In this document: positions 1 through 64,000 of the stretch, one piece after another
Numbering within the stretch: position 1 is the first letter of the stretch
How the letters are laid out: every line of letters begins with the position of its first letter
DNA from: Rhodopirellula islandica
Lineage (GTDB): Bacteria > Planctomycetota > Planctomycetia > Pirellulales > Pirellulaceae
Assembly: GCF_001027925.1 (NCBI RefSeq)
Contig: NZ_LECT01000029.1
Coordinates: forward strand, 186,001-250,000
Direction of reading: 5' to 3'
DNA: 64,000 bases
Notes under the pieces: generated by a model
What the model was told of the DNA's origin: nothing
The model's database searches: none
Seen by the model: only the letters and a program-made list of their open reading frames with translations
Made by a program: the position numbers and the translations under genes

Positions 1-736
1 TGGGGTTCCAATCATCAAATTCCGCGCCGCCATAGCCTTCCAAGACGGCACCTGATTCACGAGCGATGACGGTTCCGGCAGCGGAATCCCAGGCCGCGAC
101 GTTGGTGGCCCAGTACCCATCGAGTCGTCCATCAGCGACGTAGCACATGTTGAGGGCGCACGAACCCAAGCGTCGCAACGAACGACACTTTTCGAGCACC
201 TTCACGAACCGAGTGACCTCGGGGGAATCCGCGGTCACGCCCGCTCGAAAGCTGCAGGCAACCAGGCTTTCGTCCATCGCCGTGCATCCGCTGGCGGACA
301 TTTTTTGCCCGTTGCAATGGGCGCCTTGTCCATCGATTGCGGTGAACATTTCATCTCGCGTGGGATCGTAGATGACACCCAGTCGCATTTTGCCAGCGGC
401 GTACAGTCCGATGGAAACCGCAAAGCTCTGCAGTCGATGAACGAAGTTGATCGTTCCATCCAGCGGGTCCACGACCCAGCACGGGGGAGCGTCTGGATCC
501 CCAGCACGGACGTTGGCGGGCGGATCGTTTTCACCCTCTTCTTCGCCAACAAATGCGTATTCCGGGTAGGCCTGGGTCAGCATTTCGCGGATCGCTTTTT
601 GCGATGCGAGGTCAGCGTCGGTGACAAGGTCTTTGGGAGCTTTCTCGCTCACGACGCGATCGATGCGTCGTGACATCAATTCAGCGGCTCCGGCGCGCGC
701 CGCGTCAACGGCCAGCCTCAAATGGGCATTGTCCAT
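1..736 (-). CDS. Inositol monophosphatase family protein (3' end outside window)
   Basis: This frame is open from the ATG at 736 to the window edge, so 245 residues are visible and the C-terminus is missing. It carries the metal-binding signature of the inositol monophosphatase family: GEEEG near residues 64-68, WVVDPLDGTINFVH at 87-100, and a late AAWDSAAG motif close to the edge. Family members are Mg-dependent, Li-sensitive phosphatases acting on inositol phosphates, or related enzymes acting on histidinol phosphate or 3'-phosphoadenosine phosphate; the substrate cannot be told from motifs. The ATG lies 47 bases downstream of the kinase gene stop, on the same strand, so the two may be cotranscribed. 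No upstream in-frame ATG was seen between the two genes. Confidence 0.9.
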   Translation of the reverse strand, partial: MDNAHLRLAVDAARAGAAELMSRRIDRVVSEKAPKDLVTDADLASQKAIREMLTQAYPEYAFVGEEEGENDPPANVRAGDPDAPPCWVVDPLDGTINFVHRLQSFAVSIGLYAAGKMRLGVIYDPTRDEMFTAIDGQGAHCNGQKMSASGCTAMDESLVACSFRAGVTADSPEVTRFVKVLEKCRSLRRLGSCALNMCYVADGRLDGYWATNVAAWDSAAGTVIARESGAVLEGYGGAEFDDWNP

Positions 737-785
737 GAAGTCTGTCTTGGGGTTGGTTGGAGGCGGTCCGAAAGGTCGGAAGCCG

Positions 786-1934
786 TCAGTCGTTTTCCAA
801 CCGGCGAAGCTCTTCCAACCACAAACGAATGTCATTGTCGTATTCTGTCGACATATTGCCAATGATGAGCTGGCGATGGAATGCCGCTGCACCCTGTTCC
901 ACGTGTTCTGCTGCTTCAGCGCTAATGAATCGCAGGGTTGGATCGGGGGCAATCAGTCCGCGTAAAAAATTCATCAACAACGCGTTCCGCAGAACTTCCT
1001 CGGGCAGAATCCGTTCCAGATTCATTGGCAGTTCGCGTTTGGCTTGCAGCAATTCGCCCAGGTTCTTGGTGTTGTTGAAAGGGTTGAACCCCGACAACAG
1101 TTCCACCAACACGTAGCCGACGCTGGCCAAGTCGCTGCGGGGCGTTGCATCGAGGTTGTCGAGCACTTCCGGAGCAGCATACAACGGCGTGCATTCGCGA
1201 TCCTTGGGTGGGTTGCGATAATCGATTGACGATCCCATGTCGATCAGTTTCGCGTGCCCACTGCGTTTCAGCATGATGTTGGCGGGTTTGACATCCCCGT
1301 GAACGATGCCGTCGCGGTGCAGCGCCGCCAAAGCAGCCAAGCATTCGCGAACGATGGCGACGGCGACGCCGGGTTTGAAACGAGATTGCTCGGGGCCTTC
1401 GGTGATGATCACATCGTTGATGTATTTCCACCGCTTGGGCGTGATGTGATCACGCAGCAATTCCAGGCACTTCGGCATGACCAGTTGCCGGAGATCGTAT
1501 CCGTCGACCCATTCCATCAGCATCACGCGGATGCGATCGCGTTCAAAAAAGTTCTGAACGTCGAGCAGATTGTCGTGCTGGATCAGAGCGATCCGAGCGG
1601 CGATCGAGGCGATTCGTTGCATCGCTTCGTCGTACGACCGAGCATCCGGGAATCGCTCGGGCGAGAAGATCTTCATGGCAACGGGAACGGTGAATCCGTC
1701 GGTGCCTCGGTGCTCGGTCAAGTAGACCTCGCCTTGTCCGCCACGGCCCAACATCCGGCGAAGGTTGTAGTGGCCGGTCCAGTTCATCTTACGACGACGC
1801 GTCAGTTCATCGTAACGCGATACCAATTTAGGATCGCATTGGCTGGATTGCTCTCCGAGATAAGTGATCGTCGGAACAGGTTCGTAGCGTGTGGTTGCAG
1901 GCATACCATTCTTAACCGTCGCGGCGGCTTCCAT
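786..1934 (-). CDS. Serine/threonine protein kinase
   Basis: A single Hanks-type kinase domain fills most of the 382 residues. Visible motifs are the glycine loop GRGGQGEVYLTEH, the VAMKIF lysine, the catalytic loop HGDVKPANIML, the metal motif DMGSS and an APE-like motif (YAAPEVLD). HRD is HGD and DFG is DMG here, but the catalytic Asp, Lys and Asn are kept, so activity is expected. No transmembrane segment or sensor domain is evident, so it is probably cytoplasmic. The open frame extends upstream to a TTG at 1997; I prefer the ATG at 1934, and an ATG at 1904 is also possible. No clear ribosome site separates them. It lies just upstream of the inositol monophosphatase gene; substrates are unknown. 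Confidence 0.9.
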   Translation of the reverse strand: MEAAATVKNGMPATTRYEPVPTITYLGEQSSQCDPKLVSRYDELTRRRKMNWTGHYNLRRMLGRGGQGEVYLTEHRGTDGFTVPVAMKIFSPERFPDARSYDEAMQRIASIAARIALIQHDNLLDVQNFFERDRIRVMLMEWVDGYDLRQLVMPKCLELLRDHITPKRWKYINDVIITEGPEQSRFKPGVAVAIVRECLAALAALHRDGIVHGDVKPANIMLKRSGHAKLIDMGSSIDYRNPPKDRECTPLYAAPEVLDNLDATPRSDLASVGYVLVELLSGFNPFNNTKNLGELLQAKRELPMNLERILPEEVLRNALLMNFLRGLIAPDPTLRFISAEAAEHVEQGAAAFHRQLIIGNMSTEYDNDIRLWLEELRRLEND

Positions 1935-2084
1935 GTCACCAAACGTAAACCAGCAACTGACAGGTGGGTTGCTGGGACGCTTTACATTAAGCGTCAAAGT
2001 CTATCTTGACTCAGGATTGCAGTTTCGTCGAACGCTAAAAAATAACAGGGGGGGTGAATGTACCGATCATGGTGATCGTAGGGT

Positions 2085-3146
2085 CTACTTTCCCAACAGA
2101 ATCATGGCTGCACCCACTAGGATGCCCGCCACACAAAATGCTTTTCGACGAAGATTCACCTCACCCAATCGTGATGCGCCCAATACTAACGCGACAACGA
2201 CGCTGCATCTCCGCAGCGTCGAAATGACAGAAACCAAGGCTTCGGGGTTCGCCATCGCGGTGAAATAGACCATGTCCGCCGCCAATAGCAGAGGGCTGAT
2301 GCACCAAACCGCCGTTCGGAACTCGAATTGAGACGCAGCCCGTGTGTGGATGGTTCCCTTTGAGAAAGGGGCCCCGGGGGAGTGTTTTGTCTCCTCCTTT
2401 TCAGAATTTTTTAGGGAATTCAATTCCGCCGAGAGATTGCCGGCATTTGAGCCCACCGGGGCGGTCGGAGAAATTTCTTCTGAGGGTGTTGCCTTCCCAC
2501 GCTGGAAGATCCACCAATGCAGAGCCAGGGGTGTCATCACAGGAAGCATGTAAATCGTGAACCAGGCCTGAACCGTCGCGGGACTGTAACGGCCTCCTTG
2601 AAGCAGGTATTTGTCGTAAATCGAGCTGAAGGAGCCCAGCAGCGTGGCCAACAACATGCAGCCGACCCAGCGATTGGTCGCAAAGCCGATGCCTTCGGAT
2701 TTGCCCAGCGTGGAGAACAGCCAAAACGAAGCGATCACGATTGCGATGCCGGTCCACTGCAGGTGGGTCGGCCGTTCGCCCAGAACACCAATTGCGATGG
2801 CAATCGTCCACACCGGACTGGTCGACCGGATCGGCGCGGCAATGGACAGCGGCAAATGTTTGAGCGCGAACAATGCCAGAGTCCACGAGGCTCCGACCAA
2901 CACGCTTTTGGCCAGGAGTTTGCCATGGTCGGTCCAGGTCAGAGGCTGAACTTTGAGAAACTCAATTGGAAAGGCGTCGCCCGCAAATTGTTGGACGATC
3001 AACAACGGGCCCCAAATGGACGTGGCGACACAGGCGCTGGCGAACAGAACCATCGGCACAGCGTTGTCGCGGGCCGCCAGCTTTTTTGCCAGGTCATAGA
3101 CCCCGAGCAAAGCAGCGGACACCAAGGACATCAGCATCCATTCCAT
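2085..3146 (-). CDS. EamA/DMT-family membrane permease with a hydrophilic insert
   Basis: The protein has about ten hydrophobic segments in two halves, with motifs of the drug/metabolite transporter superfamily such as PIRSTSPVWTIAIAIGVLGERPT. It probably exports or exchanges a small metabolite across the inner membrane; the substrate is unknown. The ATG at 3146 (MEWMLMSLVSAALLG) is chosen because the upstream extension has no membrane character and would overlap the neighbouring gene. Between the two halves there is a polar stretch of about 60 residues, encoded near 2325-2505, rich in S, E, K and P and unlike the usual short loop. It follows the nucleoside hydrolase gene by 14 bases, so the two are probably cotranscribed. 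Confidence 0.85.
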   Translation of the reverse strand: MEWMLMSLVSAALLGVYDLAKKLAARDNAVPMVLFASACVATSIWGPLLIVQQFAGDAFPIEFLKVQPLTWTDHGKLLAKSVLVGASWTLALFALKHLPLSIAAPIRSTSPVWTIAIAIGVLGERPTHLQWTGIAIVIASFWLFSTLGKSEGIGFATNRWVGCMLLATLLGSFSSIYDKYLLQGGRYSPATVQAWFTIYMLPVMTPLALHWWIFQRGKATPSEEISPTAPVGSNAGNLSAELNSLKNSEKEETKHSPGAPFSKGTIHTRAASQFEFRTAVWCISPLLLAADMVYFTAMANPEALVSVISTLRRCSVVVALVLGASRLGEVNLRRKAFCVAGILVGAAMILLGK

Positions 3147-3160
3147 GGGTGGATGTTTGC

Positions 3161-4105
3161 CTAGCGGGTTTGTTGGCCGGCGTAGCGAATGCCTCGCACG
3201 ATCGCATCTCGAACATCGGACGTGCTGGCTCGCCGAGCCACTTCCATGTTGACACTCCATTCTGGACGCAAGCGGCGATCGAACACGGTCATGCCACGCG
3301 TCAGGTCGCCGTTGACTTCCACGTCGCCAGCCATCTCATCCCACTGGAACATCTCGGGTTCGATGACGGAGATCAACGTGGTGGCGTCTTGCAATGGAAT
3401 GACTTCGCGACCCAGTTTTTGGTGCGAGACACGGAATTTGTAGGGCAAGATTTTGTGGAGCAAGGCTCCTGCACGCGTGCTGATGGGCGGCAGCTTTTCG
3501 AGCAAGTCCACCCCAAAGGTGACCGCGTCGGTCACATCCAATGGAACCAAACTCTTGGTCGTCGCCGAAGCCAGGACTTGTTTGGCGCTGGAGGGATCAA
3601 AGAAGAAGTTCATCTCGGACACCGCGGTCGCGTTGCCGCAATGCGAGACCGCTCCCCCGCTGATGATGACCTTGTCGATCAAGGGCAGGACGGCCGGGTC
3701 CATTCTGCAAAGACGTGCCAGGTTGGTCAGCGGTCCCAGGCAGACGATCGTGATTTCGTCCGGATGCCGGCGAATCAAGTCGGCCATCAACTTGTCACTG
3801 GAATGATCGTTTTGACGAGTTGCGGAAGGAAAGTTGAAACCCCCTAAACCATCTGGCCCGTTCAGATGACTGTCGTCCTGCATCGGTGGATCACTGGGCG
3901 CGATCGCTGTTCCCAGTTGCGGGTACCGGGCAGGGTCCAACAGGGTGACGATTCCCATTGCATTGATGTTCGCCTGAGCGGCGTCGACAGTTCCCGCGGT
4001 CGGTGTGATCGCGACAACGTCGAGTCGAGGATCAAACAGAGCCATCGTCAAAGCAATGGCGTCGTCGATTCCGGGGTCGCAGTCGATGATGATCTTTCTA
4101 GCCAT
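3161..4105 (-). CDS. Nucleoside hydrolase (IunH family)
   Basis: The protein begins MARKIIIDCDPGIDDAIAL, the calcium-binding DxDPGxDD signature of inosine-uridine preferring nucleoside hydrolases, which cleave ribonucleosides to base and ribose. NFFFDP and a later QDA motif match the remaining calcium-site segments. In many family members the last motif reads HD, where His helps the base to leave; here it reads PLQDATT, so specificity or mechanism may differ. I chose the ATG at 4105 (314 residues, normal length) over a longer frame reaching 4240 whose extra residues do not look like this family. It lies upstream of the EamA permease gene, which could move a nucleoside-related metabolite (inference). 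Confidence 0.9.
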   Translation of the reverse strand: MARKIIIDCDPGIDDAIALTMALFDPRLDVVAITPTAGTVDAAQANINAMGIVTLLDPARYPQLGTAIAPSDPPMQDDSHLNGPDGLGGFNFPSATRQNDHSSDKLMADLIRRHPDEITIVCLGPLTNLARLCRMDPAVLPLIDKVIISGGAVSHCGNATAVSEMNFFFDPSSAKQVLASATTKSLVPLDVTDAVTFGVDLLEKLPPISTRAGALLHKILPYKFRVSHQKLGREVIPLQDATTLISVIEPEMFQWDEMAGDVEVNGDLTRGMTVFDRRLRPEWSVNMEVARRASTSDVRDAIVRGIRYAGQQTR

Positions 4106-4459
4106 AACAATCAGTCTAGGATCTTCCAGGTGGCCGGGCGAGACCCTGGTCGGATTCTCTCTGCAAATCGCGTCGGAGCGGAGTGGGAATGGGTACGATG
4201 AGGCAACGTGGGAAAAATCTTTTCCACTGCCGAGTCTCACTCACCAGATTGGTACCGGAGTTCTCACGTGTTTCCGGCGGAGACGCGCCCAATCAATCGT
4301 GAAGAAATCCAGCGTCGTGTGCAAAGGCTCAGGGAGTGACGCCGGTTTCTCTGGAATCAGGCTGGCTCGCTTCGAATCGTGGCGGCAGACTACACTTGGG
4401 CATTCCCTCCCAAGTCGCGTTGCGAAAGCACGCTTTGATGCTCTTGTTTTGCCAGGCTG
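4106..4459. other. Divergent intergenic region, iunH-like / trpD
   Basis: This 354-base stretch separates two divergent genes and must hold both promoters. I could not pick out convincing -35/-10 boxes. A short self-complementary stretch (ggaaaaatcttttcc, near 4212) is the only local symmetry noticed. Short open frames here have no recognisable product and lack start context. Confidence 0.4.
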
Positions 4460-5488
4460 ATGACTGATTTTTCGACTGATCCTTCGCTCACCTTTACGGA
4501 TGCCATTGACCACGCTCGCGGTGGCAATGATTTGTCGGCGGAGCAAACCGGTGCCTTGATCGATGCGATGCTGCAAGGTGCGGCAAACGAAGATGCGGTC
4601 GGCCAACTTTTGCTGGCGCTGCGTGACAAGGGCGAGGCGGTCAGCGAACTGGTCGGGGCGGCCCGAGCGATGCGGAAGCACATGACTCGAATTGATCATG
4701 ACCACGACGTGTTGCTGGACACGTGTGGCACCGGCGGCAGCGGATCGGGGACCTTCAATATTTCCACTGCGGTTGCGATCTTGGCTTCCGCATGTGGAGT
4801 CGCGGTGGCCAAACATGGCAATCGCCGCGCGACCAGCAAGACGGGCTCGGCGGATGTGCTGGAATGCTTGGGTGTCAAAATTGAATCCGAACCCGATCAG
4901 GTATCGCGCCGCCTCAACGATGTCGGCATCTGTTTTTGTTTCGCGGCCAAGTTGCACCCGGCGATGCGGCACGTGGTGTCGGTTCGTCGCCAGCTTGCTG
5001 TGCCGACACTGTTCAACTTGCTCGGACCGCTTTGCAATCCCGCTGGTGCGACGCATCAATTGCTCGGAACCGCGGCTCCTGAGACTCAAGCCAAGATTGC
5101 AGCGGCGCTCGCGGAACTGGACACGCAGCGGAGCTATGTCTTGCACGCCGAAGATGGGCAAGACGAAGTGTCGCTCGACGGTGCAACCTCGTGCATCGAA
5201 GTGGCCTCCGGCACTCAGCAGAACCACACTTGGACGCCGGCTGATTTTGGTTTGACCCCCGTGCATCAAAACGCTCTGGCCGCTGCCGACCCGTCGGAAT
5301 CAGCCGAGATCATTCGCAGCCTCTTCACTGGCAGTCCCGGGCCGCAACGCGACACGGTGCTGGCAGGTTGTGCCGCGGCTCTGTGTCTCGTTGGGCGAGC
5401 CTCGTCTCTCGCGGAAGGCGTGCAATTGGCAGCGGACGCGATCGATTCCGGTGCGGCCCAAGACAAGCTGCGCCAACTCGCTGAGTGA
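4460..5488 (+). CDS. trpD: Anthranilate phosphoribosyltransferase
   Basis: TrpD transfers the phosphoribosyl group of PRPP to anthranilate, the second step of tryptophan synthesis, in the cytoplasm. The 342 residues match the usual family length. The PRPP-binding DTCGTGGSGSGTFNIST lies at residues 87-103 and KHGNRRATSKTGSADVLE at 118-135, both hallmarks of the family; an N-terminal helical domain precedes them. No other trp gene is adjacent, so the pathway is scattered in this genome, at least at this point. The ATG start has only a weak upstream purine stretch. The gene is convergent with the sulfatase gene that follows, with a 27-base gap. Confidence 0.96.
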   Translation: MTDFSTDPSLTFTDAIDHARGGNDLSAEQTGALIDAMLQGAANEDAVGQLLLALRDKGEAVSELVGAARAMRKHMTRIDHDHDVLLDTCGTGGSGSGTFNISTAVAILASACGVAVAKHGNRRATSKTGSADVLECLGVKIESEPDQVSRRLNDVGICFCFAAKLHPAMRHVVSVRRQLAVPTLFNLLGPLCNPAGATHQLLGTAAPETQAKIAAALAELDTQRSYVLHAEDGQDEVSLDGATSCIEVASGTQQNHTWTPADFGLTPVHQNALAAADPSESAEIIRSLFTGSPGPQRDTVLAGCAAALCLVGRASSLAEGVQLAADAIDSGAAQDKLRQLAE

Positions 5489-5515
5489 AACGGCGGTTGG
5501 CTCGCTGGGCCAATG

Positions 5516-7054
5516 CTATTCCGGATAGCCGTCTTCGCGAATCGTTTGAAGCAGTGATTTCATTCGCTCGACCACTTCGGGATGTTCACCGGCGACGTTG
5601 TCACGTTGGCCGATGTCGACCGACAAGTCGTACAGTTCATGCGGTTGCTTGTCGTCCGCGGGGATCTGGCGGCGAGATTCCCAGCCCTTGTTTCGCCCAC
5701 TGACGTAGCCGCTTTTGGCATCGATCAACAACCACTTGCCGTCTCGCAACGCGTATTCATCAACGCGAGTGTTTTGCACCAGCGATTGACGATGAGTTTG
5801 CCGGGAGTCTTTCAAGAGCGGCATCAAACTGCGTGAGTCTTTGGCTTGTCCATCTGGGATTGAATGACCGAGCATTTCCGCCATGGTCGCGAACACGTCG
5901 ACCTGTGATACCAATGCGTCGCAAGTTGCTCCCGTGGCGGTGAGGCCTGGCCAATGAACGACAAATGGGACGTGGTGGCCGCCTTCGTAGAGATCGCGTT
6001 TCAATCCACGGAAAGGGTGCGACGACCAGTGGTCGAATTTTTCGTCGCGAACGTAAGCGTATTTCTCGGGCCCGTTGTCGGCCGAGAAAATCACGATCGT
6101 GTTCTCGCTTTGGCCCGATTCTTTCAACGCACGAAGCAGTTTGCCGCAGGCATCATCGGTTTCGCAGACGTAGTCGCCGTAGGGGCCCGCGCCGGATCGT
6201 CCATCGAACTCGTCGTTGGGGATGATCGGAGCGTGGGGCGCTGGGAACGCAAAGTACAGAAAGAATGGTTGGTCGGTTGCACTCTGTGAGCGGATGAACT
6301 GCACACCACGTTCGGTGGTGGACGGGATGTTTTGATACGGATCCCAGTCCGATGTCATGGGACCGGGACGGCATTCCCAGTTGCCTTCTTTGATCGGTTT
6401 CCACTTCGAGGTGTCCATGATCGTGTCGGGAGCTTTCACGACCTTGTCGTCTTCGATCCAGCAGTACGGAGGGAAGTTGATCACGGTGTCGCCGAAGTAC
6501 GAATCGAATCCGTGAGCCAGGGGGCCGTCCGGAATTGATTGGGACCAATCAAACGCTTCGGGGCCCCAGCCCTTTTTTCGGCCGTTGCCAAACGGTTTGG
6601 CGTCGGGTTTTTTGATCGCGTCCCAGTCCCATCCCAGGTGCCACTTTCCAATCGCAGCGGTTTGGTAACCGTGTTGTTGAAACATCTCGGCCAGCGTCAG
6701 TTGTTCGGGTTCAAAAACGGATTGGCCAAACGCATTGACGATGCCATGGAAGTCACGCCAGTGATGGCGGCCGGTCAGCAACGCGTATCGGCTGGGCGTG
6801 CAGATTCCCGAGGACGAATGACCGTCGGTGAAACGCATGCCCTGGCGAGCCAATTGATCCAGATGAGGCGTGGGTATTTTTGAGTCGGCGTTCTGCACAT
6901 TCAGGTCGCCGTAACCGAGGTCGTCGGCATACAGAATCAGGACGTTCGGATGCGGTTTTGTCTCCGCCAGCGACAAGGAAACACCCAGGACCGAGCCCAG
7001 GAAAACGAGAAACAGGCGGGCCAATGGGAATCGCAAAGTGGACTGGAGACGCAT
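5516..7054 (-). CDS. Secreted sulfatase (CTPSR type)
   Basis: An N-terminal hydrophobic signal (residues about 10-30) precedes a type I sulfatase fold. VLILYADDLGYGD holds the paired Asp metal ligands. C85 in CTPSRYALLTGR is the cysteine that must be converted to formylglycine by the maturation enzyme, and IFSADNGPE is the later metal-binding DNG motif. The enzyme should hydrolyse sulfate esters in the periplasm or outside the cell, probably of sulfated polysaccharides given the planctomycete context. The substrate cannot be assigned. It is divergent from the next sulfatase gene across 113 bases, so the two may share regulation. At 512 residues it has typical family length. Confidence 0.93.
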   Translation of the reverse strand: MRLQSTLRFPLARLFLVFLGSVLGVSLSLAETKPHPNVLILYADDLGYGDLNVQNADSKIPTPHLDQLARQGMRFTDGHSSSGICTPSRYALLTGRHHWRDFHGIVNAFGQSVFEPEQLTLAEMFQQHGYQTAAIGKWHLGWDWDAIKKPDAKPFGNGRKKGWGPEAFDWSQSIPDGPLAHGFDSYFGDTVINFPPYCWIEDDKVVKAPDTIMDTSKWKPIKEGNWECRPGPMTSDWDPYQNIPSTTERGVQFIRSQSATDQPFFLYFAFPAPHAPIIPNDEFDGRSGAGPYGDYVCETDDACGKLLRALKESGQSENTIVIFSADNGPEKYAYVRDEKFDHWSSHPFRGLKRDLYEGGHHVPFVVHWPGLTATGATCDALVSQVDVFATMAEMLGHSIPDGQAKDSRSLMPLLKDSRQTHRQSLVQNTRVDEYALRDGKWLLIDAKSGYVSGRNKGWESRRQIPADDKQPHELYDLSVDIGQRDNVAGEHPEVVERMKSLLQTIREDGYPE

Positions 7055-7167
7055 GGAAGTTATCGCCGCAAAAGTGCAGTTTTGTTGTGAAAAGCTGCTA
7101 CTCTATCTGGGCCGACCACAGCTGTGGTCTTCACCCACCAAGAAAACTCCCTCCTGTTTGAAACATC

Positions 7168-8640
7168 ATGATTGCAAGTTGGTTCCGAAAGGTTTGGTTC
7201 CGCCTCGTTTCGCCAGCGTTTTGCCTGAGCGTTTTTGCCGCTTTATTCGTTGGAAGCCAGGCCTTCGCTGCTGAAAATGCCCCGGATGCTTCCGCGAAAG
7301 CCACGGTTGCGTCCGGAAATGCCTCGGATTCCCCGATGAACGTGGTCGTTCTGTACGCCGATGATTGGCGTCACGACACGCTGGGGGTCGCTGGCAATCC
7401 GGTGGTGCAGACGCCGACGCTGGATGCGTTGGCGGGTGAGGGAATGCGATTCACTCAGAACTGTGTGACGACGTCGATCTGTGGAGTCAGTCGAGCTTGT
7501 TTGTTCACCGGGCAATGGATGTCGTCGCATGGTTGCGATGGCTTCAAACCTTTCGAAACACCTTGGCAACAAACCTATCCTGGTGTCTTGCGAGACAGCG
7601 GGTACTACGTCGGGCACGTTGGCAAATGGCACAACGGAAAATTCCCTGGTGAGAAATTCGATTTTGGCCGTTCTTATTACGGCAGGCACTGGTTCAAGAT
7701 GCCCGATGGATCAAAGGTTCATGTCACGCAGCGAAATGAAAACGATGCCCTGGAGTTCCTCGGCAATCGCCCCAAGGATCAGCCCTTTTGTTTGACCGTC
7801 GCCTTCTTTGCGACGCACGCCGAGGATGGACATCCGCAGCAGTTCTTGCCGCAACCTGAAAGCATGCAGCTCTATCAGGACGTTGAGATTCCTGTGCCGG
7901 CCAATGCGACGGACGAGTCCTTTCATCGCTTGCCGAAATTCGTCGCCAATGAAGGCAACGAGGGACGCAATCGCTATCACTGGCGTTTCGACACGCCGGA
8001 GAAGTATCAGATCATGATGAAGAACTACTACCGACTGGCGACGGAAGTCGACTCGACCTGTGGCCGGATTTTGAAGGAGTTGGAAGAGCAGGGCGTGCTC
8101 GACAACACGTTGGTCATCTTCACCACCGACAACGGTTATTACCACGCGGAGCATGGGTTGGCGGACAAATGGTACCCCCACCAAGAAAGCATTCGCGTGC
8201 CGTTGATCATTCGCGACCCGCGGATGTCAGCGGACAAACATGGTTCGACCAATGATGATTTCACGTTGAGTGTTGATTTGGCTCCGACGATTCTGAATGC
8301 CGTTGGTGCGGACGTGCCCGATTCCATGCAGGGCCGCGATATGTCGGTTTTGTATGGTGCCAGCGACGCCGAGCAAGGCGATTGGCGTGACGAGTTCTTT
8401 TACGAGCACCCCACGATTCGCGACAAGAATTTCATTCCGACCTCGGAAGCCTTGGTGCAAAAAGACTGGAAGTATTTCTACTGGCCTGAATTCGATCGCG
8501 AGCAGTTGTTCCACATTGCGGAAGACCCGCATGAGGAAAATGATTTGGTCAACGATCCCGCTCATGCCGATCGGCTGGCGGCCATGCGGGCTCGGTTCCA
8601 AGAACTGAAACGCGAAGCGGCGTCCAAGTCGAACGGCTGA
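7168..8640 (+). CDS. Secreted sulfatase with a variant active-site motif (CGVSR)
   Basis: A signal peptide ends near residues 34-36 (QAFAA). [14 protein letters not shown] matches the N-terminal metal site, and [14 protein letters not shown] the C-terminal one. The formylglycine motif is C105[10 protein letters not shown], with Val where the classic motif has Pro or Ala. Catalytic Cys and Arg are kept, so it is probably matured and active, but recognition by the maturation enzyme may differ. The C-terminal part ([27 protein letters not shown]) resembles sulfatases placed with iduronate-2-sulfatase or heparan-type enzymes; substrate is not claimed. It is transcribed away from the neighbouring CTPSR sulfatase. 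Confidence 0.92.
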
Positions 8641-8796
8641 CGCTGATTTCCGAACGAAGAAGTCCCAAAGAAAATCGATTCTGATTCGTTGTGCTGTTGG
8701 CGTTTCGCTGCTTGCCTCGGTTTAGAATCGAGGTCGGGTGTGTTGGCGCTCGCCGACGCGGTCCGGGCTTCTCTACGACTCTTCTGGAAATCAGTC

Positions 8797-11187
8797 ATGT
8801 ATGGCTTCTTTGGGAAGCGAGCCCTGTTGGGTTCGTGGATGTGTCTTGTTGCGTTTCCGCTGTCGGCTCAAGAGTTGAATGAGCGACCTCCCAAACGATC
8901 GGTCGAAAGACCGGCCGAGCAAGAGATTCCAAAGCTCGAATTGTCGCTTCGGTCGGTCACGCTGCATGCCGCCGGGAAAGGCTGGTTCGAATATCGCGGC
9001 ACGATCACTGGACCAGGCGTCTTCCGTGTGGAGGTCGGCGAATTTGAACTGAACGAAGCGGTTCGGGTGTCGCGCATTCTGGACCCCTCGGCGGCGAGTG
9101 AGATTCGAATGGTGTCGCCGCCGGACCCGGTGCAACCCACCAAGACACTGCCGAATACACGGACGCTGGGTGATCTGTTGGTGTCGATGAAAGGCCAACG
9201 CATCGTCGCGACGGAGCATTCGGGCAAGAAGGTCGAAGGCACGCTGGTCGCAGTGGAGCAACGCACTGAGATCGTCGATGAGCAACGACTCGAGCGTGAA
9301 GTCATGACGGTGTTGACCGGAACGGGCCTGAGTTCGATGTGGGTGGATGACTTCGCTTCGATTGAAGCCTTGGACCAGGGCTTTCAGTCACGACTGCGGG
9401 AGGCGTTGGAGCAGGAGTCCCGCCCGGCGGAATTGGCCACCCATGCGGTCGAGTTTCGGTTCGGGGATGGCCCAGAACGAGAGGTCAGGGTTGGGCTGAT
9501 GCGTTCGGTCCCGATGTGGAAAGTCAGCTACCGGATCGAAGGCGATCAGCTGATTCATCGCAGCATCGTTGAAAACACTTCGGGGATTGATTGGGAAGGC
9601 GTCGAGTTGAGCTTGATCGACGGCAGCCCTGTCCTGTTCACGATGGATTTACGCTCGGTCCTGCGAGCCAGATTGGAATCACTGCAACGCCCATCAAGAC
9701 AAGTTGCAATGGCGCCACGGTTCAGCGAATCGTTGGGACGAGCCTATGACGACCTCGATTTCGCAGGACCAGGGATCCCCGAAGAGACGATCGGTATGGA
9801 TGGTGGCATGGACATGATGGGAATGGACATGGGAGGTGACATGGGAGGTGACATGGGAGGTGACATGGGAGGTGGCATGGGAGGTGGCATGGGAGGTGGC
9901 ATGGGAGGTGGCATGGGAGGTGGCATGGGAGGTGGCATGGGAGGTGGCATGGGAGGTGGCGCGTTTGGAGCAATGCCGGGTCGTGCCAGCGGCAACGCAT
10001 CGGTGGATTTGTTCGCAAGCGACTCCGGTTACGGGGATTCGCTGAATCAGGTGTTGAACGATACCACGGACGCCCCCGCCGGCAGCACCTTGGAGTTGCA
10101 GTTTGAATCGGTTGGTTTGGAGAACGGCAAGACGGCTTTGTTGGACACGCTGATCGATCCGGTGTCGGTCAACGACGTGTCCGTTTATCGCCAGTCCTAT
10201 CATCCAACGGCAACGCTGTTGTGCCTCGAGATCGTAAACAACACTCCCGCACTGCTACCGTCGGGCCCCGGCAGTGTTTTGGCTGGCGAGCAAATGCGAT
10301 CGATCCTCGGCGAGTTTGTGCTTCCCGACTTGGCACCGTCTGTCAAACGATTGGTGGGTTATGCGATGGACGGTGGCGTTCGCGTCACGACGCATCCAGT
10401 CGAAACCACCTCCGAGCAGCAATCGATTCAGATTGACCCGAAGTTGCATCTGATCACGATCCAGAGCCGGCATCAACGCGAGACGCAGTACGACATTTTG
10501 AACCGTTCAGGAGATGATCGAACCGTGATCTTGGAGATCTCTTTGCCACCGGCACCGTACGAGTGGCAGGCGTTGGAAGACCAGGACATCGAGATTGAGA
10601 AAACGGACGCGTGGCACCGACTGAGAGTCAATCTGCCGGATGGTGCATCTCGCGAAATCGTGACCACGGAACAGCATACAGCGGACGACCCCAATCGCTG
10701 GGGTGAGATCTCCTTGGGCACCCTGGAACGGTGGGTCGCCGAAGCCAAGTGGGAGAAAGGGCAACTCGAAATGCTGCAACGCATTTTGGGAAATCGACGC
10801 GAACTCAACGACACCGACCGCACGTTGGAAGGGTTGCTGAATCTGCGAAAACACTTGGTGGCGGAATTGGAACGGGTGTCGAATCAGTTGACTCGCCAAC
10901 GCGGCAGCAGTGCGTTCCCACGGGAAGTGATCCAGCGTTATCAAACGGAGTTGCTCAAACTTGAAAACCGGATGGCTCAGTGTGAGCAACGCATGCAAGA
11001 GCTTGCGAAGCAGCGGCGAGAGTTGGTCGATGAGCTTGGCATGGACCGCGACCTGCCATCCTCGCTGTCTGAATTAACGGGGTTGGTTGTCGACACCGAG
11101 TTAATCCCTGATGGCATGTCAAACGTGTTGCCATCCGAGTCGACCACGCCTGCCACGGGCGGGAGCGACGACCCATTTGGCAGGTAG
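8797..11187 (+). CDS. Large secreted protein with DUF4139-like region and Gly-Met tandem repeat
   Basis: The ATG at 8797 gives a 796-residue protein with a signal peptide ending at about residue 25 (FPLSAQ); the frame itself starts upstream at 8689. A central segment, SIVENTSGIDWEGVELSLIDG, resembles the DUF4139 family of extracellular or periplasmic proteins; this match is by eye only. A repeat of MGGD then MGGG units splits the region. The C-terminal third is rich in charged helices (LVAELERVSNQLTRQ, QCEQRMQELAKQRRELVDEL) and is a likely coiled coil. No enzyme motif was found. It may be a structural cell-envelope protein, but its function is unknown. Confidence 0.75.
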   Translation: MYGFFGKRALLGSWMCLVAFPLSAQELNERPPKRSVERPAEQEIPKLELSLRSVTLHAAGKGWFEYRGTITGPGVFRVEVGEFELNEAVRVSRILDPSAASEIRMVSPPDPVQPTKTLPNTRTLGDLLVSMKGQRIVATEHSGKKVEGTLVAVEQRTEIVDEQRLEREVMTVLTGTGLSSMWVDDFASIEALDQGFQSRLREALEQESRPAELATHAVEFRFGDGPEREVRVGLMRSVPMWKVSYRIEGDQLIHRSIVENTSGIDWEGVELSLIDGSPVLFTMDLRSVLRARLESLQRPSRQVAMAPRFSESLGRAYDDLDFAGPGIPEETIGMDGGMDMMGMDMGGDMGGDMGGDMGGGMGGGMGGGMGGGMGGGMGGGMGGGMGGGAFGAMPGRASGNASVDLFASDSGYGDSLNQVLNDTTDAPAGSTLELQFESVGLENGKTALLDTLIDPVSVNDVSVYRQSYHPTATLLCLEIVNNTPALLPSGPGSVLAGEQMRSILGEFVLPDLAPSVKRLVGYAMDGGVRVTTHPVETTSEQQSIQIDPKLHLITIQSRHQRETQYDILNRSGDDRTVILEISLPPAPYEWQALEDQDIEIEKTDAWHRLRVNLPDGASREIVTTEQHTADDPNRWGEISLGTLERWVAEAKWEKGQLEMLQRILGNRRELNDTDRTLEGLLNLRKHLVAELERVSNQLTRQRGSSAFPREVIQRYQTELLKLENRMAQCEQRMQELAKQRRELVDELGMDRDLPSSLSELTGLVVDTELIPDGMSNVLPSESTTPATGGSDDPFGR
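9829..9960 (+). repeat. 12-bp coding tandem repeat, 11 units
   Basis: Three units of atgggaggtgac are followed by eight of atgggaggtggc, with no base differences within each type. They encode (MGGD)3(MGGG)8 in frame within the large secreted protein. Perfect identity suggests recent slippage or unequal crossover, and unit number may vary between strains without shifting the frame. It is not a CRISPR array, because there are no spacers. Confidence 0.95.
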
Positions 11188-11210
11188 GCAGGAACGATTG
11201 GGTTCATCCC

Positions 11211-11274
11211 GTGAGCCGTTGGGGCGTTCGCCCCGGTTGTGCGTGGGAACCTTGGCGAACGCCAAGCGGCTCAC
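11211..11274. repeat. REP-like palindromic element
   Basis: A left arm at 11211-11232 (beginning gtgagccg) pairs with a right arm at 11254-11274 (ending cggctcac) around a loop of about 21 bases, with few mismatches. It lies 23 bases after the stop of the DUF4139-like gene. The sequence after it, near 11290-11360, holds further short inverted segments (ccggtgaggaaccgg; ggagggctcgcgcccttcc). It could stop transcription or be a dispersed intergenic repeat. No T-tract follows, so a classic intrinsic terminator is unlikely. Confidence 0.8.
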
Positions 11275-11421
11275 ATACCCGATGACACCTGCCTGCTTAG
11301 CGGTGCTGCGCAAGTCGGCCGGTGAGGAACCGGAGGGCTCGCGCCCTTCCGCTACGTCACTTGTTGTTCACGCGGTTTTTCGAAGCACCCATTTGGGAGT
11401 GGAGCAAAACCGCCACCTGTT

Positions 11422-11811
11422 TCAGTTGTTGCTGAAGTGCATTTTGAGATTGCGTTCGCGGCCCAGCGGGTTGCTGCGGTAGCGACGGTAGCACGATTCG
11501 CACAAGTCGAACGTTTGCGTGACAACTTCGCCGGTTGAAATGGGAGCGTCGTGCAGTTCGATGGTCGCGTCCGCAAAGCACCCCGGGTCGCTTTCGTTGC
11601 GAGGCAACGCAGGATCGTGGTCGATCATTTCGACCAGTTCATCTTCTGCTTCATCTGCCTCGATCGCTTGGTGCAGAGCGTCCAAGTGATCCACGGCTTC
11701 GTCGTCGTTCCATTCCTCTTCCAACTTTTGTACCTCGATCGCAATGGTGTATCGAGAGCTTTGTGTGGGGTCAATTTCTTGTCGACATCGATCACATGTG
11801 TAGTGAATCAT
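11422..11811 (-). CDS. Small acidic protein with paired CxxC motifs (zinc-ribbon-like)
   Basis: The 129-residue protein starts MIHYTCDRCRQEID and has a second pair, CESCYRRYR, near the end; the two CxxC pairs could bind one zinc ion. Between them is an acidic stretch with many Glu and Asp residues. There is no signal peptide or membrane segment, so it is probably cytoplasmic. I do not recognise a named family and assign no function. It stands alone between the repeat region and pgi, transcribed toward the repeats. Confidence 0.7.
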   Translation of the reverse strand: MIHYTCDRCRQEIDPTQSSRYTIAIEVQKLEEEWNDDEAVDHLDALHQAIEADEAEDELVEMIDHDPALPRNESDPGCFADATIELHDAPISTGEVVTQTFDLCESCYRRYRSNPLGRERNLKMHFSNN

Positions 11812-12107
11812 CTCGAAGTGACTCGCCAGAATAAATGAAAGGCAATTGCCAAAAGATAAGTGGCGGCAGACTCACATCGCATTCGCGATTGTTTCTCCGC
11901 CTGCTGTCCATGTTACTTCTCGGCGCAGGGTGCTCGCAAGCGTTTTCTTTTCGCGTCAGTCATGATCACGTGCGACGGGCTGCGAATCTCTCGCACCCTG
12001 CCCAGCGACGGGCGATCCAGTATCATCGTCGCTCGTGGGCACTGCGGTGTCATTTCATCCTGTTCAACCATTGAGATTCCTCTCCCCTTTTCTTCACGGA
12101 CCCCATC

Positions 12108-13523
12108 ATGAGCTTGCTCCGTTTCGACGCTTCCGGATCGATCAACGACGACTACGGGATCACACAGTCGCAAATCGATTCTTTGAAGGGCCAGATGGAA
12201 ACCCTTCGCACTGAGATGGTCGAAACCGATCAAAAGCAATACGAATCGGGCGACATCCCCGCTGACAAGCAGCCACTGGATGCACGCTTCTTTTGGTTGC
12301 CGGAAGAAATGTTGGAGGCCTACTCGAAAGAACGCGAAGCCTCGGAGCTGGGACGGATTTTCAAGGTCGCCAACGGGCTGCATGATCAAATTGACGCAGC
12401 CGTGGTTTTGGGCATTGGCGGGTCCTACATGGGCGCTCGCGCGATGATGGAAGCCTGTTGCGATCCGTATCACAACGAAATGAGCCGCGCCGCTCGAGGC
12501 AGCAAACCTCGGATGTATTTCGAGGGCAACAACGTCGACAACGACGCTTCGGACTCGCTGCTGCAACGCGTGCAAGCAGGCGGTTACGGGGACAGCGACG
12601 CCGAAAAACGGCATGCGATCATTGTGATCAGCAAGAGTGGTGGAACGATGGAAACCGCCGTCGCGTTCCGTCAGTTCCTGGCCAATTTGGAATCGGAACT
12701 GGGGGCTGAGTCCGAGGAATGGTTGTCGCGTTTGGTCGTTCCGGTGACCGGCGAAAGCGGCAAACTGCACGATTTGGCAACCGCCATTGGTTGCGATGAA
12801 ATCTTCACCGTGCCCGATGGAGTCGGCGGCCGCTTCAGCGTCCTGTCGCCCGTTGGATTGGTCCCTGCTGCGTTCCTCGGTTTGGACTGCATGAAGTTGC
12901 TCGAAGGTGCTGTGGCAATGAACGAGCACTTCAAGACCGCGGACTATGCTGACAACGTGGTGATGCAATACGTGGCCGTGAACCACCTGCTGTCACAACA
13001 CCGCGACAAATCGATTCGCGTGATGAGCGTTTGGAGCAAGGCGCTGGAGTCGGTGGGAATGTGGTACGACCAGTTGCTGGCCGAATCCAATGGCAAAGAT
13101 GGCAAGGGGGTCACGCCGCTGACAACACTGAACACGCGCGATTTGCACAGCCGTCACCAGCAGCACCAACAAGGTCGCAACGACAAAGTCTTCAACAATG
13201 TGATCGTGGAATCGCAGCGGACGGATTCGTTGGCCGTCGGTCACTCGGAACGCAATCAAGACACGCTGAACGACATCGCTGAAAAAACGTTGCCAGAAAT
13301 CATGGCGGCGGCGATCAAGGGAACCAACGATGCATTGCACGCTGATGGGCGTCCCACGACCGACATCATCTTGCCTCAGATCGACACGCACGTGCTGGGG
13401 CAGTTGTTCCAAATGCTGATGATCGCAACTGTGATCGAAGGTCGCTTGCTGGGCATCAATCCCTACGGGCAACCCGGTGTGGAACAGTACAAGACCAACA
13501 TGAACAAGAACCTTGGTCGCTGA
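12108..13523 (+). CDS. pgi: Glucose-6-phosphate isomerase
   Basis: This enzyme interconverts glucose 6-phosphate and fructose 6-phosphate in the cytoplasm. Diagnostic segments are VVLGIGGSYMGARAMMEA (about 99-116), the phosphate-binding SKSGGTMETAVAF, the signature region VGGRFSVLSPVGLVPAAF, and the C-terminal GQPGVEQYKTNMNKNLGR. The 471 residues fit the shorter bacterial type. The start ATG is preceded by a pyrimidine-rich stretch rather than a Shine-Dalgarno site, as is common in this window. Upstream, 11812-12107 is non-coding except for a doubtful small frame. The gene stands alone and converges on the DUF1552 gene across an inverted repeat. Confidence 0.96.
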   Translation: MSLLRFDASGSINDDYGITQSQIDSLKGQMETLRTEMVETDQKQYESGDIPADKQPLDARFFWLPEEMLEAYSKEREASELGRIFKVANGLHDQIDAAVVLGIGGSYMGARAMMEACCDPYHNEMSRAARGSKPRMYFEGNNVDNDASDSLLQRVQAGGYGDSDAEKRHAIIVISKSGGTMETAVAFRQFLANLESELGAESEEWLSRLVVPVTGESGKLHDLATAIGCDEIFTVPDGVGGRFSVLSPVGLVPAAFLGLDCMKLLEGAVAMNEHFKTADYADNVVMQYVAVNHLLSQHRDKSIRVMSVWSKALESVGMWYDQLLAESNGKDGKGVTPLTTLNTRDLHSRHQQHQQGRNDKVFNNVIVESQRTDSLAVGHSERNQDTLNDIAEKTLPEIMAAAIKGTNDALHADGRPTTDIILPQIDTHVLGQLFQMLMIATVIEGRLLGINPYGQPGVEQYKTNMNKNLGR

Positions 13524-13542
13524 GTTCCCGAGGAGGTGAACC

Positions 13543-13601
13543 GTAGTGGACGAGGCAACGAGTCCTTCCCCACGCAAGGGACTCATTGCTTCGTCCACTA
13601 C
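13543..13601. repeat. Long inverted repeat between convergent genes
   Basis: Two 23-base arms, 13543-13565 (beginning gtagtggacga) and 13579-13601 (ending tcgtccactac), match as reverse complements except at two positions, around a 13-base loop. It sits between the stops of pgi and the convergent DUF1552 gene. It could act as a bidirectional transcription barrier or be a dispersed palindromic repeat; no T-tract is present. Confidence 0.85.
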
Positions 13602-13614
13602 GTTGTCTCGTCCC

Positions 13615-14928
13615 CTACAGGGTGGATTCCAGGCCGGTGATGCCGGCCGCGGTGCTGGATCCAAAGGTGTCGATCTCGACGCCCATGCGTTGAGCGAGGT
13701 CGACGTACAGGTTGCACAGCGGCGTGTTGTCGGCCGCGTCATGGGCCACGTACTCACCGTGTCGGTAACCGCCGCCGGCGAGCAAGATGGGAAGGTTTCG
13801 CCAGTCGTGGGCGCTGGCGTTGCCCAGGTTGGATCCAAACATCACGGCGGTGTGATCGAGCAGCGGTTGACCGTTTTCTTGGATGGATTTCAGTTGGTCG
13901 AGGAACTCACCAAAGGCCTCCCATTCCGCCGCTTCGATTCGCTTCAATTCGGCGATCTTCTCGGGATCTTTTCCATGATGCGACAACCCGTGCCAGTCAC
14001 TTTGGACCCCCGGGATTTGAGGGACCGAATTCAGACCGGCCAATTGGAAGGTGATGGTTCGAGTGGAATCGGTCTGCAGTGCCAGTGCAATCGTCCGGTA
14101 CATCAATTTCTGCCGCTCAATCGCGAGGGCTTTGTCGTTGATGTCGGACAGTGGTTGTTCGTCGACAGCCGGTTTGGGACGCCGGACCCAGCCCTCGGAC
14201 TGCTGCAGGCGTGATTCTAGGTCACGGACGGAGAGCAAGTATTCGTCCAGTTTCTGTTGGTCGCGAATTCCGAGTTCGCGTTTGAGCGAATCGGCCCGTG
14301 CGCCGACCGTGTCGAGCACGCTGCGTCCACGACGAAGGCGATCGAGGTCCGACTCGACTTCGTGCGGTTTGCCATCGACGAACATCGCTGCAAAAAGTTT
14401 GGCAGGCGAATGCTGAGCGGGAATCTCGACGCCGCTGGATGTCCACGACAGCGATTGGCCACCTGTCGTCAGTGCCAAAAACGGAAAGCGTGTCTTCAGC
14501 CCAATTTGATTCGCAATCAGTTGATCGAGCGAGATCGTGTTGCGGAAACCTGCCAATCCAGGACGCCGTGCCGCTGTCAACCAAGTCAGTTCTGAAGCGT
14601 GCCCGTTGTTGCCATTTTGTTCGGGGTGAGAGAGTCCGGAGAACAGGCTGAAGTCTTCCCGGTGCTGCTGGACCTTTTCCAAGTACGGCGTGGTTGCATA
14701 GTCCCGGCCGGTGGAATCAGGAAACAAGTGCCCGCCGTGAAAACCCAAGGAGGCGCAGATGGCGACGAACCGTTTGGGCGTCGATTCCACACCCGAGGCT
14801 GGATCATTGCCCAAGACTCGTTGGCCGAGCGAGGGTCCCATCGCTTCCAGAAACGGCAATGCCAACGCAGCACCACCCGCGGATCGCAGCAAGCGTCGTC
14901 GAGACATCGGCCGAGACGGAATCAACAT
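13615..14928 (-). CDS. DUF1552 family protein with Tat signal
   Basis: The N-terminus has a twin-arginine motif, SRRRLLRSAGGAALALPF, so export in folded form is likely. The body shows segments typical of planctomycete DUF1552 proteins: LGFHGGHLFP, FSLFSGLSHP, GHASELTWLTAA, ISLDQLIANQIG, and HDWRNLPILLAGGG near the end. The biochemical role of this family is not established. Such genes almost always sit with DUF1592/1588-type cytochrome genes, as here: the 840-residue gene is 55 bases upstream on the same strand, indicating a two-gene operon. Start alternatives are the ATG at 14928 and an internal ATG at 14907 directly before the Tat motif. Confidence 0.88.
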   Translation of the reverse strand: MLIPSRPMSRRRLLRSAGGAALALPFLEAMGPSLGQRVLGNDPASGVESTPKRFVAICASLGFHGGHLFPDSTGRDYATTPYLEKVQQHREDFSLFSGLSHPEQNGNNGHASELTWLTAARRPGLAGFRNTISLDQLIANQIGLKTRFPFLALTTGGQSLSWTSSGVEIPAQHSPAKLFAAMFVDGKPHEVESDLDRLRRGRSVLDTVGARADSLKRELGIRDQQKLDEYLLSVRDLESRLQQSEGWVRRPKPAVDEQPLSDINDKALAIERQKLMYRTIALALQTDSTRTITFQLAGLNSVPQIPGVQSDWHGLSHHGKDPEKIAELKRIEAAEWEAFGEFLDQLKSIQENGQPLLDHTAVMFGSNLGNASAHDWRNLPILLAGGGYRHGEYVAHDAADNTPLCNLYVDLAQRMGVEIDTFGSSTAAGITGLESTL

Positions 14929-14983
14929 GGTGTTTTCTTGGGGAATGACGTGGGCGGCGTTGGGATTGGCGAGAATGCGATGG

Positions 14984-17506
14984 TCACTTGGTTCGAAAGA
15001 TTTCGCTGGCGACGACCAAGGCCAACAGGGTGCGAAGGCGATGTCCCCGCTGAGCAGATTGACGTGTCAGGGATTCAATCTCGGCGCGATCCGAGAACCC
15101 CATTTCGCGACCGGTCGCAAACGTCAACCACTTGGTGATCAATGATCTCGCGAGCTGATCGGGATCTTTCAGCAGGCATTCTCGAAACGCTTCAAAACCG
15201 TCGAAGGACTCACCCGAAGGAAGCGCTCCGCTGGAATCAACCGGCAGCCCCAACCGATATTGTACCCGTCGGTTGTTGATGTGCAGGTCGACTCGTTCGC
15301 CTTCGCCGAGGCTGCGGTAACGTTCTCGCCAGCCGCCAATGGGATTGAAACTCTCGAGTGCGAACCCGGGCGGGTCAATCAACGCGTGGCAGGCGCGACA
15401 AGAGTCTTCGTTGCGGTGTTGATCGAGAAGCTGACGAAGTGTTGCGGCCCCACGAATATCGGGTTCGACACCGGAAATGCCTGGCGGAGGCGGGGCGGGG
15501 TGCACGCCGAGCAAGCGTTCGGTCACCCACACGCCGCGAACGACTGGCGAGGTGTTGGTGCCGTTGGCGGTCACCTTCAGCACGCTGGCTTGGCTGAGCA
15601 ATCCGCCGCGGACGGAATCCTCTGGCAGTGGCACACGGCGGATCTCGGCATGGTCGACTCCTGCGATTCCGTAGTGATCGGCCAGACGCTGGTTCAGCAT
15701 GGCGAAATCGGACTTCACCAAATTCGTCACCGGCAAATTTTCGCGAATCAAGGTCGCAAAGAATCGACGCGTTTCTTCCAGCGTGCTATCACGCAGGTAC
15801 GTGTCGTACTCGGGGAACAGTTGTTGATCGGGGCTGGTTTGGTCAATGTCTCGCAGGTTCAGCCAAGCGTCGGTGAAGTCGACCACGAATCGTTCGAACC
15901 GGGGATCGTCGACCAATCGCTTCGCGTGCTGCAGCAATGATTCCGTCGAGCGGGTCAGTTCGTGCTGTTCCGCGGCTCGCAACAAGTCTGCGTCCGGTGT
16001 GGTGCGATGGAAAAGATATGACAACCGAGTCGCAAGTGCATGGTCGTCCAGTTCGCCGGCGGGTTCACGCAAGTACAGGAAGTCTGGCGAGCAAAGGATT
16101 GCCGCGACGGCAGTTCGCAAGGCTTCTTCGGTGGACGCGTCGCGTTCCTGCTCCACATGGAACAGATCGATGTACGGCAGCAACTCCTGGTCGGTGACCG
16201 GACGCCTCATGGCGGTTGAGGCAACTCGTTGCAACGTGCCTCGCAAGGACTCGGCGATGTTGTCGCTGGTCAGTTCGAACTCGGGTTTGTACCACGACTT
16301 TTCTCGCTTCGATGGCGGGTTGGGCATGATCTCGTTGCGTTGCCAGCCGTCGAAGATCAAACGATGCCCACGCGAAGGAAATTCCTCGTGCAGGGGACCT
16401 TCGACACGCACCTTCGCGATCGCCAGACCAGGCCCGGTGTACCCGTCCACGCCTTCATTGCGAATGTGGTAATCGCGAACCACCAAGCCATACGGAATGA
16501 TGTTCAGCATGTAGCGATATTCCAGATGCGCGGTCAATTCGATGGTGGTCATCTCGCCGTTTGGACCGAGCGGCGGCATGTCGAAGTAACCCAGCGTCGG
16601 CCGTTCGCTCCCGCGTGCGAAGCTTTTTGCACCAACATAAAACGGAATCTTCTCGTCCGTTTGGTGAGCGTACCCGGTGATCGAAATTCGGTAGCGTCCG
16701 GATTCTGGGATACTGGTGGTGCGAAGCATGCCATCGGGATAGCCGAAGTCTTGGTAGAACACGACCGAACCATCGTCGAGTTGTTTCCACACCTTGCCCA
16801 GATGTGTTTCGGCTTCGCGTGTTTCGGCGTAGTGGGTGTCGATGGTGTGCGTTTCAGGCGATTCGGCTGTCTTCGCAATCGCGGTGTCCAGCACCAGGTC
16901 AGCGGCATCGAGGTAGCGTTCCAGGTGGACCATCGAGATCCCCAGTGTTTCTCCCACGTTGTCGAATTCATGGCTGCGTCCGTCGGCGGGCAGCAGTGAT
17001 TCGAGTTCGAGGGCGGTGCCGAACAAATCGTTGAGCGTGTTCTCGTATTCGCGGCGATTGAGTCGTCGTAGGACCGTGCCTTTTTCGGCGGCGTGATATT
17101 GCGTCAGCGGCGCAGCCAACGCGGTTGTGAAATCGGAGCGGTCGGACGCGTTGAGTGTGGTGGCATCTGGCGGCGGCATTTCGCCCGATTGGACGCGATC
17201 GTGAATGCGGACCCAGGCGGACAAATCAGCCGCTCCCGTGATTGTTTGACCGAGTGTGTCCAGGTCGAGACCACCTTCGGATGCTCCGTCGGCGTGGCAG
17301 TCCCAACAATGAGCTTGCAAGAACGTCTGGATTCTGGGGGCGGAAACCGGAGTGGGGTCAGCAGCATCGGATTTCGTCGATCGCCCGGTCGAGATCGCAA
17401 CCACCACCGCCGCCAACACAGCAATCGGCCGCACCCACGACGCCGAGGACGACCATCGAGAGGGGCAGTCAGTTGGGGCCGAACGGGTCGCAGGTGGCTT
17501 GCTCAT
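14984..17506 (-). CDS. Planctomycete cytochrome c-like DUF1587/1592/1588/1585 protein
   Basis: After an N-terminal hydrophobic segment comes a heme c motif, CWDCH, within a PSCyt1-like region, so a periplasmic c-type cytochrome is expected. The following segments match the usual order of this planctomycete architecture: LRRLNRREYENTLNDLFG (DUF1587), a middle region, LATRLSYLFHRTTPDADLL (DUF1592), GGLLSQASVLKVTANGTNTS (DUF1588), and a C-terminal DUF1585-like end (FATGREMGFSDRAEI). The role is unproven; involvement in oxidative degradation of complex organic matter is often suggested. It forms an operon with the downstream DUF1552 gene. Domain names are by eye from family knowledge. Confidence 0.9.
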   Translation of the reverse strand: MSKPPATRSAPTDCPSRWSSSASWVRPIAVLAAVVVAISTGRSTKSDAADPTPVSAPRIQTFLQAHCWDCHADGASEGGLDLDTLGQTITGAADLSAWVRIHDRVQSGEMPPPDATTLNASDRSDFTTALAAPLTQYHAAEKGTVLRRLNRREYENTLNDLFGTALELESLLPADGRSHEFDNVGETLGISMVHLERYLDAADLVLDTAIAKTAESPETHTIDTHYAETREAETHLGKVWKQLDDGSVVFYQDFGYPDGMLRTTSIPESGRYRISITGYAHQTDEKIPFYVGAKSFARGSERPTLGYFDMPPLGPNGEMTTIELTAHLEYRYMLNIIPYGLVVRDYHIRNEGVDGYTGPGLAIAKVRVEGPLHEEFPSRGHRLIFDGWQRNEIMPNPPSKREKSWYKPEFELTSDNIAESLRGTLQRVASTAMRRPVTDQELLPYIDLFHVEQERDASTEEALRTAVAAILCSPDFLYLREPAGELDDHALATRLSYLFHRTTPDADLLRAAEQHELTRSTESLLQHAKRLVDDPRFERFVVDFTDAWLNLRDIDQTSPDQQLFPEYDTYLRDSTLEETRRFFATLIRENLPVTNLVKSDFAMLNQRLADHYGIAGVDHAEIRRVPLPEDSVRGGLLSQASVLKVTANGTNTSPVVRGVWVTERLLGVHPAPPPPGISGVEPDIRGAATLRQLLDQHRNEDSCRACHALIDPPGFALESFNPIGGWRERYRSLGEGERVDLHINNRRVQYRLGLPVDSSGALPSGESFDGFEAFRECLLKDPDQLARSLITKWLTFATGREMGFSDRAEIESLTRQSAQRGHRLRTLLALVVASEIFRTK

Positions 17507-17806
17507 GTCAGGATTTTAGTCCATCGACTTCTTGGGCGTGCGAGTCACGGTCATTCGTCCCGCCGCGGAGCGGTTGAGACAGGCGACTTGGCCGCTGCGG
17601 CGAGCGGAGTTGGGAGTCCGTTTGCGAAAAATTTGGTAACACAATTTGGCAAAATTCGCTTGGGAGGGTAGCTTGTCCCCCTGAGAGAGATTCCTGGCGG
17701 GGTTCCCGGACCGATGTTTCCAGGCAAAACGATTTGAATTCCAAGTGGGTGCCCGCGGCAATGGGCGTGGCTTGCTTTCCGGTGCCCTCCTGACGAGGCA
17801 GTTGAT

Positions 17807-19669
17807 ATGTGTTTGCAACCGTTCCCAACCGCTTGTTTGGCCGTTCTTTCAGCGTTGATGACGCTGGGCTGGTCTTCGGTGGGGCAATCTCAAGGAACCG
17901 TGACGTGGCACAGCACGGCGGGATCGAGCGTGAATGCCGAGTTGCTCCGAATCGATGATTCGAAGCTCTATCTGCAGATGGAAGGCAATCGATCGCCGGT
18001 GGAGGTTCCTCTGGACAGCCTCACCGCTGAGTCGCGATTGCAGGCGATGCAGATTTGGTACAACGAACGTGATGCGAAGCAGTTTCAGATGATTCGCCAA
18101 CATCTGCCCGGCATGTATGAACGTCCGGGGGCCGTCAGTCGACTGTTGCTGGAAATTCACAAGGCGATCCCCGAAAGCCCCTACGCAGGAATTTGGGCGG
18201 GCGTTGGTCTTTCCGAGGGTGAGAACAACTTGGAGCTCTCCAAGCGGTTGTTGTTGCAAGCGATCAAACGCATCGAAGCTCAACAAGAAGTCATGGCGGG
18301 GCGCCACTCAATGACCTTGGCATCGGCTCGGAACAACTTGGGTGTGGTGGCGCTCAAGCAGCAAGAAGCCAATCCAGCGGCATCGTCGTTCATCGCGGGG
18401 GTCCAATCCTCCAACGTGGTGTCGGCGGTGCTGGAACACAACATGCAATTGCTGGCTCAAACTGATTCTCAGCGGTCAGGTTTGATCGAGTTGGCACCGC
18501 GACTTCGCAGCGAATTGCTGGTCACGTTGGCGTCCGCTGACGTCAGCACGTCCAAACCGAATCTGAAGGAAAGTCTGTATTACACACTGGATTTTGATCT
18601 TCCGATTGAGGCTGGCGCAGGAAACCGCAAGATCGAGGGACTGGACAGTCCCAGCGTGTTCATGGAGTTGGTGGCAATCGGGACGGGCTTTGTCGTGTCT
18701 CCCGGGATGGTGCTGACATCCACCGACGTGATCACCAACACAGAATCCGATGGCCCCAAGATGCTGACCGTGGGTTCGTATCAACACGGCATCTTCAAGA
18801 CACTGACCTGCAAGAATTGCTTGATGACCGCCCCGAAGATTTCGGCGCGGAATGGGATCGTGATCCGCACCAACACGACCGTCGGATCGGTCACGCGGTT
18901 TCGGATCACACCTCATCGCGCCGGTTCATCGGATGCCGAGTTGGCTGCGCTGCACGTTCCGGGTTTGGACCTGACGCCGCTTTGCATCGCCGATGACACG
19001 CCCGGTGTGGCCTCTGAGTTGAAACTCTACGGCTATGACCCGGGGCAAAATCTAGTCAAAGAAGGTGTGCAGGAATTTCTGGGGAGCGTGTCGACCGAAC
19101 CGAATCGTCAGGGTGTCCAAAACGTTTCCAACGAAACCACGGGCGGTAACCGAGGCGGACCATTGATGGGCGACGACAAAGCCGTCCACGGGATTGTCTT
19201 TGCCATGTCAAAGAACGAATTGGAAACCGGTGGGCGAGCCTTTGGTGCGCGGATGATTCGGTCCTGGTTCAATCGCAATGTGCGGACGACCTCGTTGACC
19301 AGTGTCGAGGATCTGCCGTTGGAGAAACGATTCGATCCAAAAGCGTCTGTGGTGCCGGTGTTTGTCTGGGGCGTGAAGTCAGGAAATGGATTGTTCAGCG
19401 ACGTCGCTGATGGCACTGGGCCGAGCGAATCACTGATGATCGAAAACACCTGGTGCGTGGCTTGCATGGGCACTGCCTACCAAGATTGTCCGAACTGTGT
19501 GAACGGAGCCCAGAGCTATCGCAAGCGGGAGGTCGTCTCCTCATCCCGGATCTCCGGCGACGTGTACGCCCCCGTTGTCAAAAAGAAACGCTGCCCAACC
19601 TGCAAAGGGGCTGGCAAATTGCGATGCCCGCACTGTGACCATGGACGCCTCGACACGCGACGTCGTTGA
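17807..19669 (+). CDS. SHD1-like / inactive trypsin-like / zinc-finger fusion protein
   Basis: A signal peptide (residues 1-29) is followed by an SHD1-like domain (about 30-85, TVTWHSTAGSSVNAELLRID ... VEVPLDSL), a helical TPR-like middle, and a trypsin-like domain at about 275-480. In the latter, GTGFVVSPGMVLTSTDVI aligns with the active-site His motif but has Asp307, and GGNRGGPLMGDD aligns with GNSGGPL but has Arg449 for Ser, so it should not be a working serine protease. The C-terminus (about 550-615) has four CxxC pairs resembling the DnaJ zinc finger (CPTCKGAGKLRCPHC). It probably acts as a binding or scaffold protein outside the cytoplasm. The order of parts is unusual. Confidence 0.8.
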   Translation: MCLQPFPTACLAVLSALMTLGWSSVGQSQGTVTWHSTAGSSVNAELLRIDDSKLYLQMEGNRSPVEVPLDSLTAESRLQAMQIWYNERDAKQFQMIRQHLPGMYERPGAVSRLLLEIHKAIPESPYAGIWAGVGLSEGENNLELSKRLLLQAIKRIEAQQEVMAGRHSMTLASARNNLGVVALKQQEANPAASSFIAGVQSSNVVSAVLEHNMQLLAQTDSQRSGLIELAPRLRSELLVTLASADVSTSKPNLKESLYYTLDFDLPIEAGAGNRKIEGLDSPSVFMELVAIGTGFVVSPGMVLTSTDVITNTESDGPKMLTVGSYQHGIFKTLTCKNCLMTAPKISARNGIVIRTNTTVGSVTRFRITPHRAGSSDAELAALHVPGLDLTPLCIADDTPGVASELKLYGYDPGQNLVKEGVQEFLGSVSTEPNRQGVQNVSNETTGGNRGGPLMGDDKAVHGIVFAMSKNELETGGRAFGARMIRSWFNRNVRTTSLTSVEDLPLEKRFDPKASVVPVFVWGVKSGNGLFSDVADGTGPSESLMIENTWCVACMGTAYQDCPNCVNGAQSYRKREVVSSSRISGDVYAPVVKKKRCPTCKGAGKLRCPHCDHGRLDTRRR

Positions 19670-19727
19670 GCGTTCGGGCCGATGGCTGAAACGGGACGAC
19701 GTTTGAAATGGATGACCGTCGAAGTGG

Positions 19728-20384
19728 TCAGGCGTTGATGCGAACGTCCACCCAGTCCATGCCGGCTCGTTGAGCCGCTTCGAAACCCAGTGGGCTGTCT
19801 TCAAAGACGAGGCAGCGTTTGGGATCGATGCCCATTCGTTCCGCAGCACACAAGAACACATCAGGTTCCGGTTTGTGCAGTTCCGTGTCTTCACTGCCGA
19901 CCAACACGGGGAACCAATCTGCGACGCCGATGGTTCGCAGTTGATCCGCGACGATGTCTCGCATGCCGCCGCTGGCCACGGACATGGCGATGCGGTGGAG
20001 GTGGCGTTCGGCGATTTCGATGACGTGGGCGAGACGCTCGACTTCGGGGATGCGAGCGATGAAAGCTGCTTCCTTTTCCTCGGTCGCCAAGTCGACGTCG
20101 ATCGTCACCCCTTGTTCCGAGCTCAGCACCTCGATGATCTTTTCGCTGGGCATCCCCCCCATGGCGTAGAACCGTGGTTCAGGAAATTCGATCCCGTGAC
20201 GCGTCATCGTTTCGTGCCACGCCAGGTAGTGCAGCGGCATCGAATTGGTGAGCGTTCCGTCGCAGTCGAAGATCAAGCCTTCGTAGCGACCCGCCAAATC
20301 ATGGGCGATCACGGACTCCAGCGGCAATTGGCCGGAATCATCGGGGCGAAGGAGCGAGGCAGTGTCAGTTTCAGATGGAGGCAT
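19728..20384 (-). CDS. HAD-superfamily phosphatase/phosphomutase (beta-phosphoglucomutase-like)
   Basis: HAD motif I is FDCDGTLTNSMPLHYLAWHE, motif II is the Ser in SVASGG, motif III is the Lys in HKPEPDVFL, and motif IV is FEDSPLGFEAAQRAGM. The helical cap between motifs I and II fits the beta-phosphoglucomutase / sugar-phosphatase subgroup. Probable activity is dephosphorylation or mutase action on a small sugar phosphate; the substrate is not known. Its ATG overlaps the TAA of the halogenase-like gene by one base (TAATG), so translation is likely coupled. About 30 residues precede motif I, a longer N-terminus than usual, and an internal start is possible. Confidence 0.87.
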   Translation of the reverse strand: MPPSETDTASLLRPDDSGQLPLESVIAHDLAGRYEGLIFDCDGTLTNSMPLHYLAWHETMTRHGIEFPEPRFYAMGGMPSEKIIEVLSSEQGVTIDVDLATEEKEAAFIARIPEVERLAHVIEIAERHLHRIAMSVASGGMRDIVADQLRTIGVADWFPVLVGSEDTELHKPEPDVFLCAAERMGIDPKRCLVFEDSPLGFEAAQRAGMDWVDVRINA

Positions 20385-21694
20385 TAAGTCGACATGGGTT
20401 TGGTGTCAGCCATGGAATCCGATTTGGACATGGCGTTGGCCCGGGCCATTTCGATGGAACGATCGAGGGCTGGGAACATTTTGCCTGCATCTTCGTGGAA
20501 GACCCGCCCAATCAGCAAGTCCGTCACATTGCCGCGGTATTCGGGATGTTCTTTCATGAATCGACCGATGCTGAAATCTTTGTTGTAAAAAGCGTGCACG
20601 AGTTCGCGAATCCTTGACGCACCTTCTTTGAAATCCTCGGTCCAGTTTCCAAGTTGCTCGGCGGACAGGTCGTCTTTTTTCAAACCGTCCACGATTGCGT
20701 CACCGGCCCGCACGCCCATTTCCAGTGCGAAATACACTCCGGAAGAGTAGACCGGGTCGATGAAACCCAGTGCGTCACCGATCAGCACCCAGCCGGGGCC
20801 GGCGTGGCGGCGGGTCATGTAGCTGAATTCTTTGGCCGTGGTGATCTTGGCCACGCGAGTGGCATTGGCCAGTCGTGGCTGCAGGCCGGGGCACAGGGCC
20901 AGTTCTTCCTCGAAAACTTGTTCGGGCGTCCCACGGCCCTTGAGCAGGAAGTCGTTGTCACCGACGCATCCGACACTGGTGACTCCCCGGGATTGTGGGA
21001 TGAACCAGAACCATGAGTCTCGCGACTTTGTGTACAGAATGATGGTGGCGCCGTCGTTGTCGCCTTCTCCCCGCACCGCATCGCGGTAATACGTCCAGAT
21101 CGCAGCCTTCTTCAGATCCGGATTGATCTCTCGAAGCCCCAGTTTTCCGGCCATGAACGACTGTTGGCCCGTCGCATCGACGACGACTTGGCAGCGAATC
21201 GTGCGTTCGGTGCCATCGGCGGTTCGGACGACCACGGCACGGGCCACCGGTTGATCGGGGCTTTCGCCGGGTTCGGTGTGGACGTCGACCAATCGGGTCT
21301 GGTCGAGGCAGTCGGCACCCAGTTCGGAGGCTCGGTCAAACAGCATTTTGTCAAATTCGCTGCGTTCGACTTGCCAGGTTGTGCTGCACTCCCGTTCATC
21401 ATGTTCGCGAAAAAAGAAGGGGGCAGATTCTTTGCCCGTGTGAGTGACAAATTGGACGCTTTTCTTCGTCTGCCATCCCGATCGTTTGACTTGATCGATC
21501 AAACCGAGTCGTTCCAGTGGCCAGTAGCACTCTGGCATCAGCGATTCGCCGACGTGGAACCGGGGCACCGGATCTCGTTCGATCAACAGGGTGCTGGCAC
21601 CGGATTCAGCGACAATCGAAGCAGCAGTACAGCCGGCGGGGCCTCCACCAATCACCACGCAATCGTAGGAATCCTTCATGTTTGGCAAACTCAT
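20384..21694 (-). CDS. FAD-dependent oxidoreductase, flavin-dependent halogenase-like
   Basis: The FAD dinucleotide motif VVIGGGPAGCTAASIVAESG lies at the N-terminus, followed by FHVGESLMP, DATGQQSF, SWFWFIPQ and GWVLIGDALGFIDPVYSSG. These match the family shared by flavin-dependent halogenases and geranylgeranyl reductase-type enzymes. SWFWFIP is close to the halogenase GWxWxIP motif but not identical, so halogenation is possible, not proven. The frame extends to 21874; ATGs at 21694 and 21679 are the credible starts because they directly precede the FAD motif. It is divergent from the acyl-AMP ligase/ACP/AOS gene, which suggests it may modify the same lipid product (inference), and is coupled to the HAD gene. 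Confidence 0.85.
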   Translation of the reverse strand: MSLPNMKDSYDCVVIGGGPAGCTAASIVAESGASTLLIERDPVPRFHVGESLMPECYWPLERLGLIDQVKRSGWQTKKSVQFVTHTGKESAPFFFREHDERECSTTWQVERSEFDKMLFDRASELGADCLDQTRLVDVHTEPGESPDQPVARAVVVRTADGTERTIRCQVVVDATGQQSFMAGKLGLREINPDLKKAAIWTYYRDAVRGEGDNDGATIILYTKSRDSWFWFIPQSRGVTSVGCVGDNDFLLKGRGTPEQVFEEELALCPGLQPRLANATRVAKITTAKEFSYMTRRHAGPGWVLIGDALGFIDPVYSSGVYFALEMGVRAGDAIVDGLKKDDLSAEQLGNWTEDFKEGASRIRELVHAFYNKDFSIGRFMKEHPEYRGNVTDLLIGRVFHEDAGKMFPALDRSIEMARANAMSKSDSMADTKPMST

Positions 21695-22011
21695 CTGCAA
21701 AGGGAAAGTTGGATCGGAAAAAGGCGAGCAGGCGGTGTCTGGTGTAGCGGAAAGGTCGCTTAGCAGACAACGTGGTTGTTTTTCGCCAATGTCAGGTGGC
21801 GTTGAACACCTCGAATACGCCATCATAGCGGGGTAGCAACTCGATCTTGAGATGCCGTGCGGACTGACATCCAAACTGAGAAACTCAGTGAATTTGGCCC
21901 CCTCTCATGGATGGCCCGGAGCGTCTGTGTGGGGTCACCCTTGGCCGATCAGCCCCGTTGGTGCATCATTGCGGCAATGACTGATTGCCTCCCCGCACCG
22001 AATGACTGTTC
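21695..22011. other. Divergent intergenic region, halogenase-like / megasynthase
   Basis: The 317 bases between the two divergent genes should contain both promoters. I saw no convincing boxes, repeats or RNA structure. If the halogenase-like protein started at 21874, part of this region would be coding, but that stretch has no family resemblance. Confidence 0.35.
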
Positions 22012-25000
22012 ATGGAGCGTCCAAGAGTGCGGTCAAGAGAGAACGAGATTGTTCTGCGACGGCATCATTGCAACAGGTTGAATTTGGTGGACCTCCAACA
22101 GTATTTCAAAAACGAAACGCCTCCTCGCGACCATTTTGTCTCGGTTTTGCGGCACTGGGTGCAGGTGCGCCCGAATGCGCCCGCCTTCACGTTCACCGAC
22201 GGGGAAGGCTCGGACCAGACGCTGTCCTACGCTGAATTGTGGGAAGAGGTCCGCGGACTGGCTGGGTACCTGCAAGGTCGTTGTGGCATCCGTGCGGGTG
22301 ACCGGGTGTTGCTGCTTTACCCGCCGGGGCTGGATTTCGTCATCGGATTGTTCGCGACCCACGCGGCCGGTGCGATTGCCGTTCCGGCGTATCCGCCGCG
22401 TCGAAACCGCAAGGCTTCTCGGATTCGTTCGATTGTCGTCGACGCTGATGCGCGTTGGGCTCTGTCCACTCGGTCGGTGGTGGATCAGTTGTCGGGCAAC
22501 GAACTGCACGAAGACTTGGTTGGCGTGCAGTTGCTGGGAACCGACGTCCCCAGCAAACGTGACGCAACCCATTGGCGGTGCCCCAAACTTCGCAACGAAG
22601 CGCTGGGTGTGTTGCAATACACATCCGGTTCGACGGGATCGCCCAAGGGGGTGATGCTGACGCAGGCCAATCTGATCGCCAACAGCGAGTTGATTCTGCA
22701 CGGTTTCGAACCGCAATCGACGATCATTGGTGCGTCTTGGTTACCGACTTACCACGACATGGGATTGGTCGGCGGCGTGTTGATGCCGATGTTTGTCGGA
22801 CGCCACAACATTTTGATGAGCCCGATGGCGTTCCTGCAGCGACCGAGTCGCTGGCTGCAAACGATCTCGCGGCATCAGGTCACGATCAGCGGCGGCCCCA
22901 ACTTTGCTTATCAGTTGTGTGTCGACAAAATTCGCGACGAAGAACTCGAAGGCATCGACCTGTCGTCTTGGGAAATCGCCTTCAATGGGGCTGAGCCGGT
23001 TCGTTCCTCGACGCTGGATGCATTCACACAACGTTTTGGAAAATACGGATTCCGGCACAGTTCCCACCTGCCGTGTTACGGCATGGCGGAAACGACGTTG
23101 ATCGTCACTGGTGGTCCGATTGCCCCGCGTCCCATTCTGCAGCAATTTGACGGGCCTGCACTCGATGAAAAGGCGGTTCGTCCCGCCGTGGAGGTGTCCC
23201 CAGCCAAGGATGAGCAACCTGGCACCGACGCGGAGACGGTGATCGGATCGTCGAAACGGGCAACGCGAGAACTGGTTGGTTGCGGCCGAGTCTTGCCCAG
23301 CGAGCGTGTGCTGATTGTGGACCCTGACACGCGGCAAACGCTGCCGCCCGATGCGATCGGCGAGATCTGGGTTCAGAGTCCTTCGGTCGGTCGTGGTTAT
23401 TGGCAGCGTCGCGAGCAATCGACCAAAACTTTTGCCGCCATGACTTCGGAAGGTGAAGGCCCGTTCCTGCGAACGGGCGACCTTGGATTCTTGTACGGCG
23501 GGCAGTTGTATGTGTCCGGCCGCCTGAAAGACATGATCATCGTCCGTGGCGTCAATCGTTATCCACAGGACATCGAAGCGACCGTGGAACACGCCAGCGA
23601 CGTCGTGCAGGCGGGGTCCGTCGCCGCGTTCGCGATGAACGCGGACAGTGACGAAACGGAGACGGGACGCGAAAAGCTGATCATTGTGGCCGAAACGGTT
23701 CGCAAGCGAGACTTGGATTGGGACGACCATTTGCAGTCGATCCGCCGAGCGGTGACCGAAGATCACGATCTACCGCCTGACGCGATTTATTTGGTTCGAA
23801 ACAGTTCGGTGCCCAAAACCAGCAGCGGGAAAATCCAACGTCACGCCTGCTTGCATGCGGTTCGCGACAAAGAATTGAAGGTCATCGCCCAGTGGATTCG
23901 GGGCGAAGAGTCTTCGCTTCAGAACGCCGGTTTGGCTGGCGAAACCATGATGAAGGCCGCTGCCGCATCGGACGCAGGCGGTTTGGATTCGGTCGCTGAT
24001 CCCGTGGTTGCGGAAGCGATTGTGTCGCACGTCCGAGCGATCGCTGGTGAACGGGCAGGATCGATTCATCCCGACACCAACATCGTCCTGGACTTGGGGC
24101 TCGATAGTTTGGAACGACTCGAGATTGCCAGGAACTTGGAACGCACTTTCGGGGGCCGGTTCCCCGAACAGGTGCTGGACGAAATCGAAACGATCGGCCA
24201 AATCGCGACGGCGGTGGAACGTTACTTGCCCGCCGGTGCACTCGGACGCGCCGAGCAGTTTTTGGCGGGGCGAGGCGACACGCAGCGAGATGGTGACGAT
24301 GACCTCGTCAACACAAATGCCAACGGCGAAGCCAGCACGGACGGCGAAGGTCCGCTCGCTCGTGTCATGCAAACGCCTCAGGTCGAACCGGAAGACGACG
24401 TCACGCAGTTTGCTGAGTACCGTCGTTTGAAATCGACGATGCGGCAAATGCAATTGACGGGTGTGCCCAACCCGTACTTCACCGTTCATGACTGCGTGGT
24501 CGGCGACAAAACGATTGTCGATGGCAAAACGTTGATCAGTTTTGCCAGTTACAACTACTTGGGCCTGAGCGGTCATCCCGAGGTTTCCAAAGCCGCCTCG
24601 GATGCGATCGCAAAGTATGGGACCAGCGTCTCAGCCAGTCGTTTGGTCAGCGGTGAGAAACCGATTCACGGCGAACTCGAACGCAAAATTGCGAAATGGG
24701 TCGGGGTCGACAGTTCGATCACGATGGTCGGCGGTCACTCCACCAACGAAACCACGATCGGGCACCTGGTTGGTCCCGGCGATTTGATTCTGCACGATGC
24801 ACTTTCGCACAACAGCATCGTGCAAGGCGCATTGTTGTCGGGTGCCAAACGACGTCCGTTCCCGCACAACGATTACGAAGCGCTCGACAAAATGCTGACC
24901 GCTTTGCGTGGTCAGTACCGTCGAACGCTGATCATCATCGAAGGCGTCTACAGCATGGACGGCGATTTCGCCGATGTGCCGAAGTTCGTCGAGGTGAAAA

Positions 25001-25623
25001 AGCGTCACCGGGCAATGCTGATGGTCGATGAAGCTCACAGCTTCGGAACCATGGGCGAGACCGGTCATGGGATCGCGGAGCACTTCGATTTCGACGCTCG
25101 CGATGTCGACATCTGGATGGGCACACTCAGTAAATCAGCCTCCTCGTGCGGTGGATACATCGCGGGCAGTGAAGCGTTGGTGGAATTGCTGCGTTACACG
25201 GCCCCTGGGTTTGTGTTCAGCGTTGGCATGCCTCCTGGGCAAGTTGCCGCCGCGATTGCTTCCTTGGAAGTGCTGGAACGCGAGCCCCAGCGAGTTCATC
25301 GGCTGCGTCAAAATAGCGAACTGTTCTTGAATCTATGCCGTGAGGCAGGCTTGGACACCGGCGACAGTGGCGGGACCCCGGTGGTTCCTGTGATCACGGG
25401 GAACAGCCTCGTCGCACTGCGATTGAGCAATCGATTGAAGAAGGATGGGATCAACGTTCAGCCGATCTTGTACCCGGCGGTGGATGAGTCCGCGGCACGT
25501 CTGCGGTTCTTCATCACCAGCGAACACAGCGAAGAGCAAATTCGCTTCACGGTCGAACGCACTGCTCACCACTACAACGATCTGAGCGACTCGCCTGCGG
25601 CACCGCTACGCGGCACGGGGTGA
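22012..25623 (+). CDS. Fusion: fatty-acyl-AMP ligase - acyl carrier protein - alpha-oxoamine synthase
   Basis: Residues about 25-620 form an adenylate-forming ligase: YTSGSTGSPKGVMLT starts at 203, GGPNFAYQLC is typical of fatty-acyl-AMP ligases, and YVSGRLKDMIIVRG follows. An acyl carrier domain (about 665-735) carries the phosphopantetheine serine S699 in LGLDSLERLE. Residues about 790-1195 form a PLP enzyme of the 8-amino-7-oxononanoate / serine palmitoyltransferase family, with SYNYLGLSGHPEV, DEAHSFGTMG and the PLP lysine K1041 in GTLSKSASSCGG. The likely reaction is to activate a fatty acid, load it on the carrier, and condense it with an amino acid with loss of CO2 to give an alpha-amino ketone, as in sphingoid bases. 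The amino acid is unknown. The true start may be slightly downstream (GTG at VDLQQY). Confidence 0.93.
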   Translation: MERPRVRSRENEIVLRRHHCNRLNLVDLQQYFKNETPPRDHFVSVLRHWVQVRPNAPAFTFTDGEGSDQTLSYAELWEEVRGLAGYLQGRCGIRAGDRVLLLYPPGLDFVIGLFATHAAGAIAVPAYPPRRNRKASRIRSIVVDADARWALSTRSVVDQLSGNELHEDLVGVQLLGTDVPSKRDATHWRCPKLRNEALGVLQYTSGSTGSPKGVMLTQANLIANSELILHGFEPQSTIIGASWLPTYHDMGLVGGVLMPMFVGRHNILMSPMAFLQRPSRWLQTISRHQVTISGGPNFAYQLCVDKIRDEELEGIDLSSWEIAFNGAEPVRSSTLDAFTQRFGKYGFRHSSHLPCYGMAETTLIVTGGPIAPRPILQQFDGPALDEKAVRPAVEVSPAKDEQPGTDAETVIGSSKRATRELVGCGRVLPSERVLIVDPDTRQTLPPDAIGEIWVQSPSVGRGYWQRREQSTKTFAAMTSEGEGPFLRTGDLGFLYGGQLYVSGRLKDMIIVRGVNRYPQDIEATVEHASDVVQAGSVAAFAMNADSDETETGREKLIIVAETVRKRDLDWDDHLQSIRRAVTEDHDLPPDAIYLVRNSSVPKTSSGKIQRHACLHAVRDKELKVIAQWIRGEESSLQNAGLAGETMMKAAAASDAGGLDSVADPVVAEAIVSHVRAIAGERAGSIHPDTNIVLDLGLDSLERLEIARNLERTFGGRFPEQVLDEIETIGQIATAVERYLPAGALGRAEQFLAGRGDTQRDGDDDLVNTNANGEASTDGEGPLARVMQTPQVEPEDDVTQFAEYRRLKSTMRQMQLTGVPNPYFTVHDCVVGDKTIVDGKTLISFASYNYLGLSGHPEVSKAASDAIAKYGTSVSASRLVSGEKPIHGELERKIAKWVGVDSSITMVGGHSTNETTIGHLVGPGDLILHDALSHNSIVQGALLSGAKRRPFPHNDYEALDKMLTALRGQYRRTLIIIEGVYSMDGDFADVPKFVEVKKRHRAMLMVDEAHSFGTMGETGHGIAEHFDFDARDVDIWMGTLSKSASSCGGYIAGSEALVELLRYTAPGFVFSVGMPPGQVAAAIASLEVLEREPQRVHRLRQNSELFLNLCREAGLDTGDSGGTPVVPVITGNSLVALRLSNRLKKDGINVQPILYPAVDESAARLRFFITSEHSEEQIRFTVERTAHHYNDLSDSPAAPLRGTG

Positions 25624-25733
25624 ACGTCCCGGCATCGTTGACGTCGCCACAACCAGCCCGGAAGGACCGATAATGTGCTCCGCCCGGATTTCCCCCGGCG
25701 ACGAATGGACCATTCGTGTTTAGACTGGGCGGA

Positions 25734-25970
25734 ATGAACAAACGACTCACGCGAATCAGCAAGTACCTGACCTTCATTCTGCGGCACGAACCGCAATCCA
25801 TCGGTTTGACGTTGGACGCAGACGGTTTCGCGCCCGTCGAAGAACTGGTCTCAAAAGCCAACGAGTCCGGGAAATCGATCACCGTCGAACAAGTGCACCA
25901 GGTTGTCGCGGGGCACGAACCCCCGATGTTTGCGCTGAGTGATGACGGTCAACGCATCCGAGTTCTTTGA
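25734..25970 (+). pseudogene. Truncated RNA 2'-phosphotransferase (KptA/Tpt1 N-terminal half)
   Basis: The 78 residues match only the N-terminal winged-helix half of KptA: ISKYLTFILRHEPQSIGLTLDADGFAPVEEL, then MFALSDDGQRIRVL and a stop. Intact family members are about 180 residues and continue with the NAD-binding catalytic half after an RIRA-GHS segment, which is absent in any frame downstream. The KxR pair that usually precedes FALS is also lost (GHEPPMFALS). It is therefore most likely a remnant, though a short stand-alone RNA-binding protein cannot be excluded. KptA removes the 2'-phosphate from RNA splice junctions using NAD. The methyltransferase-like gene starts 32 bases later. Confidence 0.75.
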
Positions 25971-26001
25971 ACGCCACCGAGTTTGCAACAGGAGCGATGC
26001 G

Positions 26002-26616
26002 ATGGCGTGGCAGGAAATTGAGATTCCGGATTCGATCAAAAAACTCCCGTATCATGATTCAGCGGAGCACTTGATCGACTCCGCCAACGACGCCATCGAA
26101 GCGTTCATGTTGGCAGACGAAACCGTGATTGAAAACTTCGTCACTTGCGATTTTCATTTGCTCGATCAAGCGATGACTTGGATCGATCAAAATCACCTGT
26201 TGGCGGGCAATCGTTTTTGCGAACTCGGTGCCGGGTTCGCCGTTGGCGCGATGCTGGCGTCCTTGCGAGGGATGGAAGCCGTCGGGATCGAGATCGAACC
26301 CCGATTGGTGGCGGAGGCTCAGAAGGTCGCTGATTCGCTTCGCAACGACGCTCAGATCCATTGCGGTAGCTTTGTGCCACGCGGTGTCGATGAGTTGTCC
26401 GAGATCGCTCGCGAGGTACGCAACGTCGACACCGAAGAGGGTGACATCTACGACGAGATCGGATTGGAGATCGAAGACTTTGACCTCTTTTTCGCGTTCC
26501 CGTGGCCCGGCGAAAACGAGTTCTTCGAAACCGTCGTCGACGCTCGCGGATCGGTCGGCGCGTTGCTGTTGACCTATCGCGGTCGCGAGGGAATGCACCT
26601 GCTTCGCAAGGTTTAG
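26002..26616 (+). CDS. SAM-dependent methyltransferase-like protein
   Basis: The ATG at 26002 is preceded by an aggag site and gives 204 residues. FCELGAGFAVGAMLASLRGMEAVGIEIEPRLV matches motifs I and II of the Rossmann-fold methyltransferases (the SAM glycine loop, then the acidic residue binding the ribose); DLFFAFPWPGE could be the motif IV region. The glycine loop is ELGAGFAVG, close to the ExGxGxG consensus. The substrate is unknown; LFFAFPWPGENEFFE has some similarity to class I N- or O-methyltransferases. It follows the KptA remnant and may have been cotranscribed with it. The MITE-like element begins 27 bases after its stop. Confidence 0.75.
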   Translation: MAWQEIEIPDSIKKLPYHDSAEHLIDSANDAIEAFMLADETVIENFVTCDFHLLDQAMTWIDQNHLLAGNRFCELGAGFAVGAMLASLRGMEAVGIEIEPRLVAEAQKVADSLRNDAQIHCGSFVPRGVDELSEIAREVRNVDTEEGDIYDEIGLEIEDFDLFFAFPWPGENEFFETVVDARGSVGALLLTYRGREGMHLLRKV

Positions 26617-26643
26617 GTGAGAGGGCGTTTGGGGAGCGTGGGG

Positions 26644-26858
26644 ATTGAAAAAGTCAAATTGACAATTGTAAAGATGAAATTGGTTTGGTGATTGAGTTCG
26701 CGAATCAAAAGCTTCGATATCAGAACCCTTCGCCACTCGATATTGTGTTGTTAGGCGGGCAGTGCGTTTCGAAGGCGGTGTCAATTCACCGCGCTACCGA
26801 AATCGATTGTTCAGCTCAGAAGTTTACAATTTACAATTGTCAATTTAGCTTGTTCAAT
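26644..26858. mobile_element. MITE-like element with 29-base terminal inverted repeats
   Basis: Left end 26644-26672 and right end 26830-26858 are reverse complements at about 26 of 29 positions; the shared core is tttacaattgtcaattt. The 157-base interior is AT-richer than its surroundings, has no convincing gene, and contains shorter palindromic pieces (cgatatc, accgcgctaccg). The whole is 215 bases and lies between convergent genes. Size, terminal inverted repeats and lack of coding point to a non-autonomous element moved in trans. I did not identify a clear target duplication. Confidence 0.75.
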
Positions 26859-26933
26859 GAGTCGTCCCTGGATCGCCACAGTGAGACTTACGTCGAATAA
26901 CCGGGCCTAACAGCCGTCGGCTGACACCGACGA

Positions 26934-28538
26934 TCAATACACATCGCGGACGTATCGTTTCTCGGACGTCATGGTTTTCAAGTAGGCCTTGCCTTCGTCT
27001 TCTGACATGCCGCCTTCTTGAGTGATGATCTGCAGCAAGGCTCGGTCGACATCGGCGGCCATCCGGGTGGCGTCGCCGCAAACGTAAAAGTGGGCACCAC
27101 GGTTCAACCATGCCCAAAGTTCCGCCGCGTTCTCTCGCATTTTGTCTTGGACATAAACCTTCGTGTCGCCGTCGCGGCTGAATGCGGTGTCCAGTCGTGA
27201 GAGCACGCCCGAGTGCACGTGCTCGGTCAGTTCGGATTCATACAGGAAGTCGTACGCTTCGTGTTGATCACCAAAGAACAACCAGTTGTCACCGGAAGCT
27301 TTGCGAGCGGCCCGTTCTTGGATGAAGGCCACAAAGGGAGCGATCCCGGTTCCGGGGCCAACCATGATCATGGGGGTGGCATCTTTTTCCGGAACGGTGA
27401 AACCACCGTGGTTGGGCTGCACGAAGACTCGCATGCTTTCGCCGCAGTTGACTCGGTCGGCCAACATGGTGCTGGCGACACCTTTTCGCACACGCCCTTC
27501 GCGTTCGTAGACGACCTTGCCAACCGTCAGATGAACTTGATCACCGACCGCCTTCATGCTGCTGGCGATGGAATACAGGCGAGGGTTCAGAGGATCGAGG
27601 CATTCCAGGAATTCCGTCGCGGTGATGGTTGATTCCCCGGCGACCTCCAAGACGTCCAGGACATCAAAACCGTCGGGAACCCCTTCGGCGAGCAAGTGGT
27701 TGAGAGTTGCTTGAGCGTCTGCGTTGGGGGTGCGTCCGACCAGTAGTTCCAGCAGTTCGTCGGTTGGATCTTTCAAGCAGCAATCCTCGTGCAGTGCTTC
27801 CAGCAGAGTTTTCGTGTTGCCTTGTGGCGTCGCCACTTTGACGTGCGAGTCCGTTGCCAAACGATCCACAATTTGCATGCACAAGTCACTGCAGTTGGTT
27901 GGGTAGACTCCCAGGGCGTCTCCGACTTCGTACTTGATTCCTGACCCGACCAAGTCAATTGCGACGTGCCGGGTGTCTTTTGCGGAGCCTTCTTGGTTGA
28001 GTGGTCGGGACTCGATCAAGTTGGCGGAATAAGGATTCTTGCGAGACCATGCGGCGGCTCCGTTGGCGGCGGCACCATTCAGCTCGGAGCCATTCGAACC
28101 GTTGCCATTGCTGGATGGTTGGACGCTGTCACCCGCTTCCGCCAAGAGCTTTTTGATCATCTGTTTCGTTTCTTTGCCGCCAGGACTGCAGAGAGAAACA
28201 TTTTTTTCGTCGCCCGACGCGATCGCTTCGCTGTACGTTTGGCAGAGGTAACCGCAGGAACCGCAATTCAGCTGAGCCATTGCAGCCATCAGCTTTCGGT
28301 CCAGTGGTTTGCCATCGGCGAGTTCCATTCGGTCGACAATGGGCAGTGAGTCATCATGCCAGGGGAAGTCTTCTTCCTCTTCGACATTCGTGTCAGCGGA
28401 GGGCAGTCCGGCAGCCATCGCGGTGGCTGCGTTCCCATCAACGGACTCTGTGATCCCGGTCCAGCCCGCCAAGAAACCGTTTAGCCAGGCTCGTTGTTGT
28501 TCGTTGAAGGGGGCGGTCTCTGGGATGAAGCTGGTCAT
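26934..28538 (-). CDS. Fe-S/FAD reductase, CysJ-like without flavodoxin domain (nitrite reductase partner)
   Basis: The N-terminal part has a cysteine cluster, LNCGSCGYLCQTYSEAI, with more Cys nearby, suitable for an Fe-S centre. After a Ser/Asn/Gly-rich linker comes a sulfite-reductase-flavoprotein-type FAD/NADPH module: EVGDALGVYP, RLYSIASS (FAD), GPGTGIAPFVAFIQER (NADPH), YVCGD, and the terminal YVRDVY typical of CysJ. The FMN flavodoxin domain of CysJ is missing, so electrons may run NADPH to FAD to Fe-S to NirA. The ATG at 28538 has AGGA nine bases upstream; the longer frame begins with TTG. It is the last gene of the nitrate operon. Confidence 0.88.
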   Translation of the reverse strand: MTSFIPETAPFNEQQRAWLNGFLAGWTGITESVDGNAATAMAAGLPSADTNVEEEEDFPWHDDSLPIVDRMELADGKPLDRKLMAAMAQLNCGSCGYLCQTYSEAIASGDEKNVSLCSPGGKETKQMIKKLLAEAGDSVQPSSNGNGSNGSELNGAAANGAAAWSRKNPYSANLIESRPLNQEGSAKDTRHVAIDLVGSGIKYEVGDALGVYPTNCSDLCMQIVDRLATDSHVKVATPQGNTKTLLEALHEDCCLKDPTDELLELLVGRTPNADAQATLNHLLAEGVPDGFDVLDVLEVAGESTITATEFLECLDPLNPRLYSIASSMKAVGDQVHLTVGKVVYEREGRVRKGVASTMLADRVNCGESMRVFVQPNHGGFTVPEKDATPMIMVGPGTGIAPFVAFIQERAARKASGDNWLFFGDQHEAYDFLYESELTEHVHSGVLSRLDTAFSRDGDTKVYVQDKMRENAAELWAWLNRGAHFYVCGDATRMAADVDRALLQIITQEGGMSEDEGKAYLKTMTSEKRYVRDVY

Positions 28539-28638
28539 CGGGATCAATCCTGGGAATGAATCGAAAGGTGGTTGGAAGCTGGATGAGGTCGGTGCCGTGT
28601 TAGCGAAAAACGGTTTTCGCGTGGCGTGAATTCACGAA

Positions 28639-30489
28639 TTAGCAGACGACGGACGATTCGGTGGGCAGTTCCACCAAGCCCTTCAGTTCTTCATCACTCA
28701 GCCGGGTTGCGAATTGATTGAAGGACTCGTTGGCGTCGAGTCGGTGTTGTTGGTAGCTCGACAGAATGCCGGTGACCAAGGCGGGGACATTTGTGAATGG
28801 GATCGACGAATAGATTTCGCGAGCGATGCCTTGGCGTGATCCCCAACCCCCACCGAGGCAGACGTGATAGCCATCGACCATGTCCTCGCCGACTTCGACT
28901 TGGCAGGCGATCAGTCCGATGTCGCCGATGTAGTGCTGAGCACAGCTGTGGTGACAGCCGGTCAAGTGAATGTTGATGGGTTGGTCCAGTGTCAACATGC
29001 TTTCCACGTGTTCGGCGATCTCCATCGCGTTGGCCTTGGTCGGTGCTCCCGCGAATTTGCAGCCCGCGCTACCGGTGCAGGCGACCAATCCGGCGCGAAT
29101 CGAGTTGGCTTCGTAGTCGAGTCCACACTCGCGAATTCCGGCTTGGACGGCTGGTAAATCATCGTCGGCGATGTTGGTCAGGATCAGGTTTTGCCAGACG
29201 GTCAGACGAATGTCGCCGTTGGAATAGCGGAGTGACAAATCCGCGAGAGCACGAGCTTGGTCGGTTGTCATGCGGCCAACGGGAAAGACGACCCCAATGG
29301 AATTCAAACCGGGTTGTTTCTGAGGGAACACACCGACATGAGCACTGCGATCCTCGATGTCTTGGACGGTCAACCGATTCACGTCGACCTTGGTCAACGT
29401 CTGGCCCATTTGTGCCTCGACCTCCGCGATGAATTTCTCAAATCCCATCTCGTCGAGCACGTACTTCAGGCGAGCTTTTTTGCGGTCGGTCCGGTCACCC
29501 GTGCGAATGAAGACTCGAACGATCGCGGCAGCGACGGCAACACATTCACTTTCACGAAGCAACACGCCGGTGTAGCGAGCAAAGTCTTTGTGACCGGTGA
29601 TGCCACCCAGACAAAGCTGGAAATAGACGCCCGCGGGCAAGTCATCCGACGCGTTTTCATCGAGCACGCGAACGGCTTTGAAGCCGATGTCGTTGGTGTC
29701 TTCCAGGGACGCGATTCGTCCACCGCCTTCGAAAGCGATGTTGAATTTTCGAGGCAACCCGTACATCTCACGATGGTTGAGGATGTAGTGGTGCATGCGT
29801 TTGGCGAGCGGCAGAGTCTCGATCAGTTCATCGGCATCCAAGCCGGACATGGCGCTGCTGGTGCAGTTGCGAATGTTGTCGCCGCCGCTGCCCAGCGGCA
29901 CGATGTTCAGTTCACGAGTCCCGAACAGAATGTTCATGGCTTGATCGGCGGGGATCTCCCGCAACTGCACGTTGCCGCGTGTGGTCAGGTCCAGGTACGG
30001 ACCCGCCGATTGGTCCGCCAGATCGGCCAGTCCCCGCAATTGCCAGGCTTGGATTTGACCGCCGGGAAGTCGCAACCGGCACATGAAGCTGTCTTGCGCC
30101 GGGGCGACAAAGAACAGCCCGTGGAACTTTTGCAGGAACACATCGGTGCCCTTGGGGAACTCACCCGCCTCACAGCGAGCTTGCATTTCGTCCCAGAGAT
30201 CCAGTGGGTTTTTCTCGCGTTTGGCTTGTTCCTCTTTCGACAGCTTTTTGCCGGATGCAAGGACCGCCGATTGAGCTTCGAAAGCAAATCGGTCGGGACC
30301 CGAGGGCATTGCCTCGCCATCAACCGTCGTTGGTTTTCCGCCGATCGCCAGTGTCGTGCCTTTTCCGCCGGAGCCTGAGACAACGGGCAGTCCTTGGACG
30401 GCGCGAGCCACATCGGCACCGAAGGTGAAGCCAGCGAGGTATTGCTGTTGTTCGTCCGAAAACGGTTTGGAGTCCTGTTGATCAGTCAT
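28639..30489 (-). CDS. nirA: Assimilatory nitrite reductase, siroheme-Fe4S4 type
   Basis: NirA reduces nitrite to ammonium with six electrons. The siroheme/4Fe-4S cysteine pairs are CTGSAGC (C-x5-C) and GCHHSC (C-x3-C), and siroheme-binding stretches [14 protein letters not shown] and [14 protein letters not shown] are present. At 616 residues it is longer than many bacterial NirA proteins, with extra N-terminal residues. Its start overlaps the end of nasA by eight bases, showing translational coupling. The N-terminal motif [16 protein letters not shown] resembles the N-terminus of the downstream reductase, hinting at a shared docking or assembly signal. It could also have some sulfite reductase activity, but context favours nitrite. 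Confidence 0.93.
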
Positions 30490-32743
30490 GGTCGCTCGTC
30501 AAAACGGGATCGATTCGGACCGCACAATCCTTGTAGCTGGGTTGGCCACTGTGTGGGTCAAAGTGAGAAAGGGTGAGCCGGTTGGTGCACTCGTAATGCA
30601 TCGGCATGAAGGCTTGTCCAGGCTGGACCGAGTGGGTCAAGCACGCGGTCACATCGGCATGGCCGCGTCGAGATCGAACACGAACGAGATCGCCGTGTTC
30701 GACGTCCAGTTCCGCCGCGTCGCGGGGGTGCATCTCGACGTACGGTTGGTTGGGATACAGCGACCGAAGCAGTGGGCTTTGCCGTGTTCGGGTTTGCGTG
30801 TGCCACTGACTGACCGTGCCTCGACCGGTGAGCAACACGACGGGGTAATGGGCGTCGGCCGGCTCAGGCATCGGTGTGATTTCATCGACAATCAGGCGAG
30901 CTCGGTTGTCGTCGTGGAAGAACTGGCCATCGGCAAACAGGCGGCGCTGCTGTTCCGGTTCAAAACCGCCGCTGGCGTGATCGGCTGACCATGGCCACTG
31001 AATGCCGCCGCAACGATCGAGTTGTTCGTATCCCTGGATGCCTGAAATGTCACAGGGTTGATCTCGACTGGCTCGCTGCATGATCTGAAACACCGCTTCC
31101 GGCGAAGACCAGTCGGCGAACATCTCGCCAAGTCCCCAGCGGTGTGCGATCCCTCGAAAGATCTGAAAGTCGGCGAGGGCTTGACCGGGAGCGTGGCGAA
31201 CTTTTTTGAGCAATCCGTAGCGACGTTCACTGTTAATGAACGTGCCTTCTTTTTCTCCCCAACCCGCCGACGGCAAAATCAAATCCGCATGGGAGCAAGT
31301 CTCGGTCGTTTCGTACATGTCTTGGACGACCAGGAAGTCCAGTTTCGCAAACAGTTCGCGAACGTCCTCTTGGTCGATCCAACTGTGCGCTGGATTGGTG
31401 GCGACGACCCACAGGCCTTTGATTTCGCCGTTGCGGATTCCTTCGATGATGCGGTCGTATTTCCAACTGGATGTTGTTGGAATCTGTTCGACGGGGATCT
31501 GGAGTGCTTCGGCGACCTTGTTGCGATCGGCTTCGTCAGAGAAGGAATGGTGTCCGAACAGGTTGGTTGTGTTGCTCCACAATCGCGATCCCATCGCGTT
31601 GCATTGCCCAGTGATGCTGTTGGCACCCGTTCCTGGGCGTCCGATGTTTCCGGTGATCAGAGCGATGTTGATGATCGCTTGGGCGGTCCGCGTCCCTTGG
31701 TAGCTTTGGTTGACCCCCATGGTCCACCAAAGTGAAACGGCGCGGCCACGTCCGATCGCTTCCACCGCATGTGACACGTCTTCCACGGCCAGACCCGCTT
31801 GTTCGCAAACGGTTGCCAGATCGAATTGGGCGACGTGTTGTTGAAGTGCTTCGAACCCCTGGGTGTGGTTTTGGACAAAGTCATGATCGACAAAGTCTCT
31901 CGCGATCAACTCGTTCGTGATCGCGTACAGCAGAGCCAAGTCATTTTTAGGCCGCACTTGCAAGTGCTGAGTGGCGGCAGCAGCCGTTTCGGTCCGACGC
32001 GGGTCAATGACGATGATTTCGGGATTGTTGGGATTGCGAAGCACTCGTTCCCACATGATTGGATGGCCAATGCAGGGGTTGGCTCCGATGAAAACCAAAC
32101 AATCGCTTTGTTCGAAATCGTCGTAGGTGTAAGGCGGGGCATCAAACCCGAAGGACTCTTTGTAAGCCGTGACCGCGGTGGCCATGCACTGACGCGTGTT
32201 CCCATCGCAGTGACGCATGCCCATGCCAAAGCGTGCCAGGGCACCGAGGAAGGCCATTTCTTCGCTGGCAATTTGTCCGGTGGACAAAAAGGCGACGGAT
32301 TCGGTCCCGTGTTCGGCTTGGACCTTTTTCATGCGATCGCAAAAGGTGGTGAACGCATCGTCCCACGGGATCGATGACAGTTTGCCATTTGGGTCACGAA
32401 GCAACGGTTGCGTGGCACGCTCGGGAGAATCCAAGACACGCAGGGCTTCCCAACCTTTGGGGCAAGCCATTCCCAGATTGACCGGGTAGGTTGTTTCGGG
32501 AGTCAGGCCGACGGCCTCCCCGTCTTTCAAATGCAATCGCAACCCGCAGCCGGTGGCGCAGTAGCCACAGGTGGCGGTCGTGGTCGTGTCCGCGGTCATC
32601 GAGTCATGCGTCATCCCCAAGCCGTGATCGCCTGGGCGCAAGATCAACTCGCGAGTCATCGGGCCCGTCCGCCGTTGCAACAGCGTGGGGAGTTGGAGAC
32701 CTTTTGAGTTGCCTCGCGGGAGGTCTTTGGCTGAGATGCTCAT
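30482..32743 (-). CDS. nasA: Assimilatory nitrate reductase catalytic subunit, molybdopterin type
   Basis: The ATG at 32743 gives 753 residues; the longer open frame upstream lies inside the preceding gene. Near residue 36, [12 protein letters not shown] plus a later Cys (MACPKGW) form the 4Fe-4S motif of NasA/NapA-type enzymes. Downstream segments such as [26 protein letters not shown] and [20 protein letters not shown] match molybdopterin-bis-MGD nitrate reductases, and a C-terminal molydopterin-binding domain is present ([20 protein letters not shown]). There is no Tat signal, so it should be cytoplasmic, as in nitrate assimilation. The start overlaps the DmsBC-like gene as ATGA, and the end overlaps nirA. 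Confidence 0.93.
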
Positions 32744-34548
32744 CGGAGGGTCCCCGGCATGCGATCGGTAACAACACTTGAAAAGTAAATCAATCGTTCG
32801 ATGAACTCGCCGGTGACGAGCAGCAACGTGGCGGCCAGTGTGCAGGCCACAACCAATGTCATGGAGCCCGCGAGTGACAAGGCGGCTGAAAGGACCAGCA
32901 GCGTCACACTGGTCCAACCCAGCGCGAGTCGTCCCAGACTCCACTTGGCCAGGTGATGGCGGACCAGTCGTTGGCTCCGTCGATCCCAAGGATCGTCGGT
33001 GTTGCCCGGCTGGCGGCGGAGCAAGATGCTTTGTTCCCAAGCCAGCTTCACGCTCAGCCCCAACGTCGTCAGGCCGAGCAAGAGAGTGACGGAGGTTCGT
33101 TGTTGCGTGGTCGCGGCGATCACCAACGCGCTGGTGGACATGCCTCCGATCGCTGCGGTACCCAGGAACCGGATCATCGTGCGATCAAAACGCCAAAGGA
33201 TGCGTTTCGTGGCGATGTAGATCATGCCGCTGCTCAACAAACCGGCGATGCCAAAGACAATGGCTCCCAGCAACATCGTGCCGGGGACCCAGGCGGGAAT
33301 GGAAACCCAGGTCGGCAGGTATTGAGCGACCGCAGGCAACCACATCGTGACGACGGCCAAGGTCAGGATCCCCACGAATTTGCCCAGCAACACGGCTTCG
33401 CGGCTGAGCCACGATGTTCGGAGTCCCAGGAAGATGCGCCAGGATCGCAGCGGTTGTCCGAGGTGCAGTGGAGCCAAGTTCATCCCCACCATGGAGATCA
33501 CCAAGGCAACTGTGGCTGTCCAGCGAGTCGTCTCCGTTGGCATGGCGGAACCGGCCAACCATCCGATCGCCGCCAGCACGCGTTCGGTCAACAGCATGCC
33601 CACGCCGACTTGAGTGGCAATCAACAGGGCAGCCAGCGGCCAGTGATCTTCAGCGGGGCGATCAATCCCATGGTCTTGGGCGTGGCCCTGCCATCGTTTG
33701 CTTGGGTCTTTGCTGCGGAACACGGTGGTGGGACGTGTGATCGATGAAAGGGGGGCGCCGCTGATCAAGCGATCTTCAGGGTTTGTACCTGGAATCTGTT
33801 GATCAACGACTCGAATCGCGATCGCTTCGTTCGGGCAGGATTGCACGCACGCGGGAGCTTCGCCGGTCGCGAGCCTTTGCTGGCACATGTCACACTTGCG
33901 AACGATGCCCAGACGTTTGCTGTACTTGGGGACTTCGTAGGGACACATCATCGTGCAGTACTTGCACCCAATGCATTGATCGTCGAGGTGTCGAACGATT
34001 CCTGTTTCGGGGTCTTTGTCGTAGGCCTTGACTGGGCAACCGTTGAGGCAACCTGGGTCCTCGCAGTGGTGACAGGCCGTGGTGATGTGTTGCACACCAA
34101 TCGCGGCCGGGATCGTCGCTGTTTCAGTGGCGGAGTCGTCATCGGTTTCACCGATGACCAGCGTGCCAACCCGACGCCAACTTTCGGTTTCGTCCAAACC
34201 GTTCATCGTGTGACAGGCCACCACGCAGGCCTTGCAGCCGCTGCAGGTGTCAAGGTTGACGTCAAAGGCGAGTTGTTGTCCTGGACCCGGTGGGCTGGCG
34301 GGCATCAGCTTGGAATAGTAACGAGCCTGAGCGGGCTGACCCGCCGGTGGGGCCACCATCTGTTCTTCGGCAAGGCCGGATTCATGTGCCGCCGCGAAGT
34401 CCTCCACGGCGGTCAACGTTTGCTGTTCGTTCAGCAGCATGCTGACCAAATCAAACGAGTCGCCTTGTCCGTCCAGGGGCAATCCCGTCGTGGGCACGGC
34501 GCCGACGGGTGGAGCGAAGTTCGATTCGGTGGGGAGAAGACTGGACAT
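32740..34548 (-). CDS. Fused DmsB-DmsC-like ferredoxin and membrane anchor of nitrate reductase
   Basis: After a 100-residue N-terminal extension, residues about 105-265 hold four cysteine clusters of the DmsB type: [37 protein letters not shown] and CDMCQ...CVQSCP. From about 300 to the end there are eight or nine hydrophobic segments like the quinol-oxidising DmsC anchor. One polypeptide thus joins the electron-transfer and membrane subunits. With the ATGA overlap to nasA, it probably passes electrons from menaquinol or ubiquinol to cytoplasmic NasA, instead of the usual ferredoxin or NAD(P)H donor. This donor assignment is inference. The protein ends with a hydrophilic Arg-rich tail. Confidence 0.9.
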
Positions 34549-34553
34549 AAGAA

Positions 34554-35489
34554 TCAGAACATCAAAACGGTGATGGAGCTGAGGTCGGAGCCCTCAAAAA
34601 ATGGGATGGCGAGTCCAGCGGTTGGGCATGGCAACGCGCGATCAGCAGGACGAGTGAGCAGCAACGCTTCCATGTCCTCGAGCAACACAACCCGTTGATG
34701 CTCGGCCACCAATCCGAGGATTCCGGTCATCAATGGAATTCGTGTGGCAGGCGGGAGTCGAAAGGCTTGTTCGACTTCCCCATACGCTTGGCTGGTCAAT
34801 TCACATTCGTTGCCGTCGACGTTCCAAACTTCGATCGCACGAGCCATCGGGGAGCGTTTGGATTGAATCAGGACGGCGGTGGAAAGGTATTGGTCGGCGA
34901 AGACGGGCAGCCCAACTGCCGAGTTGAGCAAATCCGCGGACGCGCCCGCCGCCCGCAGGAAACCCATGTGGTTGGCGAGGTCGTCTTGCGCGAGTGCTCG
35001 GCTCTGTTCCCAAACGACGCCGGGAAGTCCGTTGCCCTTTTCAAAACGCACAAAGGAACTGACGTTTTGGAATCGCTCGAGTTTGCCGTAGTAGCCTTCT
35101 CGCAGTGCGACTTCATCGTATTTACCGACGGGACGCCAGACTTCGAACACGCCGACTGGATCGGGAAGGGACTCCGTCGGCAATTTCGCGAACAAGACAA
35201 CGACGGACTGAATGACGCCTCCGCAATGAACGGGAATCGCCATCGCTGCGGCTGCCTCCGAGGGTAACAACGATGGTTCTTGCACCACCACCGCGTCAGC
35301 CTCTTCAAGGCATCGCTTTGCGATCGGCAACGCATTGGCATCGCAATCGGAAGAAAAGTCGCCCGGGGCAATGACATCGCAGACATGAACGCCTTGCAGA
35401 TAGCACGGATCGGAAACGGCAAGCGGTGGCAATGAGTGACGCAAAGTGATGGTGGCGTTGGATGGTTCTGAGATCGAGATTGAAGTCAT
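34554..35489 (-). CDS. GAF-like protein inside the nitrate operon
   Basis: The 311 residues have no signal or membrane segments. A central segment, KGNGLPGVVWEQSRALAQDD followed by NHMGFLRAAGA, has the layout of GAF ligand-binding domains, and a related pattern appears in the second half (GLPVFADQYLSTAVLIQS). No DNA-binding, kinase or cyclase part is attached. Its place between the transporter genes and the DmsBC-nasA-nirA block suggests a nitrogen- or redox-sensing role, or maturation of the enzyme; this is inference. It ends five bases before the DmsBC-like start. I do not recognise a named family. Confidence 0.7.
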   Translation of the reverse strand: MTSISISEPSNATITLRHSLPPLAVSDPCYLQGVHVCDVIAPGDFSSDCDANALPIAKRCLEEADAVVVQEPSLLPSEAAAAMAIPVHCGGVIQSVVVLFAKLPTESLPDPVGVFEVWRPVGKYDEVALREGYYGKLERFQNVSSFVRFEKGNGLPGVVWEQSRALAQDDLANHMGFLRAAGASADLLNSAVGLPVFADQYLSTAVLIQSKRSPMARAIEVWNVDGNECELTSQAYGEVEQAFRLPPATRIPLMTGILGLVAEHQRVVLLEDMEALLLTRPADRALPCPTAGLAIPFFEGSDLSSITVLMF

Positions 35490-35501
35490 GTTGGCAACCC
35501 T

Positions 35502-36350
35502 TTAGGTGGCATCGGCGGTTGCGAGTTCTGCTGCTTGGGCCGTCGCACGTTTCTCCGCGTCCGCTTTGAGCTTCTTGTGGTCCTGGTCTTCCAGGAACTG
35601 AATCATCTTGCCGCGAAAGTCGTAGTACTCGGGATGATCGAGCACATCGGCGCGAACCCGAGGGCGGTCGAACGGCAAGCTGAAGATCGCACCAACTTTG
35701 GCCCGAGGGCCGTTGGTCATCATCACCACGCGATCGCTCATGAAGAGCGCTTCGTCGACATCGTGGGTGACCATCACCGTGGTGACTTTGTCGCGGATCA
35801 AGATCTCGAGAAGGATCTCTTGGAGTTCCATCCGCGTGAGCGAATCCAGCATGCCAAACGGCTCATCGAGCAGCAGCATTTTGGGACGCAGTGCAAACGC
35901 TCTGGCAATCCCAACACGTTGCTGCATGCCTTGGCTGAGGTCCTTGGCTCGCTTGTGAAGGTTGCTGCCCAGCCCGACCAGGTTGAGATAGTACGATGCC
36001 AAGTCACGACGGTCCTTTTTGCTGGCTTGCAGATAGACCTGGTTCACCCCGAGCATCACGTTTTCGAGAGCTGTCATCCAGGGCATCAAACATGGCGACT
36101 GGAACACGACGCCGCGATCGGGACCCGGGCCGTCGATTTCGCGTCCGTCAATGGCAACGCCACCGCTGGTGATGGGGTTGAGTCCGGCGACCATGGTGAG
36201 CACGGTGCTCTTGCCACAACCAGAGTGGCCAAGCAGCGAGACGTACTCTCCTTTTTCAAGGTTGAGATCAAATTCCTCGACAATCACGACGGGCCCATTG
36301 TGGGTGTCGTAAGTTTTGCCGAGACGGAACATTTCAACGTAGCCACGCAT
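35502..36350 (-). CDS. nrtD: Nitrate ABC transporter ATP-binding protein (NrtD-like)
   Basis: A 282-residue ABC ATPase with Walker [10 protein letters not shown], signature LSQGMQQR, Walker [13 protein letters not shown] and switch histidine THDVDEA. It belongs with the nitrate/sulfonate/taurine group (NrtCD/SsuB-like), and the surrounding genes point to nitrate. It is probably the peripheral inner-membrane ATPase that drives import with its partner ATPase and NrtB. The C-terminal tail is rich in Ala and Lys. It is separated by 12 bases from the GAF-like gene and by 108 bases from the other ATPase gene. Which of the two ATPases corresponds to NrtC or NrtD is not decided by sequence. Confidence 0.85.
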
Positions 36351-36458
36351 GTTCGGTGCACTGTGTTGGAAGGTGGAAGGTGTTGGGGATTCACGCGTCT
36401 GAAAGACGGGCTGTCAAAACGCGAGGCAGGTTTGCCATCGCGTTCGAAATGGGGACGC

Positions 36459-37406
36459 CTATTGAGGACCTGTGTTGAAGACCGCCCGCGAGGGACGCGA
36501 CAAATCAGAGGGCTCAATGTCAGGCAAGTGGAAGGCTTGGGTCGGGTTGGCCGCCAACTCATCGCGACGGGCCTTTTGACGTACTGCGACCAAGTAGTTC
36601 GTGACGGCGTTCCGCAATCCTTTGAACTCATCGTTGTCGTTGAGTTCGGTTTTGTTCCGAGGTCGATCGATGCCCACGGTGAACACGGGACCAAGCGAAG
36701 CGTTCGGGCCAGGGTTCAACGGCACGATTCGGTCGGCGACCATGATCGCTTCGTCCACATCGTTGGTGATCATCACGCACGTCTGTTTTTCCTCGCCCCA
36801 GATCTTCAGGATCTCGTCACCGAGTTGACCGCGTGTCAGTGCGTCCAATGCGGAGAGCGGTTCGTCGAGCAGCAGAACTTTCGGTTTCAATGCCAAGGTC
36901 CTTGCCAGACTGGTTCGTTGGCGCATCCCGCCGGACAACTCGTGAGGCCTTCGATGCGCCGCGTGGCTGAGTCCCACCATGTCGATGAATTTTTCGACGT
37001 GTTCGCGTCGTTGTTCTCGCGACCATCCTTTGAAAACGGCGTTGACCGACAAGGCGATGTTCCCTCGGACAGTCAGCCATGGCAGCAGCGAATAATTCTG
37101 GAACACCATGCCGCGGTCGGGGGATGGGCCCTTGATCGGCTCGTCATCCATCGTGATCGTGCCTTGGTCAGGAGCGATCAATCCGGCCAACAACTGCGTG
37201 AACGTCGTTTTGCCACTGCCGCTGAAGCCCACCACTGCCAAAAACTCGCCTTCGCGAATGTTGAGGTTGATGTTCTGCAGGACTTCGTTTCGTGTCACAC
37301 CACTGCCGTACCCCTTGCAAACGCCACGCATTTGCACGATTGGCTTGGGAGCGGACGAGACGACTCGTCGGTTGGACTTGGGCGTCGTTTCGAGAACTGT
37401 GCTCAT
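36459..37406 (-). CDS. nrtC: Nitrate ABC transporter ATP-binding protein (NrtC-like)
   Basis: A second ABC ATPase: Walker A GFSGSGKTT, signature LSGGMRQR, Walker B VLLLDEPLSALD; the usual switch His is Asn here (ITNDVDEA), while the other ATPase has THD. It may therefore be the weaker of two unequal ATPase sites, a common arrangement in heterodimeric transporters. The ATG at 37406 (MSTVLETTPK) is preferred over the TTG at 37457, which begins the longer frame. The C-terminus lacks the NrtA-like regulatory domain seen in cyanobacterial NrtC. The nrtB stop at 37454 is 47 bases upstream of the ATG. Confidence 0.84.
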   Translation of the reverse strand: MSTVLETTPKSNRRVVSSAPKPIVQMRGVCKGYGSGVTRNEVLQNINLNIREGEFLAVVGFSGSGKTTFTQLLAGLIAPDQGTITMDDEPIKGPSPDRGMVFQNYSLLPWLTVRGNIALSVNAVFKGWSREQRREHVEKFIDMVGLSHAAHRRPHELSGGMRQRTSLARTLALKPKVLLLDEPLSALDALTRGQLGDEILKIWGEEKQTCVMITNDVDEAIMVADRIVPLNPGPNASLGPVFTVGIDRPRNKTELNDNDEFKGLRNAVTNYLVAVRQKARRDELAANPTQAFHLPDIEPSDLSRPSRAVFNTGPQ

Positions 37407-37453
37407 GGTTGCACCGCTGGATGAGGAAGGAAGAGAAGCCGTGACATCCACGA

Positions 37454-38569
37454 TCAAACGGGGGAAGGGTTGCCGAAGCTGACCAGGTTGCGGAAGAAGA
37501 TCATGATGCGATCCAAGACCAATCCGATCATTCCGATCACGATCACACTGAAGGCGATTCGTGCGTAGGTCAGCTCACTGCCGTTTTGGAATTCATCCCA
37601 GACGAACTTTCCGAGGCCAGGGTTTTGAGCGAGCATGTCGGCGGCAATCAAAACCATCCAACCCACCCCCAAGCTGATTCGCATGCCAGCGAACATCAGT
37701 GGCAAACTGGCGGGCAAGATGATCTTGGTCAGACGTTGCCACCATGAAAGACGAAGCACGTCAGCGACATTGATGAAATCCTTGTCGACACTGGCAACGC
37801 CAAGCGTGGTGTTCACCAACGTGGGCCACAGCGAGCACAGGCAGACGGTTGACGCTGAGATCAGAAACGCTTTGTTGAAAAACGTTTCGCCGCTGGAGTA
37901 ACCAGCGTAGTACCACATGATGACGATGAACGCCAAAGGCAACCAAGCCAGTGGGCTGACCGGTTTGAAGATTTGAATGAACGGGGTCACCGCCGCATTG
38001 AACCAAGGACTCATCCCGCAAAGAACGCCGACCGGCACGGCAACGATCGTGGCCAAGAAAAAACCGAAGAAGACGGTTTTGACACTGGTCCAGATCTGGT
38101 CGATGAAAGTCGGGGCGCTAGATGGGGTGAAGTTGGCTGCGGCGAGGGCGCGTTTCTTCAACGCGGTTGATTTGTCTTCGAGCAATGTTTGCGTCTCACC
38201 CGATGCGGTGGCTGCTGCAGCGGTGTATGCGTTGGCTTCGGCAACGAGCTGAACGGCTTCGGTCAACTTCTCTTGCTTGGCAGTTTTGTCAGCGGCACGT
38301 TGGTCGTAGTGCATCGCGATCAGTTGTTTGCCCGCCGACCAAGTCGCTTGGGGGCTGGGAAGTTTGGCGCTGTCGGTCACCACCGTGGAGGCAGCCCCCG
38401 CCCACAACATCAAGAACACGCAAACTGCAGCGATGGGTAGCAGAATGAACTTTGCGATCCCGATGCACTGTTCGCGTTTGTCCTCACCTGCTGCCAAGCG
38501 AACAAACGGTTCGAGAATTGGAAGTCCGGCCACATCGCAAAAACGGAGAAGATTGCCACGCCAGTTCAT
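37454..38569 (-). CDS. nrtB: Nitrate ABC transporter permease with large loop insert
   Basis: The C-terminal two thirds is a binding-protein-dependent permease with five or six hydrophobic segments and an EAA-like loop ([21 protein letters not shown]). The usual NrtB is about 280 residues; here 371 are found. The extra part follows the first membrane segment: roughly 100 residues, Ala/Lys/Gln-rich and probably coiled coil ([20 protein letters not shown]). If the first segment leads outward, this loop is periplasmic and may touch the lipoprotein NrtA. The ATG at 38569 is used; the frame continues upstream to a TTG at 38608. It forms the inner-membrane channel of the nitrate transporter. Confidence 0.85.
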
Positions 38570-38650
38570 CAGGGGATACGTCCAGAAAAGGTGGGAGATA
38601 GAAGACAAGAAGGAACAGGATCCAGGGGCAAACGACCCCGGTGGTCGCGG

Positions 38651-40135
<1,485 letters not shown>

Positions 40136-40347
40136 CGATCCGGTGGCGCGTTGGGGGCGGGGAGCCTGTTGTTCCTGAGTTTGTCCGCTTCGAGTGGACG
40201 AGGACGAATCCGATGAAATGAACGGGGTGCTTTCCGATTCAAGGCAAAAGCCGGAAGGGCAAAAAGGCATGAGGAAAACTATCCGTCGAGAAGAGAGCTG
40301 ATAACGGTGTGCAATAAAGTGGCGTCGGTGATGCAGGTTTTACGGTT

Positions 40348-40363
40348 CGCAACCGTCATGCCA
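40348..40363 (-). promoter_or_regulatory. Candidate sigma-54 (RpoN) promoter of the nitrate operon
   Basis: On the minus strand the sequence reads TGGCATGACGGTTGCG, matching the sigma-54 consensus TGGCAYR-N4-TTGC with the exact spacing between GG and GC. Transcription would start near 40337, giving a leader of about 67 bases to the ATG at 40270 or 200 to that at 40135. RpoN with NtrC is the classic control of nitrogen assimilation. An imperfect NtrC-like inverted pair, GCACC-N6-GGTGG, lies upstream at 40506-40521. Confidence 0.65.
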
Positions 40364-40937
40364 CGGACAGGGGTGAGAAATGCGTCTGCGTTAGCACGGG
40401 TGCAGGAGGCGCCTGTGGGTGTGTTTAGAGGTTCCGGGATTTCCTTTCGTGGGCTGCGTCACGCATTGGAAATCTTGTTGATGGTTGGGGATGCCAAAAT
40501 GTTGAGCACCCCAACGGGTGGTGTGCCTCTTGATTGGGCAGTCGATGTGGGGGTGCTGTCGACACCTGCCTGAGAGTCGCATGACAACTCGGAGAATGTC
40601 GATTATTGAACCCTTTGAAAGCATCAGGATTCGGTCGTCCTCGACGAGGCGTCGGCAGCGCTGGTCGGACGCTCGACATCTGGGAGTTTGAGCGTTGCGC
40701 CGATTGAGCATGTCCGACGAGGGTGCATCTTGAGCCACCCGGGCTTTGTGGATGCAGCGTCACTTTGAATGCGCCGATAGCCAAAAAGGATCGTTCTGCA
40801 GGCCCGGATGTTGGTTCCGAATCATCTCTGAATTCATTGCCGTTCCTTTTTCTCCAGGCGGAAGAATCGAGGACGATCCAGTGCACGATCCGGATGATCC
40901 GAACTTTCAATCAACTCCATGATGGAGATACAACTCA
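40364..40937. other. Divergent control region, nitrate operon / porin
   Basis: This long non-coding stretch contains the putative upstream activator region for the sigma-54 promoter and the unknown promoter of the porin. Apart from the weak NtrC-like site at 40506-40521, and gcacgggtgc near 40395-40410, I saw no clear element. An 88-residue open frame (40307-40573, plus strand) covers the sigma-54 motif itself and has no family resemblance, so it was not called. The porin ATG is preceded by ggaga, a reasonable ribosome site. Confidence 0.45.
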
Positions 40938-42581
40938 ATGTCCCAACGCCACTGGAAACGCCGTCTTGTGGGTGCGATCGCGATCGCGTTCTCAACCGCG
41001 GCCCTTACGACTCCCCTTCATGCGCAAGACACTTCCGGTCTCGAGCAGGTGGAAGTCCTGGTCTTTCAACAGGGTTCGGGGGCGCTCACGGATCCCGGTC
41101 CGTCCCCAACCGCTCCGAACGAATCGCCCGCAGCTTCTTCGATTGTGGAATCGCAGTCGTCGATCGCGGAACCGGTTTTGGACTCGTCTGCCTACTCGGA
41201 CGCTGACCTTTCCTACTCAGCGCCCTGCACTTGCTGTGCAAATGGATGCTGCACGAAGAAAAAGAAAGAAGCTGCGATGGCGAAAATGAAAGGTGCCTAC
41301 CAAGGCGTCTTCTACGCCAACGACTTCAGCTACCTGGACGATCCTTGCTACGACGGTCCTTCTTTCTTTGGCGATTCACTGAAAGGATTGTTGGACGGAA
41401 CGTTGGACGTGGGTGGGGAAGCACGGGTTCGCTACCACAGCGAAAACAACCACCGCGGCTTGGGGATCACCGGCAACGACGACAACTTTTGGCTGACTCG
41501 CTATCGCATGTTCGCCAACTGGCATCTTTCCGAGAACGTCCGGTTCTACGGGGAGTACTTGTACGCTGATTCCGGTGGCGAGACCTTCGCCAGCCGTCCA
41601 ATCGAAGAGAACCGCGGGGAAGCCCAGAACCTGTTCCTCGAAGCTCAGCTGACGGACAACTTGTCGGTCCGCGGGGGACGTCAAGAGTTGTTGATGGGAG
41701 CTCAGCGATTGATCTCACCATTGGATTGGGCCAACACCCGTCGCACGTTTGACGGTGTGCGTGCGACCTACGCCAATCAAGATGGTTCTTTGGAGGCGTT
41801 CTACACGAATCCTGTCCGACGGACCGCCGCCTACGATGATCGTTGGGACGCTACCAACACTGACGTGGATTTCTTTGGCGTCTACATGACACGGAAAGAC
41901 ACTTGGTTGGGGCAGTGGGAAAACTACTACCTTGGTTTCAACGATGACGCGGGCGATTTTGACTACCACACAATTGGCAGTCGCATCGTGGGCAAGACGG
42001 GTTCCAATTGGCTGTACGAGTACGAAGGCGGCACGCAGTTCGGGACCAACAGTGATGGAACGGACCACAGCGCCGGTTTCTTCACCGGAGGTCTGGGGCG
42101 TCAGGTCGCGATGACGAGCGATTGGAAGCCAACGTTCTGGATGTGGTACGACTACGCTTCGGGCGGTGACGACGATCTTCGCGGTGGCGATGGTTTCGAT
42201 CACATGTTCCCACTGGCTCACAAGTACTTGGGATTCATGGACTTGTTTGGTCGTCGTAACATCCACGACATCAACGCTCAGTTCATCACGCCCTTCTTTG
42301 GTGAGAAGGTCAAGTTGATTCTGTGGTATCACTACTTCATGTTGGACGAGAAAACCACGCCGTTCAACGTGGTGATGAACCCGTCGAATCCAGGGAACGC
42401 AGCGGGCGATCGTGAACTCGGACACGAGATTGATGTGTTGTTCCAAGTCGCATTGAACCCACGCAACAGCGCCTTGATCGGGTACTCACACTTCAATTCA
42501 GGCAAGTACTACAGCACGACGGCCGGGGTTCAAAACTTGGACGCCGACTTCTTCTACTTCCAGTATCAGACGCGATTCTAA
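40938..42581 (+). CDS. Outer-membrane porin with Cys-rich N-terminal region
   Basis: A signal peptide ends near PLHAQ, residue 30. The mature N-terminus is Ser/Pro/Ala-rich, then has a dense cysteine cluster, CTCCANGCCTKKKKEA. The remaining 400 residues show alternating amphipathic strands with many Tyr, Trp and Phe (WLTRYRMFANWHLSENVRFYGEYLYADSG) and end in Phe (YFQYQTRF), as in outer-membrane beta-barrels; the pattern resembles alginate-export-type porins. It may admit nitrate or another small anion to the periplasm, since it is divergent from the nitrate operon, but substrate is inference. An intrinsic terminator follows its stop. Confidence 0.82.
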   Translation: MSQRHWKRRLVGAIAIAFSTAALTTPLHAQDTSGLEQVEVLVFQQGSGALTDPGPSPTAPNESPAASSIVESQSSIAEPVLDSSAYSDADLSYSAPCTCCANGCCTKKKKEAAMAKMKGAYQGVFYANDFSYLDDPCYDGPSFFGDSLKGLLDGTLDVGGEARVRYHSENNHRGLGITGNDDNFWLTRYRMFANWHLSENVRFYGEYLYADSGGETFASRPIEENRGEAQNLFLEAQLTDNLSVRGGRQELLMGAQRLISPLDWANTRRTFDGVRATYANQDGSLEAFYTNPVRRTAAYDDRWDATNTDVDFFGVYMTRKDTWLGQWENYYLGFNDDAGDFDYHTIGSRIVGKTGSNWLYEYEGGTQFGTNSDGTDHSAGFFTGGLGRQVAMTSDWKPTFWMWYDYASGGDDDLRGGDGFDHMFPLAHKYLGFMDLFGRRNIHDINAQFITPFFGEKVKLILWYHYFMLDEKTTPFNVVMNPSNPGNAAGDRELGHEIDVLFQVALNPRNSALIGYSHFNSGKYYSTTAGVQNLDADFFYFQYQTRF

Positions 42582-42612
42582 GCCGCGTCTCTCAAAGCCG
42601 AACTACGACTTG

Positions 42613-42648
42613 ATCGCTCGATGTGTCTCACATCGAGCGATTTTTTTT
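42613..42648 (+). terminator. Intrinsic terminator of the porin gene
   Basis: A 13-bp perfect stem (atcgctcgatgtg with cacatcgagcgat) and a 3-base loop are followed by eight T residues ending at 42648. It lies 31 bases after the porin stop and is the clearest rho-independent terminator in the window. Confidence 0.92.
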
Positions 42649-42906
42649 GCCTGTGCGGTTCTCTCGGTTGCGACACGAGCATGGGCTCGATGACCTTTCA
42701 AACCGACGTGACGGTGCGGTTCAGGAAGATTTTTGCAACCCGCATCAGCCGTTAACGAGAACGTCACACTGGATTGGTACCCTTCGCTCGAATTCAAGTT
42801 CAAAGCGATGGTCGTTCAGCATTGGATTGCACTCCCGGGGTCAAGGATGAATTTCTTTTGACCAGGAGGCGGCCGTTTCCATTCCTTCCAAGCCAAGGAA
42901 GTTGGT
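42649..42906. other. Upstream region of the plcP-btaAB operon
   Basis: This 258-base stretch runs from the terminator to the plcP-like start. The start is preceded by aaggaag, a good ribosome-binding site. I looked for a PHO box (repeated CTGTCAT-type units) because betaine lipid genes are often phosphate controlled, and found none convincing. No other feature was recognised. Confidence 0.4.
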
Positions 42907-43803
42907 ATGCAGCGGCCCGCCCCCACGCCGGTTCGGACCCTCTTGGTGAGCGACGTGCACCTGGGATCGAAGCACTCGCGAGCCGAAGAGTTCCTCGCGT
43001 TCCTGCGTGAGTTTCAACCCGACTCACTCTACTTGGTTGGTGACTTCATCGACGGGTGGAAGATCAACACGGGTTGGCATTGGTCGAATGCATGCGATGA
43101 AATCATTGCCCATCTGATCCGACTCGCACAACAGGGAACTGCGATTCGCTACGTCGCTGGCAATCACGATGCCTTTCTGCGAAACCCAGCGTTTCGAGCG
43201 GGTTGTTTGGCCACCTTGCCCCGGTTTGAAGTCGCAAATGAATTTGTGTTGGAAACGAGTGCTGGATGGAAGTTCTTGATCACGCACGGCGACCTCTTTG
43301 ACTGTGTTGAACTCAACGCTCAGTGGTTGTCCAAGGGGTCGACCGCTTTGTACGACGTTTGTTTGAGTTTGAACCGTTGGTATCACAAAATTTGGCAGCA
43401 CCGAGATTGCAATCCTCACGGTCAGTGTGCGGTTTTAAAGGACCGCGTCAAACGTTGGATTCGCTTTGTGAGTGGCTTCGAAAACAAACTTCTGCACCAC
43501 GCCAAAGAACAGGATTGCGACGGAGTGATCTGCGGACACATCCACACGCCCGACATCGTGACCGGCGATTCGATGTGGTACTGCAACACCGGTGACTGGA
43601 TCGAGAACTGCACCGGGTTGGTGGAGCGTCACGATGGTCAATTGCATTTGGTCCGCCGCTATGACGAAGACCTGTTTCTTCGCCTTCCCTCTCAACGCGG
43701 GCCCCTTCGCCAAGAAATCCCAGTGAAAAAGGCAACCAGCCTGGACGAACGAGAACTCGTTGCGGCGAGCGCCGGAACGGCATCCCGTGTTTACGCGGCG
43801 TGA
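42907..43803 (+). CDS. plcP: PlcP-type metallophosphoesterase (phospholipase C)
   Basis: A calcineurin-like phosphoesterase with all metal motifs: SDVHLGSKHSRAEEFLAFL, YLVGDFIDGWKI, VAGNHDAFLR, ITHGDLFD and ICGHIHTPD, then CNTGDWIENCTGLVERHDG. The last segment and the length fit the PlcP branch of the LpxH-like family, which cleaves phosphatidylcholine-type lipids to diacylglycerol during phosphate limitation. It is the first gene of an operon whose next two genes make betaine lipid from diacylglycerol, which supports PlcP over LpxH. LpxH activity in lipid A synthesis cannot be excluded from sequence alone. No signal peptide is present, so it is cytoplasmic or peripheral on the inner membrane. 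Confidence 0.82.
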   Translation: MQRPAPTPVRTLLVSDVHLGSKHSRAEEFLAFLREFQPDSLYLVGDFIDGWKINTGWHWSNACDEIIAHLIRLAQQGTAIRYVAGNHDAFLRNPAFRAGCLATLPRFEVANEFVLETSAGWKFLITHGDLFDCVELNAQWLSKGSTALYDVCLSLNRWYHKIWQHRDCNPHGQCAVLKDRVKRWIRFVSGFENKLLHHAKEQDCDGVICGHIHTPDIVTGDSMWYCNTGDWIENCTGLVERHDGQLHLVRRYDEDLFLRLPSQRGPLRQEIPVKKATSLDERELVAASAGTASRVYAA

Positions 43804-43806
43804 TGC

Positions 43807-45108
43807 GTGACACACAACCAAACTCCAACTCTGATTGAAAGACAACTTCGCATGGTCGCAAATTGGCTTGGCAACAAGTGTTTCAAGGTCGTTCACCAAA
43901 AGAACCTTGTCTACAACACGTGCTGGGAGGACCCTCGCATTGATCGTCAAGCACTTTCGCTGGGGGCCGATGATTCGGTGCTGGTGATCACGTCCGCCGG
44001 TTGCAATGCTTTGGACTATGCGTTGCAGTCACCCCGTTCGGTGCACGCGGTGGATATGAACCCACTTCAGAACGCATTGCTGGAACTGAAGTGTGCCGCC
44101 ATTCGCACACTGAACTACGATGACTTCTTTGATGTCTTTGGACGCGGATTTCATGCCGATTGGCAGTCGCTCTATCACAATCACATTCGCAGTTCGCTGA
44201 CCGCGGAAGCACGTGGGATTTGGGACCGACGTCTGGACTTCTTTGATGGAACCTCTCGCCGGAAAAGCTTTTACTTTCGCGGCACCTCGGGATTGTTCGC
44301 TTGGTTGGTCAATGGCTATTTGAAGCGTCCGGCGGGATTGAAAGAAGCGATCGGCGAATTGCTGCAGGCGGAATCCGTCGATCGTCAACGCGAGGTCTAT
44401 CAACAGCGGGATATCAACGGGTTGCTGTGGAGCAAACCACTTCGCTGGGCTCTGCGACGTGACACCACGCTTGCAATGCTGGGTGTGCCACGCAGCCAAC
44501 GCAACCAATTGGACCGATGTTATCCTGGCGGGATTGGTGGCTTTATCCAGGACCGAATCGAAGCCGTTTTCAAAACGTTGCCGCTGCGTGACAACTACTT
44601 TTGGCGGGTTTACTTGACGGGCAGTTACACACCCGATTGTTGCCCGGAATACCTCAAGGAACAAAACTTCGAACGACTGAAGGGCGGTTTGGTGGATCGC
44701 GTTCACACGCACACCAACACGGTCGAGGGGTTCTTGACCGGGCACGATCAACCGATTTCTCGCTTTGTGTTGCTCGATCACATGGATTGGCTGTACGACC
44801 GTCATCCCGAATTGTTGGTGTCGGAGTGGCAAAGCATTCTGAACCGCGCCACGTCCGACGCGCGAGTGCTATGGCGGAGCGCCGCACTGGCGGTCGATTT
44901 CGTCAACCCTTTGATGTTGCAACATGAAGGCAGCGCCGTTCAGTTGGGTGATCTGCTTCACTATCACGACGAGTTGGCGACCTCGTTGCATGCTCGGGAC
45001 CGTGTTCACACCTATGGCAGTTTCTACATTGCCGATCTGTTTGGTCGACTGTCCGATGACACAGCAGTCACAACGGAAGCAGTCGGGGCAACTGGAGTGG
45101 CTGCATGA
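43807..45108 (+). CDS. btaA: SAM:diacylglycerol 3-amino-3-carboxypropyl transferase
   Basis: BtaA moves the aminocarboxypropyl group of S-adenosylmethionine onto diacylglycerol, giving diacylglycerylhomoserine. The N-terminal NLVYNTCWEDPRIDRQAL, the SAM-site region VLVITSAGCNALDYALQSP with VHAVDMNPLQNAL, and the later FVLLDHMDWLYDRHPELL are typical of this DUF3419/BtaA family. The frame opens with GTG at 43807, three bases after the plcP stop; an ATG at 43852 is a less likely start. Its stop overlaps the btaB ATG as ATGA. The 433 residues match the usual bacterial length. It acts at the inner membrane surface. Confidence 0.92.
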   Translation: MTHNQTPTLIERQLRMVANWLGNKCFKVVHQKNLVYNTCWEDPRIDRQALSLGADDSVLVITSAGCNALDYALQSPRSVHAVDMNPLQNALLELKCAAIRTLNYDDFFDVFGRGFHADWQSLYHNHIRSSLTAEARGIWDRRLDFFDGTSRRKSFYFRGTSGLFAWLVNGYLKRPAGLKEAIGELLQAESVDRQREVYQQRDINGLLWSKPLRWALRRDTTLAMLGVPRSQRNQLDRCYPGGIGGFIQDRIEAVFKTLPLRDNYFWRVYLTGSYTPDCCPEYLKEQNFERLKGGLVDRVHTHTNTVEGFLTGHDQPISRFVLLDHMDWLYDRHPELLVSEWQSILNRATSDARVLWRSAALAVDFVNPLMLQHEGSAVQLGDLLHYHDELATSLHARDRVHTYGSFYIADLFGRLSDDTAVTTEAVGATGVAA

Positions 45109-45860
45109 GTGAGATCACACAAACGAAGTCGCGTTTCGATGATCTCAAGGTGCTTTGGCATCTGTTGTTTCGTCCCGTTCGCGGCGCAACACACGGTGAA
45201 CGACTGGAGAGTTTCTATGAAGGCCAAGCATCTCACTACGATTCGTTTCGCGCCCGACTCTTGCACGGACGATCGGAATTGATGTCTTGGGTGGACTTCC
45301 CCGCCGAGGGCGTGTGGGTCGATTTCGGTGCCGGGACGGGACACAATCTGTTTTCCGCCGAAGAACAGTCCAAGTCTCTGTCGAAAATCCACTTGGTGGA
45401 CCTGTCGCCATCACTGCTGAAGGTCGCGGCCGAACGAGTGGAGGAACGCGGGCTGAACAACGTGACGCTGCATCACGCTGACGCAACCAAATTCGAGCTG
45501 CCGGAAAACAGCGTGGACGTCGTCACGTTTTCGTATTCGCTGACGATGATTCCGGACTGGTTCGAGTCGATCTTGATCGCCCGGCGGATTCTCAAACCCG
45601 GTGGTCGGATTGCGGTGACCGACTTTCACGTTTCGCGAAAGCATGCTGCTTCGACGAGTCGCCAACATGGTTGGTTGCGGCGGACGTTTTGGTCGCTCTG
45701 GTTTGCGTCGGACAATGTTTCCTTGTCCAGCGACCATCTGGCCATGTTGAACCGGCAATTTGAAATGGAACGTTGCGACGAGCGACTGGGAAGCGTTCCC
45801 TACATGCCGCTGCTGAAGGCACCGTATTACTTGTTCCTCGGCCGGAAGCCGGCCGAATGA
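45105..45860 (+). CDS. btaB: Diacylglycerylhomoserine N-methyltransferase
   Basis: BtaB methylates diacylglycerylhomoserine three times to give the betaine lipid DGTS. The SAM-binding motif is WVDFGAGTGHNLF, with the acidic end of strand 2 in IHLVDLSPSLL, and LKPGGRIAVTDFHVS is the post-II segment. The C-terminal region SVPYMPLLKAPYYLFLGRK is typical of the family. It begins inside the btaA stop (ATGA), so the two proteins are made together in equal amounts. The 251 residues match the family. Other SAM methyltransferases have the same motif I, but the btaA partner makes this assignment strong. Confidence 0.9.
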   Translation: MSEITQTKSRFDDLKVLWHLLFRPVRGATHGERLESFYEGQASHYDSFRARLLHGRSELMSWVDFPAEGVWVDFGAGTGHNLFSAEEQSKSLSKIHLVDLSPSLLKVAAERVEERGLNNVTLHHADATKFELPENSVDVVTFSYSLTMIPDWFESILIARRILKPGGRIAVTDFHVSRKHAASTSRQHGWLRRTFWSLWFASDNVSLSSDHLAMLNRQFEMERCDERLGSVPYMPLLKAPYYLFLGRKPAE

Positions 45861-45883
45861 GGAGCGACTTGGTTAGCGTCTGC

Positions 45884-46951
45884 TCACCAGGCCTTGGACC
45901 AGCTGGCGATGACCGAGTAATCGGTTTCCAATTGGATCCCATCCAGGTCTTGAGCGATGGTGGGGACGAACTCGAAGTTGAAGTAGTGACCGCGAGCCAT
46001 CACCTGGGTGCCGATGCCGAGGTTGTACCAGTAACCGCCACGGAACTCCTCCACGTTGGTGGAGATCACCAGATTGTCGGCCGTGGGATCGGATCCGTCG
46101 TAATCCGTTCGCCAGAGGTGTTCGCCGCGGAGGGAAACGGACCAATTGTCGGTCAACAGAACGCTGGTCCAGGAATTCAAACGGAACTCGTCGCTGACGC
46201 TGTACCCGCGATAGTTGCGGCCGATCGGCAAATCGGTTTGGAACTGGACACCACCGCTCCACCAATCGCGAAAGTACTTCCACGTCACGCCGGGACGAGC
46301 GTTGAAGGTACCGCTGCCGAGCCGCATGGGGTAAGGCAGTGGTTGCGACATCATGCCGTTGGTCGGTGCGGTTGATTCGCGATAGATGTCACCGGTCGGA
46401 ACCGAGCATCCGAGGTTGAAGAGCAGGTCTTGGGAGTCGGTGCTGTAGAGCCGCAGCAAGGCACCGAGGGAGGTGTCGCCGAAGCCACTGTTGTGAGTCG
46501 TGAATTCGCCACCGCGACCTGCCGGGTTTCCGTCCCCGCGAATGTGATCCATGGTCAGCGCGGGCATCATCAACATCGTGTACAGCGTGATGTCATCCGA
46601 CGCCCCGTACATGATGTGGGCCATGTGCATTTCCATGGTCATCTGAGTCGGTGTGGCCCCGCCGTTGGTTTGGATACCATCGACCACAATGCCACCGGGA
46701 GGTCCCGCCGGCCCGATCGCATCTTGGTCGCTGATGGTGGTTTCACCGATGCGATTGTCTTCCATGGACATGACCATGTACTTGTACTCGACCATCCACT
46801 CGCCCTTGTCGTGCAAGTGATCGCCCATGATGCCGGCCGGGGCATGCTTGTCGGCCAGAGATTTCCGGCTGGGGTGATCGGCGTGAACCACGGTCGAATA
46901 CAGCGCGAGAAAAACAGTTGTCGCTGTGAAACACAATCGCATATCGAGCAT
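45884..46951 (-). CDS. Outer-membrane protein, MetA-pathway-like, Met/His-rich
   Basis: The ATG at 46951 (MLDMRLCFTATTVFLALYS) starts a signal peptide, cut near VVHA-DHP; an ATG at 46942 is equally plausible. The mature protein opens with a His-rich stretch (ADHPSRKSL, GDHLHDKGEW) and contains many Met residues (TQMTMEMHMAHIMYG, LMMPALTMDHI). The later part has beta-strand patterns of outer-membrane proteins like the phenol MetA-pathway family. The Met/His content suggests contact with copper or another soft metal, but no metal gene is adjacent. It runs convergent with btaB across only 23 bases. Its function is unknown. Confidence 0.7.
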   Translation of the reverse strand: MLDMRLCFTATTVFLALYSTVVHADHPSRKSLADKHAPAGIMGDHLHDKGEWMVEYKYMVMSMEDNRIGETTISDQDAIGPAGPPGGIVVDGIQTNGGATPTQMTMEMHMAHIMYGASDDITLYTMLMMPALTMDHIRGDGNPAGRGGEFTTHNSGFGDTSLGALLRLYSTDSQDLLFNLGCSVPTGDIYRESTAPTNGMMSQPLPYPMRLGSGTFNARPGVTWKYFRDWWSGGVQFQTDLPIGRNYRGYSVSDEFRLNSWTSVLLTDNWSVSLRGEHLWRTDYDGSDPTADNLVISTNVEEFRGGYWYNLGIGTQVMARGHYFNFEFVPTIAQDLDGIQLETDYSVIASWSKAW

Positions 46952-47088
46952 CCTGGAAGTGTTGGGGATACTCGGATCAATCGGGATAATCGGGACTCGC
47001 CCACTGTTCAATTTTCTCCGCACCCAGAACCTGCAATGCCCGCAAGGTTTGACATCGCCACGAAAGGCCAGTGGCAACGGTCAAGGAA

Positions 47089-48543
47089 TCATCTCACCGT
47101 TGGTTGTCGAGCATCCTGCCGTGTGAGTGTTTGTTGCAATTCATGTTGCAATTTGGCGGCAAGATCGGATCGCTGAGCGGATAGGTCCTTCTGTTCACCG
47201 ATGTCGCTCGCAAGATCGTAAAGCTCAACGCGATTGTCTTCGGCGAATTGCAGCAGCTTGTACTGGCCGCGACGGATGGCGGACTGAGGGCGAGTCCGGC
47301 TGGTCGCAAAGTCATCGATGCCGATGTTGTCGGGGGCTTTGGCAAACCCTTTCTCCGGATGGTAATACGGGAAGTGCCAAATCAACGAGCGTTCTTGCTC
47401 GGCTGATTGAGGATTGGCATTCATCCAGCCAGCGACGCTTTCACCGTCACACTTCGGTAGATCGCCGCCTGCCCAATCAACCATTGTGGGCAGCAAGTCG
47501 ACCCCGATGACCGGACGTTCGATTTCTGTTTCTGCTTGGACGACGCCGGGCCAACGAACGATCATCGGCACGCGGATGCCACCCTCGTACAAGTTCCATT
47601 TGGAGCCACGTAGCGGCGCGTTGGCGGTGTACTCCGGATGCCCCCCGTTGTCGGAATAGAAAACCACAATGGTCCGATCGGCTTCGCCGGATGCCTCGAG
47701 TGAATCGAGGATCTGCCCGACATGGTGATCAAACGTCTCCACGAAGGCAGCGTACTCGATTCGGTTCTTGCGCTTCTTCGAATTCGAAGGCACCCGAGCG
47801 TCGTACTTCTTTCGCAGCCATTGGCAAGGCGTGCGGACGGGTGTGTGGACGTAGAACGAGGACGCCATTGCGAAGTACGGGCGATCGTGTTTCTTTCGAA
47901 GGAAGGCACCGACTCGGTCGACCATCGAATCGGAGGCAAAGCTGCCTACCTCGGTGATCGTTTCGACGGGCGAGCGTTTCCAGTTGTATGGGTGCGCCCC
48001 GTAGTCTTCCTCCGCCACCTCGAAGCCTTGCTTCTTGGGCCCGTGCGTGGGACTCCAACCGAGGTAGCGCTCATGGTGCGAACTGACATGCCACTTGCCG
48101 AAGAACGCCGTTTGGTAACCTTCGTCGTTCAAACACTCGGCGATCGTTCGCTCTTCAAGCGGCAGGTTCAACGTCAGCGGAGGTGCTGACAACGGCGTCG
48201 GGAAGTCGATCTTCTGTTGGCCCGCAGCGTCCTTGGTGACGAACTCAAAGTGCAAACGTGCAGGCGTCTTGCCGGTCAAGATTGATGCGCGGGATGCGGA
48301 GCAGATCGGGGCGGACGCGTAGGCTTCTGTGAAGCGGGCACCTTCGGACGCCAGTTCGTCCAGGTGCGGCGTGTCGTGCCAGGGATGCCCGTAGCAACCC
48401 AGGTCGGACCAAGCCAGATCGTCGGCCAAAATGAACAGGATGTTTGGCTGGTCGGGAGTTTCCGCTGCGGCGAATGAAGGTGCCAAGAAGACGCAGCAGA
48501 AAAGGGCTGCAGCAGCCCTCATGAAAAAGGTTGGCTTTGGCAT
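47089..48543 (-). CDS. Secreted sulfatase (CSASR type)
   Basis: The ATG at 48543 (MPKPTFFMRAAAALFCC) starts a signal peptide ending at SFAAA; the frame extends upstream to 48579. NILFILADDLAWSDLGCYG gives the first metal site; C81 in CSASRASILTGK is the formylglycine precursor, with Ala in place of Pro, an accepted variant. VFYSDNGG is the second metal site. About 484 residues. Sulfate ester hydrolysis outside the cytoplasm is expected, with unknown substrate. It is divergent from the next sulfatase gene by 240 bases, the same head-to-head arrangement as the pair near 7 kb. Confidence 0.92.
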   Translation of the reverse strand: MPKPTFFMRAAAALFCCVFLAPSFAAAETPDQPNILFILADDLAWSDLGCYGHPWHDTPHLDELASEGARFTEAYASAPICSASRASILTGKTPARLHFEFVTKDAAGQQKIDFPTPLSAPPLTLNLPLEERTIAECLNDEGYQTAFFGKWHVSSHHERYLGWSPTHGPKKQGFEVAEEDYGAHPYNWKRSPVETITEVGSFASDSMVDRVGAFLRKKHDRPYFAMASSFYVHTPVRTPCQWLRKKYDARVPSNSKKRKNRIEYAAFVETFDHHVGQILDSLEASGEADRTIVVFYSDNGGHPEYTANAPLRGSKWNLYEGGIRVPMIVRWPGVVQAETEIERPVIGVDLLPTMVDWAGGDLPKCDGESVAGWMNANPQSAEQERSLIWHFPYYHPEKGFAKAPDNIGIDDFATSRTRPQSAIRRGQYKLLQFAEDNRVELYDLASDIGEQKDLSAQRSDLAAKLQHELQQTLTRQDARQPTVR

Positions 48544-48783
48544 TTTGGTTGAATGAGTGAGTGGGGAAGATGCGTCCAAACGCGGTGGGAATTCGAATTG
48601 CGGTGGGAATGCAGGGGGGCTGAACTGAGTGTGAACACTTGTGGAGCGACGGCGGGTGGGGATGGATGTTTTTCACGTTCTTCGTCGCTGGAGTCGCTAG
48701 CATCTTGGGTACCTGCACCCGTGTCAAATACACTGTGTCTTGCCCCGCCTTCATGCCTTCCGAATCCCGCCCGCCCTGCCTGA

Positions 48784-50280
48784 ATGATGCCAGTGTCGAT
48801 TTTCGCTGTGATTCCTCGTCTCGTTTGCTTGTTGCTAGTCATCTTGGTGGGAGGTGCCTCGGTTGCCGCGGAAGCGACCCGGCCCAACCTCATTGTGATT
48901 TTGGCGGACGACATGGGATACGGTGACATGGGTTGCATGGGCAGCCAAACTCTGCAAACTCCGAACCTGGATCGGCTCGCTGAGTCCGGGGTGTTGTGTT
49001 CGCAAGCTTACGTGGCCAGCGCCGTGTGTTCGCCCTCGCGAGCGGGCCTGTTGACCGGTCGTGACCCACGACGGTTTGGCTATGAAGGCAATTTGAATGC
49101 CTCCGATGCAAACTATGCGACTCGGCCGGAGTTGCTGGGGTTGCCTGCCAGCGAAAAAACGCTCGGTGATCACCTCGGGGCGTCCGGTTACGCGACCGCA
49201 TTGATCGGGAAGTGGCACTTGGGGATGGGGGAAATGCATCATCCCAATCGCCGCGGCTTCGACCATTTCTGTGGCATGCTCACCGGCGGTCATCACTACT
49301 TCCCAGCGACGATGAATCACGTCATCGAACGGAACGGTCAGCGGGTGGAGGATTTTTCCAGCGAGTACCTGACGGACTTCTTCACCGATGAAGGGTTGCG
49401 ATTCATTGACCAGCAGGAAGCAGCGGAGCCGGACCAGCCTTGGTTCGTTTTCTTCTCCTACAACGCACCTCACACACCGATGCACGCCACGGAAGCGGAC
49501 TTGGCACGCTTTGCGAACATCAAGAATCAAAAACGCCGAACCTACGCCGCGATGATGTTCGCCCTCGACCGCGGTGTGGGGCGAATTCGCAAGCACTTGG
49601 AAGCAACCGGGCAGTGGGAGAACACGTTGCTGGTTTTCCTTTCCGACAACGGTGGCGCAACCACCAACGCCAGTTGGAATGGGCCGCTTCGTGGTGTGAA
49701 AGGATCGATGCGAGAAGGCGGCATTCGCGTTCCGATGATCTGGACTTGGCCGGCCAAGTTTCCTGCCGGCACACGCTATGACGGCGTGATCAGTTCATTG
49801 GATTTGCTGCCGACGTTTTGTTCCGCTGCGGGGGCTCAGCCGCTGGCGTTGTCCGCTCCCATGTCGCACGAGGACGCGTCGAATCGAAAACGAATGAATC
49901 GCTTGGCCGGAACGCATGACGGCATCGACATGACCGCACATTTGGTTGACGGCAGCGAACCGCCCAAGCGTCGTTTGTACTGGCGACTGCAGGGGCAAAC
50001 CGCGATTTTGGATGGCACCGACAAATTGCTGCGTCCCTCGCATCGACCCGCCGAGTTGTTTGAGGTTGCCACCGACGTCTCGGAAAGCAACGACTTGTCG
50101 ACCCAAGAACCAACCCGTTTCCGCGAACTGTTTCGCGAATTGGGGGCCTGGGAATCGATGTTGACGACGGTTCCGTTGTGGGGATCATCGCCCTTTTGGT
50201 CGGGGCAATCCGCCAAACACTATGACACATGGGAACCTCGCCCAGAACCAGAATCCACTTCTTTGAATCGCAACCCATGA
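48784..50280 (+). CDS. Secreted sulfatase (CSPSR type)
   Basis: A signal peptide of about 29 residues precedes LIVILADDMGYGDMG. C82 in CSPSRAGLLTGRDP is the formylglycine precursor in a fully canonical motif, and FLSDNGGATTN is the C-terminal metal site. The enzyme is expected to act on sulfate esters in the periplasm or outside. ATG codons at 48784 and 48787 are both usable. A hairpin of 8 bp without a T-tract (50282-50302) follows the stop. The next gene, an FAD oxidoreductase on the same strand, begins 105 bases later and may be cotranscribed. Confidence 0.93.
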   Translation: MMPVSIFAVIPRLVCLLLVILVGGASVAAEATRPNLIVILADDMGYGDMGCMGSQTLQTPNLDRLAESGVLCSQAYVASAVCSPSRAGLLTGRDPRRFGYEGNLNASDANYATRPELLGLPASEKTLGDHLGASGYATALIGKWHLGMGEMHHPNRRGFDHFCGMLTGGHHYFPATMNHVIERNGQRVEDFSSEYLTDFFTDEGLRFIDQQEAAEPDQPWFVFFSYNAPHTPMHATEADLARFANIKNQKRRTYAAMMFALDRGVGRIRKHLEATGQWENTLLVFLSDNGGATTNASWNGPLRGVKGSMREGGIRVPMIWTWPAKFPAGTRYDGVISSLDLLPTFCSAAGAQPLALSAPMSHEDASNRKRMNRLAGTHDGIDMTAHLVDGSEPPKRRLYWRLQGQTAILDGTDKLLRPSHRPAELFEVATDVSESNDLSTQEPTRFRELFRELGAWESMLTTVPLWGSSPFWSGQSAKHYDTWEPRPEPESTSLNRNP

Positions 50281-50385
50281 CAATCGGAACCCGATTCCGA
50301 TTCAGCACGCACCGTTGATCGAATTTCGTTCGTGAATGCCGTGCCTTGCACCTTCCCCGATGCCCCGCCTTTGATGGAGATTTAC

Positions 50386-52491
50386 ATGAGTTTGACACCA
50401 AGACAGAACCTTGCTGTGGCAGTGATGCTGTTGTTACTGGTCGGTTGGTCGATGCCCGCAAGCGCTGTGGATCCGGAACCCGTGGACTTGGTGGTCTATG
50501 GCGGAACGTCCGCTGGAATCGCTGCCGCGGTGCAAGCACACCGAATGGGCAAATCGGTGATCGTGATTGAACCAAGCCAACGCGTCGGTGGACTCACAAC
50601 GGGTGGTCTGGGGCAAACCGACATTGGCAACAAAGCCGCCATCGGTGGGATCGCTCGCGAATTTTACGAAGACATTGCGGCCCACTACGAGGATCCCTCC
50701 GCTTGGAATTGGCAGCGTGAGGAGGAGTACCGAGGCGGTGGCCAATCCAGAACCGCAGCGGGTGAATCCGCGATGTGGACGTTTGAACCCAGTGTCGCGT
50801 TGGCGGTCTATCAAGATTGGATTGAGCGAGACGGCCTCCGGGTCGACTACGGCAAACGGTTGGATCGGTCCTCGGTGATGACGACCCGCAGTTTGCCGGC
50901 CCGGATCATTGCGATTCGGATGGAGTCGGGTGAAACCTACCGGGCGCGGATGTTCATTGACGCGACCTACGAAGGCGATCTGTTGGCCGCCGCCGGGGTG
51001 AGCTACACGATTGGCCGGGAAGCCAACGAGCAATACGGCGAAACGCTCAACGGTGTGCAGACCAAGATGGGGATTTACCACCAACTGCGAAAAGGCATTG
51101 ATCCCTACGTCGTTCCCGGAGACCCGAGCAGCGGATTGCTCCCGCACATCGATCCCAATGGGCCCGGAGAAGAAGGTGCCGCAGATCATCGCGTGCAAGC
51201 GTACTGTTTTCGGATGTGCTTGACCGATCATCCGCAGAATCGCATCCCGTTTCACAAGCCCGATGGTTATCAACCGCTTTGGTACGAGCTGTTGCTTCGC
51301 AACTACGAGGCCGGCGAAAACACGGCTCCGTGGATCAATTCTGGCATGCCCAATCGCAAGACGGACACCAACAACCGATTGGGATTCTCGACGGACTTCA
51401 TCGGCCAGAATTACGACTACCCCGAAGCCAGCTACGAAGAACGCGAAAAAATTGTTGCCGAGCATCGACTGTATCAACAAGGGTTGATGTGGACTCTGGC
51501 CAATCACCCCCGCATGCCCGAAAACGTGCGCAAACAAGTCGCTCGGTGGGGGATGTGCAAGGACGAGTTTCAAGAGGGCAATGGCTGGCAAAAGCAACTC
51601 TACATTCGCGAGGCCCGGCGAATGGTCGGCGAGTACGTGATGACGCAGAAAAATTGCCAAGGTCTGCCGATCGAAGACCCGATCGGATTGGCGGCCTACA
51701 CGATGGATTCGCACCATCAACAACGCTACGTCGATGAAAGCGGTCACGTGCGGAATGAAGGAGACGTGCAGGTCGGCGGTTTCCCACCGTACGGCATCAG
51801 CTACCGATCGTTGGTTCCCAAGCAACGCGAGGTCTCCAACTTGTTGGTGCCGGTTTGTTTGTCCGCTTCGCACATTGCGTTCGGATCAATCCGGATGGAG
51901 CCCGTGTTCATGGTGCTCGGTCAAACTTCCGCAACCGCAGCCGCCATGGCGATCGACGACCAAGTCGCGGTTCAGAAGGTTGACTACGAACGATTGGCAA
52001 AGCGTTTGGTGGAAGACAAACAAGTTCTGGCTTACGTCGGTCCCAAGCCCAAGCCGGGAATCGATCCGAAGTCCCTCGACGGGATTGTTGTCGACAACTC
52101 ACAAGCGAAAACGGCAGGCAGTTGGATCCCCAGCAGTTCGACTGGCAATCGAGTTGGGATCGACTACTTGCACGACAGTGACGCCAGCAAGGGCGATTGC
52201 GTCGTGATCTATCGGGCTCCGTTGAAACAACCGGGACGCTACCTGGTGAACTTGCTGTGGCCGGTGCATTCCAACCGAGCCAGCAACACGTTGGTGAAGA
52301 TCACAGACGCCGCCGGTCAGCAACACGAGGTTCGCGTGAACCAACGCGATGCGAAGTCTGGCGGGCGAGCCAAGCTGGGTGAATTCGAGTTCGGCGCGAA
52401 TGCGATCGTGGAAATCCGCAATGACGATTCCGATGGTTATGTCATCGCTGACGCGGTGCAGTTCGTTCCGCTGGGAAACGCCGGCGATTGA
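50386..52491 (+). CDS. Secreted FAD-dependent oxidoreductase with C-terminal binding module
   Basis: The ATG at 50386 has a good ribosome site (ggaga) and begins a signal peptide ending near PASA-VDP. DLVVYGGTSAGIAAAVQAHRMGKSVIVIEPSQRVGGLTTGGLGQ carries the FAD-binding motif of the FAD_oxidored family; FIDATYEGDLLAAAG is the second family signature. Near the end a beta-rich region resembles the golvesin/xanthan-lyase C-terminal module (GRYLVNLLWPVHSN, DGYVIADAVQFVP). Activity is probably oxidation of a carbohydrate or similar substrate outside the cytoplasm, fitting the adjacent sulfatases. The exact substrate is unknown. Confidence 0.85.
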   Translation: MSLTPRQNLAVAVMLLLLVGWSMPASAVDPEPVDLVVYGGTSAGIAAAVQAHRMGKSVIVIEPSQRVGGLTTGGLGQTDIGNKAAIGGIAREFYEDIAAHYEDPSAWNWQREEEYRGGGQSRTAAGESAMWTFEPSVALAVYQDWIERDGLRVDYGKRLDRSSVMTTRSLPARIIAIRMESGETYRARMFIDATYEGDLLAAAGVSYTIGREANEQYGETLNGVQTKMGIYHQLRKGIDPYVVPGDPSSGLLPHIDPNGPGEEGAADHRVQAYCFRMCLTDHPQNRIPFHKPDGYQPLWYELLLRNYEAGENTAPWINSGMPNRKTDTNNRLGFSTDFIGQNYDYPEASYEEREKIVAEHRLYQQGLMWTLANHPRMPENVRKQVARWGMCKDEFQEGNGWQKQLYIREARRMVGEYVMTQKNCQGLPIEDPIGLAAYTMDSHHQQRYVDESGHVRNEGDVQVGGFPPYGISYRSLVPKQREVSNLLVPVCLSASHIAFGSIRMEPVFMVLGQTSATAAAMAIDDQVAVQKVDYERLAKRLVEDKQVLAYVGPKPKPGIDPKSLDGIVVDNSQAKTAGSWIPSSSTGNRVGIDYLHDSDASKGDCVVIYRAPLKQPGRYLVNLLWPVHSNRASNTLVKITDAAGQQHEVRVNQRDAKSGGRAKLGEFEFGANAIVEIRNDDSDGYVIADAVQFVPLGNAGD

Positions 52492-52531
52492 GGCAACAGC
52501 ATCCCACGCATTTCGATGCACCGGTCTCGGT

Positions 52532-54736
52532 TCAGGCACCGTCGCTGAGGTCGAGGTGATTGCCGTAGCGGCGGAGCACTTGGGATTTGAGATCTTCCAG
52601 GCCTTCCGATTCCATTTCGGGGTCTTGGTCGATCCAGTCCTGCGCCATCTCGCGAGCGACTTGCAGAATCTCGACATCGCGGTGCAAGTCCGCGATTCTC
52701 AATCGAGCGTCGCCGCTTTGACGTTGGCCCAACACGTCTCCGGGGCCCCGCAAGCGAAAGTCCGCTTCAGCCAATTCGAACCCATCGAGTGTTTGCTCAA
52801 AGACTTTCAATCGTTCGTCTTCTTGCGGTGGTTTGTCACCATCGACAAACACGCAAACGTGCCCCGCATGAGTGCCGCGACTGACCCGCCCGCGAAGCTG
52901 GTGCAACTGAGCCAGCCCAAATCGATTGCCACCCAAGATCGCCATCACGGTTGCATTGGGAACATCGATCCCAACTTCGATCACGGTGGTGCTGACCAAC
53001 ACATCCAGCTCACCTTCTGCGAACAGCTCCATCACACGTTGCTTTTCATCCGAGGGCATGCGGCCATGCAGCAACCCGACGCGCAAACCTTTCAGCGGGC
53101 CCGTGCGAAGTTGTTCATAGGTTGAGTGCACCGACGTGATGTCTTCCGCAGGCGGTTCCGTCGCATCGATGACTTCCGACAACTCTTCGTCCGCCGATTC
53201 GACTTCTGGTCCCACTCGCGGGGCCACCACAAAGGCTTGCCGTCCTTCTGCCACGCGTTCTCTGACGAATGACCACCAGCGCTCACGCCAGCTGTCACCG
53301 GCCAAGTACGTGTGCACAGCACCACGACCGGCCGGTTTCTCTCGCAGCGTGCTCAGGTCCACATCGCCAAACTGCGTCATCGCGACGCTGCGTGGGATCG
53401 GCGTGGCAGACATCACCAGATAGTGCGGGTCAACGCCGCCATCGCGAAGCGTCACGCGTTGTTTGACACCAAATTTGTGCTGTTCATCGATCACGCACAG
53501 CCCCAGTCGATGGAACTCGACACCATACAGCAAGGCTTGCGTGCCGATCACGATGTCCAATTCACCGGTCCGGATTTTCTCGACCGTGTCACGTCGCTCG
53601 GCCGCACCGAGTGATCCGCACAGCAAACCGATCCGCACGCGACTGTCCGCCAGCATCCGCTGAAGCGTCGCGTGGTGCTGCCTCGCCAGCACTTCCGTCG
53701 GGGCCATCAAGGTGGCTTGGTGTTCTCCCGCGACGGCGACCAGCATCGCGAAAATGGCGACGACGGTTTTGCCGCTGCCGACGTCGCCTTGCAGCAATCG
53801 GTTCATCGGAAACTGGCGTGCCATGTCGGCTGCGATCACGTCCATCACCCGGCGTTGATCGCCGGTCAGTTCAAACGGGAATCGCCGCAAAATTCGATTG
53901 CGAACCGTGGCAGAACACTCCAATGAGGGTGCTCGCAGTTCGCTGGTCAGCGACCGGCGTCGCATCGCCAGTGCCAACTGCATCACCAGCAACTCTTGGA
54001 ACACCAACCGAGTTTGGGCCGCAGACAGGTCCGCTTCGCTTTCCGGCAAGTGGATGCCTCGCAAGGCCTCCGAAATACCAGGCAGCACGTCGGGCAATTC
54101 CATCCCCGCTGCGTTCAATCGTTTGGCAGCATCGGATCGCAACCGTTCAGGCAACACCTCGGTCAATTGAGCGGACAGTTCCTGGACCAGCGGACGAGCC
54201 AAACGCCGCAGGTCGGATTGCTTGACGCCTTCAGTCAGCGGGTAATTGGGCAGGATCAATCCGCCCGGCGCATCCTCGTCTGGCAGCTCGCCTTCCTGGA
54301 CGACTTCGTATTGAGGATGCGTGAACTCCCACCGCAGTCCCGCCAACTTGGGCGTGCCACTGATTCGCACTTTCGTTTCAAAGGTCAATTGTTCGGCGCG
54401 AAACGGTTGATTGAAGAACACGATTCGAACCGCGCCCGAATCATTTTCGACAATCGCGGCGAAGATCGATTTGCCGGGCGTGCGAGAAACCAACTCGGCG
54501 TCGGTGATCGTCCCGATGAAGGTCGCCGGTTGGCCCTCCGACAAATCCGCCACTTGGGTCGGCGGAGGTGGGAAGGCGTGATTCCGTGGAAACAGAAACA
54601 GGATGTCGCGAGCGATTCGCAGTCCCAACTTGCGAAGCTTGGTTGCTCGCGCGGGGCCCACGCCTGGCAAATACTGAATCGGTGTGGTCAGCGTGAGCGT
54701 GGATTCGCTGCTGCTTGGCTCGCTCACGAAATTCAA
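52532..54736 (-). CDS. recG: ATP-dependent DNA helicase RecG
   Basis: RecG drives branch migration and fork regression in recombination and repair. The N-terminal wedge has YLPGVGPARATKLRKLGL. Helicase motifs are GDVGSGKTVVA (Walker A), DEQHKFGVKQR (Walker B, with a Lys in place of the usual Arg), ATPIPRSVA, and QLRGRVSRG (motif VI, with Ser for the more common Gly). The C-terminus (LRGPGDVLGQRQSG, ADLHRD) is diagnostic for RecG. At 734 residues it has a normal length. The frame begins with TTG at 54736; a GTG at 54727 is an alternative. The TTG immediately follows the TatD-like stop, so they are cotranscribed. Confidence 0.95.
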   Translation of the reverse strand: MNFVSEPSSSESTLTLTTPIQYLPGVGPARATKLRKLGLRIARDILFLFPRNHAFPPPPTQVADLSEGQPATFIGTITDAELVSRTPGKSIFAAIVENDSGAVRIVFFNQPFRAEQLTFETKVRISGTPKLAGLRWEFTHPQYEVVQEGELPDEDAPGGLILPNYPLTEGVKQSDLRRLARPLVQELSAQLTEVLPERLRSDAAKRLNAAGMELPDVLPGISEALRGIHLPESEADLSAAQTRLVFQELLVMQLALAMRRRSLTSELRAPSLECSATVRNRILRRFPFELTGDQRRVMDVIAADMARQFPMNRLLQGDVGSGKTVVAIFAMLVAVAGEHQATLMAPTEVLARQHHATLQRMLADSRVRIGLLCGSLGAAERRDTVEKIRTGELDIVIGTQALLYGVEFHRLGLCVIDEQHKFGVKQRVTLRDGGVDPHYLVMSATPIPRSVAMTQFGDVDLSTLREKPAGRGAVHTYLAGDSWRERWWSFVRERVAEGRQAFVVAPRVGPEVESADEELSEVIDATEPPAEDITSVHSTYEQLRTGPLKGLRVGLLHGRMPSDEKQRVMELFAEGELDVLVSTTVIEVGIDVPNATVMAILGGNRFGLAQLHQLRGRVSRGTHAGHVCVFVDGDKPPQEDERLKVFEQTLDGFELAEADFRLRGPGDVLGQRQSGDARLRIADLHRDVEILQVAREMAQDWIDQDPEMESEGLEDLKSQVLRRYGNHLDLSDGA

Positions 54737-55546
54737 TCACCGAGGCGTGTAGTGAAACTGTTTGCTTTTCGAAAAGAACTCGACCGGGTTGTCATGCACG
54801 ACCTTGCGAATCAAGGCTTCGTCCATTCCGCGACGTCGCATCGTGTAAATCAAATCGGGCACGGCGGTCGGTTTGCTGATGCCCCAATCGCCAGCCGAGT
54901 TGGCCAACAATCGCTCACCCGCATGGCGTTCAATCATATCGGCAGCGCGATCAGGCGTGCACTTGGTGACCGGATAAAGCGTCATCCCGGCCCAGAAACC
55001 TCGATCGAGCACTTCGCTGACGGTGTGTTCTTCGACGTGGTCGACCAACACTCGATCTGGATTGATGCGTGAATCGTCACAGAGCATGTCCAAGATCATC
55101 CGCGTGCCTTGGTACTTGTCTTCCAAGTGCGGCGTGTGGATCAAGATCGGCTGGTCGTACTTGATCGCCAACTCCATGTGTTCGAGGAACACCGTCGCTT
55201 CGTTCTTGGTGTTCTTGTTCAGTCCGATCTCGCCGATCCCCAGCACACCGGGGCGATCGAGGAACTCGGGAATCATCGAGATGACTTCGCGAGACAGCGA
55301 AACGTTCTCGGCTTCTTTGGCGTTGATGCACAGCCAACAGTAATGCTGGATGCCAAACTGAGCCGCACGTTTGGGTTCCACCGCGGTCAATTGTTCAAAG
55401 TAATCGCGAAAACCGTCGACCGTGCCACGGTCAAAGCCAGCCCAAAAGGCCGGTTCGCTGACGGCAACGCATCCCATCCGAGCGAGCGTTTCATAGTCGT
55501 CCGTCACGCGGCTGACCATGTGAATGTGCGGGTCGATGAAGTCCAT
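54737..55546 (-). CDS. TatD-related metal-dependent hydrolase
   Basis: A TIM-barrel hydrolase with metal motifs DPHIHM, GVLGIGEIGLN, PILIHTPHLEDKY, DHVEEHT and NSAGDWG. The order fits TatD-like amidohydrolases, and the segment VSEPAFWAGFDR followed by AAQFGIQHYCW is like the hydrolase of the bacterial ebo gene cluster; this likeness is recalled, not searched. It could act on a nucleotide or small amide; the substrate is unknown. No other ebo genes (UbiA-like prenyltransferase, dehydroquinate-synthase-like) are next to it. The gene lies between the 89-residue unknown and recG on the same strand. Confidence 0.8.
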   Translation of the reverse strand: MDFIDPHIHMVSRVTDDYETLARMGCVAVSEPAFWAGFDRGTVDGFRDYFEQLTAVEPKRAAQFGIQHYCWLCINAKEAENVSLSREVISMIPEFLDRPGVLGIGEIGLNKNTKNEATVFLEHMELAIKYDQPILIHTPHLEDKYQGTRMILDMLCDDSRINPDRVLVDHVEEHTVSEVLDRGFWAGMTLYPVTKCTPDRAADMIERHAGERLLANSAGDWGISKPTAVPDLIYTMRRRGMDEALIRKVVHDNPVEFFSKSKQFHYTPR

Positions 55547-55615
55547 GTTGCTGGTCAGTGGGTCGGAGTGTTTTTAGGAGGGCAAGGGAGCGATGTCAGT
55601 CAGTGGCCGTTGGGC

Positions 55616-55885
55616 TCACTTCGAGCTCGGCGTTCCCACACCGAGGTTGGTCTTCCAATCAGGGTCGTACTGGCGGGAGAACCAATGCTGAACCTTGGCG
55701 GCTCGGTCGGGATCCTCAGCGAGCAACATTTCCATCGCATGCGTGAGCTGATCGCGACGCGGTGAAGGATCCTTGCCTCCCGGAGCACGGTCCAGTCGGT
55801 CCAGCACCGCCGCCAGTTCCAAAACTTTGGCTCGAACTTCCAGGTACGAGGCATCCAGAATTTCGTCAGCGGTCCGTTGGCTCAT
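55616..55885 (-). CDS. Small conserved-looking protein of unknown function
   Basis: Eighty-nine residues, without signal or membrane segment, mostly helical by composition (EVRAKVLELAAVLDRLDRA). It ends VQHWFSRQYDPDWKTNLGVG, a pattern that may be conserved in planctomycetes, but I cannot name a family. The ATG at 55885 is 69 bases upstream of the TatD-like start on the same strand, so the two may work together. Nothing in the sequence gives a specific function. Confidence 0.65.
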   Translation of the reverse strand: MSQRTADEILDASYLEVRAKVLELAAVLDRLDRAPGGKDPSPRRDQLTHAMEMLLAEDPDRAAKVQHWFSRQYDPDWKTNLGVGTPSSK

Positions 55886-55992
55886 GGCGCAGGTTTGTCG
55901 AGGGAGAAACGGTTTGAGAACGGGTTGTTACCCGTTCGCGGCAACAACCCCGCATTTCAGTTCAGGGTGTCCATTCAATTGTACCCGACAAC

Positions 55993-56157
55993 TCATGGAT
56001 TGGTTCCCAGCGTGGAAGCCTTTTTCCGGCAAGCCTGGCTGCAATACCGGACCTGCTCCCAATCGCGAGCCCATTTTTTTCGCCAGGCGAACTCCCTCCG
56101 GCAGACCGGGCAGGTCTTCGTCGGCAGGTTCCGTTTGGCATCACGATGGGCGGACAC
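55993..56157 (-). CDS. DUF2256 small Cys-rich protein
   Basis: This 54-residue gene starts at GTG 56157, two bases after the serS stop codon, and ends TGA at 55993-55995. The protein contains [20 protein letters not shown] followed by [13 protein letters not shown], which matches the DUF2256 family pattern CPVCxRPFxWRKKWxxxWxxVxYCSxxCR closely. Two CxxC/CxxxC pairs suggest zinc binding. The role of this family is unknown; the basic content could suit RNA or protein contact. The tight join with serS suggests cotranscription and perhaps coupled translation. It is easily missed because it is short and begins with GTG. Confidence 0.85.
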
Positions 56158-56158
56158 A

Positions 56159-57445
56159 TCACTCGCTCACGCATTCCAAGACATCGCAGCCAACCCATGG
56201 CCGCAATGTCTTGGGCACATTGATCGTCCCGTCGGCACGTTGATGATTTTCCAGAATGGCGATCATCGCGCGTCCGGTCGCAATGGCGGTGCCATTGAGA
56301 GTGTGGACAAAGTCCGTCCCTTTCTGGCCGGTTGTTTTCGATCGAACATTCAAACGACGAGCCTGATAATCGGTGCAGTTGCTGGTACTGGTCACTTCCC
56401 CCCAATCACCTGATTCGCCACGTCCGGGCATCCAAGCTTCCAAGTCATACTTGCGATACGCGGGGCCGCCCAAGTCACCGGTTGCGGTGTCGATCACTCG
56501 GTAGGGCACCTCCAACGCGTCAAAGATTTCGCATTCCAGTTCACGCATCTCTTCGTGCATCGCCGTGCTCTGATCGGGCGATGTGAACGCGAACATTTCG
56601 ACTTTGGTGAATTGGTGAACGCGGTACAGTCCCTTGCTGGCTCGTCCGGCCGCACCGGCTTCGGTTCGAAAGCAATGACTCAAGCCGCAATACCGAAGCG
56701 GCAATTCTTCGCTGGCGAGAACTTGTCCGCTGAGCATCCCGCCCAAGGGGATTTCCGCCGTCGCGACCAAATTCAGTTCCGTGTTTTCGATGCTGTAGAT
56801 CTGCGTTTCCGGGCCACGCGGGTTGAACCCGGTTCCTTGCAGAACACTGGTCAGCGCCAGGTCGGGCGTTGAAACGGGGGTGAAGCCTTTGCCGGCCAAG
56901 TGCGAAATCGCGAATTGTTGCAGGGCCAAATCCAAACGCACGGCCGCATTTCGCAAGAAGTAAAACCCCGAACCAGCAACACGGGCGCCGCCTTCGAAGT
57001 CGAATAAGTCGTGTTTTTCGCCCAGCTGCAAATGGTCCAGCGGTTGAAAATCCAACTTCGGCACCGGCGTTTTGCCACGGCCGATTTCGTTCGCATCGTG
57101 CTCGCCACCCTCGGGCACGTCAGGGTGAGTCATGTTCGGCAGGATGGTTTGCAGCTCGAGGATCTCGGCTTCCAAGCGATCTTGCTGGGCACCGGCGGCA
57201 TCCTTTTGCTCGCGAAGGCTGCGACCTTTGGAAATCAACTCCTGACGCTCGTCATTGTCTTTGGCAGATTTGATCTGCTTGCTGACTTCGTTGGCCTGCC
57301 GATTGAGTTCCTCGGCTTGCTTCAGCGCTTCCATCCGCTCGGCTTCGAGACGGCAGATCGCGTCGACGTCGACGGAAACGCCTCGCTTGGCGGAATTTTC
57401 AGCGACAAGCTGGGCGTTTTGCAGGATGAATTTGCGATCGAGCAT
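56159..57445 (-). CDS. serS: Seryl-tRNA synthetase
   Basis: Charges tRNA-Ser and tRNA-Sec with serine in the cytoplasm. The N-terminal arm is a long coiled coil (residues about 30-105, [20 protein letters not shown]). Class II motif 2 is [21 protein letters not shown], and motif 3 contains [36 protein letters not shown] and [19 protein letters not shown] are further SerRS segments. The 428 residues match the family. The ATG at 57445 is used. The stop is directly followed by the DUF2256 gene. It is transcribed divergently or separately from the lipoprotein gene at 57652, which ends 206 bases upstream. Confidence 0.96.
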
Positions 57446-57651
57446 CGTGGTCAGTGGGGTGCGGGAAAATGGACAACTCTATTTCCCCACAACTTAGCGA
57501 AAGAACCCCGATCGTCGCAGCCCAGGAAATTGTCGAGTTCAGGGGGCTGAGTGCCACGACCGAAATTGTCGTGGATTGCTCTGCCGATCCCATGTTGACC
57601 AGCGAAGCAGGCCGAGACGTGAGATCAGCGAAGCGATCCACGTCCATCAGC

Positions 57652-59061
57652 TCATCGATTCGTGGCGGTCACGACGTAGATCTGCTGGGTCGGGGCGACG
57701 ACCAACACGTACGTGTTCTTCGCGTTGTGGATTCGCAGTGCCACTTGGCTGGGCGAGGCAATCGGTTGGCCGTCGTAGCGAACCGGTGCAAATTCGACCG
57801 TGTGATCCCCCGCCGGCAATTCGGCTCGCAGAACCTGAATCTCTCGCGGCAGCAAACCCCAGCACCGGGTGTCGGCGGTTTCTGTCGCCGTCCAAGCGGT
57901 CGAGGTCGCGAACTGGAACATGGTTCCGGCCGGTCCGGTCAAACCAAGGTTTTTGCGAGCGGAGGCGACCGCCAGTTCCTTGCCTCCCTGCCGAATGATG
58001 CCGCGAGCGATGGTCCACGGCATTTCCGCATCGACCTGTTGCTGCACCATCCCGGCCACATCCGTCAACGGTTGAGTTGCACCGTGCAGTTCATACAGAG
58101 GCAACGTGTCCGGCCCCGTCGGGATGTAGCTGGCCACTGTCACCGAAGCAACATCGCTGGGCGGAATCACAACACGGGGGACTTTGACCGAGGTGATCTT
58201 GGGCAATGTGGCGACGTCGTCTTCCTTGTTGTCTTGGTTCAGCATCAATGCGTTGGCGACGGTCATCGCCGCGGTCGTTGCCGGGGCGTCAACCGCCTCC
58301 AACACCGGGCCGCGCCCGACCAACGCAAACACATACAACGCACCGTGTCCTGGTTGGCTGTGCATGCCTTCGGTCGCGCGTTTCAAGTCATCGGCAGCCG
58401 GCAGAAAACTTGGACGAATCGCACTGACCAATCGGTAGTTGCGACGAGCGTCATCAAGATCATGCAGGTTCTCTTCCCGCAACACACCTCGCAGATACGG
58501 CGCCAACGCCAACTCTTGGTGCGGATTCGCGGTCAGCGTGTCCGCGACGGCCTCACCGAACACACTGCTGCGTCGTTCGTCATGTTCCTGTTGCAATTTC
58601 GTTTGCAACATCGCGGCTTGATTGATGTAACTTTCCGCGTCATCGCCATCGCGAACCAGAGAACACATCGCCAACATCGTGCGGATCATGACCTGCTCGT
58701 AGCCCGCCGGACGGAACTTCCGAGCGGTGTCGTCGGTCACCATCGCCGCCGCTTCGTGCAGCGGAGCGACCTTCAATGACGAGTCAAACTCATCCCGTAG
58801 TTCACGCAGCGTTTTCTCGGCGGACGTTGCATCGCCGACCGCCAGATCGACCATCGCCAAATCCAACTTGGCCGGCGTGGCAAATCGCCCGCGTCCCTGG
58901 GCGACCTTTGACAACGCTTCCCGAGCGGTGTCTGGATCGCCAGCGGCGAACGCATTGCGAGCCGTGTCGATGTGCGCGAGTTTTGTAGCGCAACCCGCCA
59001 GCGTTGTCGGCAACAACGCAGCGAACAACAGGAACGCTCGAAAGTCGTTCGCTGAGATCAT
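57652..59061 (-). CDS. COG3014-like lipoprotein
   Basis: The ATG at 59061 overlaps the LpoB-like stop as ATGA. A lipoprotein signal ends LPTTLAGC, so the protein is lipid-anchored, probably facing the periplasm. The rest has helical TPR-like repeats (AFAAGDPDTAREALSKVAQG, SLVRDGDDAESYINQAAMLQ) and a beta-rich C-terminal part (NKEDDVATLPKITSVKVPRVV). COG3014-type lipoproteins are found beside LpoB-type proteins, and this pair fits. A role in envelope assembly with LpoB is inference. The 469 residues have no enzyme motif. Confidence 0.75.
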   Translation of the reverse strand: MISANDFRAFLLFAALLPTTLAGCATKLAHIDTARNAFAAGDPDTAREALSKVAQGRGRFATPAKLDLAMVDLAVGDATSAEKTLRELRDEFDSSLKVAPLHEAAAMVTDDTARKFRPAGYEQVMIRTMLAMCSLVRDGDDAESYINQAAMLQTKLQQEHDERRSSVFGEAVADTLTANPHQELALAPYLRGVLREENLHDLDDARRNYRLVSAIRPSFLPAADDLKRATEGMHSQPGHGALYVFALVGRGPVLEAVDAPATTAAMTVANALMLNQDNKEDDVATLPKITSVKVPRVVIPPSDVASVTVASYIPTGPDTLPLYELHGATQPLTDVAGMVQQQVDAEMPWTIARGIIRQGGKELAVASARKNLGLTGPAGTMFQFATSTAWTATETADTRCWGLLPREIQVLRAELPAGDHTVEFAPVRYDGQPIASPSQVALRIHNAKNTYVLVVAPTQQIYVVTATNR

Positions 59062-59960
59062 CCGTCGGCTTGATCGAATAAGCCAAAGTTCCACCACTTG
59101 CCCGCTCGCGTGTTGTGATAGCCCTTGCGGATCTTGGACGACTCTTTGATGTAGTCCCCCGATTGCAAATTGACCATTTCCAACGTCAGCAAGTAATCCC
59201 GTTGAGTCGACTTGTTGCGATCGGTCGTTCCCGACGTGATGGTCGCGTACAGCAGGTAGTCGACCGGAGCTCCCTGCCGTCCCAAAGCTGCGGCGAACGC
59301 GCTTCGGTTCTGTGGCAGGAACAACGAATCGGGACGCAGACGAGTCTCCACCAACGCCGCATCGACCATTCGGCGGCTGATGCTTCGGAACGAGCTTCCG
59401 GAGTTGATTTGCGAATCGATGCGTTCGTAGAGCTGGTCCTTGAAGTCGACCAATTCCTCGGCGCTTTTATTTTCGATTCCAATGAAACAAACTTTGGCCG
59501 GCCCCTGCACCAATGGACCGGCGTTTGGAACCGCGACCTGAGATCCGATGATGGTCTCACCCGTGGCGGGATCCACCATCGTTTCCATGGCCCCAGACGA
59601 GTGGCTGGCCATCTGGGCCGGGGTTCCATTGGCGGCAAATTGTCCCGGGAAGACGACCGCTTCGTTGGGTGGTGGGCAACGTCCCAAGATCTTCGCAACG
59701 GCTTCATCGACCAGCGGATTCCAGGTCGCGGCCCCTGCTTCGTGGCTGCCAACCATGTCTTTCTCGTCGCTGGCGAGCAAATGTCCGTACCGCCGCGAGG
59801 CACATCCCGTGGTTCCCGCCCCCACAATGGCCACTCCCGCGGTCATCCGCAGCATGGCTGCCGCTAAAATTTTCCGCCGCGAAAGAAGTTCACCTGCAGA
59901 AGTTCGCAAATTGGGATCCAAAGAGTTTTCTGCCGATTCGTCTTGAAAAATGCGATTCAT
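59058..59960 (-). CDS. LpoB-like protein with Tat-type lipoprotein signal
   Basis: An N-terminal cytoplasmic stretch is followed by SRRKILAAAMLRMTAGVAIV and a lipobox TTGC, so it looks like a twin-arginine-dependent lipoprotein. From about residue 150 it matches the LpoB family: KVCFIGIENKSAEELVDFKD, DSQINSGSSFRSISRRMVDAA and DYLLTLEMVNLQSGDYIKES. LpoB activates a penicillin-binding protein in gamma-proteobacteria; planctomycetes have unusual or reduced peptidoglycan machinery, so the partner here may differ. The ATG at 59960 is the start. Upstream, 59961-60231 is non-coding and divergent from the acidic protein gene. Confidence 0.8.
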   Translation of the reverse strand: MNRIFQDESAENSLDPNLRTSAGELLSRRKILAAAMLRMTAGVAIVGAGTTGCASRRYGHLLASDEKDMVGSHEAGAATWNPLVDEAVAKILGRCPPPNEAVVFPGQFAANGTPAQMASHSSGAMETMVDPATGETIIGSQVAVPNAGPLVQGPAKVCFIGIENKSAEELVDFKDQLYERIDSQINSGSSFRSISRRMVDAALVETRLRPDSLFLPQNRSAFAAALGRQGAPVDYLLYATITSGTTDRNKSTQRDYLLTLEMVNLQSGDYIKESSKIRKGYHNTRAGKWWNFGLFDQADG

Positions 59961-60231
59961 CGCGGTTGTTCACCCGGTATTGAGTGGGCCGAATCAACGT
60001 CATTGACCGGAAAACCTGATTCAGAAAGTGTTCTGTCAGCGAATTTCCGAAAACAATTCCGGCTTGTCGGCTTGTGAATGCTGTGCCAGTTAGCAAAATG
60101 ATCGACCCCACGTCGACCCGATCCTCGATGGAATCCTTGAAACCCCCACGGTTCACCAAACCGTTGCGGACTGCGAGAATCCCCCAGTTTCTCAAACTTC
60201 CATCCCCCACACCCGCATTCACAATCTGTTC

Positions 60232-60714
60232 ATGCCTGCCACCCTGACCGCCCCCGTTGCTGATCCTGTTGCTCCCGTGAATTTGGGACTCGACGCAACC
60301 GATCCGCTTCTCCTGCCCGGCACCCTTTTGCCTGGCACCTCGGTGAATCCAGGTTTGGCACCCGCTTCGGGGAAGAACCCGACGATCGCGATTCCAAGCG
60401 TCAGCCCCACCATGGCGGAAGAAGAAGACGATTCCGATGACCAGGATGATAGCGCGGACGCTGATGACGCCCCCGGCGTCGGCGATGACCTCGACGACAT
60501 CGATGACGACGTTGATGAATTTGACGACATCGATGAAGACGATTTCGACGATGATTTTGATGACGACTTCGAAGAAGAGCTTGAGGACGACTACGAAATC
60601 GAAATCGACGACGAGATCAGTGCCGAGTTCGGCCTGAACACCGCTGGAGATGACAGCGAAGAGGGACTGGACGACGACTTGGACGACTTCGAAGACTTTG
60701 AGTCAGTCGATTGA
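60232..60714 (+). CDS. Highly acidic low-complexity protein
   Basis: A 160-residue protein: residues 1-60 are rich in Pro, Ala, Thr and Leu, and the rest is mostly Asp and Glu with scattered Phe and Ile (DDLDDIDDDVDEFDDIDEDD). No domain, signal or membrane segment is clear. Acidic proteins of this kind can bind Ca or basic proteins, but no function is assigned. The reading frame overlaps the glycosyltransferase start as TTGA, so the two are translationally linked, which favours it being a true gene. Low-complexity composition makes other evidence weak. Confidence 0.6.
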   Translation: MPATLTAPVADPVAPVNLGLDATDPLLLPGTLLPGTSVNPGLAPASGKNPTIAIPSVSPTMAEEEDDSDDQDDSADADDAPGVGDDLDDIDDDVDEFDDIDEDDFDDDFDDDFEEELEDDYEIEIDDEISAEFGLNTAGDDSEEGLDDDLDDFEDFESVD

Positions 60715-62021
60715 AAATCGTCTTCTTAACCGCCGGTGCCGCAGGGATGTACTGTGGCAGTTGCATGCATGACAACGCGATCGCCAAAGCGATGCGTGCT
60801 GGCGGAGACGACGTTCTTCTTCAACCGGTCTACACGCCGATCCGGACCGACGAAGCCACCATCGCGTCCCAACAAGTTTTCTTTGGTGGCATCCATGTCT
60901 ATCTGTTGCAGCAAATGCCTTGGCTGCGGTGGTTGCCGCGTTGGACTCGGTCATGGATGGATCACCCCGGCCTGATCCGCATGCTGACTCGCAGAGCAGT
61001 CAAAACGGACCCCGCTAAACTGGGCGCCCTGACGCTGTCGATGCTGCGAGGCGAACATGGAAGGCAGTTCGAAGAAGTCAGTCGGTTGGTGGATTGGTTG
61101 GTCAAAGACATCCAGCCCGACGCGATCATCTTCAGCAACCTGTTGATCGGAGGTGCGATCCCAACAATCCGCCGGCGGTTGCCTGACACGCGTTTGGTCG
61201 TGACTCTGCAAGGCGACGACATCTTCCTGGATCACTTGCCCCATGACGCGCGAGCCCAAGCCATCGTGTTGTGCTCGGAACTGGCCGAACAGGTCGACGT
61301 GTTTGTTTCGCACAGCGAGTTCTATCGCGACAAAATGGGAGCGTTGCTGGGCATCCCGCCCGAGCGTTTTGACGTGCACCCGCTGTCGATTGACCTGGCA
61401 CCGTTTGACCGCCCTGAATCAAGTGACCGCCTCGCCGAGGCACCCAGCAAACTGGAAGACGAATTCCGCATCGGATACCTGGCACGCCTAGCACCGGAAA
61501 AAGGTCTGCACCACCTGGTCGATGCCTTCCTTCGAATCGGCGCGATGCCCGAGCACGCCAACGTCACGTTGCACGCGGCCGGATGGCTGGGGGAACACAA
61601 CCGTGCCTACCTCGAGGAATTGCAATCTCGCGTCGCCGCGGCTGGCCTGTCAGATCGATTTGTGGTGCACGACAGCCCCGATCAACCAACGAAAATCAAT
61701 CTGCTGCGGCAAATGGATGTGCTCAGCGTCCCGGCACCTTACGAAGATCCCAAGGGATTGTTTTTGTTGGAAGCGATGGCCTGCGGTGTTCCCGTCGTCC
61801 AGCCCGATCATGGTGCGTTCACGGAAGTGGTTCGTTCGACGGGCGGCGGTTTGTTGTTCCATCCCGAAGACACGGACGCGTTGGTCAGCGATTTGATCGG
61901 ACTGAAGAACGATCCCGACCGACGAACGGGGTTGGGCGAAACCGGACGCCAATCCGTCCACCAGCGTCATCACATCGAAGCCGCCGCGGATCGGATGCGG
62001 CGCACCTGCCAGCGAGGTTAG
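60711..62021 (+). CDS. Glycosyltransferase family 4 type
   Basis: A retaining GT-B glycosyltransferase: MKIVFLTAGAAGMYCGSCMHD at the N-terminus, TLQGDDIFLDH, then GYLARLAPEKGLHHLVDAF and the donor-site EDPKGLFLLEAMACGVPVVQPDHGAFTE with the E-x7-E motif. It probably transfers a sugar from a nucleotide sugar to a cell-surface glycan or lipid. The start is a TTG at 60711 within the acidic protein stop (TTGA); no ATG sits near the conserved beginning, supporting it. The 436 residues have normal length for the family. A perfect hairpin lies 35 bases after the stop. Confidence 0.88.
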   Translation: MKIVFLTAGAAGMYCGSCMHDNAIAKAMRAGGDDVLLQPVYTPIRTDEATIASQQVFFGGIHVYLLQQMPWLRWLPRWTRSWMDHPGLIRMLTRRAVKTDPAKLGALTLSMLRGEHGRQFEEVSRLVDWLVKDIQPDAIIFSNLLIGGAIPTIRRRLPDTRLVVTLQGDDIFLDHLPHDARAQAIVLCSELAEQVDVFVSHSEFYRDKMGALLGIPPERFDVHPLSIDLAPFDRPESSDRLAEAPSKLEDEFRIGYLARLAPEKGLHHLVDAFLRIGAMPEHANVTLHAAGWLGEHNRAYLEELQSRVAAAGLSDRFVVHDSPDQPTKINLLRQMDVLSVPAPYEDPKGLFLLEAMACGVPVVQPDHGAFTEVVRSTGGGLLFHPEDTDALVSDLIGLKNDPDRRTGLGETGRQSVHQRHHIEAAADRMRRTCQRG

Positions 62022-62332
62022 TCCGGACTCGCTGAAGCTGCTGCAGCAGAACCTGGCTCACGGTGGTCCCCACCGTGAGCACCACCTCAGCCGATCGATC
62101 GAATTTCGGTGAGGGCGAATGCGCGAGAAAGTCCATGCCGAAAGCAGTGCTCGTCTCGGTGGGGGACCACCGGGCGACCGGTTTGGGAGTGGTGATCTCG
62201 GCGAGGGCCGCGCCGATTTACAGCTTGCGAGTACCGAACTGCAAGATGGTACTCGGCTTCGCTTTCCCATCTCGGGTTGATCTACAATGGCGGCGTTGCC
62301 ACCCCACCTCGTCCCACCCCGATGGCGCCTCC
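62022..62332. other. Intergenic region after the glycosyltransferase gene
   Basis: This 311-base stretch holds two hairpins: the strong one at 62056-62080 and a weaker 8-bp one (cgagtacc at 62228-62235 with ggtactcg at 62248-62255). No gene was recognised. The long frame upstream of the SMP-30-type start has no signal or family resemblance and was not used. Confidence 0.45.
62056..62080 (+). terminator. Perfect hairpin, possible terminator
   Basis: An 11-bp perfect stem (gctcacggtgg with ccaccgtgagc) closes a 3-base loop, 35 bases after the glycosyltransferase stop. There is no T-tract, so it may be a factor-dependent terminator, an RNA-stabilising structure, or a repeat copy. Confidence 0.5.
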
Positions 62333-63259
62333 ATGAATTCGCGTTTTGCTTTGTTGTTTGCCTCGATCGTTAGCCTCTATTCCTCGGCGGCTGGCCAAAC
62401 GATCCAGCCCACCGGTCCGATCCAACAAGTCCACACCGGTTTCCAGTTCACCGAAGGTCCCGCCGCGTCGGACGACGGGACGCTGTATTTCACGGACATC
62501 CCCAACACCGCCATTCATCGTCTTTCCAAGACCGGCGAACTGTCACTGCTAACCGATCAATCCAATCACGCCAACGGTTTGTGGCCGCTGTCGAGCACCC
62601 AGTTGTTGGCCTGCGAAATGGACGGTGCCGTGGTGATGCACGATCTGTCTGGCGACTCTCCCCACCGCATCGTGCTGGCGGATTCCTTTGCTGGCAAACG
62701 CTTCAACGCCTGCAACGACTTGGTCGTCGACCACCACGGCGGACTTTATTTCACCGACCCGCAGTACCGGGCTCCGGAACCTTGGCCGCAAACCGAACGC
62801 TGTGTTTACTACGTCGCGAATTTTGAGACCGATCCGCAGGTCACTCGTTTGACCGGCGACATCAACGCCCCCAACGGGATTGGATTGTCGCCCGACGGCA
62901 AAACGCTTTACGTGATCCCATCGATGCAAGCCGAGATGCTGGCCTACGACGTTCTGGGACCTGGCAAAATTGGTTCCTCGCGAGTTCTCTGCACCGTGAA
63001 GCAGGTCGAGGGCGAAACCGCTCGCGGTGGTGACGGGATGGCCATCGACGTGGAGGGAAACCTTTACCTCACGACTCATTTGGGAATCCAGATTTTCTCG
63101 CCCAAGGGTGAAGCACGTGGGATCGTTGCGTTTCCTGAGATCCCTGCGAACGTGACGTTTGGCGGTCCGGAATTCAAAACCATGTACGTCACCGCGAGAA
63201 AATCGCTGTACTCGGTCGAAATGCCGATCGAGGGATTCCGCGAGTTTCCCGCAAATTGA
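62333..63259 (+). CDS. SMP-30/gluconolactonase-like secreted protein
   Basis: The ATG at 62333 begins a signal peptide (LLFASIVSLYSSAAGQ). The 308-residue product has the six-bladed beta-propeller motifs of the SMP-30/gluconolactonase family: FTEGPAASDDGTLYFTDIPN, NDLVVDHHGGLYFTDPQY, NAPNGIGLSPDGKTLYV and GDGMAIDVEGNLYLTTHLGI. Family enzymes are Ca-dependent lactonases of sugar acids. The acidic and Asn residues that usually bind Ca (E in TEGPA, N in APNGI, D in GGDGM) are kept. It stands alone before the phosphoesterase gene, with 96 bases between. Confidence 0.88.
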   Translation: MNSRFALLFASIVSLYSSAAGQTIQPTGPIQQVHTGFQFTEGPAASDDGTLYFTDIPNTAIHRLSKTGELSLLTDQSNHANGLWPLSSTQLLACEMDGAVVMHDLSGDSPHRIVLADSFAGKRFNACNDLVVDHHGGLYFTDPQYRAPEPWPQTERCVYYVANFETDPQVTRLTGDINAPNGIGLSPDGKTLYVIPSMQAEMLAYDVLGPGKIGSSRVLCTVKQVEGETARGGDGMAIDVEGNLYLTTHLGIQIFSPKGEARGIVAFPEIPANVTFGGPEFKTMYVTARKSLYSVEMPIEGFREFPAN

Positions 63260-63355
63260 TTTTGCAGGATCTGCGATGTTTCGCTACAGTTTCACGCGAG
63301 CGTAGGACCAGGATTGGCCTGCGCGGCCGAAAATTGCCGTTTCAAGGAGGAAACG

Positions 63356-64000
63356 ATGTCCGGAGAATCATTTCGATTCGTTCATGCCAGCGACTTTCAC
63401 CTGGAAACCCCGCTGGGTGACCTCGACCATCTGCCGCCGCAATTGCGGGCAGCGATGGCGACTGCTCCTCGAGACGCCGCCGCGGCAGTCTTCGAAGCCG
63501 CACTGGCCGAAAACATTGATTTTTTAGTCCTGTCTGGCGACTTGCTGCATCCCGTCGCGGCTGGTCCGCACGGCATGTCGTTGTTGCTGGATGGATTTGA
63601 AAAGCTGCATGCCGCCAACACAGCGGTCTACTGGGCCGCCGGAATCGCGGACGATCCCAAGCAATGGCCCGAAGCGGTTCCGTTGCCGCCCAATGTGACC
63701 CTGTTCCCACGGGATCGCGCCGTCGCGATCCCGCATCAGCGCGCCGGGCGAACGGTTTGTTCGATCATCGGACGCAGCAGCGAAGGCCGATCCACCTTGC
63801 ATGTCGCGGGATTCCAAACCGAAACCACCGACGAATTCACGGTCGGAATCGGGCATGGGATCGCTGACGCAAGTGCCCTGTCCGGGGCCCGCATGGACTA
63901 CTGGGCTCTCGGTGGACCACACAACCACACCGAAATCGAAGGCGGTGCTCCCGCCGGAGCTGTCGCCCCTGGATCACCTCAAGGTCGCAACAGCGACGAA
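63356..64000 (+). CDS. SbcD/YhaO-like metallophosphoesterase lacking the GNHD motif (3' end outside window)
   Basis: The ATG at 63356 follows a strong ribosome site (aaggagg). The first 215 residues are visible. FVHASDFHLETPLGDLDH is the Asp/His metal motif and LSGDLLHP the second, but the third, normally GNHD, reads VYWAAGIADDP, and the last, normally GHiH, reads DYWALGGPHNHTE. The DYWALG segment is typical of the YhaO branch of SbcD-like DNA-repair phosphoesterases. Loss of the GNHD Asn and His should weaken or abolish nuclease action. The downstream partner, usually a YhaN/SbcC-like ATPase, lies beyond the window. Confidence 0.8.
   Translation, partial: MSGESFRFVHASDFHLETPLGDLDHLPPQLRAAMATAPRDAAAAVFEAALAENIDFLVLSGDLLHPVAAGPHGMSLLLDGFEKLHAANTAVYWAAGIADDPKQWPEAVPLPPNVTLFPRDRAVAIPHQRAGRTVCSIIGRSSEGRSTLHVAGFQTETTDEFTVGIGHGIADASALSGARMDYWALGGPHNHTEIEGGAPAGAVAPGSPQGRNSDE

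Follow-up and report, generated by a model that had tools for sequence, protein, structure and literature searches.

Organization of the fusion locus

The window, the whole stretch of 64,000 nucleotides of Rhodopirellula islandica DNA analyzed here, contains a gene in which a FAAL domain, an acyl carrier domain, and an alpha-oxoamine synthase (AOS) domain are joined in one chain. The features of the locus, together with one unlinked gene of the same genome, are as follows.

22012..25623, plus strand: FAAL-ACP-AOS fusion gene, 1203 aa
22150..23892, plus strand: FAAL domain, residues about 47-627 (adenylation part 47-464, C-terminal part 507-627), A10 Lys607
24016..24216, plus strand: acyl carrier domain, residues 669-735, phosphopantetheine Ser699 (codon 24106-24108)
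24412..25620, plus strand: AOS domain, residues about 801-1203, PLP Lys1041 (codon 25132-25134)
20384..21874, minus strand: halogenase/geranylgeranyl-reductase-like flavoprotein, a neighbor of the fusion gene
19728..20384, minus strand: HAD phosphatase, overlapping the end of the flavoprotein gene
G000:C7:250004-251203: tandem-GNAT candidate ceramide synthase, unlinked to the fusion

An earlier note on this DNA had described a three-domain polypeptide with the catalytic residues S699 and K1041, and both observations were confirmed. Pfam matches to the open reading frame were AMP-binding (47-464, 4e-68), the DIP2-like AMP C-terminal domain (507-627), PP-binding (669-735, 1e-12), and Aminotran_1_2 (840-1182, 3e-46), with S699 lying within DLGLDSLERLE and K1041 within GTLSKSASS. 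Conservation was analyzed on 68 full-length frames from the window and the fetched loci, from which 10 repeats were removed and 55 distinct Pirellulales proteins were scored. Ser699 and Lys1041, as well as His933, His1009, and Arg1165 of the AOS domain, were invariant (55/55), and the PLP residue Asp1006 was Asp in 53 and Asn in two. Eight A3 positions and the A10 Lys of the FAAL domain were found in all 55 proteins, and the A5 Tyr in 54.

The best solved relatives of the FAAL domain were the PKS FAAL 7r7e-g (490 bits) and 3kxw (393 bits), the latter a Legionella FAAL. Mycobacterial FAALs, some of them entered under CoA-ligase names, scored 219-297 bits, whereas the acyl-CoA ligases 8r2q and 3g7s scored 88 and 86 bits. 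Judged by sequence, the first domain is a FAAL, since it is nearer to FAALs than to acyl-CoA ligases and carries the core motifs and the A10 Lys. By the same standard, the second is an acyl carrier with the phosphopantetheine Ser in a DSL motif as the predicted modification site, and the third is an AOS with the PLP Lys, the Asp, two His, and the carboxylate-binding Arg in place.

The neighboring flavoprotein

The flavoprotein frame is a real gene, as it matched Trp_halogenase (1e-20), although its NCBIfam scores lay below the cut-offs (CmlS, 177 bits against 900; GG-red-SF, 138 against 159). Most of its relatives align from about residue 53-66 of the listed frame, so translation probably begins downstream of the listed TTG, more plausibly near 21694 or 21679. 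One of its lysines aligns with a Lys present in halogenase chains and in the uncharacterized 3nix, and where halogenases have a WxWxIP-like motif the protein reads SWFWFIP; in flavin-dependent halogenases the Lys and this motif have catalytic roles. The earlier suggestion that this enzyme may modify the product of the fusion was not borne out. Among the 39 other loci compared, the flavoprotein lay beside the fusion only at L070, from the same genus, and orthologues (at least 58% identity) turned up in 21 of the 29 further genomes examined, L070 again being the only one among the fetched fusion loci. The HAD phosphatase accompanied the flavoprotein in the window, in three same-genus loci, and at L070, and was absent from the other loci compared. 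The two genes were set aside as pathway partners, because their adjacency to the fusion is not conserved.

Distribution in the family

The search for the fusion in other planctomycetes, which the note had proposed, found it whole in at least 116 of the 149 genomes sampled from the family, one of which is 2.9 Mb in size. A frame was counted as whole when it had at least 1050 aa and matched from the FAAL on; where no AOS match was among those listed, frame length decided, and the sorting was done by hand. Among the matches listed, six genomes had shorter frames, which are probably contig cuts, and eight had a FAAL-sized frame only (G009, G024, G039, G060, G073, G089, G104, and G122); the fetched stretches of G009, G024, G073, G089, and G104 contained the FAAL part with neither carrier nor AOS. 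In G147 the fusion was split into two adjacent frames. G033, G041, and G110 had FAAL matches within frames of 1035-1080 aa, and the fetched G033 stretch proved to encode a FAAL-AOS protein lacking the carrier. The remaining 15 genomes had no fusion rows among the matches listed.

No conserved gene cluster surrounded the fusion, the commonest neighbor family being present in 9 of the 39 loci compared, and the fusion behaves as a lone gene. The same architecture is found in Blastopirellula marina, a member of the same order as R. islandica. Milano et al. 2013 tabulated it as A-CP-PLP2 for B. marina (A3ZWL3) and Microscilla marina (A1ZVW4), with the same domain order and AOS assignment; Table 2 gives the B. 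marina product as "?", and the tabulation carries neither a family-wide distribution nor a link to ceramides (PMC3870968). Apart from that record, no paper on the fusion was found in the literature searched. The idea of a compact, little-described pathway holds only in part, since the gene stands alone with its likely partner elsewhere and the architecture was tabulated in 2013. The novelty therefore lies in a variant with a proposed role.

Phylogeny of the AOS domain

Four trees were built: a 58-row tree hand-picked from 132 domains together with the AOS of the window and three stretches of solved structures; a 48-row tree from which L053, L157, and ten other rows were removed and to which the Rahnella and Roseomonas Spt were added; a 40-row tree with nine further rows out and yeast LCB2 in; and a 33-row tree of chosen rows with two ALAS added. 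In this order, a bacterial SPT clade excluding the fusion AOS was supported by 100/100, 100/98, 98/96, and 98/97, and the placement of the fusion AOS in the RkpG-type clade by 100/97, 99/96, 100/97, and 100/98. The domain scored below the curated SPT cut-offs of NF047600 (CFB; 313 of 640 bits), NF047599 (281 of 500), and NF047603 (208 of 670). RkpG-type AOS of rkp/wcb capsule loci have in common with the fusion Tyr847, Cys1046, mostly Val1071, and ARLRFF; they differ in lying beside a PKS-type gene and in being, in annotated records, separate genes with neither FAAL nor carrier.

In the 33-row tree, the fusion/RkpG AOS, eukaryotic LCB2, and bacterial SPT formed one side against BioF, KBL, and ALAS (95/95). 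LCB2 came out as sister to the fusion/RkpG clade, a placement based on two eukaryotic sequences with long branches (2.5-2.6 for AtLCB2a as the sole eukaryote). A clade of fusion/RkpG and SPT lacking LCB2 was rejected in the 33-row tree (p-AU 0.0056) because of this placement. With yeast LCB2 included, the grouping of LCB2 with bacterial SPT was also rejected (p 0.0055 and 0.0115), but that of LCB2 with ALAS was not (p 0.14), and the link of the fusion AOS to eukaryotic LCB2 is therefore tentative. Like the fusion, LCB2/SPTLC2 carries a Tyr in place of the Asn in both Arabidopsis and yeast, and the GSCGGY motif in Arabidopsis; unlike the fusion as proposed here, it uses acyl-CoA within a membrane complex.

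Co-occurrence with a candidate ceramide synthase

The query for ceramide synthase (CerS) was the N-acetyltransferase of an annotated Rahnella plasmid locus, which also holds a fatty acyl-AMP ligase, an epimerase, an ACP, and an AOS. These are the gene kinds of cerS, aasR, cerR, acpR, and spt (PMC11324152), and from its locus the N-acetyltransferase would be CerS. The query matched all 20 fusion-bearing Pirellulales tested, including R. islandica (201-257 bits), all 13 of the tested planctomycetes with an SPT-like gene, the match adjoining that gene by coordinates in nine, and none of three with neither gene. With a ten-protein CerS profile, strong matches were found among 199 planctomycete genomes in 62 of 63 with an SPT-like gene, in 3 of 3 Pirellulales, and in 9 of 133 others, as raw counts uncorrected for genome relatedness, and the limits of 430 bits for SPT-like and 230 bits for CerS were chosen after viewing gaps in the score lists. 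The label "SPT-like" is based on scores of 430-589 bits, on the grouping of ten such sequences with the solved Sphingobacterium SPT, and on adjacency to CerS; these yardstick genes are also below the curated cut-off, none of the 199 genomes exceeding 640 bits.

The model of the R. islandica CerS candidate (pLDDT 85.6) matched tandem GNAT N-acyltransferases (top E 2e-13, TM 0.58). R. islandica yielded no SPT-like gene from the bacterial SPT clade; its two strong AOS matches were the fusion and a second gene (L003), which sits on a long branch in the BioF group. A search of this genome for CerR returned nothing convincing either, the best match scoring 70 bits and covering residues 2-201 of 304. 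CerR-like genes adjoin CerS in two of 20 fetched CerS loci (G006 and G053), and in G097 one lies, by coordinates, near a second CerS copy. No fusion match was present within the 20 fetched loci. No report of sphingolipids in a cultured Pirellulales strain was found in searches of the open literature, judged by titles and abstract openings. As a separate observation, and a weak hint, a flavoprotein orthologue lies one gene from CerS in G028, one of the 20 CerS loci.

Proposed ceramide route

The co-occurrence with CerS and the AOS trees point to ceramide synthesis, which favors the sphingoid-like alpha-amino ketone that the earlier note had expected as product; the role of the fusion as a working SPT rests on the co-occurrence. 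We consider it likely that the fusion is the in-cis equivalent of AasR, AcpR, and Spt acting in trans, and that it supplies a 3-keto sphingoid base to CerS. From its family, the FAAL domain would adenylate a free fatty acid and load it on the holo-carrier domain of its own chain. From its family and conserved residues, the AOS domain would take up a small amino acid as a PLP aldimine (serine is the likeliest, alanine and glycine are possible) and condense it with the acyl thioester, so that CO2 would be lost and the 3-keto base released. The unlinked tandem-GNAT protein, as the putative CerS, would then N-acylate the base, and a further reductase would complete dihydroceramide. The acyl chain and the end product, like the chemical steps, are thus predictions. 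The AasR, AcpR, and Spt proteins, found with CerR and CerS in Caulobacter and other proteobacteria, provide the same three activities, and fusion genomes share the CerS match. The difference is that in R. islandica the predicted activities lie in one chain, CerS is unlinked, and the AOS belongs to a clade other than Spt.

An alpha-amino ketone made as a specialized natural product or signal, with CerS serving another lipid, is an improbable alternative. A type I PKS of Planktothrix and a 1607-aa Streptomyces protein contain AOS relatives at 53-58% identity, and the profile search found no CerS in the four fusion genomes of family f28. However, such a product is hard to reconcile with a whole frame present in so many genomes, even the 2.9-Mb one, as a lone gene with no conserved tailoring neighbors, and it would leave the R. 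islandica CerS with no other candidate feeder.

It is quite improbable that the fusion makes a lipid anchor for a surface polysaccharide, as Sinorhizobium RkpA-RkpG-RkpH do, with FAAL and carrier replacing the PKS. The S. meliloti pSymB AOS gene, among the closest plasmid relatives, is flanked on one side by a 7.5-kb multidomain gene annotated as SDR and on the other by an SDR gene, with capsule genes nearby. In Pseudomonas, Paraburkholderia, and Shinella the neighbors of such AOS genes are type I PKS genes and genes of capsule or LTA-synthase type; the rkp system has been described (PMC3908369). PKS, SDR, and capsule genes are no regular neighbors of the fusion, however; the window neighbors are of other kinds, no family exceeding the frequency given above. 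A search for an RkpH-like reductase in R. islandica gave 22 hits, all of them generic SDRs and none above 75 bits, and this candidate was rejected. Nor does an anchor account for CerS.

That the fusion is a biotin enzyme, activating pimelate, holding it on the carrier, and condensing it with alanine to KAPA as a carrier-bearing analogue of BioWF, is very improbable. The note's own counter-case, a PLP domain serving biotin synthesis, is unlikely because the separate L003 AOS groups with BioF. Natural BioW-BioF fusions exist, and BioWF of Corynebacterium amycolatum joins an acid-activating domain and an AOS in one chain (PMC9544090), but it uses a CoA thioester, lacks a carrier domain, and yields a biotin precursor. 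BioF was the best-scoring AOS model for the fusion domain, but at 353 bits it stayed below the cut-off of 426; the domain has YPAVDES instead of PPTVP and falls in a separate clade, and the FAAL domain is similar to FAALs from lipid and polyketide biosynthesis. L003 has the PPTVP motif of the BioF group, although it too is below the cut-off (397 bits). With this distinct BioF-like AOS in the genome, the biotin role was set aside.

Significance

Bacterial sphingolipids were long held to be rare, and recent surveys detect producers via Spt. For a known domain architecture we propose a ceramide role: the fusion, which the majority of the sampled genomes of one planctomycete family carry, probably makes a ceramide-type backbone with a non-Spt lineage. 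A further claim, that ceramide synthesis in Pirellulales starts by a third, non-orthologous one-protein route whose AOS is the bacterial lineage nearest to eukaryotic SPT, is conceivable but doubtful. On that reading the known bacterial Spt lineage would not be the source of eukaryotic serine palmitoyltransferase, and surveys that take absence from the Spt clade as absence of sphingolipids could overlook most of the family. If the fusion serves as the SPT of Pirellulales, ceramides are probably made in a widespread planctomycete order, which would be judged by the wrong marker. There would also be a testable claim on the bacterial lineage closest to the eukaryotic enzyme, as well as a one-protein sphingoid-base synthase that could be expressed and engineered.

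Domain organization of the fusion protein

22012-25623, + strand: fusion of fatty acyl-AMP ligase (FAAL), acyl carrier and alpha-oxoamine synthase (AOS), one uninterrupted 1203-aa frame

The Pfam domains of the fusion were ordered as AMP-binding, DIP2-like AMP C-terminal domain, PP-binding and Aminotran_1_2, with Ser699 of the carrier within DLGLDSLERLE and Lys1041 of the AOS domain within GTLSKSASS, so the earlier note, which described a ligase domain, a carrier with S699 and a PLP synthase with K1041, was correct. Comparison with solved structures identifies the first domain as a predicted FAAL: it matched a PKS FAAL with 490 bits, 3kxw with 393 bits and several mycobacterial FAALs deposited under CoA-ligase names with 219-297 bits, and the acyl-CoA ligases 8r2q and 3g7s with just 88 and 86 bits. 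The solved structures nearest to the AOS domain were a KBL/AONS (234 bits), a serine palmitoyltransferase (SPT, 229 bits) and plant LCB2a (212 bits), the first two presumably from Thermus and Sphingobacterium. The carrier Ser, the PLP Lys, both His, the Arg and the A10 Lys were invariant in 55 distinct fusion proteins of the Pirellulales, the order of the host. In the three aligned proteins of the distant family f28, the A5 motif of the FAAL coincided with an alignment gap.

The fusion architecture is already known: Milano et al. (2013) included it in their Table 2 as A-CP-PLP2, with unknown product, for Blastopirellula marina (A3ZWL3) and Microscilla marina (A1ZVW4) (PMC3870968). BioWF, as described in PMC9544090, is a two-domain analogue.

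Distribution of the fusion

PSCyt and HXXSHH genes mark the host genome (G000; 7.43 Mb, 55 contigs) as that of a planctomycete. When the fusion was sought in other planctomycetes, as the earlier note had proposed, the query matched in all 149 sampled genomes of the host family, not all of which held the whole architecture. Among the matches listed, sorted by hand, the whole frame as judged by length was present in at least 116 of the 149, shorter frames apparently cut by contig ends in 6, two adjacent frames in 1, the FAAL part alone in 8 (5 of them checked), and a FAAL match within a 1035-1080-aa frame in 3, one of which, on checking, was FAAL plus AOS without carrier; the remaining 15 genomes lay outside the matches listed. 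Among the matches listed from 246 phylum genomes, frames fitting the whole architecture were found in the Pirellulales G000, G018, G043 and G314 and in four f28 genomes (G174, G199, G237, G270), and a further AOS match lay inside a 1214-aa frame of G380. The fusion is a real, widely conserved enzyme.

Several variants were observed. In G147 (L241 4505-7970), the FAAL and the carrier-AOS were two adjacent, overlapping frames of 597 and 599 aa, by either natural fission or a frameshift. G033 (L240 5011-8115) had a 1035-aa FAAL-AOS fusion without a carrier domain and with a divergent AOS (32%). In G024 (L237 2254-8254), a stand-alone FAAL gene precedes two metallophosphoesterase genes and one for a YidC-like protein, all in the same orientation, and frames of similar length lay downstream of the FAAL in G009, G073 and G104. 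The host itself encoded a second FAAL-carrier protein without AOS (G000:C25, L002 1369-3786; 805 aa, 39% to the fusion).

Genes surrounding the fusion

19728-20384, - strand: HAD phosphatase
20384-21874, - strand: halogenase-like flavoprotein
26934-40270, - strand: nitrate assimilation island
42907-45860, + strand: metallophosphoesterase, DUF3419 protein and UbiE-like methyltransferase in a row

The window was compared with 39 fusion loci of up to 20 kb each (36 Pirellulales, 3 f28). No conserved neighbour of the fusion was found in these loci, the commonest gene family occurring in only 9, and the fusion behaves as a lone gene. Of the 39, L070 alone, a locus of the same genus, had counterparts of the flavoprotein and HAD genes. 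Of 29 further genomes searched for the flavoprotein, 21 had an orthologue (58-91%), and none of the gene families beside it recurred at more than 4 compared loci. The FAD enzyme, earlier suggested to act on the product, is a neighbour that these comparisons do not tie to the fusion. In G028, an orthologue (63%) lay one gene from the putative bacterial ceramide synthase (CerS) gene (L203 6854-8125 and 9522-10649); this proximity and that to the fusion in the window are two hints, neither conserved.

The island encoded a NirA family reductase (920 bits), a NasA-like molybdopterin reductase (501 bits, below its cut-off), an Fe-S/DmsC-type protein, a sulfite-reductase-type flavoprotein, an NMT1-like binding protein and a BPD permease. 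The DUF3419 protein, which we take to be BtaA-type, stands in a row presumably resembling the PlcP-BtaA-BtaB set that substitutes betaine lipid for phospholipid under phosphate limitation.

Phylogeny of the AOS domain

Four AOS trees were built with 58, 48, 40 and 33 sequences. In all four, the planctomycete SPT-like proteins and the Sphingobacterium SPT formed an SPT clade, joined by Rahnella and Roseomonas Spt in the 48-, 40- and 33-sequence trees that included them, with KBL and BioF as clades apart. The fusion AOS grouped with RkpG-like and PKS-linked synthases (support 99/96 to 100/98). Support for a clade of the Pirellulales fusions alone was weak (22/9 with 58 sequences, 92/63 with 48), and the tree of 40 did not recover it. 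At the position of Asn in SPT, KBL and BioF, 52 of 55 fusions had Tyr and 3 Phe; Cys followed the PLP-Lys loop in 52 of 55, and Val (43 of 55; 6 Ala) occupied the site of Ala in SPT.

In the 33-sequence tree with ALAS, bacterial SPT, the eukaryotic SPT subunit LCB2 and the fusion clade formed one group (95/95), within which LCB2 and the fusion clade were sisters (99/98). Grouping LCB2 with bacterial SPT (p-AU 0.0115) or the fusion with SPT excluding LCB2 (0.0056) was rejected in this tree, and grouping LCB2 with ALAS was not (0.14). Because the trees place the fusion outside the SPT clade, it is not an Spt by descent; it may do the work of an Spt.

Co-occurrence with a putative ceramide synthase

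The Rahnella plasmid locus L176 carries separate genes for an N-acetyltransferase, a fatty acyl-AMP ligase, an epimerase, an acyl carrier protein and an AOS, the same gene kinds as cerS, aasR, cerR, acpR and spt described for Caulobacter in PMC11324152. The three activities combined in cis in the fusion are thus provided in trans, by separate proteins, in the proteobacterial pathway. From its locus we infer that the N-acetyltransferase is CerS, and it was used as the query in 36 genomes. All 20 fusion-bearing Pirellulales searched gave a near full-length match (201-257 bits). A match was also found in 13 of 13 planctomycetes with an SPT-like gene, adjoining that gene in 9, and in none of 3 genomes with neither fusion nor SPT-like gene.

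A profile of ten such proteins gave strong matches in 74 of 199 phylum genomes. When genes of 430 bits or more were counted as SPT-like (no gene reached the curated 640), 62 of the 63 genomes with such a gene had CerS, as did all 3 Pirellulales and 9 of the remaining 133. This limit and that for a strong CerS match (230 bits) were both fixed after viewing the score gaps, and the counts take no account of kinship among the genomes. An AOS match adjoined CerS by coordinates in 5 of these 9 (G158, G162, G181, G183, G250). The profile matched none of the four f28 fusion genomes.

G000:C7:250004-251203 (= L193 9505-10704): candidate CerS of the host genome

This protein had no match in NCBIfam, was 49-93% identical to the corresponding proteins of the 19 other Pirellulales, and its predicted structure (pLDDT 85.6) resembled tandem GNAT N-acyltransferases. 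The strong AOS matches in the host genome were two, the fusion and one grouping with BioF, and the bacterial SPT clade had no member there. The host thus has a likely second enzyme of ceramide synthesis without a gene of that clade. At 8 of 20 CerS loci (L195-L200, L211, L212), a gene of 419-472 aa, ketosynthase-like as judged by eye, lay just downstream on the same strand.

Proposed mechanism and role

As inferred from its protein families, the FAAL would convert a fatty acid and ATP to acyl-AMP, and the acyl group would be moved onto phosphopantetheinylated Ser699. A small amino acid would form the external aldimine on Lys1041-PLP, and a decarboxylative Claisen condensation would release a 3-keto base; the SulA and Spt mechanism is outlined in PMC9304779. 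A carrier-fed AOS fits the descriptions of SulA and of alpha-, beta- and gammaproteobacterial Spt as enzymes with a preference for acyl-ACP (PMC11324152, PMC9304779). Serine is the likeliest substrate, the presence of CerS being the sole reason; alanine or glycine would yield 1-deoxy-type bases. The best match in the host genome to CerR, the reductase of the pathway, was partial (70 bits).

As described in PMC11334938, a Black Sea study found Spt-like proteins in 138 Planctomycetota MAGs and deemed homologues outside its clade B probably not for sphingolipids. Among the open-licence PMC papers listed by the searches, none assigned the fusion to sphingolipids by title or abstract start. Because the fusion co-occurs with CerS, we make the specific, testable proposal that it initiates ceramide synthesis in Pirellulales.
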